IMG/VR virus record: IMGVR_UViG_3300047409_000574 | Location: 62,001 to 126,000 of that record | Reading direction: 5' to 3' (one strand) | DNA: 64,000 nt | DNA from: a virus | In this document: in pieces, positions 1 to 64,000 of the stretch | How the letters are laid out: the number at the start of each line of letters is the position of its first letter | Numbering within the stretch: position 1 is the stretch's first letter | Notes under the pieces: model-generated | What the model saw: the letters and a program-made list of their open reading frames with translations, nothing else | What the model was told of the DNA's origin: nothing | The model's database searches: none | Made by a program: the position numbers and the translations under genes

Positions 1-1
1 C

Positions 2-3000
2 AACGTCGAGTCCGGGCTGACCCAGCAGATCGGCCGGTCGTGCCTCAAGGACTTCCTGGGGCACGGCGATCCGACGGCTATCGCGGCGTACTTGGAGCGC
101 TGGCGGGCGATGGACGATCTCGGCAGCCTGGGGGATGACGACGGGGAGGGTGGCGGGCGCGTCAAGACGTATCTGCCGCTCGACGACTACTTGACGCATG
201 TGGCGACGATGCTGCGCACGCAGGGCTGGTCGCCGCGCTCGGGCACCGGGTTCGCGACGGCGGATGCTGCGCGGGAGAACCACTACAACTTTGTGCGCAA
301 GAACAACGACCAGCGCGGCAGGCCGATGTACGAGGTGCCGACGGCGGAGGATGAGCAGCGGGCGAAGGACGCGCTCGACTGGGTGCGCACCACGCTCGCG
401 CCGAAGCAGAACAAGTCGGAGTTCGAGCACAACATGGCGGCGATGACGAGCGGGTCGCATGTGCCGGAGCGCGGGGAGGGGATCGTCGCCTACGTGCCGG
501 TCGCGCACGCGAAGGCGCTGGAGAAGGAGATCGTGCTCCAGCGCGAGCAGACAGCACGCGGCACGTCGGAGCATCTCGGCACGGTGAAGGAGCGCTTGAA
601 GCTGCGGCTGACGGTGGAGGCGGTGTTCGAGCGCGAGGGTGACTACGGGGTGACGTACATCACCCGGATGGCCGACCCGGACGGGAACATCGTCAAGTGG
701 TTCGGCTCCTACCCGTTGGAGCAGGGCAAGACCTACGAGGGCATGTGGGGGGTGAAGAAGCACGACGAGTACAAGGGCGGCAAGGAGACGGTCGTGACCC
801 GGCCGACCAAGCTGGAGATGGTTGTCGAGGACACCGGCGAGAAGGGTGACGCGCCGGTGCGCTACGAGGGCGACTTCCTGGAGCGCCGGGCGCAGCGGGA
901 TGCGGCTGCTGCCGCCCTGGCGACCGGGGGGCCGGTGCATGCGCCGTCGGAGTTCATCACGTTGCCGAAGTCGGGCAAGCTTCGCGCGCCCGCGATGGAG
1001 GCGCTCGCGGCGCTCGATTCGTTGCTGGTGATTCCGCCGATGCATGGGCCGATTCCGGTGAAGGCGACGGCGGGCAAGAACACGCGGGGTGGCTATGCGC
1101 GCAGGCCGGATGCGGATGCTCCGCGCGCGCCGGTTTGGGAGGGGCCGACGGTGCGTATGACGGGCTTCGGCAAGGGCCGCTCGAACCGTCCGGCGAAGCT
1201 CGCGTCGGAGATCGCGGTTGGTGACGTGATCGTGTTGGCGGCGGGCTACTACGCGCCGGTGACGGCGACGAGCCAGGAGGAGCACGAGATCGGGTTCGGG
1301 CGTGAGCCGGTGATGAAGGCGCATATCACGATCGACCGGGGCGAGGGGGGCAAGCCGAACCTCCAGGAACTCACGTACAAGCCGGACGAGTTGATCCCGT
1401 TCCAGTGGGCACCGGCCGCGGCGGATGTGCCGGAGCATCCGACGTTGTATCCGAAGGAGATCAGGGTGTCGGTCTCGGATGACAGGGACACCGACTCGGC
1501 GCTGGCAACGCTGATTCACGAGATGGGCCACTACATCGACAACCAGGCGTTCCGTAACTACCCGCGGATGGCGGGGTTCGCGACCGACCATGCGGGCTTC
1601 CGTGTGAGGGGGGATGAGAAGGAACGCCGTGAGGCGGTCGAGCGGATGCGCGCTGCGGGCCAGAAGGGCGTCGATCTGTTGGAGCTTTACGATGCGGAGG
1701 AGACACCGTTGTCGGCGTGGTTGGAGGCGGTGCGGGACAGCCCCGAGGCCGAAGGGTTGCGCACCGGCGTGTCGTACGCGGAGGCGGCCACGCACAAGTA
1801 TTTGCTTTCGCCGAAGGAGTTGTGGGCGCGCTCGTTCGCCCAGTGGGTGGCGACCCGTTCCGACAACCCGGCGCTCAAGGCGTGGCTGGTCTCGTTGCAG
1901 AACCAGCCGGACACGCACATCGTGCAGCACAAGCGTTACGACCGGGTGGCGCACGCGAACGTGCTGGTGCCGGTCGAGGAGAAGCGGCCGAACTATCTGC
2001 TGTTGCGCCAGTGGTCGGATGAGAACTTCGTGCCGATCGGCGAGGCGATGGACGTGCTGTTCGAGCGTCTACACTGGTTGCGTGGCGGAGCCGGGAGTGG
2101 ACGAGACGGGGACACCGATCCTGTTGCCGGACGGCTCGTTGGAGGCCGATCCGGTGGAGGAGTTGGTGATCGACATGCTCTGGTCGCCGACGCTCTCGCC
2201 GTCGCCGGACTAGGCGAGAAGGGAGGCTCCGGCCTGCCGGACACGGTGTGGTTGGAGACATCGCCGTCCGATCTCGGGCATGCGCGCATGAAGGATCGGG
2301 TGCCGTGGAGCTACGACCCGGCGAGCGGCCGGTTGTTCATCGGCTCGGGCGGTTCGGATCACACCGAGCTAACGCGGGCGATGCGCGCGCAGGGTCACGA
2401 GATGGGCGACGACGAGTGGAACGGCGTGTGGATGATGGACGGCCCGAGCGTGGGGGTGCATGTGCACTCGAACCTGGGGCCGCCGGACTTCGGCAACCCG
2501 CTGGGTCACGATGAGCCGTTGCCGCCGGTGCTGGCGTCGCGGTTGCGCCAGGCGTTCGGCGGGCCGCTGCACGGGCACGCTGGCGGGGAGAAGGGTGATC
2601 CCGGTGTCGCGTCGCTCAAGGGCGACGGGCCGTTGCCGATGGAGAATGGTCTCTACTACCGCCTACACACGGTGGGTGCGCCGTTCGGGCCGGAGCATGC
2701 GAGCACGGTGCCGCCGATCCCGGAGGAGGTGGCCGCGTCGAGCGAGGTGATGCGTGGACTCGCGACGCCGAAGCCGGGCTACTCGGCGTTCTGGAATCCG
2801 CATCATCTCGTCCAGTACGCGGAGGCGATGAGTTGGGAGCCGACGAAGGTGCGGGTGCTCGCGTTCCGGGGCACACCGATCGGCGAGGGCAGCGATGGTG
2901 AGCCGCGCGTGATGCCGGACTCGACGAAGGTCGAGGCGCGGATGGGCTGGCAGAAGTTCGTGGATCGCACCGACTGGACGCCGAACGGCTACGGGATGTG

Positions 3001-4654
3001 GCACGAGCACACGTGGGGCGATGGGCCGGACGGTCGGATCGCCGACGACGGCTACCGCACGCTCGCGCAGCTAGGTGACAAGGGCGACATGACGAACCCG
3101 GAGTTGCTCGGCGGCGCGTGGACGTTGCCGATCACGTACGACCGCGACGGTCTCCACCATGTGGTGCCGATCGACGCGACGATCGCGCCGGACGTGCAGC
3201 GTGCGATCGACCGGGGCTTCACTACGGTGGCGTCGTGTTCGGGCTTGAAGGCCGATCATCCCGAAGGGGCGGGCAACCCGCACGCAGGCCGGTCGGGCGA
3301 CGGCTATCTGGCGTTCCCGTTGGCGGCTCACTCACCGGAGCAGATTGCGGCGATCGAGCACGCCGCGAAGCAGGCTGGGTTTGCTCATCTCTACGCCGAC
3401 GTTTACGGCGAGCCTGGGCTGATGGTCTACACGCCAGACATGAAGCTGCGCCAGCGCGCGTACCGTCAGGCGAACGAGGCGGTTGGGCTGGCCCCGGATG
3501 CCGACCCGCCCTCTGGGGCTGCGTTCAACGAGTGGTATGCAGCACGCGTGGCCGCGTTCAAGAGGCTGGGTGTCGGCCGGGCGACCGACGAGGAGGTCGC
3601 ACCGGCGTGGCGGGAGTTCTTCGACACGCTGAACGGTGCACGCCAGCCGGTGGACTACGCGAGCATCCCGCCGGTGCTCTATCACGCGGCGCGTGACTCG
3701 ACCGCGAGCGGCGGCGGCGATCCGGTGGTGCATGTCGAGGTCGCCCCGGCGGCGGCCGAAGCTGGCGCGCTGATCCAGGCGGGACACGAGCGCGCCGGTG
3801 TGGTGGAGATCACACGTGACGCGCTCGCGGGGAGCGATCTTATCCGGCTGCCGGACGGTTCGATCCAGGTGCGCGGCAACCCGAACTTCGGCGGCGAGAA
3901 GGGCGACCCGAGCCTGCCGGAGTCCACACGGGTCGAGCCGACCGACGAACTGCTCGCGGAGATCGAGAAGCTCCAGGCGAGCGTCGGCGGGCGCGGCAAG
4001 CTCGGCAGGCAGGGCGACACGGATGATCTGCTCGGCGAGGTGCTGAGTGACATGCGTTACGCGCGACGGCTGCCGGAGTATGCGGCGGCGTACAAGTTCT
4101 ACGAGCGGCGCACACCGGATGGCGGGATCGCCGGGCTGATGGTGCTGGCCGACCCGCCGCTGAACGTGCCGGAGCACCGGCTGCCTTACGGCATGACGTT
4201 GGACAACACGGTTGTGCTCGGGCGGCTGGTGAGTGTGCAGCCGGGCACCGGCACGATCATGCTGCGCGACGCGGCCCGCTACGCGGCCGAGCATGGCAAG
4301 GGGCTGGTGTTGTGGTCGCTGCCGGGCGCGCGCGAGTTCTACCGCAAGGCGGGCATGAGCGAGGAGAAGGACGGCTGGGTTTACAAGGAGTGGTGGACGG
4401 CGGAGCAGGTCGCCGACCACACACGTAGGCTGGTCGAGAGCCTTGACGAACCTGCGGTAGCAACCGCCGCAGGCAGCGCGGACGGGGACAGGGCCGGGGG
4501 GTTCAGTCCCGTCCGCGCGCTACTTGAAACGCTCGGGGTGCCGCCGGAGGAGGAGGAGGAAACACTGGTGAAGCTGCTGCTGCTCGGCGAGGGGCGGGAG
4601 CGGTTCATGCGGGAGTGGTGCGGGGAGGCCGGGGTGGACTTCGCCGTTTTGTGA
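2..4654 (+). CDS. Giant multidomain polyvalent-type phage protein, 5' end outside window
   Basis: The frame is open from base 2, so the start lies upstream; more than 1550 residues are visible. Modules in order: the second half of a phage/plasmid domain with 'GRSCLKDFLGHGDP' (bases 32-73) followed by an OB-fold-like stretch ending 'GVKKHDEYKGGKETV' near 800; a zincin metallopeptidase-like domain with HEMGH (1517-1531) and 'SPKELWARSFAQW' near 1810; a domain rich in His/Trp (2230-2560); a region with 'MWHEHTWGDGPDG' (to about 3030); a 'TTVASCSGLKADHPEG' domain (3120-3440); and a GNAT-like acetyltransferase with 'GTGTIMLRDAARYAAEHGKG' and 'FYRKAGM' (4120-4370). The spacer G(E/D)KG(D/G) occurs at 836, 2213, 2585, 3074 and 3893, between modules. 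Architecture fits phage polyvalent proteins. Around 2075-2213 the residues look unlike their surroundings while another frame looks protein-like, so a frame change is possible. Overall role, probably an injected or packaged effector, is inferred. Confidence 0.85.
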   Translation, partial: NVESGLTQQIGRSCLKDFLGHGDPTAIAAYLERWRAMDDLGSLGDDDGEGGGRVKTYLPLDDYLTHVATMLRTQGWSPRSGTGFATADAARENHYNFVRKNNDQRGRPMYEVPTAEDEQRAKDALDWVRTTLAPKQNKSEFEHNMAAMTSGSHVPERGEGIVAYVPVAHAKALEKEIVLQREQTARGTSEHLGTVKERLKLRLTVEAVFEREGDYGVTYITRMADPDGNIVKWFGSYPLEQGKTYEGMWGVKKHDEYKGGKETVVTRPTKLEMVVEDTGEKGDAPVRYEGDFLERRAQRDAAAAALATGGPVHAPSEFITLPKSGKLRAPAMEALAALDSLLVIPPMHGPIPVKATAGKNTRGGYARRPDADAPRAPVWEGPTVRMTGFGKGRSNRPAKLASEIAVGDVIVLAAGYYAPVTATSQEEHEIGFGREPVMKAHITIDRGEGGKPNLQELTYKPDELIPFQWAPAAADVPEHPTLYPKEIRVSVSDDRDTDSALATLIHEMGHYIDNQAFRNYPRMAGFATDHAGFRVRGDEKERREAVERMRAAGQKGVDLLELYDAEETPLSAWLEAVRDSPEAEGLRTGVSYAEAATHKYLLSPKELWARSFAQWVATRSDNPALKAWLVSLQNQPDTHIVQHKRYDRVAHANVLVPVEEKRPNYLLLRQWSDENFVPIGEAMDVLFERLHWLRGGAGSGRDGDTDPVAGRLVGGRSGGGVGDRHALVADALAVAGLGEKGGSGLPDTVWLETSPSDLGHARMKDRVPWSYDPASGRLFIGSGGSDHTELTRAMRAQGHEMGDDEWNGVWMMDGPSVGVHVHSNLGPPDFGNPLGHDEPLPPVLASRLRQAFGGPLHGHAGGEKGDPGVASLKGDGPLPMENGLYYRLHTVGAPFGPEHASTVPPIPEEVAASSEVMRGLATPKPGYSAFWNPHHLVQYAEAMSWEPTKVRVLAFRGTPIGEGSDGEPRVMPDSTKVEARMGWQKFVDRTDWTPNGYGMWHEHTWGDGPDGRIADDGYRTLAQLGDKGDMTNPELLGGAWTLPITYDRDGLHHVVPIDATIAPDVQRAIDRGFTTVASCSGLKADHPEGAGNPHAGRSGDGYLAFPLAAHSPEQIAAIEHAAKQAGFAHLYADVYGEPGLMVYTPDMKLRQRAYRQANEAVGLAPDADPPSGAAFNEWYAARVAAFKRLGVGRATDEEVAPAWREFFDTLNGARQPVDYASIPPVLYHAARDSTASGGGDPVVHVEVAPAAAEAGALIQAGHERAGVVEITRDALAGSDLIRLPDGSIQVRGNPNFGGEKGDPSLPESTRVEPTDELLAEIEKLQASVGGRGKLGRQGDTDDLLGEVLSDMRYARRLPEYAAAYKFYERRTPDGGIAGLMVLADPPLNVPEHRLPYGMTLDNTVVLGRLVSVQPGTGTIMLRDAARYAAEHGKGLVLWSLPGAREFYRKAGMSEEKDGWVYKEWWTAEQVADHTRRLVESLDEPAVATAAGSADGDRAGGFSPVRALLETLGVPPEEEEETLVKLLLLGEGRERFMREWCGEAGVDFAVL

Positions 4655-4731
4655 CCGGTCAACTCTCTTGCCCTGGGTGCGCCCATTGGGGCAACAGAAT
4701 CGGCGAGTGTATGCGACACTTCCGAGGTTGA
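4651..4731 (+). CDS. Possible 26-residue Cys-containing peptide
   Basis: A GTG overlaps the preceding stop (GTGA at 4651-4654) and opens a 26-codon frame with 'CPGCAHWGNRIGEC', a CxxC pair plus a third Cys. The Cys pattern recalls the CxxC segment inside the 2387-residue protein (near 51970) and the many tiny zinc-ribbon proteins elsewhere in the window. Length is very short and no ribosome-binding site is needed if translation is coupled. Coding status is uncertain. Confidence 0.35.
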   Translation: MTGQLSCPGCAHWGNRIGECMRHFRG

Positions 4732-4752
4732 TGTTCTCGCCGGTGCGCACCC

Positions 4753-4845
4753 ATGCCTGATCGCCGCCAAGAGGCTGATCGCCGTAAGGAGGTTCGTCGT
4801 AAAGCCGAGCGCAGGGCGGCGCTGCTCCCTCCTACCAGCCCATGA
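4753..4845 (+). CDS. Possible 30-residue basic peptide
   Basis: ATG at 4753 opens 30 codons very rich in Arg and Glu ('EADRRKEVRRKAERRAA'), ending in an ATGA overlap with the start of the next gene at 4842. That tight junction is the pattern used by most genes here and is the main reason to keep it. It may be a real micro-gene or a leader ORF that couples translation to the next gene. Confidence 0.4.
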   Translation: MPDRRQEADRRKEVRRKAERRAALLPPTSP

Positions 4846-5543
4846 GCGCGGTGGAATCACTCCGACCTGAGACGGCTATCGACGCGATGCTGCGCGAGCT
4901 TCTCGCCCGGCCTGACCCGACGACCGCCGCAGAGAACGCTGTCAACAAGGCTGTCGCGGCCGAGCGCGACTATGTGGACGGCAAGATCGAGGTTCTGGAG
5001 GAGCGGCTGGCCGGAATCGACGAGGCAACAAAGTTGCGACTCGGCGGGATCATTGAAATCCCGCATGCGATCGACGAGAAGGTCGGCAACCTCAAGGATG
5101 TGACGTTCGAGAAGTTTGCTTCGGTCGCGACTCAGTTCGCCGAGCGCGACACTCGTTCTGAGCGTGAGTCGCGCGACAACAAGATTGCTGTAGACGCAGC
5201 TTTCGCCGCTCAGAAGGAGATTGCTGCGAAGGTCGATGAGGCGAACTCGAAGCGGATTGACAAGTCCGAGCAGGCGACGGAGAAGATCATCGACGCGCTC
5301 GGCGACAAGATCGACGACTTGAAGGAACGGCTGGCTCGGGTCGAGTCGTCGAAGCAGGGTGCGACCGAGCAGCGGCAGGAGTCGCGGGCGAATATTTCGA
5401 CGAGCACGGCGATCCTGGGTGGGATCGCGGCGGTGTTCGCGTTGCTCGCGTTGCTTGGTGGCGGCTACGCGTTCTCGAAGGCGGGCGGCACCCAGCAGCA
5501 GCCGGTAGTGGTTCTGCCTGCTCAGACGGCGACGACTCCGTAA
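4842..5543 (+). CDS. Coiled-coil protein with C-terminal membrane anchor
   Basis: 233 residues. Residues about 40-185 are highly charged and heptad-like (Glu, Lys, Asp, Ala with regular Leu/Val), which suggests a long coiled coil. A single hydrophobic segment follows ('TAILGGIAAVFALLALLGGG', about residues 188-207) and then a short Pro/Gln-rich tail. The topology would leave most of the protein in the cytoplasm, anchored at its C-terminus. Start ATG overlaps the preceding short frame. No family recognised; superficially like phage tail-anchored spacer or lysis-accessory proteins, but nothing in the sequence decides this. Confidence 0.85.
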   Translation: MSAVESLRPETAIDAMLRELLARPDPTTAAENAVNKAVAAERDYVDGKIEVLEERLAGIDEATKLRLGGIIEIPHAIDEKVGNLKDVTFEKFASVATQFAERDTRSERESRDNKIAVDAAFAAQKEIAAKVDEANSKRIDKSEQATEKIIDALGDKIDDLKERLARVESSKQGATEQRQESRANISTSTAILGGIAAVFALLALLGGGYAFSKAGGTQQQPVVVLPAQTATTP

Positions 5544-5553
5544 GCTCCGGCGC

Positions 5554-5877
5554 ATGAGCGGGGCCGCATCTGACCAGTCAATGGTCGCCGAAGTTTCGAC
5601 TGGACTGACGGAGGACGAACGTTCTCGCGTGCGCAAGGAGGGTTACGACGAGGGCTGGCGGGACGGCTGCGACTACACTCTCGCGAAGTTCGAGGAGGTC
5701 AGGCTGGCGCAGCTAGCGGACGGTGAACGGCGGGTCGCGGCGATCGAGGAGGGCGCGGAACGCTCCTCGCATAAGTTCGACCGGGAACTGGAGGCGTTGT
5801 CGCGCGACATGGTCTCTGCTCACAACGAGGGGCTGCACAACGAGACTCCGCGAAGGACGTGTCCGTTGTGCCGGTGA
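5554..5877 (+). CDS. Small charged, probably coiled-coil protein
   Basis: 107 residues, start ATG 10 bases after the preceding stop. The middle ('RVRKEGYDEGWRDGCDY') and the second half are charged and helical in character. It ends in 'RRTCPLCR', a CxxC pair that could bind metal or form a disulfide. The partner is likely the membrane-anchored coiled-coil protein directly upstream, by position only. Function unknown. Confidence 0.75.
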   Translation: MSGAASDQSMVAEVSTGLTEDERSRVRKEGYDEGWRDGCDYTLAKFEEVRLAQLADGERRVAAIEEGAERSSHKFDRELEALSRDMVSAHNEGLHNETPRRTCPLCR

Positions 5878-6068
5878 GCGCGCATGAGAGTCTCGGCCCC
5901 GGCGTGCCGATGACACTCTGGCGGCGGAAGCGCTGGTGGCTGGGTGGGCGGCATCTGCCGTGGGGTTTGCACATCGGGGGGCTGCATGTCACCTGGTACG
6001 ACGCTTGGCTCGGCCGGTGTACCACTGACGAACTTGTGACGTTCGTCGCGCGTGAACATCGACGTTAG
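5874..6068 (+). CDS. Small Trp-rich protein of unknown function
   Basis: 64 residues if read from the GTG that overlaps the preceding stop (GTGA at 5874); an in-frame GTG at 5859 would add five residues. Trp-rich ('LWRRKRWWLGGRHLPWG') and basic near the N-terminus. No domain recognised. The spacer after it (6069-6195) contains 'TTAGGGTGGCTTC', which recurs at 59252, and several GC-rich inverted arms, so a transcription boundary is likely here. Confidence 0.65.
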   Translation: MSAHESLGPGVPMTLWRRKRWWLGGRHLPWGLHIGGLHVTWYDAWLGRCTTDELVTFVAREHRR

Positions 6069-6195
6069 GGTGGCTTCGGGCGGCCCTGGCCTCTGGGCGA
6101 GTGCACGGGGTCGCCCGCTTCGCATAGAGTCGGGCTGCTGCCCGGACGGGTCAGCCCGAGATGGCGGCGGATGCGCGCCTGGTTAGGAGTACGTC

Positions 6196-6894
6196 ATGCA
6201 GGTGGACTACACCGATCTCGCGATGGTGTCGCGGATCAGGGTCGAGGTTCGCGGCGGGTCGATGGAGGCGGCGGAGAAGGTCGCGTTCCTGGTGCTCGAA
6301 CACGCCCGGCAGGCTGGCTACCTGGAGGGTGTCGTGCCCGACGGCGGAGAGTGGAGCGACCACTTCTTCAACGCGCCGAACATGACCCGCAAGTCCGGGG
6401 AGGGGCCGGAGCCGTGGACGGAACTGGGAATGCTTTACGCCGGTCGGCTGGCGTTCACGTTCCAGCCGATGGTCGCGTCGGGCGGGTTGCGCCAGTACGG
6501 GTACACGGTCGAGCCGGGCGGCGAGCATGCTCCGATCCCCCCGCACGGCGAGCACGGGTTCATCGTGCTGGATCGACAGCGGCCGGTGACGCGGGAGAAC
6601 TCGTGGGACGGGCTGCCGCCGTGGCAGCCGCCTGATGGCACGGTTGCGGAGACGGGGGAGGATGTGCTCGACGACATTCGCAAGCGCCCCGATGTGATCG
6701 AGGTGTCGGCGAGCATGAGCGTGCAGCGCGCGAGCGGAGGGGTGTGGGTGGTCGGGGTGGTGTTCGATGCACGCCCGCCGGTCAATGGACGCGGGGAGAC
6801 GCTGCTCGATGCGGCTCTCGATGCTCTTGCCAGGTGCTCGGAGCCGCTGGAAGGCGCGCAGAAGGTTGCGGCCGAACGAATCGCTGGGATTTAG
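6196..6894 (+). CDS. Conserved-type phage protein, function unknown
   Basis: 232 residues, ATG preceded by a good ribosome-binding site (TAGGAGT, 9 bases upstream). Begins with a beta-strand-rich 'YTDLAMVSRIRVEVRGG' section and has an acidic, Pro-rich middle. No catalytic motif was recognised. A strong hairpin lies just after its stop, so it is probably the last gene of its transcript. Confidence 0.75.
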   Translation: MQVDYTDLAMVSRIRVEVRGGSMEAAEKVAFLVLEHARQAGYLEGVVPDGGEWSDHFFNAPNMTRKSGEGPEPWTELGMLYAGRLAFTFQPMVASGGLRQYGYTVEPGGEHAPIPPHGEHGFIVLDRQRPVTRENSWDGLPPWQPPDGTVAETGEDVLDDIRKRPDVIEVSASMSVQRASGGVWVVGVVFDARPPVNGRGETLLDAALDALARCSEPLEGAQKVAAERIAGI

Positions 6895-6905
6895 GGTAGA
6901 GAGAC

Positions 6906-6946
6906 CGGGCGGCGGGCGACCCCCTTTTCACGGCCCGCCGCCCGTT
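6906..6946 (+). terminator. GC-rich hairpin, probable terminator
   Basis: A perfect 12-bp inverted repeat (CGGGCGGCGGGC at 6906-6917, complement at 6933-6944) with a 15-base loop containing a C/T-run, just 11 bases after the stop at 6894. Only a weak T tract (GTTGC) follows, so it is a terminator by position and stem strength rather than a textbook intrinsic terminator. A promoter-like pair for the next gene starts 10 bases further on. Confidence 0.6.
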
Positions 6947-6954
6947 GCAGGGGC

Positions 6955-6983
6955 TTGCAGGTTGCAACGCTGGTGGCTATCGT
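6955..6983 (+). promoter_or_regulatory. Promoter for the first groES-like gene
   Basis: TTGCAG (6955-6960), a 17-base spacer and TATCGT (6978-6983) form a sigma70/HrdB-type promoter between the hairpin at 6906-6944 and the gene at 7012. A ribosome-binding site GAGAGGTAG (6999-7007) follows. Confidence 0.55.
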
Positions 6984-7011
6984 TCGAGTTCCGACCTTGA
7001 GAGGTAGAGAG

Positions 7012-7296
7012 ATGAGTTTGCGACCTTTGGCAGACCGCGTTCTCGTGTTGCCGGAAACCGGCGCGGAGAATGTCGGCGGTGTGTTCATCCCGGAGCAGTT
7101 CCGGGACAAGCAGAAGATGGGCATGGTGAAGGCGGTCGGCCCCGGCCTGCCGGACGAGCAGGGCAGGCGGGTGCCGCCGCAGGTCGAGGTGGGCGACAAG
7201 GTGCTCTACTCGCAGTACGGCGGGATCGACGTGGAGATCGACGGGGTCAACTATCTCGTGCTGCGAGAAGGAGATTTGATCGGGGTGGTGGAGTAA
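7012..7296 (+). CDS. groES: GroES-like co-chaperonin (chaperonin-10)
   Basis: 94 residues, the normal Cpn10 length. It has the family N-terminus ('LRPLADRVLVLPETG'), a mobile-loop region with the GGVFIPE motif and the C-terminal 'GVNYLVLREGDLIGVV'. GroES caps the GroEL folding chamber; phage versions (for example T4 gp31) adapt the host GroEL for folding capsid or other phage proteins. ATG 7012 is chosen for its GAGAGGTAG ribosome-binding site; in-frame sequence upstream overlaps the promoter. No GroEL is in the window, so it would work with the host chaperonin. A second Cpn10-like gene is at 14289. Confidence 0.93.
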   Translation: MSLRPLADRVLVLPETGAENVGGVFIPEQFRDKQKMGMVKAVGPGLPDEQGRRVPPQVEVGDKVLYSQYGGIDVEIDGVNYLVLREGDLIGVVE

Positions 7297-7562
7297 TGGG
7301 ACTCCGCATCCCCGATGGCGCGAGGTGCATCGTGCCCGGCTGTCGGGAGACGCCGACGCTTTCGTTGAGCGTGCGCATTCGGCGGCGGGACACGAGTGCG
7401 GCCTGGGCACCGGAGACGCACGCGTATGCGTGTGAAAGGCACGGCGAGGGTGGTTGCAGAGTGACGGTGTATTTCGAGCCGACCGGTGACTATCACGTTG
7501 AGACGACGGTGATCGGGGTCAGAGGGCCGGTGGCGCGGCGCACGCAGATCAAGCTGCGCTGA
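7296..7562 (+). CDS. Small putative zinc-binding protein
   Basis: 88 residues, ATG overlapping the groES stop by one base. The motif 'CIVPGCRETPTLSL' with a later 'ACERHGEGGCRV' gives a CxxxxC ... CxxH ... C arrangement compatible with a zinc site; the rest is beta-rich. It is probably translated with groES. No family name can be given. Confidence 0.75.
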   Translation: MGLRIPDGARCIVPGCRETPTLSLSVRIRRRDTSAAWAPETHAYACERHGEGGCRVTVYFEPTGDYHVETTVIGVRGPVARRTQIKLR

Positions 7563-7591
7563 CCGGCGGAACGACTACAGAGAGGTAGAGC

Positions 7592-7882
7592 ATGTCGAGT
7601 TTCACTTTCGCGTGGCACTACGTTCGGGATGAGCACGACGATGTGCATGTGTACCGAGAGTCCGGGCGCAACACGATGTGTGGTAAGGACAAGCGGTGGA
7701 CGACGAGCATGGTGCCGCTCGGAGATCACAACGATCATTTCGTGTCGTGTGAGAATTGCCGTGACGCGCTCAGGATTGTGATGCTGGACTTCGTGGACAG
7801 GGTGACGGGGCTGCACCAGCGGCTCTCGGCTTTGGAGGCGGAGGAGCGCAACAAAGCTGGGAGGGTGCGGGCGGCGGTCTAG
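7592..7882 (+). CDS. Small Cys/His protein of unknown function
   Basis: 96 residues, ATG with ribosome-binding site AGAGAGGTAG; the stretch through the start codon is nearly identical to that before the gene at 24389. His and Cys are frequent ('MCGKDKRW', 'HFVSCENCRDALR'), giving a possible four-ligand metal site, followed by a C-terminal helix. Function unknown. Confidence 0.75.
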   Translation: MSSFTFAWHYVRDEHDDVHVYRESGRNTMCGKDKRWTTSMVPLGDHNDHFVSCENCRDALRIVMLDFVDRVTGLHQRLSALEAEERNKAGRVRAAV

Positions 7883-7906
7883 CGAACGGCGTGCGATCAT
7901 GCCGGG

Positions 7907-9886
7907 GTGAGCGCTGCCCTAGAGGAAGGCATCTGGGATGCCCTGCGGCACCCTCGCGGGCGCGGCGGCCAGTGGTCGAAGGTGTTGGGCAAGGTGGAGG
8001 CGGCGGCCGGGGAGAAGGGTGACCCGGCCGTCGTCTCGAAGCTCAAGGCGAAGCTGGAGCCGCCGCCGATCGTTCGGCGTGTCAAGAAGCTGGAGACGAC
8101 GGAGGCGTTTCGGCGCGGCCGTCGCAGCCTGGGCTACATGCGTCAGTCGGGCGTGCATGGGGACGAGTTCATGTTCGACCTGGCGACCGATCAGGGGTTC
8201 GCGGGTCGGCCGCACGCGGTGAGCGAGGAGGAGCTACAGGCGCATATCGACGCGGGGGCGGTCGAGATGTGGCGGGGCACGTCGGATCGTTCGTACGCGG
8301 ACACGTTTCTGACCGGGACGTACTACGCGCTTGCGCTCGACACGCCCATTCCGACCCCGAGCGGGTGGAGCACGATAGGGCAGATCGAGGCTGGGGATCA
8401 GGTATTCGACGCCGATGGCAAGCCCACGGAAGTCGTGGGCGTGACGCCTGTGTTCATGGATCGGCCATGCTACGCAGTCCGGTTCGACGATGGCTCCGAG
8501 ATTGTTGCTGACGCCGACCATCAGTGGTTGGTATCCACCCGTCCTAGTCGCGAACATGCGCGACGGTGGAAAAACCCCGACAGGCGGATCGTGATGGGAA
8601 GGGCGAGGGCGATGCGAGGCGCTGGGGTGTTGCTTCGCGAGATTGGTTCCGAGCTTGGAATCACGGTGGACGCAGCGTGGAGTGAAGGATCGCACGGCGG
8701 TGATCGCGTCGTGACGACGGCGGAGATGGCTGCAACGATCGCGAGTCGGTACGCGGTTGCGAATGTCGCGCCGCTCAGGCTGCCGGATGCGGCCCTGCCA
8801 ATCGACCCGTATGTGCTGGGCGCGTGGCTTGGCGACGGCACGGCCGCTAACGCCACCTTCACGTGCGAGGACGAGGAGATCGTCTGGCAGATTAGGGCCG
8901 CAGGTCATGCTGTTCAGCGTCGGGGCGAGTCGGGCTACGGGTGTCCGAGATGGCAGATTTTCGACCTTCGCAGGAAGTTGGATTCAGCATCGCTTCTCGA
9001 CAACAAGCATGTGCCGTCAGAGTATTTCCGGGCGTCGGCCGAACAGCGTCGTGCCCTCATCTGCGGGCTAATGGACACAGACGGAACGGTGTCCAAGTTC
9101 GGCCAGTGTGAGTTTGGCAACGCGAATCGCGCGCTGGCTTACGGCATGGCCGAACTGCTTGCCTCTGTTGGCATCAAGGTGCGAATTCTTTGCCGCGACG
9201 ACGACAGGAGGAGTCGTAAGCCCTTCTTCCGGGTGATGTTCTCGACCCATTCACCCGTGTTTCGACTTCGGCGCAAGCTTGATCGCCAACAACTAGGGCG
9301 GGCCGAGGTGGATAGCAAGATCGGCAGGCACTCCGTTGTCGAGGTGCGCCAGGTTGAGAGTGTGCCTGTCAGGTGTCTGGAGGTTGCGTCCCTGTCGCAC
9401 CTGTTCGTTGTCGGCAGGGCGATGATTCCGACGCACAACTGTGGGTTGGGCTTCCGCGGCAACGGCATCTACACGGCGTCGGGTGCGCGCGCGGAGCAGA
9501 TGGCGCGGGCGTACGCGACTGCACCGCCGACACGCGGGATCGCGGCGAGGTCGGATTCGCCGACTGTGGTGCGGATGGCGTTGCACCGGGACGCGAAGGT
9601 GGTCGAGTTCGAGGATGCGGCGCGGAGCGCCCGGCACGCCCATCAGGCGGCGATGGTGGTGGGGGAGAAGTCGGGCGGTGCGGGCGGCACACCGGATCAG
9701 GTGCGGGCGGAGGTCTATCGTGATCCGTCACGCTGGGCGCTCGCGAACGGCTATGACGCGGTGCGGGTGACGCAGGCGGATGGCAGCGACGAGCACATCG
9801 TGTTGAACCGGACGGCGTTGCTGGTCTCGACGGAGTTTCGGGAGGCCGGGCAGAGCGTGATGCGTGGGGCGAGGCACGCGGCGTGA
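7907..9886 (+). CDS. ADP-ribosyltransferase-like effector interrupted by an intein
   Basis: 659-residue precursor from GTG 7907. Residues 15-23 carry the HPRGRGGQW tag and residues 35-39 the GEKGD spacer. The host protein is about 288 residues after splicing: 'VEMWRGTSDRSYADTF' (N-terminal Arg motif), then, across the intein, 'GTYY' joined to 'CGLGFRGNGIYTASG' (STS-like nicotinamide-pocket motif), 'VRMALHRDAKVVEF' and the C-terminal 'GYDAVRVTQADGSDEHIVLN', all in the order seen in phage ADP-ribosyltransferases. It would transfer ADP-ribose from NAD to host targets after release into the cell. The intein (residues 141-511) sits in the active-site motif. A GEKSGG variant of the spacer occurs late. 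Fold assignment is by motif only. Confidence 0.82.
   Translation: MSAALEEGIWDALRHPRGRGGQWSKVLGKVEAAAGEKGDPAVVSKLKAKLEPPPIVRRVKKLETTEAFRRGRRSLGYMRQSGVHGDEFMFDLATDQGFAGRPHAVSEEELQAHIDAGAVEMWRGTSDRSYADTFLTGTYYALALDTPIPTPSGWSTIGQIEAGDQVFDADGKPTEVVGVTPVFMDRPCYAVRFDDGSEIVADADHQWLVSTRPSREHARRWKNPDRRIVMGRARAMRGAGVLLREIGSELGITVDAAWSEGSHGGDRVVTTAEMAATIASRYAVANVAPLRLPDAALPIDPYVLGAWLGDGTAANATFTCEDEEIVWQIRAAGHAVQRRGESGYGCPRWQIFDLRRKLDSASLLDNKHVPSEYFRASAEQRRALICGLMDTDGTVSKFGQCEFGNANRALAYGMAELLASVGIKVRILCRDDDRRSRKPFFRVMFSTHSPVFRLRRKLDRQQLGRAEVDSKIGRHSVVEVRQVESVPVRCLEVASLSHLFVVGRAMIPTHNCGLGFRGNGIYTASGARAEQMARAYATAPPTRGIAARSDSPTVVRMALHRDAKVVEFEDAARSARHAHQAAMVVGEKSGGAGGTPDQVRAEVYRDPSRWALANGYDAVRVTQADGSDEHIVLNRTALLVSTEFREAGQSVMRGARHAA
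8327..9439 (+). mobile_element. Class-3-type intein with LAGLIDADG homing endonuclease
   Basis: 371 in-frame codons. Block A reads ALALDTPIPTPSGW, starting with Ala rather than Cys/Ser. Block B 'ADADHQWL' supplies Trp; block F 'VRCLEVASLSHLFVVG' supplies Cys; block G 'MIPTHN' supplies Thr and ends in HN with Cys as the +1 residue. Ala1 plus the Trp-Cys-Thr triad is the signature of class 3 inteins, which start splicing from the internal Cys. Two dodecapeptides, 'LGAWLGDGT' (near 8815) and 'LICGLMDTDG' (near 9060), mark a LAGLIDADG endonuclease that would home into intein-less alleles. The element interrupts a conserved active-site motif, as inteins usually do. A +1 Cys rather than Ser/Thr is less usual for this class. 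Confidence 0.93.
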
Positions 9887-10113
9887 GCGGCGAGCCGCCG
9901 GTTGCCTGGGAGATCGACTTGCGGCTGCATGATTTGCGCCGTGAGTTGGCGCGGATGGAGGACACCGGGGAGGAGTTTGATCTGGCCTGGGTGGCGGCGA
10001 TGATGCGTGCGGCGTACGCGAAGGGCTATGTGGATGCGCTGGTCGAGCCGGAGCCGGGGAAGTGGATCACGGAGTACGGCTACAAGGTGCCTGCGAAGGC
10101 GAAGCGTGGCTGA
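9883..10113 (+). CDS. Small helical protein of unknown function
   Basis: 76 residues, GTG overlapping the previous stop (GTGA). 'LRLHDLRRELARMEDTGEEF' and 'AAMMRAAYAKGYVDAL' look helical; 'AYAKGYVDAL' is a common helix in small phage proteins but does not assign function. Its 3' end overlaps the start of the next large gene by eight bases. Confidence 0.75.
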   Translation: MSGEPPVAWEIDLRLHDLRRELARMEDTGEEFDLAWVAAMMRAAYAKGYVDALVEPEPGKWITEYGYKVPAKAKRG

Positions 10114-11998
10114 CTCGGCGACGCTCGACGCGCAGGTGTCGTATTCGAGGAAGGCTGCGGCGCTGATGAATAGCGAGGCGGTGCTCGGGCTGCCGCTCGA
10201 CCAGCTTTGGGCTGTTCGCGACGCGCTCGCGCAGGCGCGCACGGAGGATGATCTGCCGTCGCATGTGCGCGTGCTGTTCGACGAGCAGACGCACGCGAAG
10301 ATTGTGGAGGCTCGCTACACGGAGCGGCTGCATCCTCGTGGCCGGGGTGGGAAGTGGATCAGGGGGATGCACCGGATCGAGCAGGTGGCGTCGATGGCGA
10401 GCACGGCGACGAAGCTCAAGGTCGGCAAGGGTCGCAAGGGTCGCAAGGCAAAACCGGTGGGCTGGTTGGAGGCGGTGCGGGAGCATCAGAAGGTGCCGGT
10501 GCTCAAGCAGAGCGATCTGGTGCGGCGGCGGCGGCAGGCGTTCTCGACTCCACGCGAGGAGTGGAAGCTGGTCTCGACGGGCGACGGGGATGTTTACGCT
10601 CAGGGCGACGCGACGTTGACCTGGCGGTCGAGGAAGATCAACGACAACGTCGAGTGGGGGTATGAACTTCGGATCGACGGTGGAGAGCCGCGCTGGATTG
10701 AGAGCTATCCGGGCGACGGCATCTACGACGTGGCTCGACGGGCGATGCCGGAGCGGCGCTCGGAGTCCGACAAGTTCATGGACGAGTGGTACGGCGGCCC
10801 TGGCCGACCGGGCTTGTATCAGCGGGTGAGCGGTGATCCGGGCGAGCAGTTCGTGGCGCAGCACGAGCGGATCATGGATGCGGGCGCACGGATCGACGCG
10901 GAGATCGTCCGGCGGATGGGTGACGCGGTGAAGCGGCATCGGGAGGCGGTCAAGGCGGAGCGGGATGCGAAGAAGGCGGTGGTGCTGGCCGAGAAGCATG
11001 AGGAGGTGCTGGCGTTCACCGGGATCGGCCGGGAGATGCTCGGGTGGCTGGAGCACGACCCGGAGCAGTTGACGCCGGATGCGCTACGCGAGCGGCTGCG
11101 GCTCTACAACCGTGAGGCGGTGAAGCTGGCGCGCAACCAGGACAAGTCGGTGATGACGACGGCGAACGCGCAGTTGTGGGACATGCACGAGTACGACCGG
11201 TTCAACGTCGCGGAGCGGAACGGCATCGACTTGCAGGCCGCGCACGACGCAGGCTACGAGGCGCGCGTTGTGGTGTTTCGCGCGGCCGATGAGCGGCGGG
11301 CGGCCGAACAAGACCTTGCCGACAGGCGGCGCGCCGCGACCTGGGAGGTGCTCGGGGAGACGCGTCGGTTCGGCAACGAGTTCGAGATCACCCACGACTA
11401 CTCGCCGGACGTGATGCACTACGACGAGACGACTGCGAAGGCGCTCGACTTCGTCGCGGTGTTTCTGCCGCACGACTGGATTGTGGACTCGAACCGGTCG
11501 GAGTATCGGCTGCTGGTTGGCGAGGCGGATCAGCGCGGGAGCTACGGGCATGCACGGTCGTTCAACGTGCAGACCGGTGTGGGGACTTCGGTGTTGACCG
11601 GCAACCGTGAGCAGAAGGATCACGGGGCGATGTTGCCGCGTGGGGCGGGGGTGGCGTTGCACGAGATGGTGCACCGCGCGGAGTACGTCCATGACGGGAT
11701 CAAGGGGGCGGAGTGGACGTTCTACCAGCAGCGGGTTTCGCCGGGCGTCAACCGCACATGGGAGACGCCGGAGAGGCTGATCGACTTGATCCCGAACTCG
11801 GGCTACGAGGAGCACGAGATGGCGCGCCGCGATCACTTCACCCATCCCTACTCCGGGAAAAGTTACGGGGATGACATGGAGTCAGCGTGGGAGCTTCTGA
11901 CGATGGGCGTGCAGGACTTGGCGACCGGCGAGCACGGGATCATCGACAAGGACGAGGAGTACCGGCAGTTCGTCCTGGGCGCGCTCGCCATTCTCTGA
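10106..11998 (+). CDS. Polyvalent-type protein with C-terminal zincin metallopeptidase domain
   Basis: 630 residues from GTG 10106; upstream in-frame codons are shadow sequence. Tag 'LHPRGRGGKWIRGM' at about residues 75-88 (His codon 10331). Then a basic linker, a region with 'WKLVSTGDGDVYAQGDATLT', a long charged helical part (about 250-400), and a C-terminal domain with HEMVH (11660-11674) and 'DDMESAWELLTMGVQDL'. HExxH plus a downstream Glu in ESAWE is the zincin pattern seen in phage-delivered polyvalent proteins, which suggests a zinc protease acting on a host or virion protein. Its stop overlaps the next start (TGATG). Confidence 0.83.
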   Translation: MADSATLDAQVSYSRKAAALMNSEAVLGLPLDQLWAVRDALAQARTEDDLPSHVRVLFDEQTHAKIVEARYTERLHPRGRGGKWIRGMHRIEQVASMASTATKLKVGKGRKGRKAKPVGWLEAVREHQKVPVLKQSDLVRRRRQAFSTPREEWKLVSTGDGDVYAQGDATLTWRSRKINDNVEWGYELRIDGGEPRWIESYPGDGIYDVARRAMPERRSESDKFMDEWYGGPGRPGLYQRVSGDPGEQFVAQHERIMDAGARIDAEIVRRMGDAVKRHREAVKAERDAKKAVVLAEKHEEVLAFTGIGREMLGWLEHDPEQLTPDALRERLRLYNREAVKLARNQDKSVMTTANAQLWDMHEYDRFNVAERNGIDLQAAHDAGYEARVVVFRAADERRAAEQDLADRRRAATWEVLGETRRFGNEFEITHDYSPDVMHYDETTAKALDFVAVFLPHDWIVDSNRSEYRLLVGEADQRGSYGHARSFNVQTGVGTSVLTGNREQKDHGAMLPRGAGVALHEMVHRAEYVHDGIKGAEWTFYQQRVSPGVNRTWETPERLIDLIPNSGYEEHEMARRDHFTHPYSGKSYGDDMESAWELLTMGVQDLATGEHGIIDKDEEYRQFVLGALAIL

Positions 11999-13917
11999 TG
12001 TTCGCGCTGCTCACCGATGACGCGCTGTTGCGCTGGCAGGACGGAAAGGTGTCGGGCTTCCCGTTCGAGACGGTGCTCGACGCGGAGATCAAGCTGGGTG
12101 ATGGGCCGCAGGCGGCGACACCGACGGGGCCGTTCTATCGAGTGGGTTCGCCGGAGCATGCGGTGATGGCGTTGACGAAGCTGCTGCCGGGCGCGGAGTT
12201 GCACGGGGAGGTGCCGGTGATCCCGGAGTTCCCGGACGAGCTTGACCCGGAGCCGCTCCAGGAGGCGGCGGAGTTCGCCGAGCGCCTGCATCTCCGCAAC
12301 CGGCTCGGCCGGTTCCGCGACATGCCTGACCTGCACCTGCCGCACGTCGGCGCGCCCGAGCACCACGCGCTCTACAACGAGTTGGGGATGGGCGACGAGC
12401 AGTTGATCGACGCGGTTCGCAAGGCGGTGCAGGAGCGGCCGGAGCGCGTCACGCATGGCTACACCGGCCACAACTCCTTCTTCATCGTTGGCGACGAGGT
12501 GTTCTCGCACAACGACTGGCCTAACATCCCGCGTGACCTGCGCGACCAGGCGGTCATGGTGCACTCGCACTCCCCCGACGGGCTGACCGGCTCGCTTCGG
12601 CGGCCGGACTACTTCGACCAGCCGCACGACAAGCAGCCGTTGAACGCCGAGGACATGTTCATCTGGATCAAGGGGATGCGCGACAGGCAGATGGGGCCGA
12701 GGCTGGCGATGATCTACGCCGACGGCACGATGGATGTGGTCGGGATCACGCACGAGACCGACGACAAGGTGCTCAAGTGGGGGCAGAAGCGCCTGCACGA
12801 TTCCATCGGCCGGGCGGAGCGCGACCACATGCGCGCGTGGCTTGCCGAGCGGAAGTTCTCGTACCACGAGCAGTTGCGCTGGGGGACACCGGATGAGGCT
12901 CGACAGATTCGGGCGCTGCATCCGAGCGAGTCGATTCGCGAGACGGGCACGGCGGCGGGCGAGAAGGGCGGCCAGGAGAAGCTCTCGACGGGCAAGTGGG
13001 TCAACAAGCTCCCGGCGGAGTATCTGCCGAGGTCGGACGCTGCTCGGTTCTGGTCGTTTCTGCCCGGTGTTGGAGGCGAGAAGGGCGATGAGCCGCTCAG
13101 TTCGCTCACGACCGCCGAGAACTTCGCAGCGGTGTTCGACGGGTTCGAGCACGGCGGGATCGTCGCGCACGTTGAGGAGCATGTGCAGGTCAACCCGCCG
13201 GACGCGCAACTGAGGGTCGGCGGGAGCCTGGCGCTCGCGGAGGTGCGCGGCGTGTTCGAGGACACGACCGCCGATGGCCCCCGGCTGGGCGGGCAGTTCG
13301 ACAGTTACCTGGCGCGCGACGAGGAGAACAAGCTGCGCGCGTTCCTTTCGCTGTTGATCCTCAAGCCGGAGCAGCAGGGCCGGGGGTTCGGCACGGCGTT
13401 CTTTCAGCACATGCTGGAGGAGTACCGGCGCAACGGGGTGCACGCGGTCGGGCTAACGGCTGGCGACAGAGTGGGCGGCTTCCACTGGGCCGTACAGGGC
13501 TTCGACTTCACGACGGGTCTCTACTCGATCCTGGCGTCCGGTGAGGACTTGGAGCGCCGCTCCCATCTCTACGGCGACGAGAAGTTCGCGCGCGCGTACG
13601 CGGTCAGCCGGATGTGGAAGGAGCGCAACCTCGACCACCCACACTTCTTCATGGAGCGGACATACCAGGAGCTACCGCCCGACCACTACGAGCAGTTCGA
13701 GGCGCAGATGCCGACCAAGGAGAAGCTCGACGCCTACGCGGCCGGTGACCTGTCGGCATTGGACGGCACGTTCGACTCGCCGCAGGAGATCGCGCTGTTC
13801 GGCAAGCAGACCCATACCTGGGTGGAGTCGCACGACCCGTACTCGATGGGTGAACGCATGTGGTTGGGCAAGCGCTTCCTGCTCGGGGCGGAGTGGCGCG
13901 GGGAGATGACCCTCTGA
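11998..13917 (+). CDS. Polyvalent-type protein with JAB-like and GNAT acetyltransferase domains
   Basis: 639 residues, ATG 11998 in a TGATG overlap. A degenerate tag 'LHLRNRLGRFRDM' (near 12289) is followed by a domain with 'VMVHSHSPDGLTG' and 'PLNAEDMFIW', an HxH...D arrangement like the metal site of JAB/MPN proteins. Two spacers follow, GEKGG (about 12961) and GEKGD (about 13076). A GNAT domain comes next with the acetyl-CoA loop 'QQGRGFGTAFFQHMLEEY' and a final 'GFHWAVQGFDF'. It may deamidate/deubiquitinate-like or acetylate targets; the JAB call is tentative, the GNAT call firm. A leaderless-type promoter follows. Confidence 0.83.
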   Translation: MFALLTDDALLRWQDGKVSGFPFETVLDAEIKLGDGPQAATPTGPFYRVGSPEHAVMALTKLLPGAELHGEVPVIPEFPDELDPEPLQEAAEFAERLHLRNRLGRFRDMPDLHLPHVGAPEHHALYNELGMGDEQLIDAVRKAVQERPERVTHGYTGHNSFFIVGDEVFSHNDWPNIPRDLRDQAVMVHSHSPDGLTGSLRRPDYFDQPHDKQPLNAEDMFIWIKGMRDRQMGPRLAMIYADGTMDVVGITHETDDKVLKWGQKRLHDSIGRAERDHMRAWLAERKFSYHEQLRWGTPDEARQIRALHPSESIRETGTAAGEKGGQEKLSTGKWVNKLPAEYLPRSDAARFWSFLPGVGGEKGDEPLSSLTTAENFAAVFDGFEHGGIVAHVEEHVQVNPPDAQLRVGGSLALAEVRGVFEDTTADGPRLGGQFDSYLARDEENKLRAFLSLLILKPEQQGRGFGTAFFQHMLEEYRRNGVHAVGLTAGDRVGGFHWAVQGFDFTTGLYSILASGEDLERRSHLYGDEKFARAYAVSRMWKERNLDHPHFFMERTYQELPPDHYEQFEAQMPTKEKLDAYAAGDLSALDGTFDSPQEIALFGKQTHTWVESHDPYSMGERMWLGKRFLLGAEWRGEMTL

Positions 13918-13924
13918 CGGGGGC

Positions 13925-13953
13925 TTGTTGGAGTCAGCGCTGATGGCTACGAT
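13925..13953 (+). promoter_or_regulatory. Promoter driving a leaderless small gene
   Basis: TTGTTG (13925-13930), exactly 17 bases, then TACGAT (13948-13953). Transcription would start at about 13960, which is the A of the ATG of the next gene, so the mRNA would be leaderless, as is common in actinobacteria. Confidence 0.6.
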
Positions 13954-13959
13954 GGGGGC

Positions 13960-14115
13960 ATGGCTTCTAGGCTGACAGAGATCACCCAGCAGGTCGCGGA
14001 GGAGTGGCGCAAGGAGGGCAAGCTGTTGGTGCCGCCCGACAAGGCGCTTCCCGATCCCACGGACGCGTTCTGGGACGAAGTCCAGCGTCGCTACGACGAG
14101 CAAGTCGCCGCGTAG
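13960..14115 (+). CDS. Small acidic protein, 51 residues, unknown function
   Basis: ATG 13960 to TAG 14115. Helical, charged sequence starting 'MASRLTEITQQVAEEWRKEG' and ending 'FWDEVQRRYDEQVAA'. No ribosome-binding site is seen; the start coincides with the predicted transcription start of the promoter at 13925-13953. No family recognised. Confidence 0.65.
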   Translation: MASRLTEITQQVAEEWRKEGKLLVPPDKALPDPTDAFWDEVQRRYDEQVAA

Positions 14116-14124
14116 CAATCAGCG

Positions 14125-14156
14125 TTGACGACCCGGCACGGTTCCAGTACCGTGCC
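14125..14156 (+). promoter_or_regulatory. Promoter overlapped by a palindromic operator-like site
   Basis: TTGACG (14125-14130), 17 bases, TACCGT (14148-14153) is the best sigma70-type pair in the window. A perfect 8-bp palindrome, GGCACGGT (14135-14142) and ACCGTGCC (14149-14156) with a 6-base centre, covers the spacer and the -10. That placement suits a dimeric repressor; the same repeat could also fold as a hairpin ending the previous transcript. It serves the membrane-protein and co-chaperonin genes from 14164. Confidence 0.6.
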
Positions 14157-14163
14157 CTAGGTC

Positions 14164-14289
14164 GTGTCCGATGTTCTGCATGAAGCTGTCAGGAGCCGCC
14201 GGGGCCGGTTCACCGCGTTCTGCGCGGGGCTGATCTTCGGGATGCTGGTCGGTGTGCCGGTCGGGATCGCGCTGGCGGTGTGGCGCTGA
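14164..14289 (+). CDS. Small single-span membrane protein, 41 residues
   Basis: GTG 14164, four bases after the predicted transcription start, so near-leaderless. A basic N-terminus ('HEAVRSRRGRF') precedes one hydrophobic helix ('GLIFGMLVGVPVGIALAVW'). It overlaps the next gene by one base (TGATG). Size and topology would fit a small holin-like or membrane adaptor protein, but no lysis gene is adjacent. Confidence 0.6.
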   Translation: MSDVLHEAVRSRRGRFTAFCAGLIFGMLVGVPVGIALAVWR

Positions 14290-14651
14290 TGCTGCGCGCC
14301 CATCCGCTCGGGCCGCGTGTGCTGGTCAAGCCGCTGGAGGCCGCCGATTCAACGTCGGCAGGGGTTGTGTTGCCGGAGGGCGTGCGGGGGAAGGAGTCGC
14401 GCGGGGTGGTCGTGGCTGCTGGCGCATGGTGGCGGCATGACAGCTACGGGGTGCCGGAGGAGCAACTCGACGCGCCATTCCCGGTCTCGCCGGGGGACGT
14501 GGTTGTCTATCCGCGGGGTGCGGGCATCGAGGTGACGCTCGATCTGTCGGAGACCGGCGAGCAGGAGGACTTGCTGCTTTTGCACATCAACGACTGTCTG
14601 CTCCGGCTAGAGGAGATCGAGGTGCGCAACCGCGACGAGAGCCATCGGTGA
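14289..14651 (+). CDS. Second GroES-like (Cpn10-fold) protein
   Basis: 120 residues. The start 'HPLGPRVLVKPLEAADSTSA' and 'GVVLPEG' match the Cpn10 N-terminal strand and mobile loop; 'GVVVAAGAW', 'PGDVVVYPRGAG' and 'LLHINDCLLRLEE' follow the family strand order. It carries an insertion of about 20 residues relative to the 94-residue copy at 7012. Two diverged co-chaperonins in one phage could fold different clients or form mixed rings. Start ATG 14289 is set by the TGATG junction. Confidence 0.85.
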   Translation: MLRAHPLGPRVLVKPLEAADSTSAGVVLPEGVRGKESRGVVVAAGAWWRHDSYGVPEEQLDAPFPVSPGDVVVYPRGAGIEVTLDLSETGEQEDLLLLHINDCLLRLEEIEVRNRDESHR

Positions 14652-14863
14652 TCCGGCAGTTTCGGGTGCGCGGTCTGCCTGCGTTCGAGCAGGATGTGAA
14701 GGTGACGGTGAGCAAGGTGAAAGAGGTGCCGGTGAAGGTGGGGGACACGGTGACGGTGTTGTGCTCGGCGACGGTGGAGGCGGTGTACGGCTCGCAGGGT
14801 CAGGAGGTTGATCTGGGGAACCTCGTTCCGAGACGGATCACGGAAGTGCGGCGAAGCGAGTGA
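14648..14863 (+). CDS. Small beta-rich protein, unknown function
   Basis: 71 residues from GTG 14648 (GTGA overlap). Alternating pattern 'DVKVTVSKVKEVPVKVGDTV' suggests a small beta-barrel such as an SH3- or OB-like fold. Sits between the Cpn10-like gene and another small beta-rich protein. No family recognised. Confidence 0.75.
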   Translation: MIRQFRVRGLPAFEQDVKVTVSKVKEVPVKVGDTVTVLCSATVEAVYGSQGQEVDLGNLVPRRITEVRRSE

Positions 14864-15147
14864 CGCTGCTGCCGCCGGTCAAGATCGACGAGCAGATCAT
14901 GGTGCTCGGCAAGGTGGACGGCGAAGGTCGCTTCGACAAGCTGAGTGGGCAGGCCGGGGTGGTGCGGGCGTTCTCGACCCAGTGGGAGTACGGCCGGATC
15001 ATCGCAACGTGCCGGGTCGAGTTCTACGATCACACGCTCGGGATCAGATGGCTGCCCCGGCACCGGGTGGTGCCGTTGCACGAGAACGGCATTCAGCGTC
15101 GGATACGTCGGGGCCGTCAGTGGCTTCGTCAACTGTCGGCGAGATGA
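14860..15147 (+). CDS. Small protein, possible KOW/SH3-like barrel
   Basis: 95 residues, GTG in a GTGA overlap. 'KLSGQAGVVRAF' followed by 'RVEFYDHTLGIRWLPRHRVV' has the rhythm of small barrels that measure ligand or nucleic acid, with a basic tail ('RRIRRGRQWLRQL'). Binding of nucleic acid is a guess from the tail charge. Confidence 0.75.
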   Translation: MTLLPPVKIDEQIMVLGKVDGEGRFDKLSGQAGVVRAFSTQWEYGRIIATCRVEFYDHTLGIRWLPRHRVVPLHENGIQRRIRRGRQWLRQLSAR

Positions 15148-15380
15148 TCGACGGGCGGCGGCCGATGAAGGTGCGGGCGGATGTGTACGAGGCTCGCGCA
15201 TCGGTTATCTTCCGTTTCCGAGTGACGGGAACCGTGAAAGACGCGGAGGCGCGTCGGGAGTGGATCAGGTCGTCGGCGCAGAAGCTCGCGGAGTTCGCGG
15301 CGCGCAAGGCGGGGGTTGAGGTGAGGGTCGAGTTCGATGAGCGGCTGGCACGGGTCGGCTCCAAGATGGTCGAGCTTTAG
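15144..15380 (+). CDS. Small alpha/beta protein, unknown function
   Basis: 78 residues from ATG 15144 in an ATGA overlap; longer in-frame starts would overlap the upstream gene heavily. 'ASVIFRFRVTGTVKDAEARR' and 'VEVRVEFDERL' suggest two beta strands flanking a helix. No motif recognised. Confidence 0.7.
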   Translation: MIDGRRPMKVRADVYEARASVIFRFRVTGTVKDAEARREWIRSSAQKLAEFAARKAGVEVRVEFDERLARVGSKMVEL

Positions 15381-15650
15381 ATGGCCGGACAGGCGAGCAC
15401 GGTGGTGCTGGCGAAGCTGCCGCCGGGTACGAAGGTGACCAAGGTCACGTCGGGCGGGTTCTGTCTGGTGGTCTGCGAGCACGAGACGACGCGACAGCGT
15501 GGCGGCGGTTACGCTGGCCGGATGTGCACGGTCTGTCTGTTCTCCAGCGTCCAGCCGGTCGAGTCGTGGAAGCCGGTGAGCTTCCTCGCCAGGGTGCCGA
15601 AGTCGGCACGCACGCTTCCCGAGCGTGTGGCTCAGGAGAGCTTGTTTTAG
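15381..15650 (+). CDS. Small Cys-containing protein, possible zinc site
   Basis: 89 residues, ATG directly after the preceding stop. 'GFCLVVCEHETTRQRGG' and 'RMCTVCLFSS' provide C-x3-C-x-H and CxxC, a plausible four-ligand zinc site within the first half. Ends in a basic, low-complexity tail. Function unknown. Confidence 0.75.
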   Translation: MAGQASTVVLAKLPPGTKVTKVTSGGFCLVVCEHETTRQRGGGYAGRMCTVCLFSSVQPVESWKPVSFLARVPKSARTLPERVAQESLF

Positions 15651-15980
15651 GTGGCGTCCGCGCATGTCACGGTGCTGCTCGGGGGCGCGCCGCGCTGGTC
15701 TCCAGCGTCGGCGTACAGCCTGGTCGGCGAGTCGGTGCTCGACGCGGACGGGAGCGTCTGGGGGACAGTCGAGAACTGCGAGTGCGACGCGACGGCTGTC
15801 TACGTGCTGCTCGACTACGACGGTGCGAAGGAACCGACCGAGGCGCATATCGCGGGGCCGCCGGAGCCGCTGGCGGTCGCGTTCGATTCCGAGGACGGCA
15901 ACCCGACGGCGTACCTGACGTTCGAGTCGGGGGTGCTGCCGGTCGAGTTCATTCTGGACGCGCCGGTTGTTGACGACTGA
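15651..15980 (+). CDS. Small acidic protein, unknown function
   Basis: 109 residues, GTG immediately after the previous stop. Acidic and beta-rich ('DADGSVWGTVENCECDATAV', 'AYLTFESGVLPVEFIL'). Nothing catalytic is visible. The last codons overlap the TTG start of the next gene. Confidence 0.75.
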   Translation: MASAHVTVLLGGAPRWSPASAYSLVGESVLDADGSVWGTVENCECDATAVYVLLDYDGAKEPTEAHIAGPPEPLAVAFDSEDGNPTAYLTFESGVLPVEFILDAPVVDD

Positions 15981-16242
15981 CGAGACCCGGCTGGCCGGGC
16001 TGCACTTTGCGGCCTCGTTGCGCGGTGCGACCGACCGGGAGACCTCGCTGTCGTGGATGGCTGATCGTGGTTACATCGCCTGGGACGACGATCTGGCGTT
16101 GTTCGCGTTGACCGAGAAGGGGCGGGTGCGCGCTGACGCGCTGGCCGCCGTGTTGTCGGACGGCCGCTCGCACAGTCGGCTGCCGTTGGTGGTGCTGCTG
16201 GCCGTCGGTGGGCTGGTCACGGTCAGGATGTTCCGCCGGTAA
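15967..16242 (+). CDS. Winged-helix-like protein with C-terminal hydrophobic helix
   Basis: 91 residues read from TTG 15967 (TTG 15970 equally possible). 'WMADRGYIAWDDDLALFALT' followed by 'EKGRVRADALAAVL' resembles the recognition helix and wing of small HTH proteins. A hydrophobic segment ('LPLVVLLAVGGLVTV') close to the C-terminus may anchor it in the membrane. A membrane-bound DNA-binding role is speculative. Confidence 0.7.
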   Translation: MLTTDETRLAGLHFAASLRGATDRETSLSWMADRGYIAWDDDLALFALTEKGRVRADALAAVLSDGRSHSRLPLVVLLAVGGLVTVRMFRR

Positions 16243-16252
16243 GCTGCGGGAG

Positions 16253-16471
16253 GTGCGGATCGTCGCCGAGACCGTGAGTGGCCGGTTCACCCTTGTGGAG
16301 ATGGACGGTGGCGCGGGTCGGGTGGTGAACCGGGAGACGCACGGCTACGTGCTGGCCCCGGCGGTCGAGTCGGTGCTCGCCCGCGGCGGCTGGGTGGCCT
16401 ACACCGGGACGGACGCGGAGGGCGAGGCGCGCAAGCTGATGGACGCCGCGTGGCTGGAGCGGGTCGCGTGA
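16253..16471 (+). CDS. Small protein, unknown function
   Basis: 72 residues from GTG 16253, with GCGGGAGG just upstream as ribosome-binding site. Beta-rich start 'RIVAETVSGRFTLVEMDGG' and a helical end. Overlaps the following large gene by four bases (GTGA). Confidence 0.7.
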   Translation: MRIVAETVSGRFTLVEMDGGAGRVVNRETHGYVLAPAVESVLARGGWVAYTGTDAEGEARKLMDAAWLERVA

Positions 16472-18468
16472 GCACGACCGCGGCACCTTTGACGTTCGAC
16501 GCGTGGGAGGAGATGCGGGTCGAGATCGAGGAGGTCGCCGCCGACGGCACCCAGACCGCGGAGGAGCGGGCCGCCCGGCTGAACGAGTTCAAGCTCGACC
16601 TGACTGAGATGCTGGGGGTGGTCGCGACCTACATCGGGGATGCGCAGACGGAGGCGTCTGGTCGTACGAGGGAGGAGCAGTTGGCGGTCGAGCGGCTGCG
16701 CGAGAGTGCCGACATTCGCGCTGAGTTGCTGGAGCGCGGGGTGGCGACCGAGGAGGCGCTCGACGATGCGCTGATGCTTTCGCATGAGGCGATCGACCAG
16801 CTTGTCGAGGACGGCATGCTGGAGGAAACGGCGATGCACGTGGCCGGGTTCATGCGCAAGTTCGAGGAGGGTAGGCATCCGCGCGGGCGGGGCGGCAAGT
16901 GGATCGACGTGCTCGGCAAGATCACGAAGCTCAAGGAGGGCGACTCGCACTCGGCCGGGATGGGGGTGCGTGCGAAGAACATGGGCGGCACGATCCATGT
17001 GCAGCGGCACGGCAAGACGTTGTCGAAGCACACGAACCGGGAGAGCGCGGCGCGGGCGCTGCTGGCGGCGGCCGAGACCGCCCCGCCGAAGCGTCGCCGC
17101 GAACCGGTCGCGAGCGCCGAACATTGGAAGGGCGGCACGCATGTGTCGGTGACGGGCGGCCAGCACAAGGGCAAGTCCGGTGAGGTGGTCACCCATCATG
17201 CGTCTACCGGCGAGGCGACGGTGGACTTCGGCACCCATGTCGGGGTTGTGAAGCAGGAGCATCTGCGCCAGGACAGAGCACCGGGCGCGGGTGGCGCGGA
17301 GCGTGCGGCGGAGGATACGAAGATCGCATCGCGCGCGGCCGAGCAGGAGCTTTCGCCGGAGGAGAAGAAGGCGCTGTACGACGAGCGCAAGACTCGGCTG
17401 GAGACGCAGGCGGTGAAGGCGGTGAAGTCGGCGGCCGAGCGCGGGAAGCTCTCGGATGCGGAGTCTCATTTTTCTGAGACGGGTCGCGTCAGTCAGCGCA
17501 CGCTCGCGAACTATGTGGAGGAGGCTTCGACCTCGCCGCAGACGAGCGAGCTTTACTCGTCGATCAACGCTGCGACGGGTGAGCGCGTCTGGAACTCATC
17601 GCGCAAGGTGCTGCACGAGAGGATCATCACGGCGTACTTGAAGAAGCGGAAGATCGACCCGGAGACTGGCAAGTCGGTGCTCGACTACAGCCCCGACGCG
17701 GAGGACTTGCAGTCGCACCCGGATGGGCCGCGAGTTTTATTTTCTGGTGGGGGTTATGCGAGCGGAAAGGGCGGCGTGTTGAAGATTCTCGCGGCGCGCG
17801 GGGAGACGCCGCCGGACTCGTTCGTACTCGACCCGGATCAGATCAAGGCGGAGCTTCCCGAGTTTCAGGCGATGATCGGCACCGACCCGGAGGCGAACAT
17901 GCACGTCTACCGGGAGGCGTGGGCGATTGCGCAGGAGATTCAGGCGCGTGCGATGGAGAAGAAGCTGAACATCACGGTCGATGGGATCAGCAACACCGCG
18001 CCGGAGGAGATGGGCCAGCGCGTCAAGGCGTTCACCGATCGCGGCTACAGCGCTCATGTTGTCTATGCGGACATTCCGACGGAGGAGGCTCTCAAGCGTG
18101 CCGCGAATCGTGCCGAGAACGCGAAGGAGGACTCCGACCGCAGGATGATCCCGGAGATCATCATGCGCTCCGTGCATCGCGATGTGGCGGCGACGGTTCC
18201 GGCACTACCTGGCTACTTGGACGAGCACGGGATTCCAGCGCACATCGAGGTGTGGAACAACGATCAGGGCAAGGACGAGCAGGGACAGTTCCGTCCGCCC
18301 CTCAAGTTTTTCGAGCACGCGTCGTCGTCGCATCCTGGAATTGCCGGTGTCGGGGACAAGGCTGGTGGCGAGCTACAGACCGGCAGCATCGTCCACGATC
18401 AGGGCTTGTGGGACGCGTTTAGGAATAAGGGTCACGAGTCGATCTCTCACGTCGAGGGAACGAATTAG
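16468..18468 (+). CDS. Polyvalent-type protein: KOW-like domain fused to a zeta-toxin-like kinase
   Basis: 666 residues from GTG 16468. An N-terminal helical part leads to the tag 'RHPRGRGGKWIDVLGKI' (His codon 16876). A KOW-like segment follows ('HVSVTGGQHKGKSGEVV', near 17140). From about 17730 there is a P-loop kinase of the zeta-toxin type: Walker A 'GGGYASGKGG' (17746-17775), 'VLDPDQIKAELPEF', 'ITVDGISNTAPEEMG' and a basic lid 'RMIPEIIMRSVHRDVA'. Zeta toxins phosphorylate UDP-sugars or related metabolites and poison cell-wall synthesis; no epsilon antitoxin is seen. A GDKAGGE spacer occurs near the end. The Walker region is locally AT-rich (GAGTTTTATTTTCTGG), which hints at separate origin of this module. 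Confidence 0.86.
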   Translation: MSTTAAPLTFDAWEEMRVEIEEVAADGTQTAEERAARLNEFKLDLTEMLGVVATYIGDAQTEASGRTREEQLAVERLRESADIRAELLERGVATEEALDDALMLSHEAIDQLVEDGMLEETAMHVAGFMRKFEEGRHPRGRGGKWIDVLGKITKLKEGDSHSAGMGVRAKNMGGTIHVQRHGKTLSKHTNRESAARALLAAAETAPPKRRREPVASAEHWKGGTHVSVTGGQHKGKSGEVVTHHASTGEATVDFGTHVGVVKQEHLRQDRAPGAGGAERAAEDTKIASRAAEQELSPEEKKALYDERKTRLETQAVKAVKSAAERGKLSDAESHFSETGRVSQRTLANYVEEASTSPQTSELYSSINAATGERVWNSSRKVLHERIITAYLKKRKIDPETGKSVLDYSPDAEDLQSHPDGPRVLFSGGGYASGKGGVLKILAARGETPPDSFVLDPDQIKAELPEFQAMIGTDPEANMHVYREAWAIAQEIQARAMEKKLNITVDGISNTAPEEMGQRVKAFTDRGYSAHVVYADIPTEEALKRAANRAENAKEDSDRRMIPEIIMRSVHRDVAATVPALPGYLDEHGIPAHIEVWNNDQGKDEQGQFRPPLKFFEHASSSHPGIAGVGDKAGGELQTGSIVHDQGLWDAFRNKGHESISHVEGTN

Positions 18469-18501
18469 GAACCGCTGCTTGCTTGTCACGGTAAGTAGGG
18501 T

Positions 18502-18717
18502 GTGCGCGTGGACTCGACCAAGACCAAGCGCGAAATAGCGACCGACCTCCTGCGTGATCTGTTTCGGGATCGAACGCGGATCGAGATTGCCGAAGCCGTC
18601 AAGCGCGGCGCGGCGCTCGGGGTCAGTCGGCGCACGCTGCTTCGCGCGGGGAGCGAGCTAGGGGTGCGCGAGGTGCACAACGGGCCGTTCCCGGCGTTCT
18701 GGCAACTCGACGGGTGA
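18502..18717 (+). CDS. Small HTH protein like the C-terminal domain of phage helicase/primases
   Basis: 71 residues from GTG 18502 (GTG 18508 also possible). 'AAALGVSRRTLLRAGSELGV' and 'FPAFWQL' match the winged helix found at the C-terminus of RepA/primase-type ATPases, here as a stand-alone protein. A TAGGGT hexamer (18497-18502) could serve as a -10 only if translation starts further downstream, so that site is doubtful. Role in replication initiation or regulation is inferred. Confidence 0.72.
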   Translation: MRVDSTKTKREIATDLLRDLFRDRTRIEIAEAVKRGAALGVSRRTLLRAGSELGVREVHNGPFPAFWQLDG

Positions 18718-19187
18718 GCGCGTTCGAGATTTACACGGACGGCTGTTGCGCGCCGTCCAACCCTGGCCCCGGCGGCTATGCGGCGGTGATCTTGTCGGAG
18801 GCGTTCGCTGATGGCTCGTGGATCGTCAGCGGCGGTGAGCCGGACACGACAAACAATCGGATGGAGCTTCGGGCGGCGATCGAAAGTCTCTGCGCAATAC
18901 CTGGTGCGAGCACCGTCAGGATCATCACGGACAGCAAGTACGTTCGGGATGGGTTCACGAAGTGGCTGCCCAAATGGAAGCAGCGGGGCTGGCGCACGGC
19001 GTCGAAGGAGCCGGTGAAGAATGTCGATCTGTGGAAGGCGCTCGATGTAGCTGTGGCGCGGCACGCCGAGGTCGGGTTCTTCTGGATGCGCGGCCACCTG
19101 GGCAATCGTTGGAACGAGCGCGCAGATGAGGTCGCTGCTCTGGAGGCAGAGAAGTGGCTCGACGTTCCGGCCTGGAGTGCGGGTTGA
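18714..19187 (+). CDS. rnhA: Ribonuclease HI
   Basis: 157 residues, standard RNase HI length. Active-site acidic residues are in place: Asp9 ('IYTDG'), Glu51 ('NRMELRA'), Asp73 ('ITDSKYV') and Asp138 ('NERADEVA'), with the 'RGHLGNRWNE' His loop at 126-135 and the basic handle region 'KWLPKWKQRGWRTASKEPVK'. It cleaves RNA in RNA:DNA hybrids, removing primers or R-loops during phage replication. GTG 18714 overlaps the preceding stop. Confidence 0.96.
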   Translation: MSAFEIYTDGCCAPSNPGPGGYAAVILSEAFADGSWIVSGGEPDTTNNRMELRAAIESLCAIPGASTVRIITDSKYVRDGFTKWLPKWKQRGWRTASKEPVKNVDLWKALDVAVARHAEVGFFWMRGHLGNRWNERADEVAALEAEKWLDVPAWSAG

Positions 19188-19205
19188 GCGTGCGATACTT
19201 CACCC

Positions 19206-19577
19206 GTGGCTGACGAGCCGATGAAGCCGAAGGACGACATGACACCGCCGCCCGAGGCTGATGCGCCGACTGATGCGAAGCCAACCGACGCGAAGCCGAG
19301 CACGGTCTCCCCGGCGGGGATGACCGAGGCCGAGATTAGGGCCGCAGGCTTGGCTGTCGATGTTCCCTTTGAGAGTGGTAGCGCGACGCCGGAGCGGCTC
19401 AAGTATTCGAGCAACGCGGGGCAGGAGTGGACGCCACCGGCGGGCTGGCCGCCGGAGACCGGTGCGGTGCCGGATGAGGGGAGCGCGGCGGCGGTTGATC
19501 CGCCAGCACCGCCGGGGCCGGAGGTGCCGCCGGAGACTTCGCCTGCGCCCGGCCCGCCGGTGCCGCCTGCGTCGTGA
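19206..19577 (+). CDS. Pro/Ala-rich low-complexity protein
   Basis: 123 residues from GTG 19206. More than a quarter is Pro, with 'PPAPPGPEVPPETSPAPGPP' at the C-terminus, and a short ordered part ('MTEAEIRAAGLAVDVPFESG'). TGCGATACT (19191-19199), an extended -10, lies so close that the mRNA may be leaderless. It could be an extended linker or structural spacer protein; no family identified. Confidence 0.72.
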   Translation: MADEPMKPKDDMTPPPEADAPTDAKPTDAKPSTVSPAGMTEAEIRAAGLAVDVPFESGSATPERLKYSSNAGQEWTPPAGWPPETGAVPDEGSAAAVDPPAPPGPEVPPETSPAPGPPVPPAS

Positions 19578-19813
19578 GCAACGCGCTCAACCTGACGTGT
19601 CTGCCGAACGACCAGCTACGCCGTCAGGGCGCTTCGATCCTTCGAGTCGTTGCGGAGGTTCGTGACTTCGTCGAGGGCGAGGATGTGCCGGAGTCGCTCG
19701 TGCGCGATCTAGTGGAGATGGAGCGGGCAGGTCGGTGGCTGGTCAACGCGACTTCGATCAACCTTACGCGCGGGATTCCGGCAGTCGGCCTGACGGTGCC
19801 GCCCGTCAAGTAG
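19574..19813 (+). CDS. Small helical protein, unknown function
   Basis: 79 residues, GTG in a GTGA overlap. 'LRRQGASILRVVAEVRDFVE' and 'LVRDLVEMERAGRWLV' are helical; the rest is non-descript. No domain recognised. Confidence 0.75.
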   Translation: MSNALNLTCLPNDQLRRQGASILRVVAEVRDFVEGEDVPESLVRDLVEMERAGRWLVNATSINLTRGIPAVGLTVPPVK

Positions 19814-19814
19814 C

Positions 19815-20132
19815 GTGCCGACCTGTCGTGTGTGTCCGGCCGAAATAATCTGGGCCATCTCGGACAACGGGAGGCGCATGCCGATCGACGCGGTGCCAGC
19901 CTCTCACGGCACGATCCTGTTGAAGCATGAGGGTGGGCCGGGGGAGCCGCCGCGCGCCCATGTGGTGTCGGTGGAGGAGCGGGAGAAGCTGCTGGCGGAG
20001 CACCGTTACCGGGTGGAGCATCTGGGGCATGCGGATACGCCGTTCGTGCTGTTTGTGCCTCATCACTTGACTTGCGCGAAGGTTGCGGCGGTGCGGGCGG
20101 GGGCGTTGAAAGGCCAGGAGCCTTTGTTCTAG
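19815..20132 (+). CDS. Phage zinc-finger-like protein
   Basis: 105 residues, GTG 19815. 'TCRVCPAEIIWAISDNGRRM' followed by 'PIDAVPASHG' is a pattern I recognise from many actinophage small proteins (CxxC, an aromatic turn, then RMPxD). The second pair of metal ligands is less clear (His and a late Cys). Function unknown. A promoter cassette begins just after its stop. Confidence 0.78.
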   Translation: MPTCRVCPAEIIWAISDNGRRMPIDAVPASHGTILLKHEGGPGEPPRAHVVSVEEREKLLAEHRYRVEHLGHADTPFVLFVPHHLTCAKVAAVRAGALKGQEPLF

Positions 20133-20147
20133 CGAGAGCCATCATTG

Positions 20148-20206
20148 TTTGCTACACTGAGGGCGACCCGCCAGACCAGCGGGAAGTGTGTAGACCACGG
20201 AGGTAG
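20148..20206 (+). promoter_or_regulatory. Promoter-hairpin-RBS cassette, copy A
   Basis: Short-spacing form: TTTGCTACACTG (20148-20159) is an extended -10. The leader has stem CCCGC (20167-20171) / GCGGG (20179-20183) with loop CAGACCA, then GTGTGTAGACC (20186-20196) and ribosome-binding site GGAGGTAG (20199-20206). Drives the gene at 20210. Confidence 0.8.
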
Positions 20207-20209
20207 CGA

Positions 20210-20491
20210 ATGGCTCGGAGGGAATCGAACATCATGTCGGCCCAGGCGGCTCGCGCCCAGGCCAACCGGCTTGCTGCGCGCAACGCGCCGCATGCGCCGT
20301 GGGTGAAGTACGAGACGCTGCTCGGAATCGTCGATCGTGAGTGCGAGAAGCTCGGCCGCCGCTGGTACGGCGTCCCGAGCGCGTACGCGGCAATCAAGGA
20401 GATCGAGGCGGCCGACCCGGAGACGCGCAAGCTCGCCCGCCGGATGATGCTTGACCGGCTCGACGCGTTCCCGTTGCGGAAGGAGGCGTAG
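20210..20491 (+). CDS. Small basic helical protein, first gene behind cassette A
   Basis: 93 residues, ATG with an ideal GGAGGTAG ribosome-binding site. Helical and basic ('SAQAARAQANRLAARN', 'CEKLGRRWYGVPSAYAAIKE'). Being first behind a strong promoter cassette it is probably well expressed. No domain recognised; a small nucleic-acid-binding role is possible from its charge. Confidence 0.8.
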   Translation: MARRESNIMSAQAARAQANRLAARNAPHAPWVKYETLLGIVDRECEKLGRRWYGVPSAYAAIKEIEAADPETRKLARRMMLDRLDAFPLRKEA

Positions 20492-20493
20492 TC

Positions 20494-21048
20494 ATGGCTG
20501 CTGCGACGAAGGAAGAACTGCTCGCCGACGTGGACGTGACGAAGCTGCCGGTGCGGCGTGTCGCGCCGGAGATGCTGACCGATGAGCCGCTTGCGGAGAT
20601 CGCGGTCGGCGACCTGGTCGTGATGCACTCGCGCAACGCGCTGCGTGTCGCGCAGGTGCTCACGGTGACGCCGAAGCGGGTGATGGTCGCCTACACGACC
20701 GAGGGCGCTTGGACGGCGGCGCGGAAGATCGCGGAGATGTATCTGACGCCCGGCTATGTCGAGCGGCTCGTGGGGCAGGCGCGCAGGACGGCGGGAAGCA
20801 ACTACGACTGGTTCGTCGCGCAGTCGAAGCCGGAGACGGCGAGCTACAACCCGAGCGAGGCGGACATGGCGCGCAATCGCGCACGGGTCGAGCGGGAGAC
20901 GCGCGAGGAGCACATCGAGCGGACGGTTCGCGAGGCGCGCGAGGGTGCGGAGGCGAAGGTCGCCGAAGCGAAGCTGGGCTGCGAGCAGTACGTGACGGTG
21001 ACGACGAAGTCGGTCAAGCGCTCCGACGTGTACGGGTTGAAGTCGTGA
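20494..21048 (+). CDS. Protein of unknown function with small barrel and helical tail
   Basis: 184 residues, ATG two bases after the upstream stop. 'AEIAVGDLVVMHSRNALRVA' and 'VTPKRVMVAYTTEGA' look like a beta-barrel; residues about 120-165 are a charged helix ('ARNRARVERETREEHIERTV'). It may bind nucleic acid. No family assigned. Confidence 0.78.
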   Translation: MAAATKEELLADVDVTKLPVRRVAPEMLTDEPLAEIAVGDLVVMHSRNALRVAQVLTVTPKRVMVAYTTEGAWTAARKIAEMYLTPGYVERLVGQARRTAGSNYDWFVAQSKPETASYNPSEADMARNRARVERETREEHIERTVREAREGAEAKVAEAKLGCEQYVTVTTKSVKRSDVYGLKS

Positions 21049-21479
21049 AGCGCAGGCCGGTGCCGCGCGAGTGGCGGGAGGATCATCACGACCTCACGTT
21101 GGACTCGCGGCGGCGATACGCGGGTCGTGATGGGTCGCGGCTCGCCAATCGTGCGGGTGGCGTTTGCTCGTGTGGGGAGCGCTTCGGTTTGAGGGCCGAC
21201 CCGCCGCGCCACAACATGGACGGTGGCGACGTGCGCGAGGCGTACAACGATCACGTCGAGGCGGCCTACTACGCGGAAGCTGACGCGGCGGCGGCGCAGG
21301 CGAAGCGCCGGTACAAGATCGGTGTCGCGACGACCCACCACGATGTGGTCGAGGTCGAGGCAAGCACCGGCGATGAGGCGGTCGAGATTGCACGCGCGAT
21401 GAACGCGCACGGCGAGGTGCCGCAGTCGCTTGGGATGACCGAGGTCACCTACCACGTGCTTGAGCCGGTGCAGTCGTGA
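21045..21479 (+). CDS. Protein of unknown function, Cys pair
   Basis: 144 residues from GTG 21045 (GTGA overlap). A basic start ('MKRRPVPREWREDHHDL'), 'GGVCSCGERFGL' with a CxC pair, a charged helix and a final domain 'GVATTHHDVVEVEASTGDEA' with an alpha/beta rhythm. No enzyme motif visible. Confidence 0.75.
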   Translation: MKRRPVPREWREDHHDLTLDSRRRYAGRDGSRLANRAGGVCSCGERFGLRADPPRHNMDGGDVREAYNDHVEAAYYAEADAAAAQAKRRYKIGVATTHHDVVEVEASTGDEAVEIARAMNAHGEVPQSLGMTEVTYHVLEPVQS

Positions 21480-21622
21480 TGCGCGCCGTGACGGTTGCGC
21501 TCGCCGCTCACCGCTATGGCGAGTTGGAGAAGGCGATCCAACGGGAGACCGACCCGGCGAGGCGCGCCGAGCTTGTACGTGACCTGAACCGCATCGACAG
21601 GATGAGACGGAGGGCGACATGA
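21479..21622 (+). CDS. Small helical protein, 47 residues
   Basis: ATG overlaps the previous stop (TGATG) and the stop overlaps the next ATG (ATGA). Sequence is one long basic helix ('ELEKAIQRETDPARRAELVR'). The two tight junctions make it a credible gene despite its size. Confidence 0.6.
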   Translation: MRAVTVALAAHRYGELEKAIQRETDPARRAELVRDLNRIDRMRRRAT

Positions 21623-22002
21623 AGTACGGGGCTGAGCTTGAGGAGGAGATCGTCGTGTTCCTGGGGCATGACGCGTCGCCCGAGGAACCGTTGATGCTCG
21701 GCTCGATCCAGAGCTTCTTCGCCTGGCGGCCGAGCGAGTCTCTGGCGGTCGAGCAGGCGCTCACCCGCCTGGTCAAGAAGGGTCAGGTGGTCGAGACGCG
21801 TGACGAGAACAATCTGCGCTGCTATTACGTGGCGGTGCCGACTGCTGGGCTGAGGCGTTCGCTGGCGGACGCGAGCTACGTGCTCGACTGGTTGCGCGCT
21901 CGCGAGTCGCCCGAGAACATCATCGGGTTGCAGGAGCGGGTCGTGCGGACGCTCGGCGGCGAGGGGCAGGCCCGTGAGATCAGAGGGGCGGTGCCGTCGT
22001 GA
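21619..22002 (+). CDS. Winged-helix-like small protein
   Basis: 127 residues. 'SLAVEQALTRLVKKGQVVET' followed by 'NNLRCYYVAVP' looks like recognition helix and wing of a winged-helix DNA-binding domain, with a helical C-terminus. A transcriptional regulator is possible, but the conserved hydrophobic core could not be checked. Confidence 0.72.
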   Translation: MKYGAELEEEIVVFLGHDASPEEPLMLGSIQSFFAWRPSESLAVEQALTRLVKKGQVVETRDENNLRCYYVAVPTAGLRRSLADASYVLDWLRARESPENIIGLQERVVRTLGGEGQAREIRGAVPS

Positions 22003-22268
22003 TCGTCGTTGCGATCACGAGCCGCGAGTACGACGTGGCGACCAAGGCGCTCGACTCGTACAGCCCGGACGACGTTCGCGACCACGTGGCGCTCGCGAAG
22101 GTTCGCGTCAAGCTGGGCGACGCCAACGAGACCAAGAAGATTCGCTTCTCCAACAAGGAGGCAAATGTCTTGATGGATGCGCTCAACGAGTGCGACCCGT
22201 TCGACTCCGGCGAGGAGCAGACCGCCGGAGTTCTGAGCGAGAAGCTGACGGGCCGGGTGGCGTTGTGA
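21999..22268 (+). CDS. Small protein, unknown function
   Basis: 89 residues, GTG in GTGA overlap. Starts with a buried-looking strand ('IVVAITSREYDVA') and has an acidic end. 'KKIRFSNKEANVLMDALNEC' resembles a helix-loop-helix. No family recognised. Confidence 0.75.
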   Translation: MIVVAITSREYDVATKALDSYSPDDVRDHVALAKVRVKLGDANETKKIRFSNKEANVLMDALNECDPFDSGEEQTAGVLSEKLTGRVAL

Positions 22269-22462
22269 GCGAGCTACATGATCCGTTCCACGATCGCGAG
22301 CGCTTTTCGGTTGTGCGCGAACCGAGTCAGACTCGGATGGTCTACGCCGTGATCGACAAGCTGAACGGCAATCTTCGCTATTCGCGCCATCACTCATCCG
22401 TCGCAGCGCACAAGCAGGCGGATAGCTTGAACGAAGCGTATCGCGCGGAGCGGCGCGCATGA
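22265..22462 (+). CDS. Small protein, unknown function
   Basis: 65 residues from GTG 22265 (GTGA overlap). 'TRMVYAVIDKLNGNLRYSRH' suggests a beta-hairpin followed by a helix ending in basic residues. Ends in an ATGA overlap with the next gene. Confidence 0.68.
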   Translation: MSELHDPFHDRERFSVVREPSQTRMVYAVIDKLNGNLRYSRHHSSVAAHKQADSLNEAYRAERRA

Positions 22463-22833
22463 GCAAGCTGCTGACGAGGGGCGAGCAACTGGTCGGGCAT
22501 CCGCTGATGGCGGAGCGGGTGGCCGGGGTGCCGCACTACGTTCCGGGCCAGCACCAGGTGGCGATCACCAGCCCGGCGGTGTTGCGCGAGATGGGCATTG
22601 ACGACGGCGTGGAGCATCCGGCGGCGGAGATCACCTATGTCGATCAGATGGGCGAGGCGGTCATGGTGCTCGCGTCCAAGGATGACGACGGCTGGGAGCC
22701 GGTGATTGTGGGCCGGGCCGGGCATCAGGTGTTCCGGGGCTGGCGGGTGGTCGGCGTGGACGGGTTCGAGTTTGTGTTGAGCGAGAAGATGCTGGCGGCG
22801 CTGGAGCGCGCGGAGCAGGAGATGGCGACGTGA
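22459..22833 (+). CDS. Protein of unknown function
   Basis: 124 residues. Contains 'AVLREMGIDDGVEHPAAEIT' and a beta-rich centre ('AVMVLASKDDDGWEPVIVG'), ending in a helix 'KMLAALERAEQEMA'. Not recognised. Confidence 0.78.
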   Translation: MSKLLTRGEQLVGHPLMAERVAGVPHYVPGQHQVAITSPAVLREMGIDDGVEHPAAEITYVDQMGEAVMVLASKDDDGWEPVIVGRAGHQVFRGWRVVGVDGFEFVLSEKMLAALERAEQEMAT

Positions 22834-23090
22834 CGCTCGGCGACTGGAACAGGGTGCGCGGTGCTCGCGCGTGGTTCTACGGTCTCCGGGTTAGGGACTC
22901 CTCGAAGTCGCCCAACGTACTCACGTTCGCGGTGCATCGCGAGGCTGACGGGGTGACGCTTCGCGGCATCCGCGCGTCGGGTTACCGGACGACCACGCTC
23001 GCGCGCAAGATGAATGTGAGGGACTTGCCGGGCTATCAGTCGGCGGCGCTGGCGGCGATTCGCGAGTTCGAGGCGAACGAACGTGGCTAG
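22830..23090 (+). CDS. Small protein, unknown function
   Basis: 86 residues from GTG 22830 (GTGA overlap). Alternating strands and basic residues ('GARAWFYGLRVRDSSKS', 'LTFAVHREADGVTLRGI') and a helical tail. Function unknown. Confidence 0.75.
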   Translation: MTLGDWNRVRGARAWFYGLRVRDSSKSPNVLTFAVHREADGVTLRGIRASGYRTTTLARKMNVRDLPGYQSAALAAIREFEANERG

Positions 23091-23301
23091 GCGGGTCGGC
23101 CCGCGCGAGCGCCCGTGCTCGGATGGCGAGCTTGGGCATCCGATCGACCAGGTTTTCATCCACACCTGGCACGGCAACTACTCGGCGTTCAACGGCTACC
23201 GGTTCACGCCGTCGGACTACTCCGAACTCGGCTGTAGTCGGTGCGGTGTGTCGTGGCGGACGAACGCCGCCTACGTCGAGGAGTTGACGGCTCGTGTCTA
23301 G
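23083..23301 (+). CDS. Small zinc-ribbon-like protein
   Basis: 72 residues from GTG 23083. 'LGCSRCGVSW' provides a CxxC knuckle, and an earlier 'RPCSDGELGHP' may give the other ligands. 'HTWHGNYSAFNGYRFTPSDY' is aromatic. Overlaps the TopoVI-A-like gene by eight bases. Confidence 0.72.
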   Translation: MARRVGPRERPCSDGELGHPIDQVFIHTWHGNYSAFNGYRFTPSDYSELGCSRCGVSWRTNAAYVEELTARV

Positions 23302-24304
23302 ACCTCGTGGGTTCGCACAATGGAACCCGAAGCCCGACACGCTGGCCGTCCTGGCGGATGTGGAGGGCGTGCTGGCGAGGTACTCCGAGTTCCTGCCGTT
23401 GACGGCCAGACAAATCTTCTACGCACTCGTTGGCACGACTGGCTACGACAAGACGGAGAAGGCGTATGCGCGGCTGTGCGAGTACCTGGTGCGCGCACGG
23501 CGGGCGCAGATGATTCCGTTCGAGTCTATCCGCGACGACGGCACGACCCACCACGACTTCGTGAAGTACCTGGGCGTTTCCAACTTCTGGGAGCAGATGG
23601 TCGATCATGCCGACCACTACGTGCGCGACAAGATGGCCGACCAGCCGGTCTACGTCGAACTGTGGTGTGAGGCGGCAGGCATGGTGCCCCAGTTGGAGCG
23701 GGTCGCGAACCGCTACTCGATCCCGGTCTACTCGACGGGTGGGTTCTCGTCGGTGACGGTGACCTACGAGATCGCGGAGCGCGCGCTGGCACGTGACCGG
23801 CCGACGGTGTTTCTGCACGCGGGGGACTACGACCCGTCGGGCGAGTCGATCTTCGATTCGATGACGCGGGACTCGGTGGCGTTCCTGCGCAACCGGATGG
23901 TCTGGGAGGGCAAGAAGAAGGGCTGGCCGTCCGGGGTGATGGACGAGATTCAGACCGGCAACGGCGGGCTGTTCGTCGGGGCGATCGGCGAGGCGATGCC
24001 GGAGGGCTACCCGGACTTGCGTCCGCGCCGGGTGGCGCTGACGGAGGAGCAGGTGGAGGAGCACGACCTGCCGACGGCTCCGGCGAAGCCGACCGATACG
24101 CGGTCGGCGAACTGGGTGGGCGAGACCTGTCAGTTGGAGGCGATGCCGCCGGATTTACTCGCGGAGGTGATCCAGGAGGCGATCCTCAGTGTGCTCGACC
24201 GCGACCGGCTGGAGGAGGTTTGGCTGGAGGAGAAGCGGGAGCGCCAGGTGGCGAAGGAGCAGATCGCTCGGCTGATCGAATCTGGCGACACTGAGGATGC
24301 GTAG
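23294..24304 (+). CDS. Spo11 / DNA topoisomerase VI subunit A-like protein
   Basis: 336 residues. The N-terminal winged helix holds 'LPLTARQIFYALVG', where Tyr is in the position of the DNA-cleaving tyrosine of Spo11/TopoVI-A relatives. The Toprim-like acidic motif is 'FLHAGDYDPSGESIFDSM' (about 23810-23860). Such proteins make or process double-strand breaks. No TopoVI-B ATPase partner is in the window, so the phage protein probably acts alone or with a host factor, perhaps in recombination-linked replication. GTG 23294 overlaps the previous stop region; a cassette promoter follows the gene. Confidence 0.8.
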   Translation: MSRPRGFAQWNPKPDTLAVLADVEGVLARYSEFLPLTARQIFYALVGTTGYDKTEKAYARLCEYLVRARRAQMIPFESIRDDGTTHHDFVKYLGVSNFWEQMVDHADHYVRDKMADQPVYVELWCEAAGMVPQLERVANRYSIPVYSTGGFSSVTVTYEIAERALARDRPTVFLHAGDYDPSGESIFDSMTRDSVAFLRNRMVWEGKKKGWPSGVMDEIQTGNGGLFVGAIGEAMPEGYPDLRPRRVALTEEQVEEHDLPTAPAKPTDTRSANWVGETCQLEAMPPDLLAEVIQEAILSVLDRDRLEEVWLEEKRERQVAKEQIARLIESGDTEDA

Positions 24305-24314
24305 GGCCATCAGA

Positions 24315-24384
24315 GTTTGCTAGGACGTGCTACACTGAGGCCAGCCCGCAGACCACGGGCGTGTGTAGTCAACTGAGAGAGGTA
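24315..24384 (+). promoter_or_regulatory. Promoter-hairpin-RBS cassette, copy B
   Basis: Long-spacing form: GTTTGC, TAGGACGTGC, TACACT (-10 at 24331-24336, TG at 24328-24329). Leader stem GCCCG (24344-24348) / CGGGC (24356-24360), loop CAGACCA; GTGTGTAGTC follows directly (24361-24370) and then AGAGAGGTAG (24376-24385). Drives the gene at 24389. Confidence 0.8.
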
Positions 24385-24388
24385 GAGC

Positions 24389-24601
24389 ATGACGAGCAAC
24401 AAGCGCATCACCCGCTCCGCGACCCCGGCTCCTGGCGTGACTGTCGAGGTCGAGCGCGAGAGCATGGGCCAGGTGACCGAGTACGAGGTCTACGTGACCA
24501 ACGCGAAGGGGCGTGTTCGCTGGGGCGGCGGCACCAAGCGCGAGGCCCAGCGCATCTTCGACCGGACGGTCAAGAGGTTTGCGAAGGGGGTGGCGAAGTG
24601 A
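24389..24601 (+). CDS. Small basic protein behind cassette B
   Basis: 70 residues, ATG with AGAGAGGTAG ribosome-binding site. A beta-rich middle ('VTVEVERESMGQVTEYEVYV') and a basic helical end ('KREAQRIFDRTVKRFAKG'), possibly a small nucleic-acid-binding protein. No family recognised. Confidence 0.8.
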   Translation: MTSNKRITRSATPAPGVTVEVERESMGQVTEYEVYVTNAKGRVRWGGGTKREAQRIFDRTVKRFAKGVAK

Positions 24602-24876
24602 GCGGCGAGTTCTGCACCTGTCAGCAGGTGAGTAGGAACGTGTTTGACTGCCCGCTGCACGGCGAGCGGTTGCGCGCCGACTCGGTGCGCTACCAGGCCG
24701 AGCAGGAGTCGAAGCGGCAGGCGCGCGTCGAGCGTCGGGCGGACGACGCGGAGTACGCGCGCGGTGTGGACGACACGCGCCGGGCGCAGGAGGCTGGCCC
24801 GGCGGGTAGCGCCGCACGCGAGCAGGCGTACCTGGAGATGGAGGCCCAGTGGGCGCGGGAGGGTCACGATGGCTGA
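24598..24876 (+). CDS. Small Cys/His protein with charged helical tail
   Basis: 92 residues from GTG 24598 (GTGA overlap). 'EFCTCQQVSRNVFDCPLHGE' gives CxC...CxxH, a short treble-clef-like metal site, followed by a long Arg/Glu helix. Function unknown. Confidence 0.75.
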   Translation: MSGEFCTCQQVSRNVFDCPLHGERLRADSVRYQAEQESKRQARVERRADDAEYARGVDDTRRAQEAGPAGSAAREQAYLEMEAQWAREGHDG

Positions 24877-25087
24877 TCTGGAGATCACACGTGACCGCAC
24901 CGGCGAGTTCATGGTCGTCCAGGTCGAGGGCGTCACTGACGCCGGTGTCGAGTTCGTGGACGGCTACTGCCCCGTAGGGGTGGAGTTCCAGGTGATCGAC
25001 AGCGGCCGGATCATCGTCCCGGAGCAGACGGCCGAGGCGATCCAGATTCTTGCGCGCGAGCGCGGTCTCACAACGGAGGTGGTCTAG
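24869..25087 (+). CDS. Small protein, unknown function
   Basis: 72 residues from ATG 24869, overlapping the previous gene by eight bases. Beta-rich ('GEFMVVQVEGVTDAGVEFV') with a C-terminal helix. The stop is directly followed by the homing-endonuclease gene. Confidence 0.72.
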   Translation: MADLEITRDRTGEFMVVQVEGVTDAGVEFVDGYCPVGVEFQVIDSGRIIVPEQTAEAIQILARERGLTTEVV

Positions 25088-26053
25088 GTGGCGATCGAGC
25101 AGCGCAAACGCACGAAGTGCGGGGGGTGTGGTCGGCGTAGGTTCGTGACACGAATGGACACTGGCGTGCTGTGCGATGGGTGTCGGCCGGATCAACTCTG
25201 GCGGGGCGTTACACCCGAGCAGCGATTCTGGGCAAACGTAAAGAAGCTCGAAGGTGTTGACGCGTGCTGGCTTTGGACACGAGGTAGTGACGCGCACGGC
25301 TTCGGCGTTCTGACGTTTGAGGGCAGACAAGAGGCTGTTCACCGCGTGTCGTGGCGACTTCACTTCGGCCCGATTCCCAAAGGAATGTGCGTGCTGCGTC
25401 GCTGCGAGCAGGCGCTCTGCGTCCGGCCGGATCATCTTTGGCTTGGTACGCGGCGCGACAAAGTGAACGACAAAACGAAGCGGGATCGCGTTAGGCGGAT
25501 CGCGGCTGCGCCTGTCGGCATGGTCATTACCAAGAAGCCCAAGATGACAGACCTGGAGATTGCGTGGACGGCTGGGCTGTTCGAGGGCGAAGGATCGCTA
25601 ATCGTTGTAGCGAAGCTCGATCCCTCCAGGCCATCGACCCAACTCTCATTGACGAGTACGGATCGCGATGTGATTGTGCGCTTCGCCGAGACCGTCGGAG
25701 CGGGCCGCGTGTATGGGCCGTATCAACCAGGTGCGGGCAAGTACGATCACTGGAAGCAGCAATATCTCTGGCGCGGTCATGGCTGGGCGCTGCTTCGCCG
25801 CCTGCGCGCTGAGTGGGGGCCGTATCTTGGTCGGAGACGACTCGCGCGATTCGACGAGATCGCAGCGATGGAGCCGCCGCCCTACGTTCGGATCAATCGC
25901 CATCAGCGCAGGTTCACTGAGGACGATGTGCGCGACATGCGTTCGTCCTACGCGCGGGGCGAGACGCAGGTGGCAATCGGGAAGCGTTACGGGATCGCCC
26001 AGCCGCATGTCGGAGAGATTGTTCGTCTTGAAACCTACAAGGAGATCGCATGA
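25088..26053 (+). CDS. Composite homing endonuclease: HNH_3-like + LAGLIDADG + HTH
   Basis: 321 residues. Order: a zinc ribbon 'KCGGCGRRRF...LCDGC'; an HNH_3/NUMOD-like block ('CWLWTRGSDAHGFGVLTFEG', 'HRVSWRLHFGPIPKGMCVL', 'CVRPDHLWLGTRRDKVND'); a LAGLIDADG motif 'AWTAGLFEGEGSLIVV' near residue 160; and a C-terminal helix-turn-helix ('QVAIGKRYGIAQPHVGEIV'). In the HNH block the first catalytic His-type position reads 'VLRRCEQALC' instead of the usual LHxCDNPxC, so that nuclease may be inactive. Two endonuclease types plus a DNA-reading HTH suggest a selfish gene assembled from parts. It is inserted between small genes without its own promoter. Confidence 0.87.
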   Translation: MAIEQRKRTKCGGCGRRRFVTRMDTGVLCDGCRPDQLWRGVTPEQRFWANVKKLEGVDACWLWTRGSDAHGFGVLTFEGRQEAVHRVSWRLHFGPIPKGMCVLRRCEQALCVRPDHLWLGTRRDKVNDKTKRDRVRRIAAAPVGMVITKKPKMTDLEIAWTAGLFEGEGSLIVVAKLDPSRPSTQLSLTSTDRDVIVRFAETVGAGRVYGPYQPGAGKYDHWKQQYLWRGHGWALLRRLRAEWGPYLGRRRLARFDEIAAMEPPPYVRINRHQRRFTEDDVRDMRSSYARGETQVAIGKRYGIAQPHVGEIVRLETYKEIA

Positions 26054-26826
26054 GCGTTCAGACCAGAACGGACGCGAAGCGCGGATGTGGATTTCGCGTC
26101 AAAGGCGGCCTCTACATGGTCTCGGGGCAACTCTCGGAGCCGTGCCCGCTGCTCCCGGTCGAGACGAAGGTGTGTCCGACCTGCGGCGAGGGGATTCGTC
26201 CCGCGCGCGGGTTCACCTGGGTGGACGCGGCGAGCTTCATCCCGCCGGTCACGCACGGCACGGCGGAGCACGACGCGGTCTGTCCGCTCTCGCCTGATCC
26301 GACACCGCGCGCGATCGTGAAGCTCGACCATGTCGAGCCGATCCGTTTCCAGGTGGTCGGGGTGCCGGGAACCTTCGCGACTGCGGACGAGGCGGCCCAT
26401 GCGGCGGTCACCACTCCGCGTTCGCGGATGGGTGACCGGGTCGGCCTGATCTGGATTGGGGCGGTGCACTATCCGACCCCGCAGTCGTTCATGCGGGAGG
26501 CGGCGGAGATGGGTGTGTCGCGTCGGATCACGGCGGTGCCCCGCGACTTCGTGATCGGCGAGACCTGGATTCTGCTCGGGCATCGCCGGGCCGCGGAGCA
26601 CGCATGCTCGGACTGCGGCGATCTGCCGAAGGGCGACCCGGAGTGTCCGGTCTGCGACGGCTCCGGCTACGAGAGTGTGCCGGGGATCATCACGGCGTTC
26701 CGGCCGACGGCCGTGGAATATGTAACGACCGGCCTTGAATCAGAGGAGGAGATTGAAGCCCTCGAAAAGCGCGGCATTACTCCGGTCGAAGTGATCCTCG
26801 ACGAGACGCAGACCAGGCTTGTCTGA
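26050..26826 (+). CDS. Actinophage-type zinc-ribbon protein (RGCGFRxxGGLY family)
   Basis: 258 residues, ATG in an ATGA overlap. 'RGCGFRVKGGLYMVSG', 'KVCPTCGEGIRPARGFTW', 'GLIWIGAVHYPTPQSFMREA' and 'MGVSRRITAVPRDFVIGETW' follow a family I know from many phages, always annotated as hypothetical. A second zinc ribbon 'ACSDCGDLPKGDPECPVCDG' lies near residue 195. Probably a nucleic-acid- or protein-binding adaptor. Sits between two endonuclease genes. Confidence 0.83.
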   Translation: MSVQTRTDAKRGCGFRVKGGLYMVSGQLSEPCPLLPVETKVCPTCGEGIRPARGFTWVDAASFIPPVTHGTAEHDAVCPLSPDPTPRAIVKLDHVEPIRFQVVGVPGTFATADEAAHAAVTTPRSRMGDRVGLIWIGAVHYPTPQSFMREAAEMGVSRRITAVPRDFVIGETWILLGHRRAAEHACSDCGDLPKGDPECPVCDGSGYESVPGIITAFRPTAVEYVTTGLESEEEIEALEKRGITPVEVILDETQTRLV

Positions 26827-27566
26827 TGTTCGACAAGAAGGCGTACATGCGTGATTGGCGGGAGAAGAACAAGGAGCGCATCCGCGCCACACAGACGGCC
26901 TGGCGCAAGAATAACCCCGAGCGCGTGGCCGAGTATAGGCGTCGCGATCTGGAGCGAAACGCGGAGACCTATCGCCGCTATCGCGAGGAGCACGCGGAAG
27001 AACTGCGCGTACGTGCGCAGGCGAGATATGCGGCGAACGCCGATCGTCTACGCGCCGAGCGTCGCGCGTACTATCGTGAGCACAAGGACGCGAACCGGAT
27101 TGCGCACGCGCTGTACGTCGCGGAGAATCGCGAGTGCGTGCAGGCGTACATGCGGGCTTGGCGTGTGACCGAGATCGGCCTCTTGTCGATCAGGAAGTCG
27201 CACTCTCGTCGCTCCGCGCGTGTCAACGGAGCCGCTGGTAGCTGGACTGTGGAGCAGTTCTACGCGCGCTGTGAGTTCTACGGTTGGCGCTGCTATCTCT
27301 GCGGCGATCCGCTTACTCTTAGCTCGTTGGTTGTTGAGCATCGGATTCCGCTCTCACGCGGCGGAAGCAACTGGCCCGCGAATCTCGCACCATCGTGTCG
27401 GTCGTGCAACTCGCGCAAAGGGACGCTGACTGAGTTTGAATATCGCCTGCGACTGGTTGGCGTGGAGGTGACGCCGGGCGGTGGAACTGTTGAAGCGATC
27501 GACGTTCAGATCGCTCGGCTATGCAAGTTGCAAGACACGGCGATTCTTCTCGAAAGTCTGCGGTGA
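26826..27566 (+). CDS. HNH endonuclease with long basic coiled N-terminus
   Basis: 246 residues, ATG overlapping the upstream stop by one base. Residues about 1-110 are an Arg/Glu/Tyr repeat-like helix ('RATQTAWRKNNPERVAEYRR'). The nuclease follows with 'CYLCGDPLT', 'VVEHRIPLSRGGSNWPANL' and 'PSCRSCNSRKG', i.e. CxxC, EH, N and CxxC of a complete HNH_5-type site. Likely a free-standing homing endonuclease. Base composition is lower in GC than neighbours, consistent with separate arrival. Confidence 0.9.
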   Translation: MFDKKAYMRDWREKNKERIRATQTAWRKNNPERVAEYRRRDLERNAETYRRYREEHAEELRVRAQARYAANADRLRAERRAYYREHKDANRIAHALYVAENRECVQAYMRAWRVTEIGLLSIRKSHSRRSARVNGAAGSWTVEQFYARCEFYGWRCYLCGDPLTLSSLVVEHRIPLSRGGSNWPANLAPSCRSCNSRKGTLTEFEYRLRLVGVEVTPGGGTVEAIDVQIARLCKLQDTAILLESLR

Positions 27567-27841
27567 GGAATGGTCACTTGACGATCGGAGAGCAGGATTG
27601 GGAGCCGACGGAGGAGCGGCCGACCCGGCTGGTCGAGGTTGGCGATGGAGCGGCCCGGCGTTTCTACGTGGTGAGCGAGATCAGCGGGGAGGTTGCCAAC
27701 GGGGCCGCCCAGATGATTGCCTTTCAGGCGGATGAGGAGTTGTGCCGGTTGAAGTGCAGGGAGGCCCGCCGGTCGATCGAGGAGGCGCTGTATGCGCGGG
27801 TGGTCGAGTGGAGAACCGAGACCGGGAGGGCCAAGGAGTGA
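27563..27841 (+). CDS. Small protein, unknown function
   Basis: 92 residues from GTG 27563 (GTGA overlap with the endonuclease gene). 'RRFYVVSEISGEVANGAAQM' then a helical end with 'CRLKCREARRSIEEALYARV'. The CxxxC pair may not bind metal. Not recognised. Confidence 0.7.
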   Translation: MRNGHLTIGEQDWEPTEERPTRLVEVGDGAARRFYVVSEISGEVANGAAQMIAFQADEELCRLKCREARRSIEEALYARVVEWRTETGRAKE

Positions 27842-28086
27842 GCTACTTGACGGCGCATAGGTACGGACTGACGCACGTGGAGCCGACCGACGAGGAACGG
27901 CAGAGCGGGTGGCGACAGGTCTGGGAGCATCCGTCAGGACTGAGAGCGATGCGGCATCCGTCCACGGGTCGCTGGCATGTCTCGGACGGCTGGGCAATCG
28001 AGGACGGCTTCTGTAGCAGCCTGCGCGCGGCTGCGGCGAAGATCGAGCGCATGGTGGCGGCGCGGGACGCGGACGTTCATGCCTGA
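27838..28086 (+). CDS. Small protein, unknown function
   Basis: 82 residues, GTG in GTGA overlap. Contains 'SGWRQVWEHPSGLRAMRHPS' and 'GRWHVSDGWAIEDGFCSSLR', a compact Trp/His-rich beta pattern, and a final helix. Function unknown. Confidence 0.75.
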   Translation: MSYLTAHRYGLTHVEPTDEERQSGWRQVWEHPSGLRAMRHPSTGRWHVSDGWAIEDGFCSSLRAAAAKIERMVAARDADVHA

Positions 28087-28258
28087 CTACGCGCTGGTGG
28101 GTGATGAGTCCACGGGGAAGTGGACGGCGCATACGGCGACGTGTGAGGTTGCCCGGCAGGCAGCCGACGACGGGGTGCCGGTGATGACGCTGCTTGGTGC
28201 GAAGCCGTTGCCGCCCTACTTTCGGCTTGAGCGACACGAGTGCCTCAATGGCCGCTGA
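28079..28258 (+). CDS. Small protein, 59 residues
   Basis: ATG 28079 overlaps the upstream gene by eight bases. Sequence 'GKWTAHTATCEVARQAADDG' with a later 'LERHECLNGR' offers two Cys and His residues. Overlaps the next start by 11 bases. No domain recognised. Confidence 0.65.
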   Translation: MPDYALVGDESTGKWTAHTATCEVARQAADDGVPVMTLLGAKPLPPYFRLERHECLNGR

Positions 28259-28847
28259 ATACACGGTGGAGGAGGCGAACGTGCAGGCGGTCAAGGCCGC
28301 CCGCTACTTCGGGACGGTGCTGGCGCGCCACTCGCGGACGGTGATCGCGGTCGAGATCGACGGGGTGACGATCGTGGTTGCGCGTGAGCCGGATGGTGGG
28401 AAGCTCGCGGCGGCGGTCGAGGGCGCGGCGGGGATTTTCGGGCCGGACTACAAGGTCAACCGGCTGACGCGCACGCAGGCGGAGACTGTGGTGCCGCCGG
28501 AGCCGAATCGCGGCGTCACAATGTCGGCTGCGCCGGACGAGCCTGTCGATGCAGGAGCCGGACGCGACGAGAACCTTGTTGCGCCTGCTGCGCCGGGCGA
28601 GCCTGTGCAGGTGGTGGTGTTGGTGCCGATGTATCACGTGCCGCCGCCGGAGCACAATCAGAAGCCGGGGCATGTGCACCTGCACGTGCTCAACGATGCG
28701 AAGCTGGGCAGACGGTTCCGCAAGTCCGGTGAGTCCATCTGCTGGAAGAAGAAGGGCAGCAACCAGCGGTTGCCGGACGGCGAGACGACGATGTGCAAGG
28801 AGTGCGTGCGCGTCGCGGCCCAGAACAACCTGGAGTGGAAACTATGA
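28248..28847 (+). CDS. Protein of unknown function with C-terminal Cys pair
   Basis: 199 residues from ATG 28248. A compact N-terminal part ('RTVIAVEIDGVTIVVAREPD'), a Pro/Ala-rich middle, and a C-terminal module 'ESICWKKKGSNQRLPDGETT' plus 'MCKECVRVAAQNNLEWKL', giving C ... CxxC. The C-terminal module could be a zinc-binding unit. No known family. Confidence 0.75.
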   Translation: MAAEYTVEEANVQAVKAARYFGTVLARHSRTVIAVEIDGVTIVVAREPDGGKLAAAVEGAAGIFGPDYKVNRLTRTQAETVVPPEPNRGVTMSAAPDEPVDAGAGRDENLVAPAAPGEPVQVVVLVPMYHVPPPEHNQKPGHVHLHVLNDAKLGRRFRKSGESICWKKKGSNQRLPDGETTMCKECVRVAAQNNLEWKL

Positions 28848-29146
28848 GCGGGGAGGAACGCGTGGACAACGAGACGAAGCTGAACCTGCTGGCGAAGGAG
28901 ATGGGCGACCGGTTCAACGAGGTGCTCCGTGAGCACGACGAGGAGGTGCACGAGGGGGAGCGCTGCGAGGACGAGCGGCTGAACATCCTCGCCTATCTGA
29001 TCCACCGGATGGGCGCGCCGGGCGACGACCACTCGTGGATTCGCTTCTTCGGGCTGCTCAAGCTGCGGGTGGAGGACTACTCGGTGATGCACGTCGAGAA
29101 CCACCGGCATGAGCACGACCACAACGGGGACGGGCCGCATGGCTAA
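28844..29146 (+). CDS. Small acidic, His-rich protein
   Basis: 100 residues, ATG in ATGA overlap. Strongly acidic helices ('NEVLREHDEEVHEGERCEDE') and a His/Asp tail ('NHRHEHDHNGDGPHG') that could chelate metal ions. Function unknown. Confidence 0.75.
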   Translation: MSGEERVDNETKLNLLAKEMGDRFNEVLREHDEEVHEGERCEDERLNILAYLIHRMGAPGDDHSWIRFFGLLKLRVEDYSVMHVENHRHEHDHNGDGPHG

Positions 29147-30548
29147 CGACGACGCGAAGGACAACTACGACCGGGAGATGCAGCAGGTCGAGCATCTGCT
29201 GTCGAGCGCGATGACGTGGCTGGCGATCTGGTGTCCGCACGGGATGGACTCGGCAAGGGTCAGCGACTACTACGAGGCGGCGGCGTTGCGCGCACGGATC
29301 GAGCGGGCACGGGAGGCGCTGGCAGGCAAGGCGGGCGACGCGACCGAGGTGGCGCTCGGGAAGCTCCAGACGATGTTGCAGGAGGTGCCGAGAATTGACG
29401 CGGCGACGATCGCTGAGAACGCCATCGGCCTGTTCCTGGAGGATATGGAGCGAGGCCACTGGGTGGTGAGGGAGCCGCCGTACGACATTCTTCGCCTGGG
29501 GCAGCTACCGGGTGCGCTTGTGCGGGCGGCGCGCGCGTCGGCGGTCGCGGAGATCGTGCAGGGTGTCGAAGCCGATACGCCTGACGCACCGGGCCTGGTC
29601 GAGTTCGTGCGGTCGAACGCGGAGCAGGGCGGCTCGCTCACTCCCGAGGATGTTGAGGCGGCCACGTCGGGTGCTGAGTGTCGTCGGCTGCGCGGCCCGT
29701 TCCAAATCGGCCCGACGTGTACGTGTGCGCCGGAGACGTGCGCGCTCGATGTGCCGGAGCATCTGGAGCCGACACCGGAGAACACGGGGGTGCGGTCGCT
29801 GCGTGAGCAGGCCCATTCGATGGGCGAGGCGCTGGCGGCGCTCTGGCATGCGGGGGCGCGCACCGGGTCGCTCCCGAGCGCGAAGCTCCACGAATACATG
29901 GGGCTGACCTGGGAGGAGTATCAGGGATTCGTGCAACTCTCGGGGCCGTGGTCGGACAAGCCCGTGCCGGGCGGTGCGGGAAGCTGGCGGACTGGGCGTA
30001 AGGTCGGGAGGACTATTTACCGGCAGGTTGGCATGCAGCCGACCGACGACGATCCGCTGATCGGTGTGATGGACACCCGCGAGCTTGCCCAGCACGCGGT
30101 GGATAGTCGGAACGAGCATCAGCGTGACCTTGACTTCTTCGCTGACAACGCGGATGACTACTTCCGCATGTTGAACGAGTTGCGGGCGGCGGCGACCGAG
30201 TACCGGCGGATGGTCGAGTCGCGCCCGGCGGCGAACGAGGCCGAGCACGAGGAGCGGGAGGCGTCGATGGAGGAGGCGACCGCGGCGCTCGACAAGGCGC
30301 TGACGTGGAAGCCGACCGCCGACGACATGGGGCTGCTGGGGATCGCGCATGCGGGGCTGCTGCGCGCGCTCGACTTTCGGGCTGCGACGCCGGAGGCGCT
30401 GGCGATCAAGCTCGACGTGCGGGTGGCGCTGCGCCGGTCGGGGTTCACCGGGCCGATGGGCGAGCAGGGTGACGGGGCCGGTCGTTCGGGGATGGTCGAG
30501 GACAGCCACCGTCCGGCTGGGCCGATGATGTGGAGAGACGGAACGTGA
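29139..30548 (+). CDS. Large accessory protein of unknown function
   Basis: 469 residues from ATG 29139. Parts in order: helical N-terminus; a Cys cluster 'GPTCTCAPETC' near residue 205; 'EALAALWHAGARTGSLPSAK', 'LTWEEYQGFV'; then 'VGRTIYRQVG' and 'DDDPLIGVMDTRELAQHAVD', a motif I have seen at the end of many short actinophage proteins; a helical C-terminus. The 'GRTIYRQVG...DPLIGVMDT' element suggests fusion of several small phage modules. No activity assigned. Confidence 0.78.
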   Translation: MANDDAKDNYDREMQQVEHLLSSAMTWLAIWCPHGMDSARVSDYYEAAALRARIERAREALAGKAGDATEVALGKLQTMLQEVPRIDAATIAENAIGLFLEDMERGHWVVREPPYDILRLGQLPGALVRAARASAVAEIVQGVEADTPDAPGLVEFVRSNAEQGGSLTPEDVEAATSGAECRRLRGPFQIGPTCTCAPETCALDVPEHLEPTPENTGVRSLREQAHSMGEALAALWHAGARTGSLPSAKLHEYMGLTWEEYQGFVQLSGPWSDKPVPGGAGSWRTGRKVGRTIYRQVGMQPTDDDPLIGVMDTRELAQHAVDSRNEHQRDLDFFADNADDYFRMLNELRAAATEYRRMVESRPAANEAEHEEREASMEEATAALDKALTWKPTADDMGLLGIAHAGLLRALDFRAATPEALAIKLDVRVALRRSGFTGPMGEQGDGAGRSGMVEDSHRPAGPMMWRDGT

Positions 30549-31087
30549 CCGGTCGGGCGTGGACGATTCACGTTCACGAGGACGACCCGCAATACCTCTC
30601 GATCAACAACGGCGGCAACGACACGCTGCTCAGAACGAGCGGCGGCTCGGGAGACAACGAGCGGGCCGCTCAGTTCGCTGCGTGGGTTGCTGCGCTGGCC
30701 GGGGCGGGCGCACCCGGACGGCAGGACGACACTTGCGACGAGTGCGCGGCGGTAAACGTCGGGCCGTGCCCGCACGCGAAGAAGGCCGAGGCTGGGTGTG
30801 TGCGTCTGCGCGAGCGGCTCGGTGATCTGGAAGCAGCCGACGAAACGGCTGCGATGAACGCCGCCAATCTTGTGAAGGCCGATAGCGAACTTGCTCGTTT
30901 GCGCGAGCGGCTGGCGCTGGCGACGGAAGCGCTCGAACAGGCAGACAAGCAGACCTCCGCGCTCCACGACACGCTCTATGCGCAGGTGTCAGACCCGGCG
31001 GTACGCGACGCGCTCAACGGCGAAGTCTGGACACTCCACGGCATCGCCCGTGGCGCGCTGGCACGGCTGGGGCAGGAGACAACGTGA
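30545..31087 (+). CDS. Coiled-coil protein, paralogue of the product at 31622
   Basis: 180 residues from GTG 30545. Contains 'GAGAPGRQD', 'LRERLALATEALEQAD' and 'GIARGALARLGQ', all of which recur in the 386-residue protein at 31622. DNA of these parts is nearly identical over 20-26 bases (30701-30726, 30800-30819, 30918-30940), so the two genes share duplicated segments. A CxxC...C group ('TCDECAAVNVGPC') lies mid-protein. Function unknown. Confidence 0.78.
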   Translation: MTGRAWTIHVHEDDPQYLSINNGGNDTLLRTSGGSGDNERAAQFAAWVAALAGAGAPGRQDDTCDECAAVNVGPCPHAKKAEAGCVRLRERLGDLEAADETAAMNAANLVKADSELARLRERLALATEALEQADKQTSALHDTLYAQVSDPAVRDALNGEVWTLHGIARGALARLGQETT

Positions 31088-31284
31088 CCTGCGTCACCGT
31101 TCGCAAATCAACCCCGGCCTGCTGCCGCCGCTCGCTGTTCGATTTCGCGAAGCAGGATCGCTACGACGGCGGGGGCGAACCGGGCGACCGTATCCGCTGC
31201 TCCGAGTGCGGAAACTGGCTGGTCTACAAACCGCCCGGCTGGGAAGTGGACGAGGCCCTCCCGCATGTGGTGATCGCGTCGTGA
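31084..31284 (+). CDS. Small zinc-ribbon protein
   Basis: 66 residues, GTG in GTGA overlap. 'TPACCRRSLFDFAKQD' and 'IRCSECGNWLVY' give CC...CxxC, suitable for one zinc. Similar in plan to several other tiny Cys-rich products between 34 and 40 kb. Adaptor or RNA-binding role is unproved. Confidence 0.75.
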   Translation: MTCVTVRKSTPACCRRSLFDFAKQDRYDGGGEPGDRIRCSECGNWLVYKPPGWEVDEALPHVVIAS

Positions 31285-31625
31285 CCGCCCGGGACGCGGG
31301 AGCAGGCCGCACGGTGAAGGTTCTCGTGGCCGAGCGTGAAGTCCTTGACGCACTCGCGAGTGGGCCGAAGTCATCGCGCGAGATCAGTGAGATCACCGTC
31401 CACGCGGCCCGTAAAGCGTGGGCCGACGAGAACGGCGTCGACTACGACCCCAACAACCCGGCACCGTTCGTGAAGCTGCTCGGATGGCACACGGCGAGCG
31501 AGCGCGGACTCTCGCCGATGCACGCATGGGAGGTCTATGCGGTCGCTCGGCGGTTGGAGAAGCGCGGCGAGATTGTCCGTGTGCAGATCGACGGGCGTCG
31601 CCCGATGCTCTGGAGGCTGGCGTGA
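31281..31625 (+). CDS. Winged-helix-like protein
   Basis: 114 residues from GTG 31281. 'EVLDALASGPKSSREISEIT' followed by 'AVARRLEKRGEIVRVQIDGR' and 'MLWRLA' has the layout of a winged helix (helix, HTH, wing ending LWRL). The first 17 bases of the gene are identical to those of the gene at 31622, another sign of local duplication. Confidence 0.75.
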   Translation: MTARDAGAGRTVKVLVAEREVLDALASGPKSSREISEITVHAARKAWADENGVDYDPNNPAPFVKLLGWHTASERGLSPMHAWEVYAVARRLEKRGEIVRVQIDGRRPMLWRLA

Positions 31626-32782
31626 CCGCCCGGGACGCCGACAAGACAGCGCAGGAGGCGTTGGCGGCGCTCGCGGAGTGCCCGCCCGGTGGCCCGTGGT
31701 GGTACGACGGCCGCGACATCTTCCACAACCCCGAAGGCTTCGCGGGCAGACAGCATCTCGTCGTCCCGCTCCCCGAGACGTGGCATGAGTCGCAGCGCGT
31801 CCCTGACGCTGTTGCGCGTCTGATCGTCGCAGCCGTCAATCACTTCATTGCGCTGGCCGCCGGGGCGGGCGCACCCGGACGGCAGGATGGCGAGCGGGAC
31901 GAGCTAGACAAGTTGCTGGATGCCTACCACGCACTCCTTCACACACCGGAGGCAGAGGGCTATCAGGCGTGGTCGCTCGCGGAGAGGGCGCTAAACCTAT
32001 GCGTGCGTCTGCGCGAGCGGCTGGCCCTGCACGAACGCGACCACGGCATCGGCAAGTGCGTCCCGTCAGACGTGTTCAACGCGAAGGTCAACGAGTGGAT
32101 CGCGCTCAAGGACGATGAGCAGAAGGGACGGCGAACAGCCGAGTCCAAGCTGGCCGTGGCGACGGAAGCGCTCGAACAGATCAAATCCCTCGAACGGAAG
32201 CACGGCCTAGAGGCAGCACACGGGATCGCCCGTGACACGCTGGCACGGGCTGCGGGAGACGGGCGAATGAGTGATCCTGCTGAACTGATCGCTGCGGCCA
32301 TCGAGCGGCTCCGACCGGCGATCGAGGCGCGGCTGCACGCCTACTGCGACGAGCACGACTGGGAGAAGCTCCGTGAGTGGGAGATGGCCGGGATCGCTAC
32401 CGAGGAAGCAGCCGTCGAGCTTGTCCAACTGGCCCGTGCGCTTGTGGCCGTGTCGGCGGACGACTGTGAGCACGAGTGGGTGGACATGCGCAACGAAGTC
32501 GTCGAGTCCGGTGAGTGGTGCCGCAAGTGCAACACGATTCGCGCCGGTTTGATTGAGGGCGGGGGAAAAGGAGGTGGCCCATCTTCCTCCGAAGAAGAAG
32601 TGTCGTCTACTCAAACCGCCGCCCTCAATGAGACCGCCGCCAGCATGGGCTGCGGGTGCCGTCCGGGAAGCCACGACGACACGCTCGGCGAGATCGTCAA
32701 GCACCATCCCGGCTACAACCCGTGGACGATCCGCCAGCGTATGCTCGCCGCCAAACCAGATGCGGAAAAGGGGCCGAACTGA
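31622..32782 (+). CDS. Composite accessory protein with duplicated segments and zinc knuckle
   Basis: 386 residues from GTG 31622. N-terminal 'GGPWWYDGRDIFHNPEGF' domain, then 'GAGAPGRQD', coiled 'LRERLAL' and 'VATEALEQ' segments shared with the protein at 30545, then from about residue 216 what looks like a second protein (MSDPAELIAAAIERLR...) with 'CEHEWVDMRNEVVESGEWC' and 'RKCNTI', a zinc knuckle. A Gly/Ser/Glu-rich linker (near 32560-32610) and 'GCGCRPGSHDDTLGEIVKHH' end it. Probably a fusion of two genes. Function unknown. Confidence 0.78.
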   Translation: MTARDADKTAQEALAALAECPPGGPWWYDGRDIFHNPEGFAGRQHLVVPLPETWHESQRVPDAVARLIVAAVNHFIALAAGAGAPGRQDGERDELDKLLDAYHALLHTPEAEGYQAWSLAERALNLCVRLRERLALHERDHGIGKCVPSDVFNAKVNEWIALKDDEQKGRRTAESKLAVATEALEQIKSLERKHGLEAAHGIARDTLARAAGDGRMSDPAELIAAAIERLRPAIEARLHAYCDEHDWEKLREWEMAGIATEEAAVELVQLARALVAVSADDCEHEWVDMRNEVVESGEWCRKCNTIRAGLIEGGGKGGGPSSSEEEVSSTQTAALNETAASMGCGCRPGSHDDTLGEIVKHHPGYNPWTIRQRMLAAKPDAEKGPN

Positions 32783-33120
32783 TGAGCGTGCCGGTAGATG
32801 AGGTTCGTGAGGCGCGACGGGAGGCGTGGCGGAAGTTCTATGCGTCCGACTGGCTGGTGCCCGACCCCGAGTTCTACGGCCGCCGGGCCGGGCTGATCCT
32901 CCAGACCGAGGACGGCCTGGTGCTTGACGGGCCGCCGGAGTGGCCGGACGGGTTCACACCCGGCTACTACGACACGTTCGAGACCGGCGCGCTGCTGACC
33001 GGTACGGCGACGCTGCGCCCGCTGCGCCGGTGGGACTGGTGGCGGCTGACTACGCTGGTCTGCGTGCTGTTCATCCTGGCGTACACGGTTTACTTCGCCT
33101 GGGTGGTGTTCACGTCGTGA
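32782..33120 (+). CDS. Small C-terminally membrane-anchored protein
   Basis: 112 residues, ATG in TGATG overlap. A soluble N-terminus ('EARREAWRKFYASDWLVPDP') and one hydrophobic helix near the end ('LTTLVCVLFILAYTVYFAW'). First of several adjacent membrane-protein genes (also 33117, 33743, 35196). Confidence 0.78.
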   Translation: MSVPVDEVREARREAWRKFYASDWLVPDPEFYGRRAGLILQTEDGLVLDGPPEWPDGFTPGYYDTFETGALLTGTATLRPLRRWDWWRLTTLVCVLFILAYTVYFAWVVFTS

Positions 33121-33308
33121 CCCTCGTGCTGTTCGTCTGGGCGATCTGGACGGCGGCGATCGGCGTGGCCGCGGTTGCTTACCGGGCGCGGGCGCTCAAG
33201 GCGGAGAGGCTGCTCGACGTGGCCGACGAGGCGATGGTTGAGATGCGGGAGGAGATCGCGACCGCGAAGCTGGTGCTCGCGGCGGAGCGTAGGAAGCTGC
33301 GCCGGTGA
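33117..33308 (+). CDS. Small N-terminally membrane-anchored coiled protein
   Basis: 63 residues from GTG 33117 (GTGA overlap). N-terminal hydrophobic helix ('VLFVWAIWTAAIGVAAVAY') followed by a charged helix ('LLDVADEAMVEMREEIATAK'), the plan of small phage spanin- or holin-accessory-like proteins; assignment is not supported beyond topology. Confidence 0.7.
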   Translation: MTLVLFVWAIWTAAIGVAAVAYRARALKAERLLDVADEAMVEMREEIATAKLVLAAERRKLRR

Positions 33309-33514
33309 GCGGGCGCGCCGAGTTCAAGCTTGCGCTGCGCGAGGCCGAGAACACGCTGCCTCATTCGGTGTGGCTGCGTGCGATAGCTCTCGGGCTGGAC
33401 GTGCTGATCGACACGCTGGTGCCTGCCTGCGATTGTCCGCCGGGGGCGAAGTTCCATGCGAACAACTGCCCGGAGTTCCCCGGCATCGAGCGCCGCCAGG
33501 AGAAGTTTCGGTGA
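33305..33514 (+). CDS. Small Cys-containing protein
   Basis: 69 residues, GTG in GTGA overlap. 'VPACDCPPGAKFHANNCPEF' supplies CxC ... H ... C, a possible zinc site. The N-terminal half is helical. Not recognised. Confidence 0.72.
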   Translation: MSGRAEFKLALREAENTLPHSVWLRAIALGLDVLIDTLVPACDCPPGAKFHANNCPEFPGIERRQEKFR

Positions 33515-33741
33515 TCCAGTTCCCGCCGACTCGTGAGCGGAAGGTGACTGCTGCCTGCGGCTGCGTGCTGTTCGAGGTGGTCGAGTGGGGCGTCAGCCAT
33601 GCGGGTGATCTGGTGAGTGGTCTCGCGCGCGGGGTGCGCCCGTGTCAAGCTGACGGGCATATGGAGGCGATGCGGGAGGCGGCGGCCGACGGCGGCCCGA
33701 TGGACGAGATCGTGGAGCGGTTCGAGCGGGCGACCGCCTGA
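33511..33741 (+). CDS. Small protein, unknown function
   Basis: 76 residues from GTG 33511. 'VTAACGCVLFEVVEWG' and 'RPCQADGHMEAMREAAADGG' suggest a small Cys/His fold plus helix. Function unknown. Confidence 0.7.
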   Translation: MIQFPPTRERKVTAACGCVLFEVVEWGVSHAGDLVSGLARGVRPCQADGHMEAMREAAADGGPMDEIVERFERATA

Positions 33742-33742
33742 G

Positions 33743-33937
33743 TTGGGGTGTGCTTCGTTGATCGTGGGGATCATCGCGTCGGTCTGGTCGCTTCGGGAGT
33801 TCGCGAACGAAGGGGCGACCCGGAAGGCGGTGGCGTTGGCGGTGTTCGGGCTGGTGGCGTTCGCGTTGTCGCTGGCGGCGCTGTATGTCGATCGCAGGTG
33901 GCCGGAGGAGGAAGATGATGACGACGGACGAGAGTGA
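33743..33937 (+). CDS. Small two-helix membrane protein
   Basis: About 64 residues if TTG 33743 is used; TTG 33758 or GTG 33764 are alternatives. Two hydrophobic helices ('CASLIVGIIASVW' and 'VALAVFGLVAFALSLAALYV') and an acidic tail ('EEEDDDDGRE'). Holin-sized, but lysis role unproved. Confidence 0.62.
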   Translation: MGCASLIVGIIASVWSLREFANEGATRKAVALAVFGLVAFALSLAALYVDRRWPEEEDDDDGRE

Positions 33938-34133
33938 TCTGCTTGGCGAACTGATCGAACGGCTGGGCGAGGTCGGCGTGAAGATCACGCGTGGGCACTT
34001 CGTTCGCCGGGACGGGTCGCGGTCGAACTTCTATATCGAGGTGTCGCACGCGTCGCTCGTGGACGCGGAGCGGGCGTACCAGGCGCGTGTCGATAAAGGC
34101 GACGCGCCGATCGTCGGGGCTGCTGGTGAGTGA
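33915..34133 (+). CDS. Small protein, unknown function
   Basis: 72 residues from ATG 33915, with GGAGGAGG just upstream. 'LLGELIERLGEVGVKITRGH' then 'NFYIEVSHASLVDAERAYQA'. No domain recognised. It overlaps both neighbours. Confidence 0.7.
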   Translation: MMTTDESDLLGELIERLGEVGVKITRGHFVRRDGSRSNFYIEVSHASLVDAERAYQARVDKGDAPIVGAAGE

Positions 34134-34896
34134 GGCTCGGAACGACCTGGCGTGGTGGTTCCCGAAGATCGAACGGGCGGGCCTGCCGGTGCCGCGCACC
34201 GAGATCGTGCAGACTGATCTCGACCTGTCTCTGCTGCTCGACGGGAAGCTGCCGGGGCATGGGGATGCGTTCACCGACTTCCTGGCCGACCTGCTGGCGG
34301 CGGCCGACCAGGTGCGCCACGGACACGACCCGTTCTTCTTGCGCACCGGGCACGGCTCGGCGAAGCACGAGTGGCGGGAGACCTGCTACGTGCAGGGCGG
34401 CCACATCGGCGATCACGTGATGCGGCTGGTCGAGTGGTCGCACATGGTGGACGTGATGGGCCTGCCGCATTCGACGTGGGCGGTGCGGGCGCTGATCCCG
34501 ACGCGGACACTGTTTACGGTGGAGGAGTGGCGGGGCTTCCCGGTGACCCGCGAGTTCCGAGTGTTCGCGAGCGGGCTGGGGCCGGACGAGCCGGAGCCGA
34601 CGTGCACGTTCCATCCGTACTGGCCCGAGTCCGCGTTCCCGGCGCTCGACGATGTTCAGCGGGCGCAGGTTCAGGCGATGGGGAAGCTCACGTGGGAGGA
34701 GTCGGAGGTGTTGACCATGCTGGCGGCGCGGGCGACGTACGCGGTCGGCGGCGGCTACTGGTCGATCGACTTCCTGGAGGACGTGGACGGCAAGTTCTGG
34801 CTGACCGACATGGCCGACGGCGAGCGGTCGTTCAAGAACCCGGTCGAGGCCGTGCCGGTCGTGCATGGTCGAAGCTTTAAACCTTTCAATGGCTGA
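34126..34896 (+). CDS. ATP-grasp-like protein
   Basis: 256 residues from GTG 34126. 'WRGFPVTREFRVFASGLG', 'CTFHPYWPESAF' and 'YWSIDFLEDVDGKFWLTDMA' match the late strands of phage ATP-grasp proteins, in which two acidic residues and an Asn/Asp hold Mg-ATP. A ligase that activates a carboxylate is likely; substrate unknown. The AAGCTTTAAACC run near the end is locally AT-rich. Confidence 0.65.
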   Translation: MSEARNDLAWWFPKIERAGLPVPRTEIVQTDLDLSLLLDGKLPGHGDAFTDFLADLLAAADQVRHGHDPFFLRTGHGSAKHEWRETCYVQGGHIGDHVMRLVEWSHMVDVMGLPHSTWAVRALIPTRTLFTVEEWRGFPVTREFRVFASGLGPDEPEPTCTFHPYWPESAFPALDDVQRAQVQAMGKLTWEESEVLTMLAARATYAVGGGYWSIDFLEDVDGKFWLTDMADGERSFKNPVEAVPVVHGRSFKPFNG

Positions 34897-35032
34897 GTGG
34901 TTCTGCTCGACGTGCGCACGCTGGGTAAACGGGCCTTGCTGTCCCGGCTGTCTCAGGTTCGAGCCGGGTGCGTCGAGGTGGATGACGGAGGCGGAGATGC
35001 GGGCGGCTCGCGCGAAGGTGAACCGGCCGTGA
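34889..35032 (+). CDS. Tiny zinc-ribbon protein, 47 residues
   Basis: ATG 34889 (ATGGCTGA, overlapping the previous stop) to TGA 35032. 'WFCSTCARWVNGPCCPGC' gives CxxC...CCxxC, a textbook zinc ribbon, followed by a basic helix. The overlapping GTG-started frame beginning at 34897 is its shadow. One of a cluster of tiny zinc-binding products. Confidence 0.72.
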   Translation: MAEWFCSTCARWVNGPCCPGCLRFEPGASRWMTEAEMRAARAKVNRP

Positions 35033-35199
35033 CCGTGTCCTTCGCTTGCGCGAACTGCGGCGGGCCGTGGGCGGTTCACTGTGAGGCGCATGTGATTCCG
35101 TGCTGTCCCGGCAAGTGTCCGGCGGATCGTCCGGGGCCAGCCCGGCGGTTCAATGTTCGCTCGCGGCGGGTGGCGTCCCGGAAGCCGAGACGGCGGTGA
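35029..35199 (+). CDS. Tiny zinc-binding protein, 56 residues
   Basis: GTG 35029 overlaps the previous stop (GTGA). 'FACANCGGPWAVHC' and 'IPCCPGKCPAD' give CxxC...H.C...CC..C, enough ligands for one or two zinc ions, with an Arg-rich tail ('RSRRVASRKPRRR') suited to nucleic acid. Confidence 0.7.
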   Translation: MTVSFACANCGGPWAVHCEAHVIPCCPGKCPADRPGPARRFNVRSRRVASRKPRRR

Positions 35200-35459
35200 G
35201 CGAGAAGCCGCGCCCGGCGAAGATCATGTTGCCGCCGGAGGAGCCGCCGGTCGGCCGGGTGCGCACGGCAGCCGAGCGGCTCATCACGAGCTTGTGGGTG
35301 GTGGCGCTCTGGGCGGCGGGCTTCGTGTTTGTGTGCTGGGCGGTGCGGCTGGCGTTCGGCCGGGGCGAGGCGTATTCGTTCGCGAGGGTGCTGCTGCCGA
35401 TCTACGCGTTCCTCTGTTCCTGGTCGGTGGTCGGGGTGTGGAAGGTGGAGCGATGGTGA
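35196..35459 (+). CDS. Small two-helix membrane protein
   Basis: 87 residues from GTG 35196. Pro-rich cytoplasmic start, then 'ITSLWVVALWAAGFVFVCWA' and 'VLLPIYAFLCSWSVVGVW' as two membrane helices. Function unknown. Confidence 0.75.
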   Translation: MSEKPRPAKIMLPPEEPPVGRVRTAAERLITSLWVVALWAAGFVFVCWAVRLAFGRGEAYSFARVLLPIYAFLCSWSVVGVWKVERW

Positions 35460-35590
35460 GCCAGCCGCCGGTCGAGCTTCCGAAGTGCGGGGTGGTGATC
35501 CCTGGCGTCGGCCGGTGCGAGCTTCTCGCCGACGGCCATAAGGTTCATCGGGTTGGCGCGGTCACCTGGAACGGCCCGAGCAAGCGGTGA
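35453..35590 (+). CDS. Small protein, 45 residues
   Basis: ATG 35453 (or GTG 35456). 'ELPKCGVVIPGVGRCELLAD' and a C-terminal 'HKVHRVGAVTWNG', with two Cys and two His that could bind a metal; the pattern C...C...GH..H is common in actinophage tiny proteins. Last gene before a promoter-like site. Confidence 0.62.
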   Translation: MVSQPPVELPKCGVVIPGVGRCELLADGHKVHRVGAVTWNGPSKR

Positions 35591-35623
35591 TTGCTGGTAG
35601 AGTCGGCTGACCGACCAGGGGAG
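35591..35623 (+). promoter_or_regulatory. Degenerate promoter-hairpin-RBS element
   Basis: TGGTAGAGT (35595-35603) is an extended -10. The leader has stem GTCGG (35602-35606) / CCGAC (35611-35615) with a 4-base loop, then CAGGGGAGG as ribosome-binding site for GTG 35630. It resembles cassette copy C in layout but lacks the GTGTGTAGACC part. Confidence 0.45.
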
Positions 35624-35629
35624 GTGCGC

Positions 35630-35959
35630 GTGGAGAAGTGGGTGGTGTTGCGGCTGGTGCTCGGCGAGCAGCAGGCGGAGCGGGAGTTGTTCGACCGGGC
35701 TGGCACGTTCGAGGCTGGGTCGCCGCTGGAGGCGGTGCAGTTGGCGGCGAAGCAGCTTGGTGTCGGCGGGGTGTATGTGCCGGTCTTGCTCGACGACTGG
35801 ATTCTGTTCGAGGCGGAGGCGGAGATCACCGTCAGGCCGGTGCGCCGGAAGGCGGAGGTCGAGGCTGACTCGATGCCGGTTGCGGGCAGCGGGCTTGATG
35901 CGACCGGCGACCCGGCGCTTGACGAGGAGCTTGCCGAGATGGAGAGGCCGCGCTCGTGA
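35630..35959 (+). CDS. Protein of unknown function, opens a new transcript
   Basis: 109 residues from GTG 35630, six bases after AGGGGAGG; TTG 35591 would put the start inside the promoter. 'EKWVVLRLVLGEQQAERELF' and 'DDWILFEAEAEITVRPVRRK' are beta-rich; the C-terminus is acidic. Not recognised. Confidence 0.75.
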   Translation: MEKWVVLRLVLGEQQAERELFDRAGTFEAGSPLEAVQLAAKQLGVGGVYVPVLLDDWILFEAEAEITVRPVRRKAEVEADSMPVAGSGLDATGDPALDEELAEMERPRS

Positions 35960-36225
35960 CGATCACGGCTGCGAAGGTCAGGACGTTGTACGTCTACCGG
36001 CTGGTGGTGACTTTGCCGGAGGGGAGCGATGAGCCGGGCTGGCGGCCGGAGGAGTACGACGACCAATACAGCCGCTACCAGGACGATGACGAGACGCAGT
36101 TTCGTTGGCCGCGCCGCCGGTTGTATCTGAGTTCGGAGGCTGCGCACGCGCGCGCCAACCTGTTGCGGCGGTGGGGGGCGGATGTGAAGGTCGAGCGGAG
36201 TGAGCCGGTGACCTGGGATGCCTAA
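35956..36225 (+). CDS. Small protein, unknown function
   Basis: 89 residues, GTG in GTGA overlap. 'LYVYRLVVTLPEGSDEPGW' then an acidic Tyr-rich stretch and a helix 'SSEAAHARANLLRRWGADVK'. The layout (strand, acidic loop, 'RLYLSSEAA..RA..L..WGA') is frequent in actinophage small proteins. Confidence 0.78.
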   Translation: MTITAAKVRTLYVYRLVVTLPEGSDEPGWRPEEYDDQYSRYQDDDETQFRWPRRRLYLSSEAAHARANLLRRWGADVKVERSEPVTWDA

Positions 36226-36331
36226 GCGCCCGCGTCCGAAGCCGAAGGGGAAGCAGACTGCGGGTGCGGCGGTGGGCATGTGTGTGCACCGGGTGGCGCT
36301 TACGTCGTACTGCTCGCGGTGTGGCGCGTGA
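36218..36331 (+). CDS. Tiny zinc-finger-like protein, 37 residues
   Basis: ATG 36218 overlaps the previous gene; stop in a GTGA overlap with the next. Basic start ('PKRPRPKPKGKQ') and 'MCVHRVALTSYCSRCG', a CxH...CxxC metal site. Small but well formed. Confidence 0.65.
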   Translation: MPKRPRPKPKGKQTAGAAVGMCVHRVALTSYCSRCGA

Positions 36332-36582
36332 GCGAGACGACCCGGCGCACGGTGATCGACTACATCGCGCGCGACGCGGATCAGGAGCCGTCGAAGGTGT
36401 GGCTGAACGCGCGCGACGAGGAGACGTTCGAGGGGAAGCCGCGCGTCGAGGTGATGGTACGGTTCCCGTTCGGCGATGTGTCGGCGGCCGAGTGCACTTC
36501 GTTGCGCCGGGCGCGCGGGGTCGGCATCGCGCTGGCGGAGTCGTGTGGCTGCGAGTTCGACGACACGGTGACCGGTGGCTGA
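36328..36582 (+). CDS. Small protein, unknown function
   Basis: 84 residues from GTG 36328 (GTGA). 'RVEVMVRFPFGDVSAAECTS' beta part and two late Cys ('ESCGCEFDD'). Function unknown. Confidence 0.72.
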   Translation: MSETTRRTVIDYIARDADQEPSKVWLNARDEETFEGKPRVEVMVRFPFGDVSAAECTSLRRARGVGIALAESCGCEFDDTVTGG

Positions 36583-36691
36583 GACCTACAAGCCGCATCG
36601 TTGCTTCCCGCCACGTGTGTTCTGCGGGCGGAAGCTCTGGCGGCATTGGGGCAAGCGGCTCGCGGGCTGGTGCTGCGAGGGTTGCCCGTGA
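36575..36691 (+). CDS. Tiny Cys-rich protein, 38 residues
   Basis: GTG 36575 to TGA 36691. 'HRCFPPRVFCGRKLWRHWG' and 'GWCCEGCP' give five Cys with His, in the style of the other mini zinc ribbons here. Stop overlaps the next GTG start. Confidence 0.6.
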   Translation: MAETYKPHRCFPPRVFCGRKLWRHWGKRLAGWCCEGCP

Positions 36692-36882
36692 TCGTGGTCG
36701 AGGACGACCTTGCCCGGCGGCTGATCGAGATTGGCGAGTCGGTCAGCATCTTCTACGAGCCGCGCAACGAGGGTGAGGAGTGGACGGTGGGCTTGGAGAG
36801 GGAGCCGATGATGCACGGGCATTTCAGGTCGCTGATCGAGGGACTCGACTGGCTCGTGAAGTGCAAGCCGGAGTTTCCGTGA
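36688..36882 (+). CDS. Small protein, 64 residues
   Basis: GTG in GTGA overlap. 'IVVEDDLARRLIEIGESVSI' and 'RSLIEGLDWLVKCKPEF', alpha/beta character. No motif. Confidence 0.7.
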   Translation: MIVVEDDLARRLIEIGESVSIFYEPRNEGEEWTVGLEREPMMHGHFRSLIEGLDWLVKCKPEFP

Positions 36883-37145
36883 CGGTCGAGGCTGCCGTCC
36901 TGGAGGAGTTGCTGTACGACCTGCGCGAGCTTGCCGACTCGCCGGTCTCGTTCGGGCAGGAGACGCACGGTGAGCTACACGAGGAGGCGCTCAAGGTTGT
37001 GACTGCGCAGGTCGAGGAGATCAAGAGGTTGCGCGCGACGTTGGAGGAGATCCACGGGGTTCCGTACGGGCACTTCGAGAAGAAGGGTGCGTACGCGGCG
37101 TTCATCCGGGATCTGGCGGCGGCCGGACTGGAACGGCAGACATGA
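36879..37145 (+). CDS. Small helical protein
   Basis: 88 residues, GTG in GTGA overlap. Nearly all helix ('EELLYDLRELADSPVSFG', 'VTAQVEEIKRLRATLEEIHG'), likely a coiled-coil. No family recognised. Confidence 0.72.
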   Translation: MTVEAAVLEELLYDLRELADSPVSFGQETHGELHEEALKVVTAQVEEIKRLRATLEEIHGVPYGHFEKKGAYAAFIRDLAAAGLERQT

Positions 37146-37399
37146 GGTTCGTGTACGTGGGCTGCGGGATCGTGGTTGTGCTCGGGCTGTACGCCGCTTA
37201 TCGGTTGCTCGCGGGCGAGGTTCAGGTGACGCCGCTGGAGCAGGAAGCTCGCGCATACACCGGACGGGAGGAGATGGTCGAGTGTCCGGGCGGGTGCGGT
37301 CTGCGGCTGCCGGAGAGCGACGGCTGGGCGCAGAAGGCGCACATGGAGGCTAAGCACCCGGAAATCATTGCGGAGCGGCTGCGGGCGGCTGGTCTGTGA
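37142..37399 (+). CDS. Membrane-anchored single zinc-finger protein
   Basis: 85 residues, ATG. An N-terminal membrane helix ('YVGCGIVVVLGLYAAYRLL') leads to 'VECPGGCGLRLPESDGWAQK' and 'AHMEAKHPEII', a C2H2-type finger (C-x3-C ... H-x4-H). Cytoplasmic finger tethered to the membrane; target unknown. Confidence 0.78.
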   Translation: MRFVYVGCGIVVVLGLYAAYRLLAGEVQVTPLEQEARAYTGREEMVECPGGCGLRLPESDGWAQKAHMEAKHPEIIAERLRAAGL

Positions 37400-37860
37400 G
37401 GACGCCGGGCCAGATGCTCCGCGAGTGGCACGAGCATCACGGCGTGCCGGTGGGGGAGGAGCCTGCCGTGCCCGCGGAGGCGCGTGTGCGGCTGCGCCAC
37501 CGGCTGCTGGAGGAGGAGGCGATAGAGGCGCTGGAGTTGCTCTCCTTGATGGCAGACGGCATTACAGTCGATCTGGCGGCGCTCGCGAAGGAGCTATGCG
37601 ATGTGGTGGTGGTTGCGTACGGCTGCGCGCTGGAGTTCGGCCTGGATTTGGATGCGGCGATGGTGGCGGTGCACCGGTCGAACATGGTGAAGAACGGCGG
37701 GGTGCGGGAGGACGGGAAGATTCTCAAGGGGCCGGGCTACCGCGCGCCGACACCGGAGGAGCTTGTCGTGTCGCTCCGGCCGGTTCATCGCCACGTTGGG
37801 TCGGAGGCGGAGACGGCCGAGCGGGTGCCGTGGCCGACCCGTCCGGGGGTGCTCGGGTGA
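37396..37860 (+). CDS. MazG-like nucleoside triphosphate pyrophosphohydrolase
   Basis: 154 residues from GTG 37396. All-alpha NTP pyrophosphohydrolase pattern: 'RLLEEEAIEALELL' (ExxxE metal helix), 'LAKELCDVVVVAYGCALEFG' (second acidic helix), 'VHRSNMVKNGG' and 'GKILKGPGY'. These enzymes hydrolyse NTPs or dNTPs to monophosphates; phage copies are thought to adjust nucleotide or ppGpp pools. Length is a little above the usual single-domain form because of a Pro-rich tail. Confidence 0.85.
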   Translation: MRTPGQMLREWHEHHGVPVGEEPAVPAEARVRLRHRLLEEEAIEALELLSLMADGITVDLAALAKELCDVVVVAYGCALEFGLDLDAAMVAVHRSNMVKNGGVREDGKILKGPGYRAPTPEELVVSLRPVHRHVGSEAETAERVPWPTRPGVLG

Positions 37861-38183
37861 AGCGCGGGCATGCCCGCAAGCTGATCGTGGACACGCATGC
37901 GGTCTACCGGCGCGACAACACCGGCGGGCCGGTCGAGTTGCCGATCGCGGGGCTGTGGTGTCTGGGCGAGTTCGAGAACCGGCTGCTGATCCGTTGCGAG
38001 CACACGCGGGTGACGCTGGGTGGCACGAACCGGCTGGAGCATCCGATCGTGGCGTGTCTGGTCTGCGGGTTCGGCGGCTACGTGGCGTCGGCGACCTCGT
38101 TCCCGCCGCGCATCTTCTTCCTGCTGGATGAGACGCTGTTGGATTGGCTGGTCGAGGGGCCAGCCGGGCATGCGGGGGTGTGA
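37857..38183 (+). CDS. Small protein with Cys/His, unknown function
   Basis: 108 residues from GTG 37857. 'LWCLGEFENRLLIRCEHTRV' and 'VACLVCGFGG' give several Cys and a His in zinc-ribbon spacing. The end is hydrophobic. Function unknown. Confidence 0.72.
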   Translation: MKRGHARKLIVDTHAVYRRDNTGGPVELPIAGLWCLGEFENRLLIRCEHTRVTLGGTNRLEHPIVACLVCGFGGYVASATSFPPRIFFLLDETLLDWLVEGPAGHAGV

Positions 38184-38506
38184 TGGCGACCGAGACGCAT
38201 ATCGCCGGGCTGCAACTGACGGTCAAGCACCGGTTCCTACTCCAGAGGTGCGCGTGGTGCGGGGCGACGATGCTCGCCTACGACCTGACGCGGGTCGCGG
38301 TTCAAGACAAGCCGGACGGTTCCCCCGGCGAGCAGCCGGGTCTGTTCCCGCCCGGCAGGCTCGTGCGCTTCTCCTACGACGGGCTGGTCGCGCGCTTCGG
38401 CGAGGTCGGTCTCTCGCGCACGTCGATGGAGGTACTCGACGATGACGAGATGCTGCCGGACGACTGCTGCACGGAGCACATTCCGTTCGAGGGCGATGAT
38501 GGTTGA
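38183..38506 (+). CDS. Small zinc-ribbon protein
   Basis: 107 residues, ATG in TGATG overlap. 'LLQRCAWCGATMLAYDL' is a zinc ribbon start (CxxC), with 'DDCCTEHIPFE' providing the second pair. A beta-rich loop separates them. Unknown role. Confidence 0.75.
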   Translation: MATETHIAGLQLTVKHRFLLQRCAWCGATMLAYDLTRVAVQDKPDGSPGEQPGLFPPGRLVRFSYDGLVARFGEVGLSRTSMEVLDDDEMLPDDCCTEHIPFEGDDG

Positions 38507-38858
38507 CTGGGGCGAGGTTGGCTATTACGACACGGCGACCGGGCAGTCGTTCTGGTTCGAGGCGGTTCCGAAGGCGGTCGTGAAGGCTCCGGTGTTGTCT
38601 GCTCGCGCGTGGGCGCGGATCAGGCTGGCGGGGCTGAACGCATCGCCGGTCGAGGCGAGGCCGATGCCTCGCCTGCGGGTGCGGGCCTGTGCGCCGGTGC
38701 CGCTGATTCGTCGGCCGGTGCGTGGGCATGTCGGTTGGTTCCGGCGGGGGACGCGTCGGCCGCTACGAGGGGGAGGGTGTGATGGACGAGACGATCGAGT
38801 GGTCGGATCGCTACGGCGACGCGGGCGCACCGAGTTTGCTGGTGGGCTGCCTGGGTGA
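38499..38858 (+). CDS. Protein of unknown function, C-terminal part doubtful
   Basis: 119 residues from ATG 38499. The first 60 residues look normal ('YYDTATGQSFWFEAVPKAV'); the last 35 are Arg/Gly-rich and lie over the start of the next gene, which has a clear ATG at 38782. Either a long overlap or a frame change near 38760 is possible. Confidence 0.6.
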   Translation: MVDWGEVGYYDTATGQSFWFEAVPKAVVKAPVLSARAWARIRLAGLNASPVEARPMPRLRVRACAPVPLIRRPVRGHVGWFRRGTRRPLRGGGCDGRDDRVVGSLRRRGRTEFAGGLPG

Positions 38859-39318
38859 CTGTGAGGCGACGGGCTGGGTGCCGATCTTCGTGGCGGTCGG
38901 CCCGGCGCGTGACGATGAGGCGAGGCCGAGCGAGGAACTCGACGACAAGCTGGTGGCGCTCTGGCGGGAGGCGGAGGCGAAGGAGCCGAGCGATGACGGC
39001 TGGCACTTCGTGCGCTGCCCGGAGTGTGGGGGCACGGGCCGTGCGCCGTGGCGGTTGCGGCTGACCCGGAACTTGCCCCGCTGGGTGGCGAACAAGGCGA
39101 GCTTCGCGCGCCACCACGTGTTCGTGTGGCCGTACTCGGACGAGCAGGCGGAGCTTGCGCGGGTGTGGCAGGAGGCGCACGTCGAGCCTCTCGACGAGAC
39201 TGCCGAGGGGCCGTGGTGTCCGTACCGGACTGCGTACGCTGACCGGCTCGACGTGGAGCATCCTTACCTCTGGAATCGCAAGCTCGCGTTGCGGGTGCTG
39301 TTGGGCCGGGTGCGATGA
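38782..39318 (+). CDS. Zinc-knuckle protein, unknown function
   Basis: 178 residues from ATG 38782, preceded by GAGGGGGAGG; a GTG at 38722 would lengthen it. 'CLGDCEATGWVPIF' and 'RCPECGGTGRAPWRL' recall the CxxC...G.G repeats of DnaJ-like zinc centres. C-terminal half is helical and Trp/His-rich. A role in protein folding cannot be claimed. Confidence 0.75.
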   Translation: MDETIEWSDRYGDAGAPSLLVGCLGDCEATGWVPIFVAVGPARDDEARPSEELDDKLVALWREAEAKEPSDDGWHFVRCPECGGTGRAPWRLRLTRNLPRWVANKASFARHHVFVWPYSDEQAELARVWQEAHVEPLDETAEGPWCPYRTAYADRLDVEHPYLWNRKLALRVLLGRVR

Positions 39319-39443
39319 GCGTCGTGGTGGAGGCGGAGTTCGAGTCGAAGTGTCCGGCGTGCGGTGACACGATTCATGTGGGCGATGAGATCGTGGCGGA
39401 CGTGGATGGCGAGTTCGTGCATCTCGATTGCGAGGACGGATGA
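39315..39443 (+). CDS. Tiny zinc-ribbon protein, 42 residues
   Basis: ATG 39315 (ATGA) to TGA 39443. 'SKCPACGDTIHVGDEIVADV' followed by 'FVHLDC' is the common mini zinc ribbon (CxxC...G..I...VHxxC). Frequently found as single-copy modules in actinophages; function unknown. Confidence 0.72.
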   Translation: MSVVVEAEFESKCPACGDTIHVGDEIVADVDGEFVHLDCEDG

Positions 39444-39676
39444 GCAGGAAGGGGTCGAAGGGGTCGAATGGTGCTGCTGCGAAGAACGCCGCTGTGCGTC
39501 GGGCGGAGCGTGCGGGCATCCGGCTCGACATGATTCAGACGCACGATCCAGGTGTCGGCACGTCTCCGGCGTCGCTCGGGCTGGTGAAGATGCAGTCGGA
39601 GGAGGCCCGCTTGCAGACGTGCCCAGAGTGCGGTTCGTCAGGCGGCCGTCACATGAGAGTGTGTTCGCGACAGTGA
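39440..39676 (+). CDS. Small basic zinc-knuckle protein
   Basis: 78 residues, ATG 39440 in ATGA overlap. Low-complexity basic start ('SRKGSKGSNGAAAKNAAVRR') and 'QTCPECGSSGGRHMRVC' near the end (CxxC...HxxxC). Could bind nucleic acid. Confidence 0.7.
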   Translation: MSRKGSKGSNGAAAKNAAVRRAERAGIRLDMIQTHDPGVGTSPASLGLVKMQSEEARLQTCPECGSSGGRHMRVCSRQ

Positions 39677-39873
39677 GCAGCGTGCACGAGATGGTCGAGC
39701 GGTTCGGCGGCTATCCGCAGCCGAAGCCGGAGACGCGTGTGATCGAGGTTGAAGTTCGCGAGACGCAGAACGGCTGCGTCACCTGTTCGGGCACGGGGAA
39801 GGTGCCCGGCGGGACGGCGTGGGAGAAGCCGGGGTTCATCGCGTGTCCTGCGTGCGGATGGTCGGACGGATGA
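39673..39873 (+). CDS. Small zinc-ribbon protein
   Basis: 66 residues from GTG 39673 (GTGA). 'GCVTCSGTGKVPGG' and 'ACPACGW' give CxxC ... CxxC, resembling a DnaJ-type half zinc centre. Function unknown. Confidence 0.72.
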   Translation: MSSVHEMVERFGGYPQPKPETRVIEVEVRETQNGCVTCSGTGKVPGGTAWEKPGFIACPACGWSDG

Positions 39874-40073
39874 GCGGCGCGCTGGTGGACGGCGGCCCGC
39901 TGGAAGGCGCGTTGAATCTGGATGCGCTCGGCAACCTGGGCGTGGTCGAGCGGATCGTGCTCACGCATGTGAGGTGCGCGTGCGAGTGGTGCAACGGCTT
40001 CTACCGGGTCGAGCACCACTACCGCCGGAATGAGGACGGGGTGTTCGAGTATGTCGGGGCGCTGGTCGTGTGA
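39870..40073 (+). CDS. Small protein with Cys/His group
   Basis: 67 residues from ATG 39870 (ATGA). 'HVRCACEWCNGFYRVEHHYR' contains CxCxxC and HH, a plausible metal site. Unknown role. Confidence 0.7.
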   Translation: MSGALVDGGPLEGALNLDALGNLGVVERIVLTHVRCACEWCNGFYRVEHHYRRNEDGVFEYVGALVV

Positions 40074-40348
40074 GCGGGGCGGTTTGGAAGGCGGTGCTCG
40101 GCTCGCCGGATTCGGAGTACGTTGCGCGCGCGCTGGTGGAGGAGCCTGCGGAGGTGTTGAGCTTCGGCGCGCAGGATGGAGAGATCGTTTTGTGGTATCT
40201 GCCCGGCGACGGCTACCGGGGGGTCAGGTACTACCTGGTCGTGAACACCGGCACCGAGTTCGACGTGGCGCGCGTCAAACGGCATCTTGCGACGGTGACC
40301 TCTGAGACCGGGGTCGTCTGGCATATCTTCGAGTTGGAGACGAAGTGA
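40070..40348 (+). CDS. Small protein, unknown function
   Basis: 92 residues, GTG in GTGA overlap. 'EIVLWYLPGDGYRGVRYYLV' beta-hairpins and a helix 'VARVKRHLATVT'. No motif. Confidence 0.75.
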   Translation: MSGAVWKAVLGSPDSEYVARALVEEPAEVLSFGAQDGEIVLWYLPGDGYRGVRYYLVVNTGTEFDVARVKRHLATVTSETGVVWHIFELETK

Positions 40349-40932
40349 GCGCGGTGTTCTCTCCGTGCCGGACGTGGCGCTACACGCTCCAGCGCGGACT
40401 GCACGATCGGATGACGAACTGGGTGACGGCTTCGCATGGCATGACGCGCACGGTGGCGTTCATCGGCCTCAACCCGTCAACCGCCGATGAGACCGACGAC
40501 GATCCGACGGTGCGCCGGTGTCTGGGCTTTGCTCGGAAGTGGGGCTACGACGAGATGGTGATGCTCAACCTGTTCGCGTTGCGCTCGACCGACCCGAAGG
40601 CGCTGTACGTGGCGCTCGACCCGATCGGCCCGGAGAACGACCTGCACGTGCTGATGCAGGCGAAGTGTGCCGACCTGGTGGTCTGCGCGTGGGGGGTGCT
40701 CGGAGGGTTCCAGCCGCGCGGGAAGTACGAGCCGCGCGGCCGGGAGGTGGAGGCGATTCTGCGCGAGAACCGGGTTGTTCTGCATGTGCTGCGACTGACG
40801 AAGGGCGGGCATCCGGGCCACGTGCTCTATCTGCCGGGCGACCTGGAGCCGGTGCCGTGGGAAGGCCCGGCGGGATCGTCGGGCTGCGGCACCCTCGTTG
40901 TCCCGCCGGACGGAGAGCAGGGTACGCCATGA
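40345..40932 (+). CDS. DUF1643 family protein
   Basis: 195 residues, GTG 40345. 'RTVAFIGLNPSTADETDDDP', 'TVRRCLGFARKWGYDEM', 'LNLFALRSTDP', 'ADLVVCAWG' and a final 'HVLYLPGDLEPVPW' follow the DUF1643 pattern in full. The family is found in phages and near restriction-modification loci; biochemical activity is unknown to me. C-terminus extended by about 20 residues. Confidence 0.88.
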   Translation: MSAVFSPCRTWRYTLQRGLHDRMTNWVTASHGMTRTVAFIGLNPSTADETDDDPTVRRCLGFARKWGYDEMVMLNLFALRSTDPKALYVALDPIGPENDLHVLMQAKCADLVVCAWGVLGGFQPRGKYEPRGREVEAILRENRVVLHVLRLTKGGHPGHVLYLPGDLEPVPWEGPAGSSGCGTLVVPPDGEQGTP

Positions 40933-41114
40933 GCATCCGGTCGGTGTCGCATGACGCGGTCGGTGGCTGGCGGGAGCGCGGCTACAACGATGCGCTGGCG
41001 CGACGCGAGAAGCATGCGCCGACGGCGCTGGGTGACGGGGGCAAGTCGAGGAGCGCGTATCTGGAGGGTTACCGGCGCGGGCTGGAGCAACTGGAGGAGG
41101 ACAAGCGGTTGTGA
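40929..41114 (+). CDS. Small basic helical protein
   Basis: 61 residues, ATG 40929 (ATGA overlap). 'WRERGYNDALARREKHAP' and 'YLEGYRRGLEQLEEDKRL' are both helices of the 'AYxxGYxxG' type seen in tiny phage proteins. Function unknown. Confidence 0.68.
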   Translation: MSIRSVSHDAVGGWRERGYNDALARREKHAPTALGDGGKSRSAYLEGYRRGLEQLEEDKRL

Positions 41115-41416
41115 TCGGCTACGCGGCGAGGGAGTGCTTCACACCGGCTGATCTGACGGCGTACGTGCGGGCGCGAGCGATGGTGAAGATGATGCCGGAG
41201 GGCCACACCTGCCATGAGGTTGCGGCGGCGGTCGGTTCGGTGCTCGGGCTGTCGCCGGTGAAGGGAACCTACGGTGGCTTCGATCACTCGTGGCTGGTGT
41301 TGCCGTCCGGGCATGTCCTGGATGTGTACGCGCCGGGCCGGTTGCCGCCGGTGCAGCTTGTGCATGTGGGCGCGTACGCGTTGCCGGAGTCGGGCCTGTA
41401 CGTGCCAGACACGTAG
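41111..41416 (+). CDS. Small papain/transglutaminase-like fold protein
   Basis: 101 residues from GTG 41111. Cys in 'GHTCHEVAAAVGSVLGL', His in 'FDHSWLVLPSGHV' and Asp in 'LDVYAPG' appear in the order and spacing of the transglutaminase/papain-like C-H-D triad. A much larger protein at 48375 contains a similar C-H-D stretch. If active it would be a peptidase, deamidase or acyltransferase; activity is inferred from three residues only. Confidence 0.6.
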   Translation: MIGYAARECFTPADLTAYVRARAMVKMMPEGHTCHEVAAAVGSVLGLSPVKGTYGGFDHSWLVLPSGHVLDVYAPGRLPPVQLVHVGAYALPESGLYVPDT

Positions 41417-41435
41417 CTTGCGAGCGCCATCAACG

Positions 41436-41469
41436 TTTGCTACAGTGGGCGGACACCCGACCAGGAGGA
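41436..41469 (+). promoter_or_regulatory. Promoter-RBS cassette, copy C (short hairpin)
   Basis: Short-spacing form: TTTGCTACAGTG with -10 TACAGT (41441-41446), preceded by CGCCATCA as in copies A and B. The leader has only GGG/CCC pairing (41447-41449 with 41456-41458), then GACCAGGAGGAA before ATG 41474. Lacks GTGTGTAGACC. Confidence 0.6.
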
Positions 41470-41473
41470 ACTC

Positions 41474-41704
41474 ATGGCGATTGCCGAGCACGACCAGAGT
41501 GCGGAGGCGAGTGCGGAGGCGGTGCCGGTCTGCGGACATGTCGCGTCCGGCAACGGGTTCGTGTACGTGTGTGACAAGCGGGCCGGGCACACCGGCTGGC
41601 ACGAGCAGCGCATGCAGCTTCGAGATGGTGTCGAGCGCACGAACTGGGGCAGCGATGGCCTGGCGATGCACGCGTCCGCCGACCGGTTCAAGCCGGGCTT
41701 CTGA
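41474..41704 (+). CDS. Small Cys/His protein behind cassette C
   Basis: 76 residues, ATG with CAGGAGG ribosome-binding site. 'VPVCGHVASGNGFVYVCDKR' and 'AGHTGWHEQRM' form CxH...C...GHxxWH, a zinc-site arrangement common in actinobacterial and phage proteins. Acidic start. Function unknown. Confidence 0.78.
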   Translation: MAIAEHDQSAEASAEAVPVCGHVASGNGFVYVCDKRAGHTGWHEQRMQLRDGVERTNWGSDGLAMHASADRFKPGF

Positions 41705-41901
41705 TGGCCCGTCTGTTCCCGATCGAGAAGCGCGTCGAGTTCTTCGAGGACGACCACGAGCGGACGTGGGTCGGCACGATGTGGCGTCCCGCGAGTTCCG
41801 GGGAGGTGGATGCGCACCGGGCGTCGGCGGACGCCATGATGCGCGTCTCGACGGACGGCTCGGCTCGTGCCGGTGTGACGACCCTGACCACCACGAGATG
41901 A
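41704..41901 (+). CDS. Small protein, 65 residues
   Basis: ATG overlapping the previous stop by one base. 'IEKRVEFFEDDHERTWVGTM' and 'ASADAMMRVSTDG'. No motif recognised. Confidence 0.7.
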   Translation: MARLFPIEKRVEFFEDDHERTWVGTMWRPASSGEVDAHRASADAMMRVSTDGSARAGVTTLTTTR

Positions 41902-41945
41902 GCGAATGGGGCTATGCGTGGGACGACTCGGGGGTGTGGAAGTGA
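41898..41945 (+). CDS. Possible 15-codon micro-ORF
   Basis: ATG 41898 overlaps the preceding stop (ATGA) and its own TGA overlaps the next GTG (GTGA at 41942). It encodes MSEWGYAWDDSGVWK, with three Trp. It fills the gap between two genes exactly. It may exist only to carry ribosomes to the next gene, or may encode a micropeptide. Confidence 0.35.
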   Translation: MSEWGYAWDDSGVWK

Positions 41946-42550
41946 GCGGCTTCGACAAGTGGGTGCGCTGGCACGACGGGACGCTGCGCAACGAGTTGGG
42001 CAACATCGCGATCACACGGGTGCAGGAGCGCAAGCGCGACAAGCCGCGCTGGCGGGTCGATGGGTGGCGGAACGAGCGCGTGCCCGAGTTCCCGGATGAT
42101 GTGGCAGAGGGCTGGAAGCGTGTTCAGTTCACGCTGGGCGAGTTTGACACGCTGCGGCGTGCGAAGTCTGCGGTCGAGATGCACTTCCGCTCTCGGGACG
42201 GCGGCAAGCCGCGCGGGACACGGTCGGACTGGAGGAAGGTCGAGCGGGAGCTTCGTGAGCGGATTGACCTGCTCGCCTACCAGGTGCGGGAGGGCTTCTG
42301 GGAGGACGTGCTCGTGGGGCACCGGCCGGAGTTCGGGGAGTTTGGCTGGGAGTTGTATGTCACCGAGAACGACATGGAGCTTGAGCTTCGCGATCTGGCG
42401 GAGAACTTGTTGAGCGTGGCCGAGTCCGGCCGGGCGCGCCGGTCTCTGGAGGCGAGGATCGCGAAGCTGGAGAGTGTGGAGGGTCGGACGCCGGAGGAGG
42501 CTGCGTTGTATCTGGCGAAGGCGGCGGAGCTTCGTGGGGCGGCGACGTGA
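41942..42550 (+). CDS. Protein of unknown function, mostly helical
   Basis: 202 residues from GTG 41942. 'KWVRWHDGTLRNELGNIAIT' start, central 'RKVERELRERIDLLAYQVRE' and a helical end. No family recognised. Confidence 0.78.
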   Translation: MSGFDKWVRWHDGTLRNELGNIAITRVQERKRDKPRWRVDGWRNERVPEFPDDVAEGWKRVQFTLGEFDTLRRAKSAVEMHFRSRDGGKPRGTRSDWRKVERELRERIDLLAYQVREGFWEDVLVGHRPEFGEFGWELYVTENDMELELRDLAENLLSVAESGRARRSLEARIAKLESVEGRTPEEAALYLAKAAELRGAAT

Positions 42551-42831
42551 CGGTTTCGCGGAGGATGCGTGAGAGGCAGAGGAACGCGGCTCGCACCGCG
42601 CGCTACGAGCTACTCACGTCGATTCGTTACCGGCGCGAGCGCGGGACGACTCCGCGGGCGGAGGATGTGGAGTTTTTGCTGGCCCAGCACGACGGGTTGC
42701 GGGCGGCGTTGATCGAGGCGGAGTGGAAGCTGCGCGAGTCGAAGCCGCACCGTGACACGTTGTTGCCGTGCAACTCGGAGTTCGTGATGGGTGTGGTCGC
42801 CGACGACATAGCGAAGGCGCTGGCGGGGTGA
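42547..42831 (+). CDS. Small basic helical protein
   Basis: 94 residues, GTG in GTGA overlap. Arg-rich N-terminus ('SRRMRERQRNAARTARYELL') suits nucleic-acid contact; the rest is helical. Function unknown. Confidence 0.75.
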   Translation: MTVSRRMRERQRNAARTARYELLTSIRYRRERGTTPRAEDVEFLLAQHDGLRAALIEAEWKLRESKPHRDTLLPCNSEFVMGVVADDIAKALAG

Positions 42832-43103
42832 CGACGTTTCCGTTCGATCCCGACTGGGTGGTTGCGCCGGGGGAGACGCTCAAGGACTGGTTCAAGGCGA
42901 CCGGCCTGCCGCTCTCGGTGGCGCAGTTGCATGGCATCGAGGCGACGACGATCGACCGGCTGTTCGAGGGGGTGGAGCCGATCACGCCGGAGCTTGCGCA
43001 GAAGCTCTGCAACCTGACACATGTCGGCGCGCCCTTCTGGCTTTCGTACGAGCACAATTATCGGGTCGGGCTGGCGGCCGGGAAGAAGCGTGTCGGATGT
43101 TGA
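42828..43103 (+). CDS. HigA-like XRE-family HTH protein
   Basis: 91 residues from GTG 42828 (GTGA). 'VAPGETLKDWFKATGLPLSV', 'AQLHGIEATTIDRLFEGVEP', 'ITPELAQKLCNLTHVGAPFW' and 'YEHNYRVGLAAGKKR' follow the HigA/VapI antitoxin layout from PGETL to the final FW...NY helix. No HigB toxin is next to it. A phage repressor, or a lone antitoxin that neutralises a host toxin, are both possible. Confidence 0.83.
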   Translation: MTTFPFDPDWVVAPGETLKDWFKATGLPLSVAQLHGIEATTIDRLFEGVEPITPELAQKLCNLTHVGAPFWLSYEHNYRVGLAAGKKRVGC

Positions 43104-43327
43104 AGATGGTCTCGACGCAGAAGAACGGCCGCAAGCTGGTGATGCTCGGACTCGACCGGGCGAACGTGGATCGTCTGGTGGGCGGCAAGCCGATCCGGCT
43201 GGACGGCAAGGAGGTTGGTATCGACGTGGGTGTGGCGTTGCTGTTCGGCGAGACGTACATGGCGTTGGCAGCGGAGCTTCGCGCGGCCGGGCTTGAGGTG
43301 CCGCACTTCCAGGAGCCGAAGCCTTGA
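43097..43327 (+). CDS. Small protein, 76 residues
   Basis: ATG 43097 overlaps the HTH gene by seven bases. 'GRKLVMLGLDRANVDRLVGG' then 'LDGKEVGIDVGVALLFGE', alpha/beta character. It occupies the place a toxin partner would, but does not resemble HigB. This resembles small phage proteins with 'GLS..N..RL..G.PI' patterns, function unknown. Confidence 0.75.
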   Translation: MLKMVSTQKNGRKLVMLGLDRANVDRLVGGKPIRLDGKEVGIDVGVALLFGETYMALAAELRAAGLEVPHFQEPKP

Positions 43328-43596
43328 CGCTGGTCTGGCCGGGGCCGTCCGTGAACGCGACGTGTGTGTCGCTGGTGCCGTCGAAGCCGACCGGGGATCA
43401 GCGGCCGTCGTGTCGGGTGGTGCTTACGCATCGCCGGACGGGCCTGCGGGTGAGCGCGGCGGGCCGGGTGCCCCGGTCGGCGTACGGGTTCGCGCTGGAG
43501 CATCTGTCGGCGCTCGTGCGGGCGTACGAGGTGTTGGACTTGCAGACGCCGTTGGAGCGCCAGGCGGGGGTCATGTCGCGGGTGCCAGTCTCGTGA
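43324..43596 (+). CDS. Small protein, unknown function
   Basis: 90 residues from TTG 43324 (TTGA overlap). 'CRVVLTHRRTGLRVSAAGRV' and a helix 'ALEHLSALVRAYEVL'. No motif. Confidence 0.7.
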   Translation: MTLVWPGPSVNATCVSLVPSKPTGDQRPSCRVVLTHRRTGLRVSAAGRVPRSAYGFALEHLSALVRAYEVLDLQTPLERQAGVMSRVPVS

Positions 43597-43871
43597 GCCG
43601 GGTGAACGTCGCGGACGAGACTGGCGTGCGCGTGATGGCGGAGCGCTGCCTGACTTGTATTTTCCATCCGGGCAACCTGATGGATTTGCGGTCGGGTCGG
43701 GTGAAGGGGATGTTGGCGGAGGTGCGCCGGACGGAGGGCTGCATCCCGTGCCATGAGACGCTCGACGACGACATGCAGGCTGTTTGCTTCGGGCAGTTCT
43801 CGGTGCTCAAGACGCAGCCGTTGCAGATCGCGGAGCGGCTCGACAGGATCGTGTGGCACACGCGTGGCTGA
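43593..43871 (+). CDS. Actinophage-type Cys-rich protein (CxxCxFRPGN family)
   Basis: 92 residues from GTG 43593. 'ERCLTCIFHPGNLMDLRSGR' and 'GCIPCHETLDDDMQAVCFG' are the conserved blocks of a small actinophage protein family with five Cys; likely binds zinc or an iron-sulfur cluster. Biological role unknown. Confidence 0.82.
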   Translation: MSRVNVADETGVRVMAERCLTCIFHPGNLMDLRSGRVKGMLAEVRRTEGCIPCHETLDDDMQAVCFGQFSVLKTQPLQIAERLDRIVWHTRG

Positions 43872-44067
43872 GATCGAGAGTGACGACGGGGTGCGGCTGG
43901 TGGTGCGGGCGTCGTCGTACCGGCGGATCAGGCTGGGGATGATCGACAGCAAGCGGGTGTTGCCGTTGCATGCGCGGGATCACTACGGGTGCGAGTTGAC
44001 GGTGGAGGAGGCGCAGGAGTTGCGGGAGGCGCTCGACGCGGTAATCGGGGAGGTGCTCGATGGGTGA
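43864..44067 (+). CDS. Small protein, 67 residues
   Basis: GTG 43864, eight-base overlap with the previous gene. 'VRLVVRASSYRRIRLGMIDS' and a final helix 'VEEAQELREALDAVIGEV'. The second part resembles the helix that many small phage proteins share ('LT.EEA..L...L'). Function unknown. Confidence 0.72.
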   Translation: MAEIESDDGVRLVVRASSYRRIRLGMIDSKRVLPLHARDHYGCELTVEEAQELREALDAVIGEVLDG

Positions 44068-44365
44068 GGGTCTGCTGGCGCGGGTGAGGTCGGACGTTGG
44101 GGACACCGGCTACATGCCGATTGAGGATGCCCGCTCGCGCGCCCGTGAGATTCGACGGCGAGGTGCGCGTAACCTCATCCATGTTCATGCGTCGGTTGAG
44201 GTGAGACGGCCGACGGTCGAGGGCTTCAACGATCTCGTGCGCCGGTCTGATGTGGTGGCGTGGCTGGACGCGTTCCAGGCGGAGTTGGGAGCGAACGAGA
44301 TGCTGGAGGAGTCGGCGGGTGTCCAGCAGGCGCTCGAAGCGTTCATGGCGGAGTCCGTTGGCTGA
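44060..44365 (+). CDS. Protein of unknown function
   Basis: 101 residues from ATG 44060. 'SRAREIRRRGARNLIHVHAS' basic segment and a mostly helical rest ending in acidic residues. Not recognised. Confidence 0.75.
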   Translation: MGEGLLARVRSDVGDTGYMPIEDARSRAREIRRRGARNLIHVHASVEVRRPTVEGFNDLVRRSDVVAWLDAFQAELGANEMLEESAGVQQALEAFMAESVG

Positions 44366-44576
44366 CCGGCCGCTGACCGAGAGGCAGACGTGGGCGCTGC
44401 GTTACGCGTCCCGGCACGGCCAGTGGAGGATCGGGGGCCGGGGCGGGATGGCGGTCGCCCGTGGGTTGGAGGGCCGGGGGCTGGCGCGGGTGACGTTTGA
44501 CTATGGGGGGAACAAGCTGGTGTTGACGCAGGCGGGGTGGCGGTATGTGCAGGAGCACCGGCTCTCCCTGACGTGA
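44358..44576 (+). CDS. Small winged-helix-like protein
   Basis: 72 residues from TTG 44358. 'TERQTWALRYASRHGQWRIG', 'AVARGLEGRGLARVTFD' and 'LVLTQAGWRYVQEH' read as helices and wing of a MarR/PadR-like mini-domain. Ends just before cassette D. Confidence 0.7.
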   Translation: MADRPLTERQTWALRYASRHGQWRIGGRGGMAVARGLEGRGLARVTFDYGGNKLVLTQAGWRYVQEHRLSLT

Positions 44577-44586
44577 GGGAAGCAGA

Positions 44587-44655
44587 GTTTGCTAGGCCGT
44601 GCTACAGTGAGGGCGAACCCGGTAGACCGCCGGGTGTGTGTAGACCGGGAGGTAG
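44587..44655 (+). promoter_or_regulatory. Promoter-hairpin-RBS cassette, copy D
   Basis: Long-spacing form: GTTTGC, TAGGCCGTGC, TACAGT (-10 at 44603-44608). Stem ACCCGG (44617-44622) / CCGGGT (44630-44635), loop TAGACCG. GTGTGTAGACC at 44636-44646 and GGGAGGTAG as ribosome-binding site before ATG 44659. Confidence 0.8.
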
Positions 44656-44658
44656 TAG

Positions 44659-45000
44659 ATGACGACTAAGACCGTGACGAAGCTCAAGCTGTTCTCGTGG
44701 CTCGGCTTGCTGCCGCGAGACTTCGAGGTGCCGAAGGGCGAGCGGCATCACGTGCAGGTCTCGTGCTGGGTGGCGCTGCCGTCTCAGGCGGCGTTCATGC
44801 GGCTGACTGACTCGCCACGATCGTTTCTGCCCTACGTGAGCATCATGGACGGCGACCGCGATCCGGCGAACCCTGGCGCGAAGCTCGCGCTCGCGAATCC
44901 CGGCACGGTCTACATGCACGATGTGTTCAATCACACGCCGGGCGAGAACGTCTGGCTGGTGCATCCGTTCAACGGAAGCTCTCACGAGGTGCAGCGATGA
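44659..45000 (+). CDS. Protein of unknown function behind cassette D
   Basis: 113 residues, ATG with GGGAGGTAG. 'KLKLFSWLGLLPRDFEVPKG', 'HHVQVSCWVALPSQAAFMRL' and 'TVYMHDVFNHTPGENVWLVH' suggest a beta-rich compact protein. No family recognised. Confidence 0.8.
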   Translation: MTTKTVTKLKLFSWLGLLPRDFEVPKGERHHVQVSCWVALPSQAAFMRLTDSPRSFLPYVSIMDGDRDPANPGAKLALANPGTVYMHDVFNHTPGENVWLVHPFNGSSHEVQR

Positions 45001-45146
45001 TCTACTCGGTCACGTTCGAGGTTGGCGACGACCAGGTCGTAGCAGTCGCAATCGCGCGAGGGGTTGCGAAGCAGTTTGCGACCGAGGTGACGGTCACGAA
45101 GGACGATCACGGCAACTCGGTGTTTGTCGAACGGGTGAAGCCGTGA
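44997..45146 (+). CDS. Small protein, 49 residues
   Basis: ATG 44997 (ATGA overlap) to TGA 45146 (GTGA overlap with next). 'IYSVTFEVGDDQVVAVAIAR' and 'TKDDHGNSVFVERVKP': a beta-alpha-beta mini-fold. Kept because of the tight junctions on both sides. Confidence 0.65.
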   Translation: MIYSVTFEVGDDQVVAVAIARGVAKQFATEVTVTKDDHGNSVFVERVKP

Positions 45147-45340
45147 CGCAGCCGAAGCTCGTGATCGAGATTGCGCTCGGCAACGATGCGATGGTGACTC
45201 CGGCGAACGCGCAGTCCGCGATCCTGGCGGCGTTCGGTGCGCAAACGGCGCTGTTCGAGTTGTTCGAGTTGGGGCACGCCGGTGCGATCAACGATGTGAA
45301 CGGGAACTACGTGGGCGCGTGGAAGGTGGTCGAGTCCTGA
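45143..45340 (+). CDS. Small protein, 65 residues, carries a 32-bp repeat
   Basis: GTG 45143 (GTGA). 'KLVIEIALGNDAMVTPANAQ' and 'FELGHAGAINDVNGNYVG', strand-helix-strand. Bases 45265-45296 recur exactly at 45691-45722 but in a different frame. Function unknown. Confidence 0.72.
   Translation: MTQPKLVIEIALGNDAMVTPANAQSAILAAFGAQTALFELFELGHAGAINDVNGNYVGAWKVVES
45265..45296 (+). repeat. 32-bp direct repeat, first copy
   Basis: Identical over 32 bases to 45691-45722, starting CGAGTTGGGGCACGCCGG. Here it encodes 'ELGHAGAIND' inside a gene; the second copy is read in another frame around the start of the gene at 45720. Spacing between copies is 426 bases. Confidence 0.85.
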
Positions 45341-45660
45341 TGGCGAAGATCAGCCGCGTCACGAAGATCGGCTCATACGGTCACGCGGACAGCGTCGAGC
45401 GGTTTGAGTACGACGAGTCTCAGGCGTCTCTTTCGCATATCGACCGCCATTCAGCGTTTGTCGGCGACTGCTTCATCTTGAAGCTGCGCTCACCGGCGAA
45501 GCACGTTCTCATGCAGGCGGCGGCGGTCACGGTGATCTCGCCGAACCACGGGTGGGTAGAGGGCTTCGTCGAGGTGGATGCCGACGGCGGGGCGCTCGAC
45601 GACCTGGAGGACGAGCACACCGGTGTGTTCGGCCGGGAGATGTGGACGTGGTATTCGTGA
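45340..45660 (+). CDS. Protein of unknown function
   Basis: 106 residues, ATG overlapping the previous stop by one base (TGATG). 'GDCFILKLRSPAKHVLMQAA' and 'VTVISPNHGWVEGFVEVDAD' are beta-rich. No motif recognised. Confidence 0.75.
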   Translation: MAKISRVTKIGSYGHADSVERFEYDESQASLSHIDRHSAFVGDCFILKLRSPAKHVLMQAAAVTVISPNHGWVEGFVEVDADGGALDDLEDEHTGVFGREMWTWYS

Positions 45661-46358
45661 AAGACGGGAGGCTGCCAGCGCAGCACGTCACGAGTTGGGG
45701 CACGCCGGTGCGATCAACGATGCGTGCGCGCAAGGTGCCGACCGGGCCGCTGTCGGAGCGCATGGAGAAGGTGCTCGTGGCCCTGCTCGTGCACGACCCG
45801 GAGAATCGTGGACTGACGAACAACCGCATCGGGCACTTGATCGGCTTCCGAACTGGCAGCGATCGGCTCGCGCACGACGGGCGGATGATGGGCGCGGCGA
45901 ACCGGGTCAACGCGTGTGTGATGGGCCTGGAGCGTCGCGGACTTGTGTGCTTCGCGCGCCGTAGGGATGGACTGTCGGGCACGGCCTACCGGTTGACGCC
46001 GGAGGGACTCATCGAAGCAAGGAGGATCAAGAGCATGGAGTTGCCAGAGGGCTACCGCACGGGTGCGGAGAATCCCGACTTGGCCGACGTGGTCGCGGTC
46101 TGGCTGGAGGAGGGCTACACGCCGGAGGACGGGTTCGAGGACTTGAACCTGGAGCCGGTGCGCGCGGGCGATCTCGACTTCCTGCCGGGCAACAACGTGG
46201 AGGTCGAGGAGGAGCACGAGATGTATCCCGGCGAGCCGGGCGTGGTCAAGGCGGCCGGGAAGGGTACGGGCTTGCATGGCGGCGAGATTGTCTACGACGT
46301 GCTGATCGAGGGCACCTCGCACGCGGAGCGGTTCACCGCTCAGGACTTGACCGGCTGA
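45657..46358 (+). CDS. Winged-helix protein with C-terminal acidic/KOW-like part
   Basis: 233 residues from GTG 45657 (GTGA overlap), or 212 from ATG 45720, which lies in the second copy of the 32-bp repeat. 'NNRIGHLIGFRTGSDRLAHD', 'RVNACVMGLERRGLVCFARR' and 'LSGTAYRLTPEGLIEA' form a clear winged helix. The C-terminal third is acidic and ends in a small barrel-like stretch ('PGEPGVVKAAGKGTGLHGGE'). Likely a DNA-binding regulator. Confidence 0.8.
   Translation: MKDGRLPAQHVTSWGTPVRSTMRARKVPTGPLSERMEKVLVALLVHDPENRGLTNNRIGHLIGFRTGSDRLAHDGRMMGAANRVNACVMGLERRGLVCFARRRDGLSGTAYRLTPEGLIEARRIKSMELPEGYRTGAENPDLADVVAVWLEEGYTPEDGFEDLNLEPVRAGDLDFLPGNNVEVEEEHEMYPGEPGVVKAAGKGTGLHGGEIVYDVLIEGTSHAERFTAQDLTG
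45691..45722 (+). repeat. 32-bp direct repeat, second copy
   Basis: Exact copy of 45265-45296. It ends on the ATG (45720-45722) that is an alternative start of the winged-helix gene, so the copying event may have built the present 5' end of that gene. Confidence 0.85.
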
Positions 46359-46615
46359 TGGCGACCCACACTCATCCGGCGGATGTCCGCGAGCACGGTT
46401 TGCAGGACGACTGCGAGCGCTGCGAGGAGATGGCGAAGCAGCCGTTCGAGACGCTCGACGACGACAACCTGACGGTGCTGATTGGACGCACGAAGTCGTG
46501 GATGGCGGATGAGTCGGGTGTGTTTCCGCGCTCGACGAACGAGGCGGTGGCGATGCGGGTGGTCGAGTCGGCGATCAGGTCGGCGCGGACGATCGACCGG
46601 CTGGAGGCGCTCTGA
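46358..46615 (+). CDS. Small protein, 85 residues
   Basis: ATG overlapping the previous stop by one base. 'HTHPADVREHGLQDDCERCE' offers HxH and CxxC ligands, then a helical region 'DDDNLTVLIGRTKSWMADES' and 'AVAMRVVESAIRSARTIDR'. This order (His-rich start, DCxRC, helix) recurs in small actinophage proteins. Confidence 0.78.
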   Translation: MATHTHPADVREHGLQDDCERCEEMAKQPFETLDDDNLTVLIGRTKSWMADESGVFPRSTNEAVAMRVVESAIRSARTIDRLEAL

Positions 46616-47184
46616 TGGGCGCGCCTATTGCCAGGATGGTCAAGGCTGAACGGTGGATCGAGGACGCGACGGGCCGGGAGGTGGAGGTGGTCGCGCGCGA
46701 GCGGTCGATCGACGGCGACACGTTCTACTGTTACCTGGCCCCGCTCGGGAATGAGGCGCTGCTCAACTGTCAAATGCCGAGCAAGAGGTTCGAGCGGCGC
46801 TTCACGAAGGCGGCGACCGGCGAGGTGAAGTGGCATTTGACGACGCGCCCGTGGAGTTTCGGCTACGAGGACGGCGAGCACTTCGGCGAGCATCTCAGGG
46901 CGATCCGCGAGGAGCTTGGCTTCGAGACCACGGAGGAGTTCTCGGCCTGGCTGTACGTGGAGGGCAAGCGTCGATACGGCCCTAACTACAACCCGAACTT
47001 GGATGTGCCGCCGGTGTTGCTCGATGCGTTCGAGTTCCCGGCGCTCGGGGCGGAGTCGGCGTCCATCGTGATCGAGACGGTCGCGCAGGCGCTCGGCGTG
47101 TCGCCTGGGACTTTGCTGGACGAACTATGGTTGCGCTGTTCGGGCTACAGCGATGGCGGCGACCCGCCGCCGGAGGAGGACTGA
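46615..47184 (+). CDS. Protein of unknown function
   Basis: 189 residues, ATG overlapping the previous stop by one base. A beta-rich first half ('REVEVVARERSIDGDTFYCY') and a helical second half with 'HFGEHLRAIREELGFETTEE' and 'VIETVAQALGVSPGTLLDEL', the latter HTH-like. No family assigned. Confidence 0.78.
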   Translation: MGAPIARMVKAERWIEDATGREVEVVARERSIDGDTFYCYLAPLGNEALLNCQMPSKRFERRFTKAATGEVKWHLTTRPWSFGYEDGEHFGEHLRAIREELGFETTEEFSAWLYVEGKRRYGPNYNPNLDVPPVLLDAFEFPALGAESASIVIETVAQALGVSPGTLLDELWLRCSGYSDGGDPPPEED

Positions 47185-47363
47185 TGGTGTACGTGTTGCG
47201 GGAGACTGACGCGCCGGTGCGCGTGGTCGTCGATCGCCGCGAGGGCGGCTACGTCTACTACCGCCATGTGGGCGGGGCGGCGAGCACGACGGCGCGGCTG
47301 ACTGAGGCGAAGTTCGCCGAGACGTTCATCGACGAGGCGCTGCTTCGGCTGGAGGAAGTGTGA
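47184..47363 (+). CDS. Small protein, 59 residues
   Basis: ATG 47184 (TGATG overlap). 'RVVVDRREGGYVYYRHVGG' beta-hairpin and a helix 'TEAKFAETFIDEALLRLEE'. Unknown function. Confidence 0.7.
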   Translation: MVYVLRETDAPVRVVVDRREGGYVYYRHVGGAASTTARLTEAKFAETFIDEALLRLEEV

Positions 47364-48040
47364 TCGGCTCGGACTTTCAGGTGGTCTACAACGCGACCCG
47401 CAACGACTCGCCGTTGCATCTGCTTCGGCGGGGCGGCTTGCGGGTTGCGGTGTGCGGGGAGCCGCTCGGGCCGTGGGGTCAGTTCCGGGTGAAGGACGAG
47501 TTCGGCGTCAAGGACGATCCGGCGGCGTCGTGTCTGCCGTGCCTGGTCAGGCATGCGGCCCGGCTCGCGATGATCGTGCACGGCAAGCAGATCGACCAGG
47601 ACGGCAAGCCGCACATCGAGCATGTGAAGCGGGTCGCGACTTCGCTGGAGGGCGACGACGAGGCGGTTGTGGTGGCGTTGCTGCACGACGTGGTCGAGGA
47701 CTCGCAGGGGGTGACGTTCGAGACGTTGCGGATCGAGCACTTCCCGAAGGTGCTGGTCGAGGCGGTCTGGCTGCTCACGCGCGGGCAGGCGGAGAGCGCC
47801 GACACCTATCTGCCGAACATCTGCCGGGCGTCCAGCCGGGAGGGCACGCTCGCCCGCCGGGTGAAGCTCGCGGATGCGCTGGACAACTTCCGCCGGTCGA
47901 AGGGTGATCCGGTGCGCGAGCCGCGCTACCGGGGCTATGTGCGCGAGGTGCTCGACGCGATGGTGCTGGCGCTGGAGGCGACTGCGCCGTTCGCGAATCA
48001 GATTTGGGACGAGTTGCGCGGGGAGACGGCGGTCGCGTGA
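47360..48040 (+). CDS. HD-domain phosphohydrolase with N-terminal Cys module
   Basis: 226 residues from GTG 47360. The N-terminus has 'VAVCGEPLGPWG' and 'ASCLPCLVRHAARLAM' (Cys groups). The HD domain follows: 'HGKQIDQDGKPHIEHVKRVA' (first His), 'DDEAVVVALLHDVVEDSQG' (HD pair) and a later Asp in 'RVKLADALDNFRR'. The pattern matches RelA/SpoT-type (p)ppGpp hydrolases such as MESH1, so it may remove ppGpp or another nucleotide during infection. Substrate is inferred. Confidence 0.86.
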   Translation: MIGSDFQVVYNATRNDSPLHLLRRGGLRVAVCGEPLGPWGQFRVKDEFGVKDDPAASCLPCLVRHAARLAMIVHGKQIDQDGKPHIEHVKRVATSLEGDDEAVVVALLHDVVEDSQGVTFETLRIEHFPKVLVEAVWLLTRGQAESADTYLPNICRASSREGTLARRVKLADALDNFRRSKGDPVREPRYRGYVREVLDAMVLALEATAPFANQIWDELRGETAVA

Positions 48041-48150
48041 CGAAGGTCGTGTATTTCTGCGGCGGCGAGCGGCAGGAGGGCTGGGCGAACAAGCTCGGGT
48101 TCTCGTGGTGCCCGAAGTGCGGCAAGTCGCTTCGGGTCGTGCTGCCGTGA
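48037..48150 (+). CDS. Tiny zinc-ribbon protein, 37 residues
   Basis: GTG 48037 (GTGA) to TGA 48150 (GTGA). 'YFCGGERQEGWANKLGFSWC' is followed by 'PKCGKSLRVVLP': C...CPKCGK, a compact zinc ribbon. Confidence 0.65.
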   Translation: MTKVVYFCGGERQEGWANKLGFSWCPKCGKSLRVVLP

Positions 48151-48296
48151 CTTGGTTCCCGATCGTGGGCGCGGTGGTGCTGTACGCGCTGTTCATGCTG
48201 GCCGCTGGCATCCCGGCGGGGGGCGGCGTGCTGGCCGGGGTCGTGCTCGGCGCGGTGGTGCTCGCCGCGATTCTGGAGCATCGTCAACAGGGCTGA
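48147..48296 (+). CDS. Small two-helix membrane protein, 49 residues
   Basis: GTG 48147 (GTGA) to TGA 48296. Almost entirely hydrophobic ('IVGAVVLYALFMLAAGIPAG', 'VLAGVVLGAVVLAAILEH'), holin-sized. Last gene of the dense accessory block; a 78-base gap follows. Confidence 0.65.
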   Translation: MTWFPIVGAVVLYALFMLAAGIPAGGGVLAGVVLGAVVLAAILEHRQQG

Positions 48297-48374
48297 TAAG
48301 CGGCGTCCTGGGCAGACTTTCAGCCTGGGCGTTACGCTTACCCATCGTGACCGGACGCTGACCCAGGGAGCCGT

Positions 48375-51300
48375 GTGTCCGACGACTTGACCCTTCACCC
48401 TCTGCTCGCTTGCTTCGTCGGTCGGCTCCAGGAGGCGGGCCTGGATCGGACTGGGGCGCTGGCGGTGGCGTGCACGAGCCTGGCCCGCTGGGAGAAGTCC
48501 GGGAAGGGCGATGCGGGGGAGCGTCTGCCGGAGCGGGCGCGGGCGCTGGTGAAGCGGGCGCTGTACGAGTTCGAGGGGCTGCACGGCTTCCACGATGGGC
48601 TGCTGGAGGCTGTGCGGGCGGTGGGGGATACACCGTTGACGCCGGAGGCTGCACGGGAGGTGGTGGAGGCTGCGACGACGCATGCGGCGCTGGCGCTCGG
48701 GCTGCTGGAGACGGTGCGGGATCGGGACGAGGTGGTGCAGGGCCGGGCGATGGAGACGGCGGCGAAGCTGCTGAACCTGGAGTTCACCGGCACGGCGCAG
48801 GACGAGGTTTCGCGGATGCGCCAGGCGCTCGACCAGGCGTTGTGCGCCGACAAGGTTTTGATCGAGGGGATCGGCCATCGGTTCGAGGAGTTGCTGCATC
48901 CGCGTGGGCGGGGCGGCGAGTGGATCAAGGGTTTGCAGAAGCCGGGCGACAAGGGCGGCGGCGATCTGCCGCCGGAGGCTGGGAAGTTTTACAGCGCGCA
49001 CGTTCAGGGTGCGCAGGCGAGGCTCAAGATTCTGCGTCCGCATCCGCGCAGACCGGGCTGGTGGGAGGCGGAGAATGTCACGACGGGCGGCCGGGTGCGC
49101 GTCACGCCGGACATGCTCACGCCGGAGTCGGGCGACAAGGGTGGCGGCGAGTCGGGCAAGCTCGACCGGGGCGCGCCGGTGCGGCTGCGCGGCGGCCCGA
49201 AGAAGTGGAGCGTGTTCGAGGATCACGGCAACGGCTACGTGACGATCTCTCACGGTCAGGCGTTCGACCAGGTGAAGAAGAAGGTGCTGCGTCGGGACTT
49301 GACTCCGTGGGGTGGCGACAAGGGCGGCGGCGGTGTTCGCAAGCAGATCACTCGGATCAACCTCGTCCCAGGGGGCGAGGGAGACAAGGGCGATCCGGGC
49401 AGGCAGCGCACGGGCGACCCGAAGATCGACAAGCTGATCGAGGAGTTCCTGCGGACGCCTATGGGCGACTGGACTAGCGACGACAACACCTACGAGGCGT
49501 TGCGTGATCCCGAACGCTCGCACGGTGCTTGCCAGGAGGTCACGGATCACTTTGTGGAGTTCGCGAAGGCGCGCGGCTTCAAGGCTTACTCCACGAACAC
49601 CGACATGGAGGAGATGGGCTACACGCCGCAGATCAAGCCGTTCGGTGAGGTGGGCTTCGATGACCACGGCGAGATGCAGTACGGCTTCTATCCCGAGCAC
49701 ACGATCGCCACGATCGTTGTGGACGATCCCGCGTACAAGTACGGCCGCGAGTTCTACATCGACTTCACCGCGAGCCAGTACGGGTACAAGGAGCATCCGA
49801 AGGTGACCGAGTCGCTCGACGAGGAGACCTACTGGCGGCTCTGCTCGGACGTGGTGGCGCTGCGCACGGTGATGCTGTTCGAGGCCGACGACCGGGAGCA
49901 GCGCAAGCTGCGGGCGAACGCCGCCGCGCTCGTCGAGCGGATGCGCTACCTCGCGCCGGGCGAGTTCGACGCGGTGCCACGGGTGACCGACGAGATGCTG
50001 GCCGAGTCGGTGGAGGTGACGTTCGAGCCGGTGCTCAACATTCTGTTCGAGGCCGGGCAGGCGTTGGCGGCCAAGCCGCCGCCGGTGAGTTCCGATCCGG
50101 TGACGCGGGCGCATCAGGTGACCGGGACGAAGCCGGGTGAGACCGGTGTGCCGAACGCGGACTTCGAGAGAGTCCACCCTCGTTCGCGCGGGGGCGTGTT
50201 CGCGAAGAAGGGCGACGGGCTGGGGGCGCAAGCGTCGAACCCTACGGTGAAGCAGTTGCAGGCCCGCCTGTCGGCGATGGGCTACCGGGTGGTGCAGGAC
50301 GGCCAGTTCGGCACGGTGACCGAGCAGGCGGTCAAGGCGTTCCAGAAGGATCACGGGCTGCCGGAGTCGGGGCATGCGGATGCGCGGACGGCGGCGGCGA
50401 TGCGTGATCCGGGCGCGGGCGTGCACAACCGGCAGACCGCGGGCACGGCTGCTGGAACGGCTGCTGGAAAGAAGGGTTCCAGTAGCGCTTCGAGTAGCTC
50501 GACCGGTGTGTCGCTCGGCAAGGCGGGGATGTTGCGCCGCGGGGACGGGATGGGGCCGGGCGCGAAGCCGTCGAACGAGGTGGCGGTGCTCCAGCAGACG
50601 CTCGACTCGATGGGCTACGAGGTCGGGGTGGGCGGCGCGGACGGCCGGTTCGGGGAGGACACGCAGGCGGCGATCGAGATGATCCAGCGGCGGTACGGGC
50701 TGCGGGTGGATGGGGTGGTGGGGTCGCAGACCGCCGACCTGATCCACCGGCTGATGACTGCGCGGGCGAAGCAGGGCAGGCAGGACGGGCAGTTGTCGGT
50801 GGACGAGATGCCGTCGAAGGGCGTGACGCCGAACAAGGTTCCGAAGGGCACGTCGGGCCGGAGGGCGGCGAAGAAGAAGGCTGCGCCGAAGCTACCGAAG
50901 CAGGTGACGGTGGCGGCTGCACCGGCGGCTACGGGGGGTCAGAGTTTGAGCGCGGGTTCGCGCCTACAGCATGCGGCATCTACCGCAGAGGAGGAGCAGG
51001 ACATGGAGGACGTGGCGCTCGTCGAGGTGACCTTTGATCCATCGAAGCACGCACGCGGGCGGGGCGGCAAGTTTGCGGAGATGCTCGGGCATGCAGCCGA
51101 GGCGTGGAAGTCGGGCAAGGCGTATCTCGACAACTCGGGGAACTACCGGCTCAAGAGTGAGGGGGGGAACAGTCGCAGAGGTCAGGTCGCGCCGTGGAAC
51201 AAGGCGGTCAAGTCTGCGTTCCCGAAGCACGACGACTTCGCGCGTGCGATCGACCCTGCCGCCGCCAAGTCACACGATGAGGCGATGGCGCGACTGAACA

Positions 51301-54300
51301 GGTTCGAGGTGAAGTCGGTCGGTGGGGAGCACCATGTGATCGACAACCAGGATGGCGGTCGGATCGTTGCGAAGCACAAGTCGTTCGCGGGCGCGCGGAA
51401 GAAGGCGCAGAAGTTGGGCGACGCGCAGCCGGGCGGGCGCGACGAGCAGGAAGCGAAGTGGCGCGAGATTCGCGGCGAGCAGCCGCGCAGTCCTGCGACG
51501 ACGCGCTTGCAGTCGGATGCGATCGACCGGAGCCGTCGGGTGCACAACGCGAACGTCGCGAAGGACGAGGCTGCGGCGGGCAAGTGGCATGGACAGGATG
51601 TGTCGAGCGGCAAGCTCGTGCCGGTAGAGGAGATGCACCTCCTGTCGGATGAGCAGGTGCAGCAGTTGATCGACCGGGCGACCAATCCCAGGACGCAGCA
51701 GGCTCCGGCGGAGTGGGCGTCGGCGGTCGCGCGCGAGGCGAACAAGCGGAAGGCCAAGTTGCGGGAGGCGAGCTTCTCCTCTGGCGGGTTCGACACGAAC
51801 TCGCCGGTGCAGCAGAAGTCCGGCGGGGTCAACGGCCTGAACGGTGGCGGCGCGAACGGCGAGGCGCTGCCGGGCGGGCGCACGTCGGGCACCGATGACG
51901 TGTGGGGTGGCTCACGGGCGACGAGGCCGCCTGGTCTGCGCGAGTCACCGGCCGACAGCTTCGCATCGTGCGCGACGTGCGTGCATCACAACGGGGCGCG
52001 GCTGTGCGCGCTCTACAGCGCCGGGACTGACCCGGACGATCTCTGCGACTCGTGGTTCACGCTGACGCCGGTCGAGGCGCGGACGACGGCGACGATGCTG
52101 CTGGCACGGTTCGACCGCGGCGAAGGCGGGCAGGTGGATGAGGCCGCGCGCGCCGACCTGATCCGGGACGGGTGGGCACGGCTTGAGGAGAGCGTGCTTG
52201 ACTTGCCCGAGACCGCGTCGGTGGCGCGCGGCATGCTCTCGCAGGGGGCCACGGTCGCCCAGGCGCGCGTCGAGGCGACGCAGGTGGTCGCCCGGCGCGT
52301 GCTTGACCGGGAGCGCCGTGGTTTGTTCGGCCATGATCTGGAGGAGGCCGCCGGGGCGAAGAAGGTGAAGTGCCCGAAGTGCGACACGGTGCAGGCGGCG
52401 ACGAACAAGGCGTGCGTGAAGTGCGGGAAACCGATGCAGGGGATGGGCGGCAAGCTGAACGAGTCGCTGCTCAACGCGGCCGGTGGTGTGCTCGACGACT
52501 GGCTGGCCGAGAGCACGCTGACGGCGGAGGCACGGAAGAAGCTGCCGAAGGACGCGTTCGCTGTCCCGCCGGACAAGTACCCGATCCACGATGAGGCGCA
52601 TGCGCGGAACGCGCTCGCGCGGGTGGCGCAGCATGGTTCGCCGAAGGAGAAGGCGATGGTTCGGCGGAAGGTCAAGCAGCGGCATCCGAAGATCGTGCAG
52701 GAGGCGCTCGACCTGATCGCGTGCGAGGTCTGCGCGCTCGACGAGGATTCGCAAGGGCTGGCCTGGTCGTTGTTGGAGGCGGCTGACTCGATGGTCAAGG
52801 CGACGGTGCACGAGCCGGTCGGCAAGCCGGGCGGGAAGGGGCTGTGGGGCCACAAGGGGATGCAGCTTCCGGCGTACATCCAGCACATCGCGAACGATCT
52901 GCGTGAGAAGCGCGGCATGACTACATCGCGGGCGGTCGCGACGGCTATCGCGGCGGTGAAGCGGTGGGCGGTCGGTGGCGGCAAGGTTGATGCGACTACG
53001 CACGCGGCGGCGATCAAGGCCGTCGCGGAATGGGAGGCGCTCAAGGCCGCATCGCATGCGCATCTCAAGGAGTCGGGTGTGTTGAGCGAGGCGGGCATGG
53101 TGATCCACTTCGACCCGCATCTGCATCCGCGTTCGCGCAAGGGCGAGTTCATCGACGTGCTGGGCAGGCTGATGCAGGGCCATCGCGGCGGCGAGGTGAC
53201 CTTGCCGCACGGGGTGAGTGTGCGCAAGCAGGGCGGGCTGCTGGTGGTGCGCGACGGGGGCGGCCCGGCGGGGGTGTATCGCAACCCGGCCAAGGCGGCG
53301 GCGAAGGCGCTCAAGCAGACGGGTATCCCGTCGCCGAAGCACACGAGCGCGGACATGGGGATTCGCACGCCCCGGTTCGCGATCGCGTTCGACAAGGGCG
53401 ATCCGAGCACGCCGGGCTGGACGAAAGTGGAGGCGGCGACGGGCAGGTTCCCGGCGCATCACCGGACGTTGCCGAACGGCCGCTCGGAGATGTTGACGAA
53501 GCTGCCGGGGGAGGATCACTGGCGGCACATCGGCATGACCCGGACGGGGAACGTGGATGCGTTGCGGGCGGTGCCGGACGCGGAGGCGCGGCAGATGATC
53601 GCGGGGGAGCAGGGCGGTCATGTGGTGCATCTCCAGTCGGTGGGCTTGCATCCGGCGAAGCCCGCGTCGGAGTTCGTGCCGGGCGATCATGTGGTCTACA
53701 ACTTTGGTGTCACGGGCGAGGTGACGAAGGTGGAGCCGAAGGGCAACTCGGTGGCGCTTACGACGCGCAGCGCGGACGGGAGGGAGTTCACGTCTACGAA
53801 GCGCGGCTCGACGTTGTTGGGCCATTCGCTGCGTTCGTACAACGGGGCGGAGAAGGGCGGCGGCGAGTTCCGCGTGTCGTGGTATGACGGCCGTCCGCCG
53901 GAGGGCCACACGTGGGGGGTCGGCGACAAGGCGTTCTGGAACGGCCGGAACGTGGAGATCATCAGCAAGCTCGGGACGGTTTCGGGTGCGGAGCAGAACT
54001 ACGGGATCAAGTTCGAGGACGGGCATGTGAACTGGGCGAAGCACAGCGAGCTTTCGCTGCCGTACACGGGCGACAAATCAGGTGGCCGGGGCGGCTCGTG
54101 GGGCGACACGGAGGGCGGCCAGGACGCGACGCGTGGCAGGGAGGCTCCGATCCGCTCGGGCGCGCAGCCGATTCCTGCGGCGACGTTGAGGGGCGGCGGC
54201 CTGGATGAGATTCGCCACACGGTCGTCTATCGCAAGCAGGACGGCTCGTACAGGGAGACGGGCGTCAGCGCGCGGGACTCGAATCACGCGCGCGAGCTTG

Positions 54301-55538
54301 CGGCCCGCATCATCCCGGAGAACGCCACGATCACCCAGGCGTTCCCGGAGAGCGACTCGACCAAGTCGGTCGGCGAGATGACCGACGTGGAGCTTCGGAC
54401 GGCGCTTGGCACGATCAGCGACAGGCTGGTGATGCATGCGCAGAGCGGCGATCGGCAGGGCGCGAATGCGGCGACGATTGTCAGCGGGCAGATCACGCAG
54501 GAGATGGAGCGCAGGCGCGGCGACGAGGCGCAGGCGCAGGCGCAGGCGCTTGCGAATCGGATGGCGTGGGGCGAGAAGGGCGGCGGCAGCTACGCGCAGC
54601 AGGCCGAGACCGAGATGTGGGATGCGATTGCCGGGCAGGACGCGAGGCCGGTGGTCGCTTCGCCGCCGCTTCCCGATGCAAGCGAGTTGAAGCACATGTC
54701 GGACGCTCAGATCACGGACTTGGTCGAGCGAGTGATCCCGCAGGCTCGTGGCGCTGTCCACGATCAGAGCGTGCCGGGCGAGTTCCGCCAGAAGCTCGCG
54801 GCCGAGGCGAACAAGCGCAACACGCGTCGCTACCAGGGCGGCGGCGGCGACAACGTGGAGGCGCAAGGGACGATGAAGCCGACGCTGACCTCTGGGGGGT
54901 TCAGTCAGAACGCTCCGGGCTACGGCTCGCGCGGCTACGAGACGCCGAAGGGTCGGGTGACGTTGTCTCTCAACTCGATCCCGAAGGAGTGGATGATCGA
55001 GCACGGCTACGCCGTCAAGACCGAGCACAAGGCGACGGCTGCGTGGGCCGGTCGTCAGCCGAGCAAGGCGTACACCTCGATCGACTACAAGACGGGTCTC
55101 GACGTGGAGCGCGTCTGGATGCACTACCTCACCGGCGCGGTGCCGAAGAACCCACTGGAGGGGACGAACAAGGCGGCGCAGTTCCGCTACACGGGCAAGG
55201 GCGGCACGAAGGCGACGCGTGCGGCGCTGGCGCGCAGGCTGACTGAGGCTTCGCTTCCAGCGCTGGCGGTTGTGCTCGGGCTGACCGAGTACCGCCAGCA
55301 TGCGATCGTCGGACGGCTCGATCGGATCGAGGACACGGCGGTGACGATGGTGCGGCTGCCGGTGGCGGAGTTCATCGTCGAGGCCCGCGCCAGCGACAAC
55401 GATCTGGTGGCGGCGACGGTCGAGGTGCTGCGCGGTCGGCTGGCGGAGGTGGCCCCGGACGCTGACCGGCGGCTCCAGGAGGCGGCCCCTGGGGATGAGA
55501 GGAAGCTCTACGCGACGATTTGCGGGGCGCTCGCGTAG
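48375..55538 (+). CDS. 2387-residue modular polyvalent-type protein
   Basis: GTG 48375 with AGGGAG four bases before. Order: helical N-terminus; tag 'HPRGRGGEWIKGL' (48897); barrel segments between GDKGGG spacers (48945, about 49131 and 49314); a papain/transglutaminase-like part with Cys ('GACQEVTDHFVEFAKARGF'), His ('PEHTIATIVV') and Asp ('YIDFTASQYGY'), 49440-49800; tag 'HPRSRGGVF' (50175); two peptidoglycan-binding_1 repeats ('VKQLQARLSAMGY', 'VAVLQQTLDSMGY'), 50240-50760; tag 'HARGRGGKF' (51048); CxxC patch (51967); zinc ribbon 'KCPKCDTVQAATNKACVKCG' (52370); a DUF6582-like 'KYPIHDEAHARNALARV'; 'LPAYIQHIANDLREKRGM'; tag 'HPRSRKGEF' (53124); an 'FVPGDHVVYNFGVTGEVTKV' barrel; a helical C-terminus. 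Probably packaged and perhaps cleaved; cell-wall binding and protease-like activities are inferred. Confidence 0.88.
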   Translation: MSDDLTLHPLLACFVGRLQEAGLDRTGALAVACTSLARWEKSGKGDAGERLPERARALVKRALYEFEGLHGFHDGLLEAVRAVGDTPLTPEAAREVVEAATTHAALALGLLETVRDRDEVVQGRAMETAAKLLNLEFTGTAQDEVSRMRQALDQALCADKVLIEGIGHRFEELLHPRGRGGEWIKGLQKPGDKGGGDLPPEAGKFYSAHVQGAQARLKILRPHPRRPGWWEAENVTTGGRVRVTPDMLTPESGDKGGGESGKLDRGAPVRLRGGPKKWSVFEDHGNGYVTISHGQAFDQVKKKVLRRDLTPWGGDKGGGGVRKQITRINLVPGGEGDKGDPGRQRTGDPKIDKLIEEFLRTPMGDWTSDDNTYEALRDPERSHGACQEVTDHFVEFAKARGFKAYSTNTDMEEMGYTPQIKPFGEVGFDDHGEMQYGFYPEHTIATIVVDDPAYKYGREFYIDFTASQYGYKEHPKVTESLDEETYWRLCSDVVALRTVMLFEADDREQRKLRANAAALVERMRYLAPGEFDAVPRVTDEMLAESVEVTFEPVLNILFEAGQALAAKPPPVSSDPVTRAHQVTGTKPGETGVPNADFERVHPRSRGGVFAKKGDGLGAQASNPTVKQLQARLSAMGYRVVQDGQFGTVTEQAVKAFQKDHGLPESGHADARTAAAMRDPGAGVHNRQTAGTAAGTAAGKKGSSSASSSSTGVSLGKAGMLRRGDGMGPGAKPSNEVAVLQQTLDSMGYEVGVGGADGRFGEDTQAAIEMIQRRYGLRVDGVVGSQTADLIHRLMTARAKQGRQDGQLSVDEMPSKGVTPNKVPKGTSGRRAAKKKAAPKLPKQVTVAAAPAATGGQSLSAGSRLQHAASTAEEEQDMEDVALVEVTFDPSKHARGRGGKFAEMLGHAAEAWKSGKAYLDNSGNYRLKSEGGNSRRGQVAPWNKAVKSAFPKHDDFARAIDPAAAKSHDEAMARLNRFEVKSVGGEHHVIDNQDGGRIVAKHKSFAGARKKAQKLGDAQPGGRDEQEAKWREIRGEQPRSPATTRLQSDAIDRSRRVHNANVAKDEAAAGKWHGQDVSSGKLVPVEEMHLLSDEQVQQLIDRATNPRTQQAPAEWASAVAREANKRKAKLREASFSSGGFDTNSPVQQKSGGVNGLNGGGANGEALPGGRTSGTDDVWGGSRATRPPGLRESPADSFASCATCVHHNGARLCALYSAGTDPDDLCDSWFTLTPVEARTTATMLLARFDRGEGGQVDEAARADLIRDGWARLEESVLDLPETASVARGMLSQGATVAQARVEATQVVARRVLDRERRGLFGHDLEEAAGAKKVKCPKCDTVQAATNKACVKCGKPMQGMGGKLNESLLNAAGGVLDDWLAESTLTAEARKKLPKDAFAVPPDKYPIHDEAHARNALARVAQHGSPKEKAMVRRKVKQRHPKIVQEALDLIACEVCALDEDSQGLAWSLLEAADSMVKATVHEPVGKPGGKGLWGHKGMQLPAYIQHIANDLREKRGMTTSRAVATAIAAVKRWAVGGGKVDATTHAAAIKAVAEWEALKAASHAHLKESGVLSEAGMVIHFDPHLHPRSRKGEFIDVLGRLMQGHRGGEVTLPHGVSVRKQGGLLVVRDGGGPAGVYRNPAKAAAKALKQTGIPSPKHTSADMGIRTPRFAIAFDKGDPSTPGWTKVEAATGRFPAHHRTLPNGRSEMLTKLPGEDHWRHIGMTRTGNVDALRAVPDAEARQMIAGEQGGHVVHLQSVGLHPAKPASEFVPGDHVVYNFGVTGEVTKVEPKGNSVALTTRSADGREFTSTKRGSTLLGHSLRSYNGAEKGGGEFRVSWYDGRPPEGHTWGVGDKAFWNGRNVEIISKLGTVSGAEQNYGIKFEDGHVNWAKHSELSLPYTGDKSGGRGGSWGDTEGGQDATRGREAPIRSGAQPIPAATLRGGGLDEIRHTVVYRKQDGSYRETGVSARDSNHARELAARIIPENATITQAFPESDSTKSVGEMTDVELRTALGTISDRLVMHAQSGDRQGANAATIVSGQITQEMERRRGDEAQAQAQALANRMAWGEKGGGSYAQQAETEMWDAIAGQDARPVVASPPLPDASELKHMSDAQITDLVERVIPQARGAVHDQSVPGEFRQKLAAEANKRNTRRYQGGGGDNVEAQGTMKPTLTSGGFSQNAPGYGSRGYETPKGRVTLSLNSIPKEWMIEHGYAVKTEHKATAAWAGRQPSKAYTSIDYKTGLDVERVWMHYLTGAVPKNPLEGTNKAAQFRYTGKGGTKATRAALARRLTEASLPALAVVLGLTEYRQHAIVGRLDRIEDTAVTMVRLPVAEFIVEARASDNDLVAATVEVLRGRLAEVAPDADRRLQEAAPGDERKLYATICGALA

Positions 55539-55542
55539 TGGT

Positions 55543-55605
55543 CTAGCTCGGGCCGGGTGCGTTCTGGGGACTAGAGACCTCCTGGGTTAGCCCGGCCCGA
55601 GCTAG
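55543..55605 (+). repeat. 15-bp perfect inverted repeat with 33-base centre
   Basis: CTAGCTCGGGCCGGG (55543-55557) and its exact complement (55591-55605) begin four bases after the stop of the giant gene. No T-run follows, so it is not a typical intrinsic terminator. It could fold as a long RNA hairpin that ends or protects the very long upstream mRNA, or be a protein-binding site. Confidence 0.8.
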
Positions 55606-55613
55606 TGAAGCAA

Positions 55614-55686
55614 GCAGAGTTTCCTTCGAGGTGCTACACTTCGGGCGAGGGGATCGACCATCCCCCGTGTGTAGACCAGGAGGTAG
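55614..55686 (+). promoter_or_regulatory. Promoter-hairpin-RBS cassette, copy E
   Basis: Long-spacing form with a diverged upstream part (GTTTCCTTCGAGGTGC) and -10 TACACT (55635-55640). Stem GGGGAT (55649-55654) / ATCCCC (55660-55665), loop CGACC. GTGTGTAGACC at 55667-55677, then AGGAGGTAG (55678-55686) before ATG 55690. Confidence 0.8.
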
Positions 55687-55689
55687 CAG

Positions 55690-55881
55690 ATGGCGTTCTT
55701 CAAGATCAGGGTTGAGCTTCTCGACGCGGATGGCCGTGTCGTCGAGACCGATTGGGCAAACGGCAACACGGATCGCACCGTCAAGGCTGCGGCCGAAGCT
55801 CTCGGCAACCAGATGCAGAGCGCGCACGATGACACGCATCCCGTCACGACCGTGCGCCTTGGTCGCAGGGTGAAGGGCTAG
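55690..55881 (+). CDS. Small protein behind cassette E
   Basis: 63 residues, ATG with AGGAGGTAG. 'FFKIRVELLDADGRVVETDW' and 'TVRLGRRVKG' flank a helix, a beta-alpha-beta mini-fold. Function unknown; the strong expression signals suggest it is made in quantity. Confidence 0.8.
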   Translation: MAFFKIRVELLDADGRVVETDWANGNTDRTVKAAAEALGNQMQSAHDDTHPVTTVRLGRRVKG

Positions 55882-55883
55882 TC

Positions 55884-56096
55884 ATGCCGACACTCTGGGT
55901 GACCTGGGGCGGCTCGAAGGTGGCGCATGCCGCCGATCGGGCGGTCAAGCTGGTGGACGTTCGTTCGGGCAGCTTCCCGCTCGCGTGTGGCAGGTTCGCA
56001 CCGGACGGCTGGGACAAGAATCTGCGCGAGGACGTGGGCAACTACAAGCCTCGCTGCAAGCGCTGCGTGAAGGCGGTGGCGTCAGGTGGTCACTGA
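55884..56096 (+). CDS. Small Cys-containing protein
   Basis: 70 residues, ATG two bases after the upstream stop. Beta-rich ('TLWVTWGGSKVAHAADRAVK') with Cys in 'FPLACGRF' and 'RCKRCVKAV', a possible zinc site. Unknown role. Confidence 0.75.
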   Translation: MPTLWVTWGGSKVAHAADRAVKLVDVRSGSFPLACGRFAPDGWDKNLREDVGNYKPRCKRCVKAVASGGH

Positions 56097-56496
56097 GCAG
56101 GTCAAGCGGGTGTCGGCTGCGCTGCGTGCGGTTGGCTTCAAGCGTGGGGAGTTCTCGTGCCGGGCGGAGCGCAAGCACAAGCGCGATCGGAGCAACGGCG
56201 GTCGGCGCTACATCGAGTTCGGCCCGGCGTGCGCAACGTTCCACTACAACAGCCGCGACCCCGAGCGGACGTTGGAGCACCGGGCGCTGGCGGCGGCCCC
56301 GGCGCTGGTCGAGTTGGGCATGGTTGTCCAGGTGTTCACGAGGGGCGGCGTGCTGGAGTTCGTGACGGTGCGCGAGCCGGACTACCGCGAGACACCGACG
56401 GTGTACGAGCGCGACCTGGCGCTCCCGTGGGACGACCCCGAAGCCACCAAAGTTTGCTACACTGAGGGCGAGAGGCAGACCACCTCTCGTGTGTAG
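56086..56496 (+). CDS. Protein of unknown function; its 3' end contains cassette F
   Basis: 136 residues from GTG 56086. 'CRAERKHKRDRSNGGRRYIE' is very basic, followed by beta-rich 'CATFHYNSRDPERTLEHRAL'. The last 15 codons coincide with the promoter and hairpin of cassette F, and its TAG stop (56494-56496) is the TAG of GTGTGTAGACC. Not recognised. Confidence 0.75.
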   Translation: MVTEQVKRVSAALRAVGFKRGEFSCRAERKHKRDRSNGGRRYIEFGPACATFHYNSRDPERTLEHRALAAAPALVELGMVVQVFTRGGVLEFVTVREPDYRETPTVYERDLALPWDDPEATKVCYTEGERQTTSRV

Positions 56497-56512
56497 ACCG
56501 ATCAGGAGGTAG
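56452..56512 (+). promoter_or_regulatory. Promoter-hairpin-RBS cassette, copy F
   Basis: Short-spacing form: GTTTGCTACACTG with -10 TACACT (56458-56463). The best stem of the set, CGAGAGG (56469-56475) / CCTCTCG (56483-56489), loop CAGACCA. GTGTGTAGACC at 56489-56499, AGGAGGTAG (56504-56512) before ATG 56517. Lies within the end of the upstream coding sequence. Confidence 0.82.
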
Positions 56513-56516
56513 ACCA

Positions 56517-56858
56517 ATGTGGGCATCAGCGCAAGAGGCGGCAGAGAGATTCCTCGCCGAGACGTGTGAGGCCAAGCCCGCCGACAAGGACGACATTCGC
56601 TTCGAGCACGGTGTGTTCGCCGACGGCATGGAGGAGACACCGTTCTGGCTGCACCTGATCGACGACACCGGCACGATCGTGGAGCGCCACGTGTTCGCGA
56701 CTGAGGCCGAAGTCTGGAGCCTGATCGAGTCGTTCCGTTACGCGCAGGCCCGGCGGGAGGAGGCGGCCCGGCTGGGTGTGCATCCACTGGAGATCGAGTT
56801 CGCGCCGTTCGGCCCGGCCTGGCTGGCGGAGCAGGAAGATCGCAGGAGGGGGTTCTGA
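56517..56858 (+). CDS. Protein of unknown function behind cassette F
   Basis: 113 residues, ATG with AGGAGGTAG. Acidic; helical ends and a central beta part 'PFWLHLIDDTGTIVERHVFA'. First gene of a short transcript that reads through the DUF6573 gene. No family recognised. Confidence 0.8.
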   Translation: MWASAQEAAERFLAETCEAKPADKDDIRFEHGVFADGMEETPFWLHLIDDTGTIVERHVFATEAEVWSLIESFRYAQARREEAARLGVHPLEIEFAPFGPAWLAEQEDRRRGF

Positions 56859-57262
56859 TGGACGACTTCTGGGCTGGCGCGGAGATCATCAGCCGCTACT
56901 CGCGTGCGCAGGCGATCGACGACGGCGTGCTCGTGGATGTGTCGGAGCAGGCGCGCGAGTCGGGGTTCACGGTGCCGTTCGCGATGACACGGACGGTCTG
57001 GCATCTCGTCGATCCGACGCAGGCGGAGATTGCGGACTGGGGCCAGTCGGTCGCCGGTCGGCTCCACGATGTGTTGTGGATGGCGCACCTGGCGATCAAG
57101 GCCAGCACCGGCGGCACGGAACTGATCTACGAGGTGATCTTCCAGATGCGCGACCGGTCGGAGTTCCGCTCGGGTCAGCGCAAGGTGGCGCTCAAGCTGC
57201 ACTCGGGGCCGGGCGACGAGGGCGAGCACGTGATGACGCTGATGTTGCCGGAGGAGGACTGA
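56858..57262 (+). CDS. DUF6573 family protein
   Basis: 134 residues, ATG overlapping the upstream stop by one base. 'EIISRYSRAQAIDDGVLVDV', 'TVPFAMTRTVWHLVDP', 'GRLHDVLWMAHLAIKAS', 'KVALKLHSGPGDEGEHVMTL' and the final 'MLPEED' follow the family closely. DUF6573 proteins occur on plasmids and phages; no activity is known to me. Confidence 0.85.
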   Translation: MDDFWAGAEIISRYSRAQAIDDGVLVDVSEQARESGFTVPFAMTRTVWHLVDPTQAEIADWGQSVAGRLHDVLWMAHLAIKASTGGTELIYEVIFQMRDRSEFRSGQRKVALKLHSGPGDEGEHVMTLMLPEED

Positions 57263-57810
57263 TGGCCCGCCTGCTGGTCGGCCACTTCATTCACCTGCCG
57301 CACATGGGCCAGAGGAACGTGGTGCGGCGCAAGGCGCTCACGCTCGACGTGACGTTCGAGGACGAGCGGCTGGCGATCATGGGTGCGATCTGGCCGGGGC
57401 CGAACCCGGAGACCCGCCACGACATGGAGAGCGGCGGTCAGATCATCGAGGAGGTCTCGCGCATCTTCCACATCGAGGAGGAGGAGGCGATGACCTACGG
57501 CGGCTTCGTGTACGCCGACGGCTGGGATCGCGCGAAGCTCGCGAAGCTCGTGGCGATCTGGCGGCTCTACCACCTGAACGATATGCAGGCCGGATGCGAG
57601 CACCAGCGTGCGCTCGGCTGGAGCAGCACGGAGACGCATGTGGACTACGGCGGGGGGCGCGAGGACATGGTGGGGGTGCCGTGCCCGATCTGCGGTTACG
57701 AGTTCGGGTCGGCGTGGCTGTTCACGCCGGTGCCGACGGAGGTGCGCGAGTTTATCGAGCCGCTGCTGCTTCAAGGTTCCACATCCGATCCACAACAACA
57801 GAGGAGCTAG
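57262..57810 (+). CDS. Actinophage-type protein with zinc ribbon
   Basis: 182 residues from ATG 57262 (TGATG overlap). 'VAIWRLYHLNDMQAGCEHQR' followed by 'VPCPICGYEFGSAWLFTPVP' is a block seen in many actinophage and mobile-element proteins, with Cys and His in zinc-ribbon spacing. N-terminal half is beta-rich. Function unknown. Confidence 0.8.
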   Translation: MARLLVGHFIHLPHMGQRNVVRRKALTLDVTFEDERLAIMGAIWPGPNPETRHDMESGGQIIEEVSRIFHIEEEEAMTYGGFVYADGWDRAKLAKLVAIWRLYHLNDMQAGCEHQRALGWSSTETHVDYGGGREDMVGVPCPICGYEFGSAWLFTPVPTEVREFIEPLLLQGSTSDPQQQRS

Positions 57811-57812
57811 AC

Positions 57813-57929
57813 ATGGTGTTCGCGGTGTTGATTGTCACGGTGTTGATCGTGCTCGGGCTGCTCTACCTGGCGGGGTGCGCGTTGGGCTGGTGCATCCGCA
57901 AGGGCTGGGATGCGGCGGGCCGGTCGTGA
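57813..57929 (+). CDS. Tiny membrane protein, 38 residues
   Basis: ATG 57813 with AGAGGAG upstream; stop overlaps the next GTG. One hydrophobic helix ('VFAVLIVTVLIVLGLLYLAG') and a basic tail. Confidence 0.65.
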   Translation: MVFAVLIVTVLIVLGLLYLAGCALGWCIRKGWDAAGRS

Positions 57930-58345
57930 AGCTCGTGCGTGGCACACGGGTGCGGATCGAGTCGCGCTGGGAGCCTCGGACGAACGGGCTGACGGGGGTC
58001 GTGTTCCGGCGCACGTCGGGCCACTACAACACGCACGTCTGGCTCGATCGGCCGCATCACTACACGCTCGGCACCGGGCATCGGCGCGAGCGCGGGATTG
58101 GCTATGCCTATGCGTTCAACGACAAGGATGTGGTGGCGCTAGAGGATCAGACGCCGCCGCGCTTGCGGGTCGAGCCGCCGGGGCTGGACGTGAAGCTCAA
58201 GGGCTTCATGGTGTTCCTCAACTCGGGCAGGCTCGTGGTGATGGATGGCGACACGTTGCTGGGCGTTGCGCGCGGGGCTGCTCGCGCGCACGGAATGGTG
58301 TCGCGCGTGGAGCGCATGGAGCGCCGGGCGGCGGCGCAGTCGTGA
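57926..58345 (+). CDS. Basic protein, possible barrel, unknown function
   Basis: 139 residues from GTG 57926 (GTGA). 'LVRGTRVRIESRWEPRTNG' and 'LTGVVFRRTSGHYNTHVWLD' suggest a KOW/SH3-like barrel; the second half adds strands and a basic helix. No family assigned. Confidence 0.75.
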   Translation: MKLVRGTRVRIESRWEPRTNGLTGVVFRRTSGHYNTHVWLDRPHHYTLGTGHRRERGIGYAYAFNDKDVVALEDQTPPRLRVEPPGLDVKLKGFMVFLNSGRLVVMDGDTLLGVARGAARAHGMVSRVERMERRAAAQS

Positions 58346-58578
58346 AGCGTCCCTGGAAGGTCGCGATCAGAGACACGATGTTCAGCTTCCGTACGGCGGG
58401 CACCTACTCGACGTTGGAACGGGCGGCTGCCGGTGCGGTTGCGTTTCGCGCCGAGCTACGGAGCATGAACATCGTGCGGGAGATCGGCGTGGTCGGGCCT
58501 GATCTCAAGTGGCGCGACGTGGACGAGCACGGCCAAGTTTCTCAACCGACCGATCCACTACAGAGGGGGAAGGCATGA
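58342..58578 (+). CDS. Small protein, 78 residues
   Basis: GTG in GTGA overlap. 'TMFSFRTAGTYSTLERAAAG' and 'NIVREIGVVGPDLKWRDV'. No motif. Overlaps the collagen-like gene by four bases. Confidence 0.72.
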   Translation: MKRPWKVAIRDTMFSFRTAGTYSTLERAAAGAVAFRAELRSMNIVREIGVVGPDLKWRDVDEHGQVSQPTDPLQRGKA

Positions 58579-59159
58579 AGAAGTTGACACCGTCGATGGT
58601 CGTCTCGCTGCTCGCGCTGTTCGTTGCGCTCAGTGGCACCGCTGTCGCAGGGAGTGGTCTCATCACGGGGGCGCAGATCAAGGATCACTCGATCGGCCTG
58701 GCGGATATCTCGAACGCCGCGGTCGCCAAGCTGCACGGCAAGGCTGGCCCGGCGGGGCCGCAGGGTGCGCAGGGCCAGCAGGGTGCGACCGGGGCAACCG
58801 GCGCAACCGGCGCGACTGGGGCGACCGGCCCGGCGGGTGCAGGCTCGACCGGCGCTACTGGTGCGACCGGCGCGACCGGTGCGGCTGGTGCGGCCGGACA
58901 GTTCAGCGCGTCGAACATCACCTACCGGGTCACTGATCCCGTGACGCTCGTCGATGGTCTGAACGACCTGAGCGCGAACTGCGCTCCGGGCGAGACGGCG
59001 ATCTCCGCCGGGTTCATTTCGACGGAAGGGTTCCCGTGGGCGGTCGCTCCGCTCGCCGATGGCAGCGGGTTCTTCATCAACGTGGACACGACCGGCTTCT
59101 TTGTGGCGACTGTTCCTGCCGCGACGGGTCGGGGCTTCGTGGTCTGCGCTCACCCGTAA
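58575..59159 (+). CDS. Collagen-like secreted or fibre protein
   Basis: 194 residues, ATG with GAGGGGGAAGG. A basic start and hydrophobic signal ('MVVSLLALFVALSGTAVAG') lead to 'LITGAQIKDHSIGLADISN', then about 15 Gly-X-Y triplets (GPAGPQGAQGQQ, many GAT repeats) and a globular C-terminal domain of about 75 residues with two Cys. Collagen repeats trimerise; in phages they occur in fibres. The signal-plus-'KDHSIG' start is typical of secreted proteins of Solirubrobacterales, so this may be a captured host gene. A secreted protein altering the host surface is the alternative. Confidence 0.87.
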   Translation: MKKLTPSMVVSLLALFVALSGTAVAGSGLITGAQIKDHSIGLADISNAAVAKLHGKAGPAGPQGAQGQQGATGATGATGATGATGPAGAGSTGATGATGATGAAGAAGQFSASNITYRVTDPVTLVDGLNDLSANCAPGETAISAGFISTEGFPWAVAPLADGSGFFINVDTTGFFVATVPAATGRGFVVCAHP

Positions 59160-59187
59160 GATCGGGTTGCCTGACAAGCGTTGCGAG

Positions 59188-59219
59188 GGGCGGCCCCGGC
59201 GAACCAGCCGGGGCCGTCC
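59188..59219 (+). terminator. Hairpin terminator after the collagen-like gene
   Basis: CGGCCCCGG (59191-59199) pairs perfectly with CCGGGGCCG (59208-59216), extendable to 12 bp with one G-U pair; loop CGAACCAG. A short T-run (GCGTTTCC) follows 10 bases later. Placed 30 bases after the stop. Confidence 0.7.
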
Positions 59220-59251
59220 GTGCGTTTCCGCCCAGCTTGGTCGTATCCCGG

Positions 59252-59264
59252 TTAGGGTGGCTTC
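59252..59264 (+). promoter_or_regulatory. TTAGGGTGGCTTC promoter-like motif
   Basis: TTAGGGTGGCTTC sits between a terminator and a ribosome-binding site (GAAGGGGG, 59280-59287). The same 13 bases occur at 6065-6077. TAGGGT could be the -10; no clear -35 is seen. Confidence 0.4.
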
Positions 59265-59330
59265 TCCCGGCCATCGAACGAAGGGGGACGTACGAGTAGC
59301 TTCTGGCATCGGCTCGCGCAACAGCACGGC

Positions 59331-59756
59331 GTGTTCCTAGTCCGGGAACTGCGCAAGCTCGCAAACGTGATCGAGGCCCTGGAGCCTGGGCCAGCGAAGG
59401 TCGCGTTCATTCTGTTCCAAACAACGAAAGGGAATCTTGCTATGGGAGAGATCACTGTCGTCGATACCGAGCCGAACCTGGTTGGCACGATCGGCTGGGT
59501 CGATGCGGAGGGCAACGCCACCACGGTCGAATCCGCCGAGGTCACCTCGTCCGACGAGGCGGTCGCGGTCGCGACGCTCGACGCCGACAACGCCACGGTC
59601 ACGTTCGAGGTCGGCGCACCGGGCGTGACGCTGATCGAGGCGATCGGCACCAACGCGGATGGCACCCAGACCAGTCCTGTCCAGGGCACGATCACGGTTC
59701 AGCCCGGCGATGCCGCCATCGGGAGCATTGAGTTCTCGACGGCTCCCGCCGCCTAA
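59331..59756 (+). CDS. Ig-like (Big_2-type) domain protein, start uncertain
   Basis: 141 residues from GTG 59331. The last 100 ('VTSSDEAVAVATLDADNATV', 'GAPGVTLIEAIGTNADG') read as a bacterial Ig-like (Big_2) domain, as found on phage capsid or tail surfaces. Upstream in the same frame the codons still look coding back to 59292 ('SSFWHRLAQQHG'), where an ACG follows a good ribosome-binding site; no ATG, GTG or TTG exists there. Alternatively the Ig-like protein starts at ATG 59442 and the upstream part is another short gene. A terminator follows. Confidence 0.78.
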   Translation: MFLVRELRKLANVIEALEPGPAKVAFILFQTTKGNLAMGEITVVDTEPNLVGTIGWVDAEGNATTVESAEVTSSDEAVAVATLDADNATVTFEVGAPGVTLIEAIGTNADGTQTSPVQGTITVQPGDAAIGSIEFSTAPAA

Positions 59757-59769
59757 GCTCGCAGGCGAG

Positions 59770-59810
59770 AAGTGGGCGGCGGGCCAGCAGGCAGGCTCGT
59801 CGCCCACTTT
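59770..59810 (+). terminator. Intrinsic-type terminator
   Basis: AAGTGGGCG (59770-59778) pairs perfectly with CGCCCACTT (59801-59809), loop 22 bases with its own GC pairs, followed by T. Fourteen bases after the Ig-like gene and just before cassette G. Confidence 0.7.
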
Positions 59811-59826
59811 ACCAGCGAGAGCCATC

Positions 59827-59896
59827 AGAGTTTGCTAGGTCGTGCTACACTGGGAGCACCGGTAGACCGCCGGAGTGTGTAGACCCAGGAGGTAGG
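59827..59896 (+). promoter_or_regulatory. Promoter-hairpin-RBS cassette, copy G
   Basis: Long-spacing form: GTTTGC, TAGGTCGTGC, TACACT (-10 at 59846-59851), preceded by GAGAGCCATCA exactly as in copy A. Stem CCGG (59859-59862) / CCGG (59870-59873), loop TAGACCG. GTGTGTAGACC at 59875-59885, AGGAGGTAG (59888-59896) before ATG 59899. Confidence 0.8.
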
Positions 59897-59898
59897 CG

Positions 59899-60084
59899 AT
59901 GCTTCTCAAGAACGTGGAGGTCGGCGGCACCTACACCGCGAAGGTGTCGGGCTGGCTGACTGAGGTGAAGCTGCTGCGCGTGAACCAGTACGGCGGATGG
60001 GACGCGCTGAATCTGCGGACAGGGTGCGCGGTGCGCATCCGGTCGGCGCAGCGTCTCCGCGCACGTGTGAAGGACGCGGCATGA
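59899..60084 (+). CDS. Small basic beta-barrel-like protein behind cassette G
   Basis: 61 residues, ATG with AGGAGGTAG. 'VGGTYTAKVSGWLTEVKLLR' and 'GGWDALNLRTGCAVRIRSAQ' read as a five-stranded small barrel with a basic end; such 'LKVGxxYxAxVSG' proteins are common in actinophages. Might bind nucleic acid. Confidence 0.8.
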   Translation: MLLKNVEVGGTYTAKVSGWLTEVKLLRVNQYGGWDALNLRTGCAVRIRSAQRLRARVKDAA

Positions 60085-60650
60085 AGAAGGCAGACCTCAA
60101 GGTGGGCGTGGAATACGCGATCTCCGGCGACCAGAAGAAGGTGCCGGTCGAAGGTATCGCCGGTCTCAAGACCGGCAGCTTCGGGGCCGAGTCGTTCCCG
60201 ATGTTCGCGGTGATGCGCTTCCGGCTCGACGCGATTGACGTGCCGGTACAGCGCACACGCGGATTTCGGGGCGAGATCACCGAGACGGTGCCGATGATTC
60301 AGGTGACCTGGTTGCCGACTGGCATCGAACAACTCGACAGGATGAACAAGGGGCTGGACGGTGAAGCGACCCGGCTCGGCAGGTTCGTGTTCCATGCTGA
60401 CGCGCGGTTCCTGCTTCATGCACGGAACGTGCTCGGCCCCTGGGGCGAGTACGCGGCCGAGCGTGTGAAGCGTCTGGTCGAGCAGCGGGAGTCGCGCCGG
60501 GAGAGTGAGGCGCACGATGCGCTGCGCGCACGTGTGCTGGCGCGGGTGGAGAAGTTGGGCGGGTCGGCTCGCGAGGGGCGGGGCCACTACATCGAGATCG
60601 AGCCGTTGGAGTTGGAGCGGTTGCTCTCGACGGAGGTGCACGAGGCGTAA
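60081..60650 (+). CDS. Protein of unknown function
   Basis: 189 residues from ATG 60081 (ATGA overlap). Starts with 'LKVGVEYAISGDQKKVPVEG', the same 'LKVGVEY' beginning as the barrel-type proteins, and ends in a charged helix ('RVKRLVEQRESRRESEAHDA'). Last gene before the capsid module. Confidence 0.8.
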   Translation: MKKADLKVGVEYAISGDQKKVPVEGIAGLKTGSFGAESFPMFAVMRFRLDAIDVPVQRTRGFRGEITETVPMIQVTWLPTGIEQLDRMNKGLDGEATRLGRFVFHADARFLLHARNVLGPWGEYAAERVKRLVEQRESRRESEAHDALRARVLARVEKLGGSAREGRGHYIEIEPLELERLLSTEVHEA

Positions 60651-60747
60651 ACGATTCCGATGATCCTGGTGCGGTAGTTACTACTCACCCTGGGTGCAAG
60701 AAACCCATTGGCAGGGTAGGCTACTTGCCCAGGATGGTGACAACGTC

Positions 60748-62187
60748 TTGAGCACGACTGCGGTCGAGCAGTTCGAGGAGCACCGCGAGATCGCGGAGGC
60801 CGACCCTGACCTCGTTCTGCATGAAGCCGCGACTGTTGTCTCCGGCTCTCTGCGCGAGGCGATCATCGGACGCGCGCGGGCACGCGGGATCGAGCAGCCG
60901 GGAGAGGGCGCGAAGCTCCTCCAGGTGATCCGTCCCGGTGTCGGCGGCGGCCGGGGCCGTCGCTACTACTCACCCGATGTGCTGCGCGAGGCCGCCCACG
61001 TGTTCACCGGCGCGCGCATGTTCAAGAACCACCTGACCGAGAAGCAGCGGAAGGAACTGGAAGGTCTCCCGCGGCCGGTCGAGCATCTCGGCGGCAGGAT
61101 CGTCGAGTCGTGGTGGGACGGTGAGGTTCCGGCCAGCGATCGGTTCGAGCGTGGCGGCGTGTACGCCTGGTCGAAGCCGATCCGGTCGATCGGCGAGATG
61201 ATCGACGACGACCCCGATCTGATCGAGTCGTCGATCTCTGCGCTGGCAACTTCGATTCGTCCCGGCAAGGTGGGCGGGACGAACGTGACGATCGTCGAGG
61301 GAATCCGTGCGAAGCCGGTGTCCGTGGATTGGATCGCGGGCGAAGGTGGTGCGGGTGGCCGCGTGCTGATGGAAGCCGCTGCTGACGAGGAGGAGGAGGC
61401 GGTGCTGGAGTCACTCAGTGACGACCGTTTCACCGAGTACCTGGAGCGCGAGCGTCCAGGTCTGCTGGAGGCGCTGCGCGAGCCAGGCGGCGACCATGAC
61501 GACGACCGGCGAAGGGAGCAACAGGTGCCGGATGAGATCAGTCCCGAGCTTCTGACGGAAGCTCTGGCGTCGCCCGAGGGCCAGCAGGCGATCAGGCTTG
61601 CGGTCACCGAGGCGATGCAGGACGTAACACCCTCACTCGACGAGGATCGGGTCATGCAGATCGTCGAGGCGCGGATGGCCGATCGGGCGGACTTGATCCG
61701 TCTGGAGGCGACCCGTGAGGCGAACTACGCCATCGAGGTTCGCGACATGGAGCGCCGGGCGCACTCGCTCGTCGAGGCGGCCAAGCTCCATCCGAAGCTC
61801 GCAACCAAGATCAAGGAGCGGTTCTCGCTCGACGAGACCGGCGAGGCGGCCGACGGCTTGAACGTCGTGGCCGACTTCGACGAGGACGGCCAGGTCACGA
61901 AGTCCGCGATGGACAAGCTGGTCGAGGCCGTCACCTCCGAGATCGACGATGCACGCGACCTCCAGACCAGCCTGGGCACGCGCACGATGGTGCGCGGTCA
62001 GGGTGGCGGCTCCGAGGCGCTCCGCGAGGCCCGCGAGGCCCGCGACAAGGACGAGGACAAGGGCAAGCCGGACGGCGAGAAGCGCACGCCGAAGCCGACT
62101 TCTGGCTCCTCGCTCACCGACGACCTGCTCAGAGAGGCGGGCTACTCAGATGAGCAGCTTCCCGCCATCTGGGTGAACGGCCGGTAG
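60748..62187 (+). CDS. Capsid maturation protease fused to scaffold-like domain
   Basis: 479 residues from TTG 60748; GTG 60694 would add 18. The protease part has 'RYYSPDVLREAAHVFTGARM', 'FKNHLT', 'GRIVESWWDGE', 'GVYAWSKPIRSIGEM' and 'ESSISALATSIRP', the order seen in actinophage prohead proteases. After an acidic linker at about 61490 the rest is charged and helical, as in scaffolds ('REAREARDKDEDKGKP'), and is predicted to be cleaved off. It assembles inside the procapsid with the coat protein at 62589 and then trims proteins; it is the best candidate to process the tagged polyvalent proteins. Start codon choice is uncertain. Confidence 0.88.
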   Translation: MSTTAVEQFEEHREIAEADPDLVLHEAATVVSGSLREAIIGRARARGIEQPGEGAKLLQVIRPGVGGGRGRRYYSPDVLREAAHVFTGARMFKNHLTEKQRKELEGLPRPVEHLGGRIVESWWDGEVPASDRFERGGVYAWSKPIRSIGEMIDDDPDLIESSISALATSIRPGKVGGTNVTIVEGIRAKPVSVDWIAGEGGAGGRVLMEAAADEEEEAVLESLSDDRFTEYLERERPGLLEALREPGGDHDDDRRREQQVPDEISPELLTEALASPEGQQAIRLAVTEAMQDVTPSLDEDRVMQIVEARMADRADLIRLEATREANYAIEVRDMERRAHSLVEAAKLHPKLATKIKERFSLDETGEAADGLNVVADFDEDGQVTKSAMDKLVEAVTSEIDDARDLQTSLGTRTMVRGQGGGSEALREAREARDKDEDKGKPDGEKRTPKPTSGSSLTDDLLREAGYSDEQLPAIWVNGR

Positions 62188-62199
62188 GGAGGAACAGGC

Positions 62200-62589
62200 A
62201 TGCCGTACAACAGAAATGGCACGCGCTACTACGTCCTCTCGGCGTCGCGCCAGCGCGTTCAGGGTGCGCCCGCCGTCGAGGACAGCGTCGTCGGCGTCGT
62301 GCAGAAGCAGGTGCAGCCGAAGGGTGACGTTGGCCTTTCGGTTCAGGCGATCATCGCGGCGGCCGAGCCGTGCGTCATCGTCTGCAAGGGCATCGTGCAG
62401 GTGCCGTTCGTCGCCACTTCGGTGAAGGGCAGCACGTGCTGGATTCACGCCACCACGGATGCTCTCTCGGTGGCCGACCCCGGCGCGGGCAACGGTCGCA
62501 AGTTCGGGCGTGTGGTCGAAGTTCAGGGCCAGCGCGGAACCCCGACGGGCTTCATGCGCGTCGATCTCGACTCGAAGGACTCGTTCTGA
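62200..62589 (+). CDS. Capsid decoration protein (DUF2190-like)
   Basis: 129 residues, ATG with GGGAGGAAC upstream. 'VVGVVQKQVQPKGDVGLSVQ', 'PCVIVCKGIVQVPFVAT', 'GSTCWIHATTDALS' and 'GRVVEVQGQRGTPTGFMRVD' match small beta-barrel decoration proteins that bind outside the capsid, and the place between protease and coat gene is typical. The stop overlaps the coat start. Confidence 0.82.
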   Translation: MPYNRNGTRYYVLSASRQRVQGAPAVEDSVVGVVQKQVQPKGDVGLSVQAIIAAAEPCVIVCKGIVQVPFVATSVKGSTCWIHATTDALSVADPGAGNGRKFGRVVEVQGQRGTPTGFMRVDLDSKDSF

Positions 62590-63698
62590 TGAGCCGCTAC
62601 GGAATCTGGGGGCACAGCATCCCGTTGTTCGACGCCTGGCAGGAGTGGGCGGAGAACGGCGAGGCGCGGGTGGCGTCACTCCGGGAGGCAGCAGGCGACG
62701 GCGACTACGACGCGGCGCTTGCCCTGGAGGAGATGGACACCCGGTTCGACTTCCCCAACTACCTGTTCGGCCCGGTGAGCACGTCGCTCTGGCACGGCTA
62801 CTCGCAGGTGGCCCCCCAGTACCGGCGCTACGCCCGGATCGAGAACCTGCCCGACCTACGCGAGCGCCGGTTGCGCGGTCTGAACGCCGTGCGCGGCATG
62901 AGCTACGTCGGGGAGAACGGCGAGTACGTCGAGGGGCGGCGCACGGAGCGCCCGTCGGCGGGCCTGATGGTGGACAAGTACGGGTTCGTCTACAAGATCA
63001 CGATGGAGGCGATCATCAACGACGAGACCGGGGAACTGCTCAACCGAGTCCCCGGCGAGATGGGGCGCGATGCCTCGATCTTCGTCGCGAACACGCTGGT
63101 CGCCCTGATCGAGTCGAACCCGCTCGCGCCGGACGGTGCGGTGTTCTTCTCGTCCGGTCGCGGCAACCAGACGACGCTTGCGCTGTCCGAGGACTCTCTC
63201 GCGGACGGCATCACGTTCATGGACACCCTGACGGACGACTCGGGCTACCCGATCACCGTTCGTGTCGGGTCTCTGATCGTGCGGAACACGCGGCTCCAGA
63301 TGGTCGCCGCACGGATCGTCAACTCGACGCTGACCGGCGTGAACGTGACGTACACGGGCGCGGCCGGGATCGGCAGCAACATCTTCGACAAGGGCACGAT
63401 CAACCCGCTCGCGGGCATCCTGCCCAACGACGGCATCGTGAAGGAGCGGTTCTTCTCGGACTCGAACGACTGGTACTTGTTCGCTGACCCGAACGACGTG
63501 CCCTCGTTCGCGCTGGGCTTCCTGAACGGCAACGAGCAGCCCTTCGTGGGTCTGCGCGAGCCGCAGGTGCGCTCGGCGATGGGGCCGGGTCTCGACCCGT
63601 ACACGTTCGAGTTCGACTCGATCGACTTCAAGGCGCGCCACTTCTTCGGGTGTGCGTGCGTCGATCCTCGTGGTGCGTATCGCGGAGTTGTGGCATGA
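62589..63698 (+). CDS. Major capsid protein (HK97 fold, Mu gpT-like)
   Basis: 369 residues, ATG in an ATGA-type overlap; an overlapping open frame starting at 62370 is not used. 'KYGFVYKITMEAIINDETGE', 'LNRVPGEMGRDASIFVANTL', 'VFFSSGRGNQTTLALSEDSL', 'GSLIVRNTRLQMVAARIVNS' and 'DSNDWYLFADPNDVPSFAL' follow the P- and A-domain layout of HK97-like coat proteins of this family. It would form the capsid shell after scaffold-assisted assembly. Position right after protease and decoration genes confirms the module. Confidence 0.93.
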   Translation: MSRYGIWGHSIPLFDAWQEWAENGEARVASLREAAGDGDYDAALALEEMDTRFDFPNYLFGPVSTSLWHGYSQVAPQYRRYARIENLPDLRERRLRGLNAVRGMSYVGENGEYVEGRRTERPSAGLMVDKYGFVYKITMEAIINDETGELLNRVPGEMGRDASIFVANTLVALIESNPLAPDGAVFFSSGRGNQTTLALSEDSLADGITFMDTLTDDSGYPITVRVGSLIVRNTRLQMVAARIVNSTLTGVNVTYTGAAGIGSNIFDKGTINPLAGILPNDGIVKERFFSDSNDWYLFADPNDVPSFALGFLNGNEQPFVGLREPQVRSAMGPGLDPYTFEFDSIDFKARHFFGCACVDPRGAYRGVVA

Positions 63699-64000
63699 GC
63701 CACACCGTCGTAGAAATGGAGATGGAGCAGGCCCGCCGGGAAGGCGGCCAGTACGGCTCTGCTCGCAACGCGGAGGAGTTGATCCGCAACCACATCGCCA
63801 AGCTCGACCCGGAGGTGCAGGCGGCGGCTCTCCGCCCGGTCAACGAGGAGGCCACGGCCGACCTCGACTGGGAGGAGATCGACGCCCCGGAGGGCGGCAT
63901 CATCCGCTCGGCGGTTGTGCGGGGCACAACCCCGGACACGACCGTGATCTCCTACGTGTGGGAGGACGGGCTGGGCATCTGGCACAAGGGTGTGCAGGCC
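63695..64000 (+). CDS. Protein downstream of major capsid gene (3' end outside window)
   Basis: ATG 63695 overlaps the coat stop (ATGA); 102 codons are visible without a stop. Acidic and helical at first ('MEMEQARREGGQYGSARNAE'), then beta-rich ('DTTVISYVWEDGLGIWHKGV'). The place after the coat gene is where head-completion or connector genes usually lie, but no family is recognised. Confidence 0.75.
   Translation, partial: MSHTVVEMEMEQARREGGQYGSARNAEELIRNHIAKLDPEVQAAALRPVNEEATADLDWEEIDAPEGGIIRSAVVRGTTPDTTVISYVWEDGLGIWHKGVQA

Follow-up and report, generated by a model that had tools for sequence, protein, structure and literature searches.

The gene at positions 25088-26053 (+) of the window, by which we mean the whole 64,000-nucleotide stretch analysed here from a 126,255-base virus record (IMG/VR IMGVR_UViG_3300047409_000574), is one uninterrupted frame of 321 amino acids with a GTG start. 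The GTG comes directly after the stop of the preceding gene, and the 3′ end overlaps the next ATG at 26050. An initial annotation had read its product as a three-part protein combining HNH_3, LAGLIDADG and helix-turn-helix (HTH) domains. Domain searches matched all three in one frame, although the count falls short by one, since a zinc-ribbon-like stretch at the N-terminus makes four. The features of the locus are:

25088..26053 (+): whole gene, homing-endonuclease-like, with zinc ribbon, apparently dead HNH, LAGLIDADG and HTH (single open frame; GC3)
25075..25079 (+): GGAGG, ribosome-binding-like, 8 nt before the GTG (sequence)
25118..25183 (+): CxxC...CxxC zinc-ribbon-like segment, residues about 11-32 (read from sequence)
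25211..25495 (+): HNH_3 / I-PpoI-like His-Me domain, apparently catalytically degenerate, residues 42-136 (Pfam HNH_3, phrog_1872, AF2 model)
25397..25399 (+): codon of R104, replacing the general-base His, equivalent to I-PpoI His98 (alignment, including to I-PpoI)
25460..25462 (+): codon of K125, replacing the metal-binding Asn, equivalent to I-PpoI Asn119 (alignment)
25544..25873 (+): single-motif LAGLIDADG domain, residues 153-262 (phrog_5046, 1.8e-13; profile; AF2 fold)
25574..25594 (+): LAGLIDADG motif GLFEGEG, residues 163-169, with catalytic acid E168 (alignment)
25907..26047 (+): C-terminal HTH, residues 274-320 (phrog_6156, 1.2e-6; HTH profile, 68 bits)
26826..27566 (+): separate HNH gene, a neighbour outside the fusion (PF01844, 4.4e-10; PF14279, 1.2e-09; GC3 0.71)
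20151-20193, 24329-24368, 44601-44643, 55633-55674, 56456-56496 and 59844-59882 (+): six copies of a leader element, GCTACACT...GACC...GTGTGTAG

No Rfam intron was found in the window, and the fusion gene is thus free-standing: an intact reading frame outside any intron or intein, with its own start codon and a ribosome-binding-like site. Its GC3 is 0.69, against 0.82-0.90 in most neighbours, and the values by part are 0.71, 0.65, 0.67 and 0.65. All parts fall in the same low range (0.65-0.71) and look like one resident unit; such evenness, at a level below most neighbours, speaks for a single mobile unit rather than a recent misjoin.

Two genes downstream lies the second HNH gene that the initial annotation had pointed out, and it does appear intact. 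Between the two homing-type genes, a gene at 26050-26826 encodes 258 amino acids, with start and stop codons overlapping. It had no match in phages or viral contigs, and resembles an island enclosed by a homing endonuclease on each side. A search for an empty allele or target site of the fusion gene found none, the flanking genes being without usable relatives. Upstream, the gene at 23294-24304 matches phrog_6247 (1.7e-36), a PHROG family named DNA topoisomerase; its product is about 25-29% identical to proteins of varied phages and has no Pfam match. The same virus also carries separate relatives of both halves of the fusion, namely three HNH genes and one LAGLIDADG gene. At the 3′ end of this stand-alone LAGLIDADG frame, 39 bp (L006:1843-1881) are 92% identical to part of a terminase-like gene about 12 kb away (L003:846-884). 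The stretch common to the two may represent a fragment of a homing target that was copied.

The copy of the leader element at 24329 heads the stretch leading to the homing gene. Most copies stand directly before a Shine-Dalgarno-like sequence and a start codon. The outer stem, CUACAC/GUGUAG, is invariant, while four pairs of the inner stem are changed on both sides; 0 copies would be expected by chance. The 126-kb record contains no exact copy beyond these six, and Rfam gave no match. The element may be a structured leader or promoter-operator common to several phage operons.

The HNH part is a genuine member of its family. It matches phrog_1872 (2.9e-24) and Pfam HNH_3 (3.2e-10, 39.9 bits against a cut-off of 24.8), and 51 of 54 family members match PF05551, the Pfam zinc-loop family of I-PpoI. 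In the profile alignment, I-PpoI residues 98, 100, 105, 110 and 119 pair with H, C, C, H and N of the family, at E values (0.26-0.38) that are weak alone. Modelled by AF2 separately from the LAGLIDADG half, the domain (pLDDT 87.5) has I-PpoI as its nearest structure, at a modest Z (6.5; 4.0 Å over 97 residues), followed by I-HmuI (Z 5.6) and then by SMAD-MH1 and NFI domains (Z about 5). Nearly all structural matches listed are His-Me nucleases or DNA-binding domains of His-Me fold. A NUMOD reading of the block was rejected, as HNH_3 stood well above its cut-off and the Pfam scan gave no NUMOD match at E up to 10. The initial annotation had named two ways in which its reading could fail, an ordinary NUMOD domain and a frameshift joining two genes; the block proved to be a true His-Me/HNH_3 domain, and the frame is open throughout, with no frameshift.

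The loss of a key His from this block (VLRRCEQALC), also proposed in the initial annotation, was borne out by an alignment of 131 unique related HNH domains from IMG/VR, phages, plasmids and genomes. The general-base column holds His in 127 of the 131 and Arg104 in the fusion. A further loss had been missed: the metal-ligand column holds Asn in 123/131, and K125 of the fusion is its sole Lys. In contrast, the zinc ligands C60, C106, C111 and H116 are kept, each being present in 131/131 domains. Twelve positions are conserved in 93% or more of the domains, and the fusion differs at three of them (Y72F, H104R and N125K), two of which are exactly the catalytic ones. His98 of I-PpoI activates water and its conserved Asn binds the metal; the H98A mutant is strongly impaired, with weak residual activity that depends partly on His78 (PMC11325842). 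Together, the loss of general base and metal ligand from a retained zinc scaffold suggests that the HNH part is catalytically dead. H85, which aligns with His78, the weak back-up base of I-PpoI, is retained, and trace HNH activity may therefore persist even though both main catalytic residues are gone.

Loss of this His is rare elsewhere in the family. Only four of 126 HNH-bearing proteins have a His-less HNH domain: the fusion, L236 (three HNH domains), L254 (two) and L269, a short isolated remnant. In the first three the dead copy is always N-terminal. The N-terminal tandem HNH of L236 (1450-2544) and L254 (1405-2187) has Trp or Gln in place of His, with the zinc ligands kept. His loss thus occurs in 3/5 proteins that have a second nuclease domain and in 1/121 others (Fisher p 1.2e-4, a small post hoc comparison that ignores the relatedness of the proteins). 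Such clustering beside a second nuclease fits a relaxed need for one active site.

The LAGLIDADG part looks intact by its motif and predicted fold. As the initial annotation had held, its motif, GLFEGEG, carries a proper acid; indeed, both acids of the motif are kept, and both are invariant in 68 aligned relatives. The domain by itself has no Pfam match, and the family profile detects the solved enzymes I-HjeMI (2.3e-11) and I-AniI (1.2e-10). The AF2 model (pLDDT 91.8) has the expected alpha-beta-beta-alpha-beta-beta-alpha secondary structure and matches I-MsoI (Z 13.0, 1.9 Å over 103 residues), then I-CvuI and I-CreI; it also matches WhiA (8dy9, Z 10.9). With a single motif, the protein is expected to act as a homodimer. 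Members of the family are isolated homing-type genes, located in phage tRNA clusters and in a capsid-gene intron. The PHROG of the family, phrog_5046, is labelled HNH endonuclease, yet every one of the 68 LAGLIDADG relatives aligned matches it, and the fold modelled is that of LAGLIDADG. The label is likely wrong and may be carried over into phage annotations; Coruscant gp170 and a gene of Myxococcus phage Mx1, for instance, are annotated HNH.

Both ends of the protein have parallels in other genes. Zinc-ribbon-like stretches also precede HNH in two other loci (L190 and L218). In the fusion this CxxC...CxxC segment has no Pfam match, and AF2 models residues 1-40 with lower confidence (pLDDT 62-76 per 10-residue block). 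The C-terminal HTH is of the type seen in phage HNH-HTH and LAGLIDADG-HTH genes, and its best matches from HNH-type and LAGLIDADG-type genes are near equal.

Relatives lacking one part or the other are plentiful, HNH-HTH and LAGLIDADG(-HTH) genes each being common in phages as separate genes, and LAGLIDADG-HTH genes being notable in the tRNA clusters of Streptomyces and Mycobacterium phages. Their union in one protein, which the initial annotation rightly called uncommon, is far rarer. The fusion was the sole frame with both HNH and LAGLIDADG among about 190 LAGLIDADG and about 130 HNH frames in the best 80 loci per scan, some loci being counted more than once. One scan ranked 293 LAGLIDADG-motif viral loci by their similarity to the full-length fusion, so that a recognisable second fusion should have come top among its best 80. 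None was found in phages and plasmids, nor in protein searches of 1,349 prokaryote genomes (a few genomes searched twice). With 80 loci per scan and a reach set by the motif patterns, these counts speak for rarity and are not proof of uniqueness. In the literature, covered mostly through openly accessible papers, we found no described natural HNH-LAGLIDADG fusion. Among the matches listed, the closest LAGLIDADG-HTH gene is L157, 39% identical over residues 134-320. Several candidates for a second fusion were rejected. Myxococcus phage Mx9 p93 (L007:1735-2835; OQ709411.1) covers 86% of the query, but consists of HNH plus four HTHs. Matches spanning both parts in a Klebsiella phage and a Variovorax plasmid are HNH proteins without LAGLIDADG. 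The architecture of Mx9 p93, an intact-motif HNH followed by four tandem HTH repeats, is itself an unusual multiplication. The fusion of an apparently dead HNH with LAGLIDADG is thus represented by a single example in the data searched.

We propose that the gene encodes a free-standing homing endonuclease in which LAGLIDADG cuts and a dead HNH is kept as a zinc-stabilised DNA-binding part, a reading that we consider probable, if by no means assured. An I-PpoI-like HNH module would have been joined to a LAGLIDADG-HTH endonuclease. Two copies of the product would pair via the single LAGLIDADG helix, as in I-CreI, and E168 would cut a roughly symmetric target. Having lost its general base (H to R104) and its metal ligand (N to K125), the HNH part would no longer cut; its zinc-held fold may contact DNA beside the zinc ribbon and HTH and thereby extend or refine target recognition. 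A break made in a relative without the gene would be repaired from a genome in which it is present, and the gene would thereby be copied. We propose the HNH remnant as a DNA-binding module in view of SMAD MH1, termed 'a degraded homing endonuclease' by Grishin (2001, as cited in PMC4999995), who thus described a fold likewise kept while its catalysis was lost. R104 and K125 could be an aid to DNA binding or mere decay. Indeed, with one example, and no relative showing selection on the dead module, drift is a possible explanation of the losses.

Homing genes are known to decay after fixation, and the whole gene may itself be decaying: drift would have removed the HNH catalytic residues, the HNH remnant would be idle, and its join to LAGLIDADG would be incidental. 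That the fusion is known from one copy, that such post-fixation decay is a known fate and that the isolated remnant L269 attests to simple decay all accord with this. However, all 321 codons are open; the four zinc ligands and the LAGLIDADG acids are intact, as are most other conserved positions of the HNH; and the changes at the 12 most conserved positions fall, in two of three cases, exactly on catalytic residues. We regard decay as unlikely, though not negligible. Less credible still is a DNA-binding regulator in which both nuclease modules only bind, in the manner of WhiA for the LAGLIDADG fold and SMAD MH1 for the His-Me fold. The structural matches to WhiA, SMAD-MH1 and NFI are what such a protein would give, but E168, the catalytic acid, is present as in every relative, and a family of homing-type genes isolated in tRNA clusters and a capsid-gene intron is not what a regulator would suggest; we hold this to be improbable.

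It is also very improbable that both modules are active, the HNH nicking with H85 as its base alongside double-strand cutting by LAGLIDADG. The retention of H85, and the weak, partly His78-dependent activity left in I-PpoI H98A (PMC11325842), lend this some plausibility, yet the metal-ligand Asn is lost too, and Lys at that position should disfavour metal binding. As for an artefact, whether frameshift, misassembly or a NUMOD block misread as HNH, the data searched hold but one sequence of the fusion; nevertheless the homology of all parts lies in one frame, GC3 is uniform through the join, and HNH_3 scores well above its cut-off with no NUMOD match. This explanation is largely refuted already, and we give it hardly any credence.

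Returning to the favoured reading of a LAGLIDADG endonuclease with a DNA-binding HNH remnant, we tentatively extend it, with rather less than even confidence, to a retired nuclease reused for DNA recognition while a nuclease of unrelated fold cuts: a snapshot of engine replacement in a selfish gene, and a parallel from bacterial viruses to the origin of SMAD MH1. The initial annotation had raised such a replacement of one catalytic engine by another; what stands of it is the end state alone, an HNH that appears degenerate and a LAGLIDADG that appears, by its motif, intact. The prevailing view is that phage homing endonucleases evolve mainly by exchanging the DNA-binding modules around a nuclease core. 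In this fusion, the nuclease itself seems to have been turned into a binding module. If true, the gene represents a testable intermediate both for a change of catalytic type in homing enzymes and for the passage from dead nucleases to DNA-binding domains such as MH1. It would also provide a natural zinc-ribbon/HNH/meganuclease/HTH architecture that can be dissected for target specificity.

Each half of the fusion has close counterparts among known systems. The phage HNH_3-HTH free-standing endonucleases (PHROGs 1872, 826, 3593 and 59; for example, Mx9 p93) are mostly 35-49% identical in their HNH and share the HTH type and zinc ligands, with paralogues (L003 and L004) in the same virus; unlike the fusion, they have both catalytic residues, His and Asn, and no LAGLIDADG domain. 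The phage single-motif LAGLIDADG(-HTH) endonucleases (phrog_5046; Streptomyces phage Sollertia gp128 and L157) share the GLFEGEG-type motif and the order of LAGLIDADG then HTH, but have no HNH in front. I-PpoI, a His-Cys box homing endonuclease, is the closest fold to the HNH part, and its H-x-C-x4-C-x4-H zinc motif aligns residue by residue, yet it has His98 and Asn119 where the fusion has Arg and Lys, and is without LAGLIDADG. The homodimeric I-CreI, I-MsoI and I-CvuI have one LAGLIDADG motif and the same fold (1.9-2.5 Å), to which the fusion, whose acid is Glu, adds the zinc ribbon, the HNH remnant and the HTH. Finally, the SMAD MH1 and NFI domains resemble the HNH part in that a His-Me-like fold is used to bind DNA, but they belong to eukaryotic transcription factors and, unlike the fusion, have no second nuclease domain.

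Follow-up and report, generated by a model that had tools for sequence, protein, structure and literature searches.

A tagged 2387-residue phage protein that is most likely head cargo, probably cut by the head protease

Sequence signals suggest that P0001, a 2387-residue protein of a large tailed phage, is most likely head cargo of the polyvalent type, probably cleaved by the head protease and then ejected together with the DNA; we put the probability of this combined reading at about 0.64. The protein carries a repeated tag together with a motif of the head-protease kind, and it is this combination that leads us to read it as cargo that would be packed in the capsid, cut there and released at entry.

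RESULTS

P0001 lies among the virion genes

The window (G000:C1:62001-126000, the whole stretch of 64,000 bases that was analysed) is part of an IMG/VR virus record of 126,255 bases, which reads as a myovirus by its gene content. In the same record, the terminase is found at C1:42950 and the portal at C1:48012, while connector, tail sheath and tape measure genes stand at its start; from this gene order, we infer that the two record ends join. After the portal come many accessory and tagged genes, and behind them P0001, the head protease/scaffold gene and the major capsid protein (MCP) gene. P0001 thus lies among virion structural genes, and its earlier placement between an accessory block and the capsid module holds. 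The gene directly upstream of P0001 (window 47360-48040) is HD-domain phosphohydrolase-like (phrog_990), and a weak match to Ku-like DNA end-binding proteins was seen at G000:C1:40591-41577 (phrog_4873, E 3.5e-4).

An ORF of the phage larger than P0001, of 3213 amino acids (G000:C1:57013-66654), enters the window at its left end (1-4654). It matches ART-PolyVal and LPD1, both below the Pfam cut-offs, as well as phrog_2319, and has neither HPR tags nor an LxE excess. We first suspected that phrog_2319 marked the portal, which was then found at C1:48012; in relatives, it is a separate gene close to the peptidoglycan (PG)-binding gene.

Table 1. Features of P0001 and of the genes discussed with it. 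Positions are those of the window; a hyphen within a motif marks the predicted cut.
Feature	Position	Strand	Residues	Basis or remark
HPR-tagged ADP-ribosyltransferase-like protein, LAGLIDADG intein inside	7907..9886	+		
HPR-tagged protein with HEMVH (zincin) motif	10007..11998	+		
HPR-tagged Zeta-toxin-type kinase	16450..18468	+		
P0001, tagged multidomain protein, 2387 aa	48375..55538	+		ORF, coding signal
LIE-G, predicted cleavage motif before tag 1	48858..48869	+		motif scan
Tag 1, HPRGRGGEW	48897..48923	+	175-183	
Two short beta-rich repeats with GDKGGG linkers between	48966..49313	+	198-313	SH3/KOW-like by eye
C386...H442...D463 pattern	49524..49784	+	384-470	papain/transglutaminase-like by sequence pattern only
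Tag 2, HPRSRGGVF	50175..50201	+	601-609	PG-binding type of tag, without LxE
PG_binding_1 domain 1	50238..50402	+	622-676	Pfam
PG_binding_1 domain 2	50565..50744	+	about 731-790	Pfam, PHROG matches
LVE-V, candidate cleavage motif before tag 3	51018..51029	+		
Tag 3, HARGRGGKF	51048..51074	+	892-900	
Two Cys4 clusters, probably zinc-binding	51969..52424	+	about 1199-1227 and 1333-1350	sequence
DUF6582-like module	52527..52682	+	1385-1436	also phrog_16160, Streptomyces phage proteins
LPAYIQHIA module	52782..53063	+	1470-1563	own gene in most relatives
LSE-A, predicted cleavage motif before tag 4	53082..53093	+		
Tag 4, HPRSRKGEF	53124..53150	+	1584-1592	
719-residue stretch, no internal [LIM]xE[AGS]	53091..55247	+	1573-2291	predicted intact product
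P0005, head maturation protease and scaffold, 15 [LIM]xE[AGS]	60694..62187	+		conserved H/S, fold, position
Major capsid protein, likely start M74 of ORF 62370, LxE before conserved core	62589..63698	+		

P0001 is a genuine, shuffled, tag-bearing protein

P0001 is encoded by one uninterrupted ORF with a GTG start (Table 1). The ORF scores strongly and evenly as coding sequence (log-odds 1197), with a third-position GC of 0.81-0.93 in every 100-codon block, and the earlier note was right to treat it as a single 2387-residue frame. The peptidoglycan-binding repeats and four HPR tags reported there are likewise present, the repeats being two PG_binding_1 domains (Pfam E 3.6e-33). The same note called P0001 by far the largest gene, which is true only among genes lying wholly inside the window: the 3213-residue ORF is bigger, and relatives carry ORFs of 2600-3900 amino acids.

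Whole P0001 used as a query against IMG/VR returned no relatives. We therefore gathered them via the MCP, which gave 43 related loci in IMG/VR. P0001 matches 12 of 24 related records, mainly through the PG-binding pair and the LPAYIQHIA module; the other 12 records are for the most part short fragments. Ten of the 12 matching relatives encode the PG-binding pair and the LPAYIQHIA module in ORFs of their own, and two (L092 and L093) have both in one giant ORF. In the relative G004, the PG-binding ORF also contains a Zeta-toxin kinase, which in the phage of P0001 is a separate tagged gene; thus, the modules move. In P0001 as in its relatives, the tags sit at module joints. The earlier impression that several genes had been joined is supported by these comparisons.

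The separate ORFs in ten relatives could also be taken to mean that P0001 is an assembly or frameshift artefact joining distinct genes, the outcome that the earlier note had named as fatal to its own reading. We regard this as extremely improbable, because the coding signal is even over the whole ORF, on a single contig and without a change of frame, and because giant tagged proteins occur in complete cultured genomes too, such as gp48 of phage Gilgamesh. Since the modules are separate in most relatives and yet fused inside other giant ORFs in two, the joining represents module shuffling and not an assembly error.

The HPR tag recurs in related and cultured phages

The tag is a 20-residue motif with the consensus LxE-A-x-[YWF]-xE-x-L-HPR[GD]RxGKW-I-x-KLG. 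Its DNA pattern matched 51 times across 25 related records, with all matches in a record on the same strand, whereas the reversed control pattern gave none in the same records; thus, the tags are far beyond chance. The exact sequence HPRGRGGKW was found in 24 stretches among 2.9 million viral contigs, many of them from records already counted as relatives; about 85,000 bacterial and archaeal genomes yielded a single occurrence. A broader form, HPRDRxGRW, was discarded as a probe of viral contigs, where it returned true tags mixed with chance reading frames. No description of the tag, or of head cargo of the polyprotein type, was found in the open-access literature.

The tag also heads three more proteins of this phage: an ADP-ribosyltransferase-like protein, a zincin-motif protein and a Zeta-type kinase (Table 1), the first two being putatively assigned from sequence motifs. 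PHROG matches of ORF 7907 to the terminase large subunit were rejected, as they cover the intein within the ADP-ribosyltransferase-like protein; the intein starts at about residue 141, an unusual intein location. One relative (L091 of G002, 2320-14067) encodes a 3915-residue ORF with seven HPR tags and with CCA-adding enzyme, ParB, GNAT, LPD1 and PG-binding domains. That different enzymes are headed by tags in one phage, and that a relative has seven tags in one ORF, supports the reading of tagged cargo. A further locus (L127, 5936-9019) encodes an HPR-tagged CCA-adding tRNA nucleotidyltransferase, with likely homologues, judged by the tag-flanking sequence, in L129, L131 and L132; a tRNA-repair enzyme as ejected cargo is possible.

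Tags of the same kind occur once, near the N terminus, in a large portal-adjacent protein of the Gordonia phages GodonK (gp67), Forza (gp78) and Sixama (gp73), and in the portal-adjacent gp48 of Streptomyces phage Gilgamesh, an uncharacterised protein of 4624 amino acids encoded just after a portal-MuF fusion gene (NC_073461 31978-45852). A similar tag was found in gp13 of the haloarchaeal virus HHTV-1. The search E-values are weak (0.1-1) for all cultured-phage tags except those of GodonK and Phendrix; what lends the weak ones credibility is their constant position beside the portal. Their core is [WF]xxxLHPR[GD]xxG[RK][FW]I or close to it. None of these cultured phages has LxE directly before the tag, and no clear LxE excess was seen in the tagged proteins that were counted, those of GodonK, Forza and Sixama. 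Because the tag occurs there without LxE, the HPR core is older or more widespread than the LxE site. In our reading, HPR would serve for loading or docking and LxE for processing within the lineage of P0001, to which cutting may be restricted.

A motif of the head-protease kind precedes most tags and is enriched in P0001

The prohead protease gp21 of T4 cuts after L/I-X-E (PMC9026906), and gp245 of SPN3US cuts after AXE (PMC10052503). In a set of 67 non-redundant tags, with the PG type set apart, [LIM]xE starts 8-14 residues upstream of the HPR core in 53 cases (4.9 expected) and at exactly -10 in 33. The residue after the glutamate is A in 32, G in 7, S in 6, V in 5 and another residue in 4. 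Within P0001, LxE precedes three of the four tags. Tag 2 is without it, as are seven of the eight PG-type tags, so that LxE is not part of every tag; this counts against the reading as cut and ejected head cargo, as does the 3213-residue polyvalent-type protein of the same phage, which lacks both tags and excess.

The motif [LIM]xE[AGS] is found 19 times in P0001, compared with 5.4 expected, a count reached in 0 of 1000 shuffles; the excess also holds under shuffling within 15-residue blocks (0 of 500) and persists outside the tags. P0005 has 15 such motifs against 2.2 expected, and genome-wide these two genes show by far the largest excess, which is specific to the glutamate and to the LxE spacing. 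In relatives, the protease/scaffold homologues of P0005 have 12-13 motifs versus about 2.1 expected, and the tagged ORFs have 70 versus 35.

Along P0001, candidate cut sites fall into clusters (P about 0.01-0.02), at residues 20-164, 503-559, 1131-1572 and 2291-2369, with long uncut stretches between the clusters, one of 719 residues. The predicted products would be roughly 165-503, with the beta-rich repeats and the C-H-D region; roughly 560-1131, with the PG-binding pair and the region of tag 3; and roughly 1573-2291, with the region of tag 4. Some candidate sites fall inside domains, such as LPES at 662 (site 664) within the first PG-binding domain, where the site may be buried.

P0005 resembles head maturation proteases

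H48 and S115 of P0005 (segment positions) are invariant in 25 sequences. An AlphaFold model of its residues 66-262 (pLDDT 85) gave 63 matches in a viral fold library at E<=1e-3, and among those that carry a name are capsid maturation and prohead proteases; a PDB fold search gave no match. Since the homologue also stands close to the MCP in relatives, P0005 combines the conserved histidine and serine, the capsid-maturation-protease fold and the MCP proximity expected of a prohead protease. From motif conservation, we infer that it would be specific for LxE. In the MCPs of the relatives, LxE is retained at the N terminus, directly ahead of the conserved ADFPSFL core, as expected of a head-protease site, and the MCP of this phage has LEE-MDTRFDF. 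The ORF of the latter is open for 73 codons upstream of its likely start M74 (window 62370-62588), and this later Met is where most relatives start.

These results also bear on whether P0001 is packaged as a polyvalent-type protein and left uncut. LxE[AGS] could be a helix or docking motif. In that case, LxE-x-x-[YWF]-xE-x-L-HPR would form one composite docking motif for the scaffold or portal, and the additional LxE would be helix signatures. The tight spacing between LxE and HPR, with 33 of 67 at one position, resembles a single binding element, and the Gordonia and Streptomyces phages have the tag without LxE. However, the excess extends outside the tags, is common to the protease/scaffold, prefers A, G or S after the glutamate and survives block shuffling, and the N termini of the MCPs have the same motif. 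We therefore consider an uncut P0001 unlikely.

The PG-binding pair and the C-H-D region

The earlier note suggested action at the cell wall during entry or lysis. In that view, P0001 would be a wall enzyme, either a virion-associated lysin or an endolysin, with a papain-like peptidase that its PG-binding domains carry to the peptidoglycan. C386, H442 and D463 do follow each other in the order expected of papain-type enzymes, about 150-200 residues upstream of two convincing PG_binding_1 domains, and the best PHROG matches of the PG-binding part are endolysins. These matches are, however, restricted to the PG-binding domains. No papain-family match around the three residues was found in Pfam, NCBIfam, a PDB sequence search, phage and plasmid tblastn or a scan of the related loci, and a single-sequence AlphaFold model of the region is poor (pLDDT 54). 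The papain-like site is thus a candidate, seen as a sequence pattern. No cell-wall catalytic domain was recognised alongside the PG-binding domains, so a role in lysis is not supported. Relatives conserve the PG-binding pair together with the tag while its partner domain varies (the Zeta kinase in G004), and the greater part of the 2387-residue chain has no connection with the wall. A wall enzyme is therefore improbable, more so than an uncut cargo; wall action remains plausible for the PG-binding part, which is conserved in relatives. The beta-rich repeats gave no match in Pfam.

DISCUSSION

We favour P0001 as head cargo that is cut and ejected. It would be made alongside the head proteins and taken into the prohead, where P0005 would cut it after LxE, mostly between modules, so that several products carry HPR near their new N terminus. 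At infection, the products would leave the head with the DNA. The HPR core would serve as a loading or docking tag common to the other effector-like cargo of the phage, namely its ADP-ribosyltransferase-like, zincin-motif and Zeta-type kinase proteins. The PG-binding pair would probably tether the product that contains it to the cell wall as the phage enters, and the remaining pieces would act on host targets.

P0001 resembles the polyvalent proteins of phages and conjugative elements (PMC5512222, Iyer et al. 2017), which are large multidomain proteins near virion genes that mix effector enzymes with PG-targeting and nucleic-acid domains. It has the PG-binding pair, the DUF6582-like module and further modules, its only enzyme-like part being the candidate C-H-D site. 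Catalogued polyvalent domains (ART-PolyVal, LPD, MPTase, PBECR and others) have no Pfam match in P0001; such domains are present in the sister ORF at C1:57013, through its sub-threshold ART-PolyVal and LPD1 matches, and in the tagged ORF of a relative. In contrast to polyvalent proteins, whose processing was explained by built-in metallopeptidase domains (PMC5512222), P0001 has a short repeated tag at its joints and is predicted to be processed in trans by the head protease.

The internal proteins and Alt of T4 carry a capsid targeting sequence and are cut by gp21 after L/I-X-E (PMC9026906, PMC9958956). Short motifs with separable loading and processing parts, LxE cleavage and an ejected ADP-ribosyltransferase cargo are shared features, here predicted from sequence. 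L/I-X-E occurs in P0001 as well. However, instead of a targeting sequence that is removed from the N terminus, P0001 has several internal tags in one chain, and the HPR core, which lies C-terminal of LxE, would be retained by the product after the predicted cut. In SPN3US and phiKZ, ejection proteins are cleaved behind a short motif with Glu as its last residue (PMC10052503, PMC5694885). There, the prohead protease processes head-internal proteins, some of them at several positions, as well as the MCP and itself, as we predict here; whereas those cuts remove propeptides, the ones in P0001 would separate modules of a fused protein. DarA and DdrB of phage P1, for which proteolytic processing was reported (PMC12810830, PMC5512222), are likewise large, defence-related, head-packed proteins, but they have other domains, no HPR tag is known in them and we found no sequence relation to P0001. 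GodonK gp67, Forza gp78, Sixama gp73 and Gilgamesh gp48 share the tag core and the portal-side location with P0001 and differ from it in having a single tag near the N terminus without LxE directly before it.

More broadly, the lineage may follow a polyprotein strategy, in which a transferable tag joins enzymes and wall-binding modules in an order that varies. The long chains would be loaded into the prohead, and the head protease would then cut them so that each product keeps HPR near its N terminus. We hold this wider proposal tentatively, at somewhat below even odds. Cultured relatives that carry one tag make the idea accessible to bench experiments. If true, it would provide a sequence signature for head-packed, ejected effectors in uncultivated phages, would help to explain phage proteins of 2000-4600 residues and would supply a small tag of natural origin with which proteins might be loaded into phage heads.
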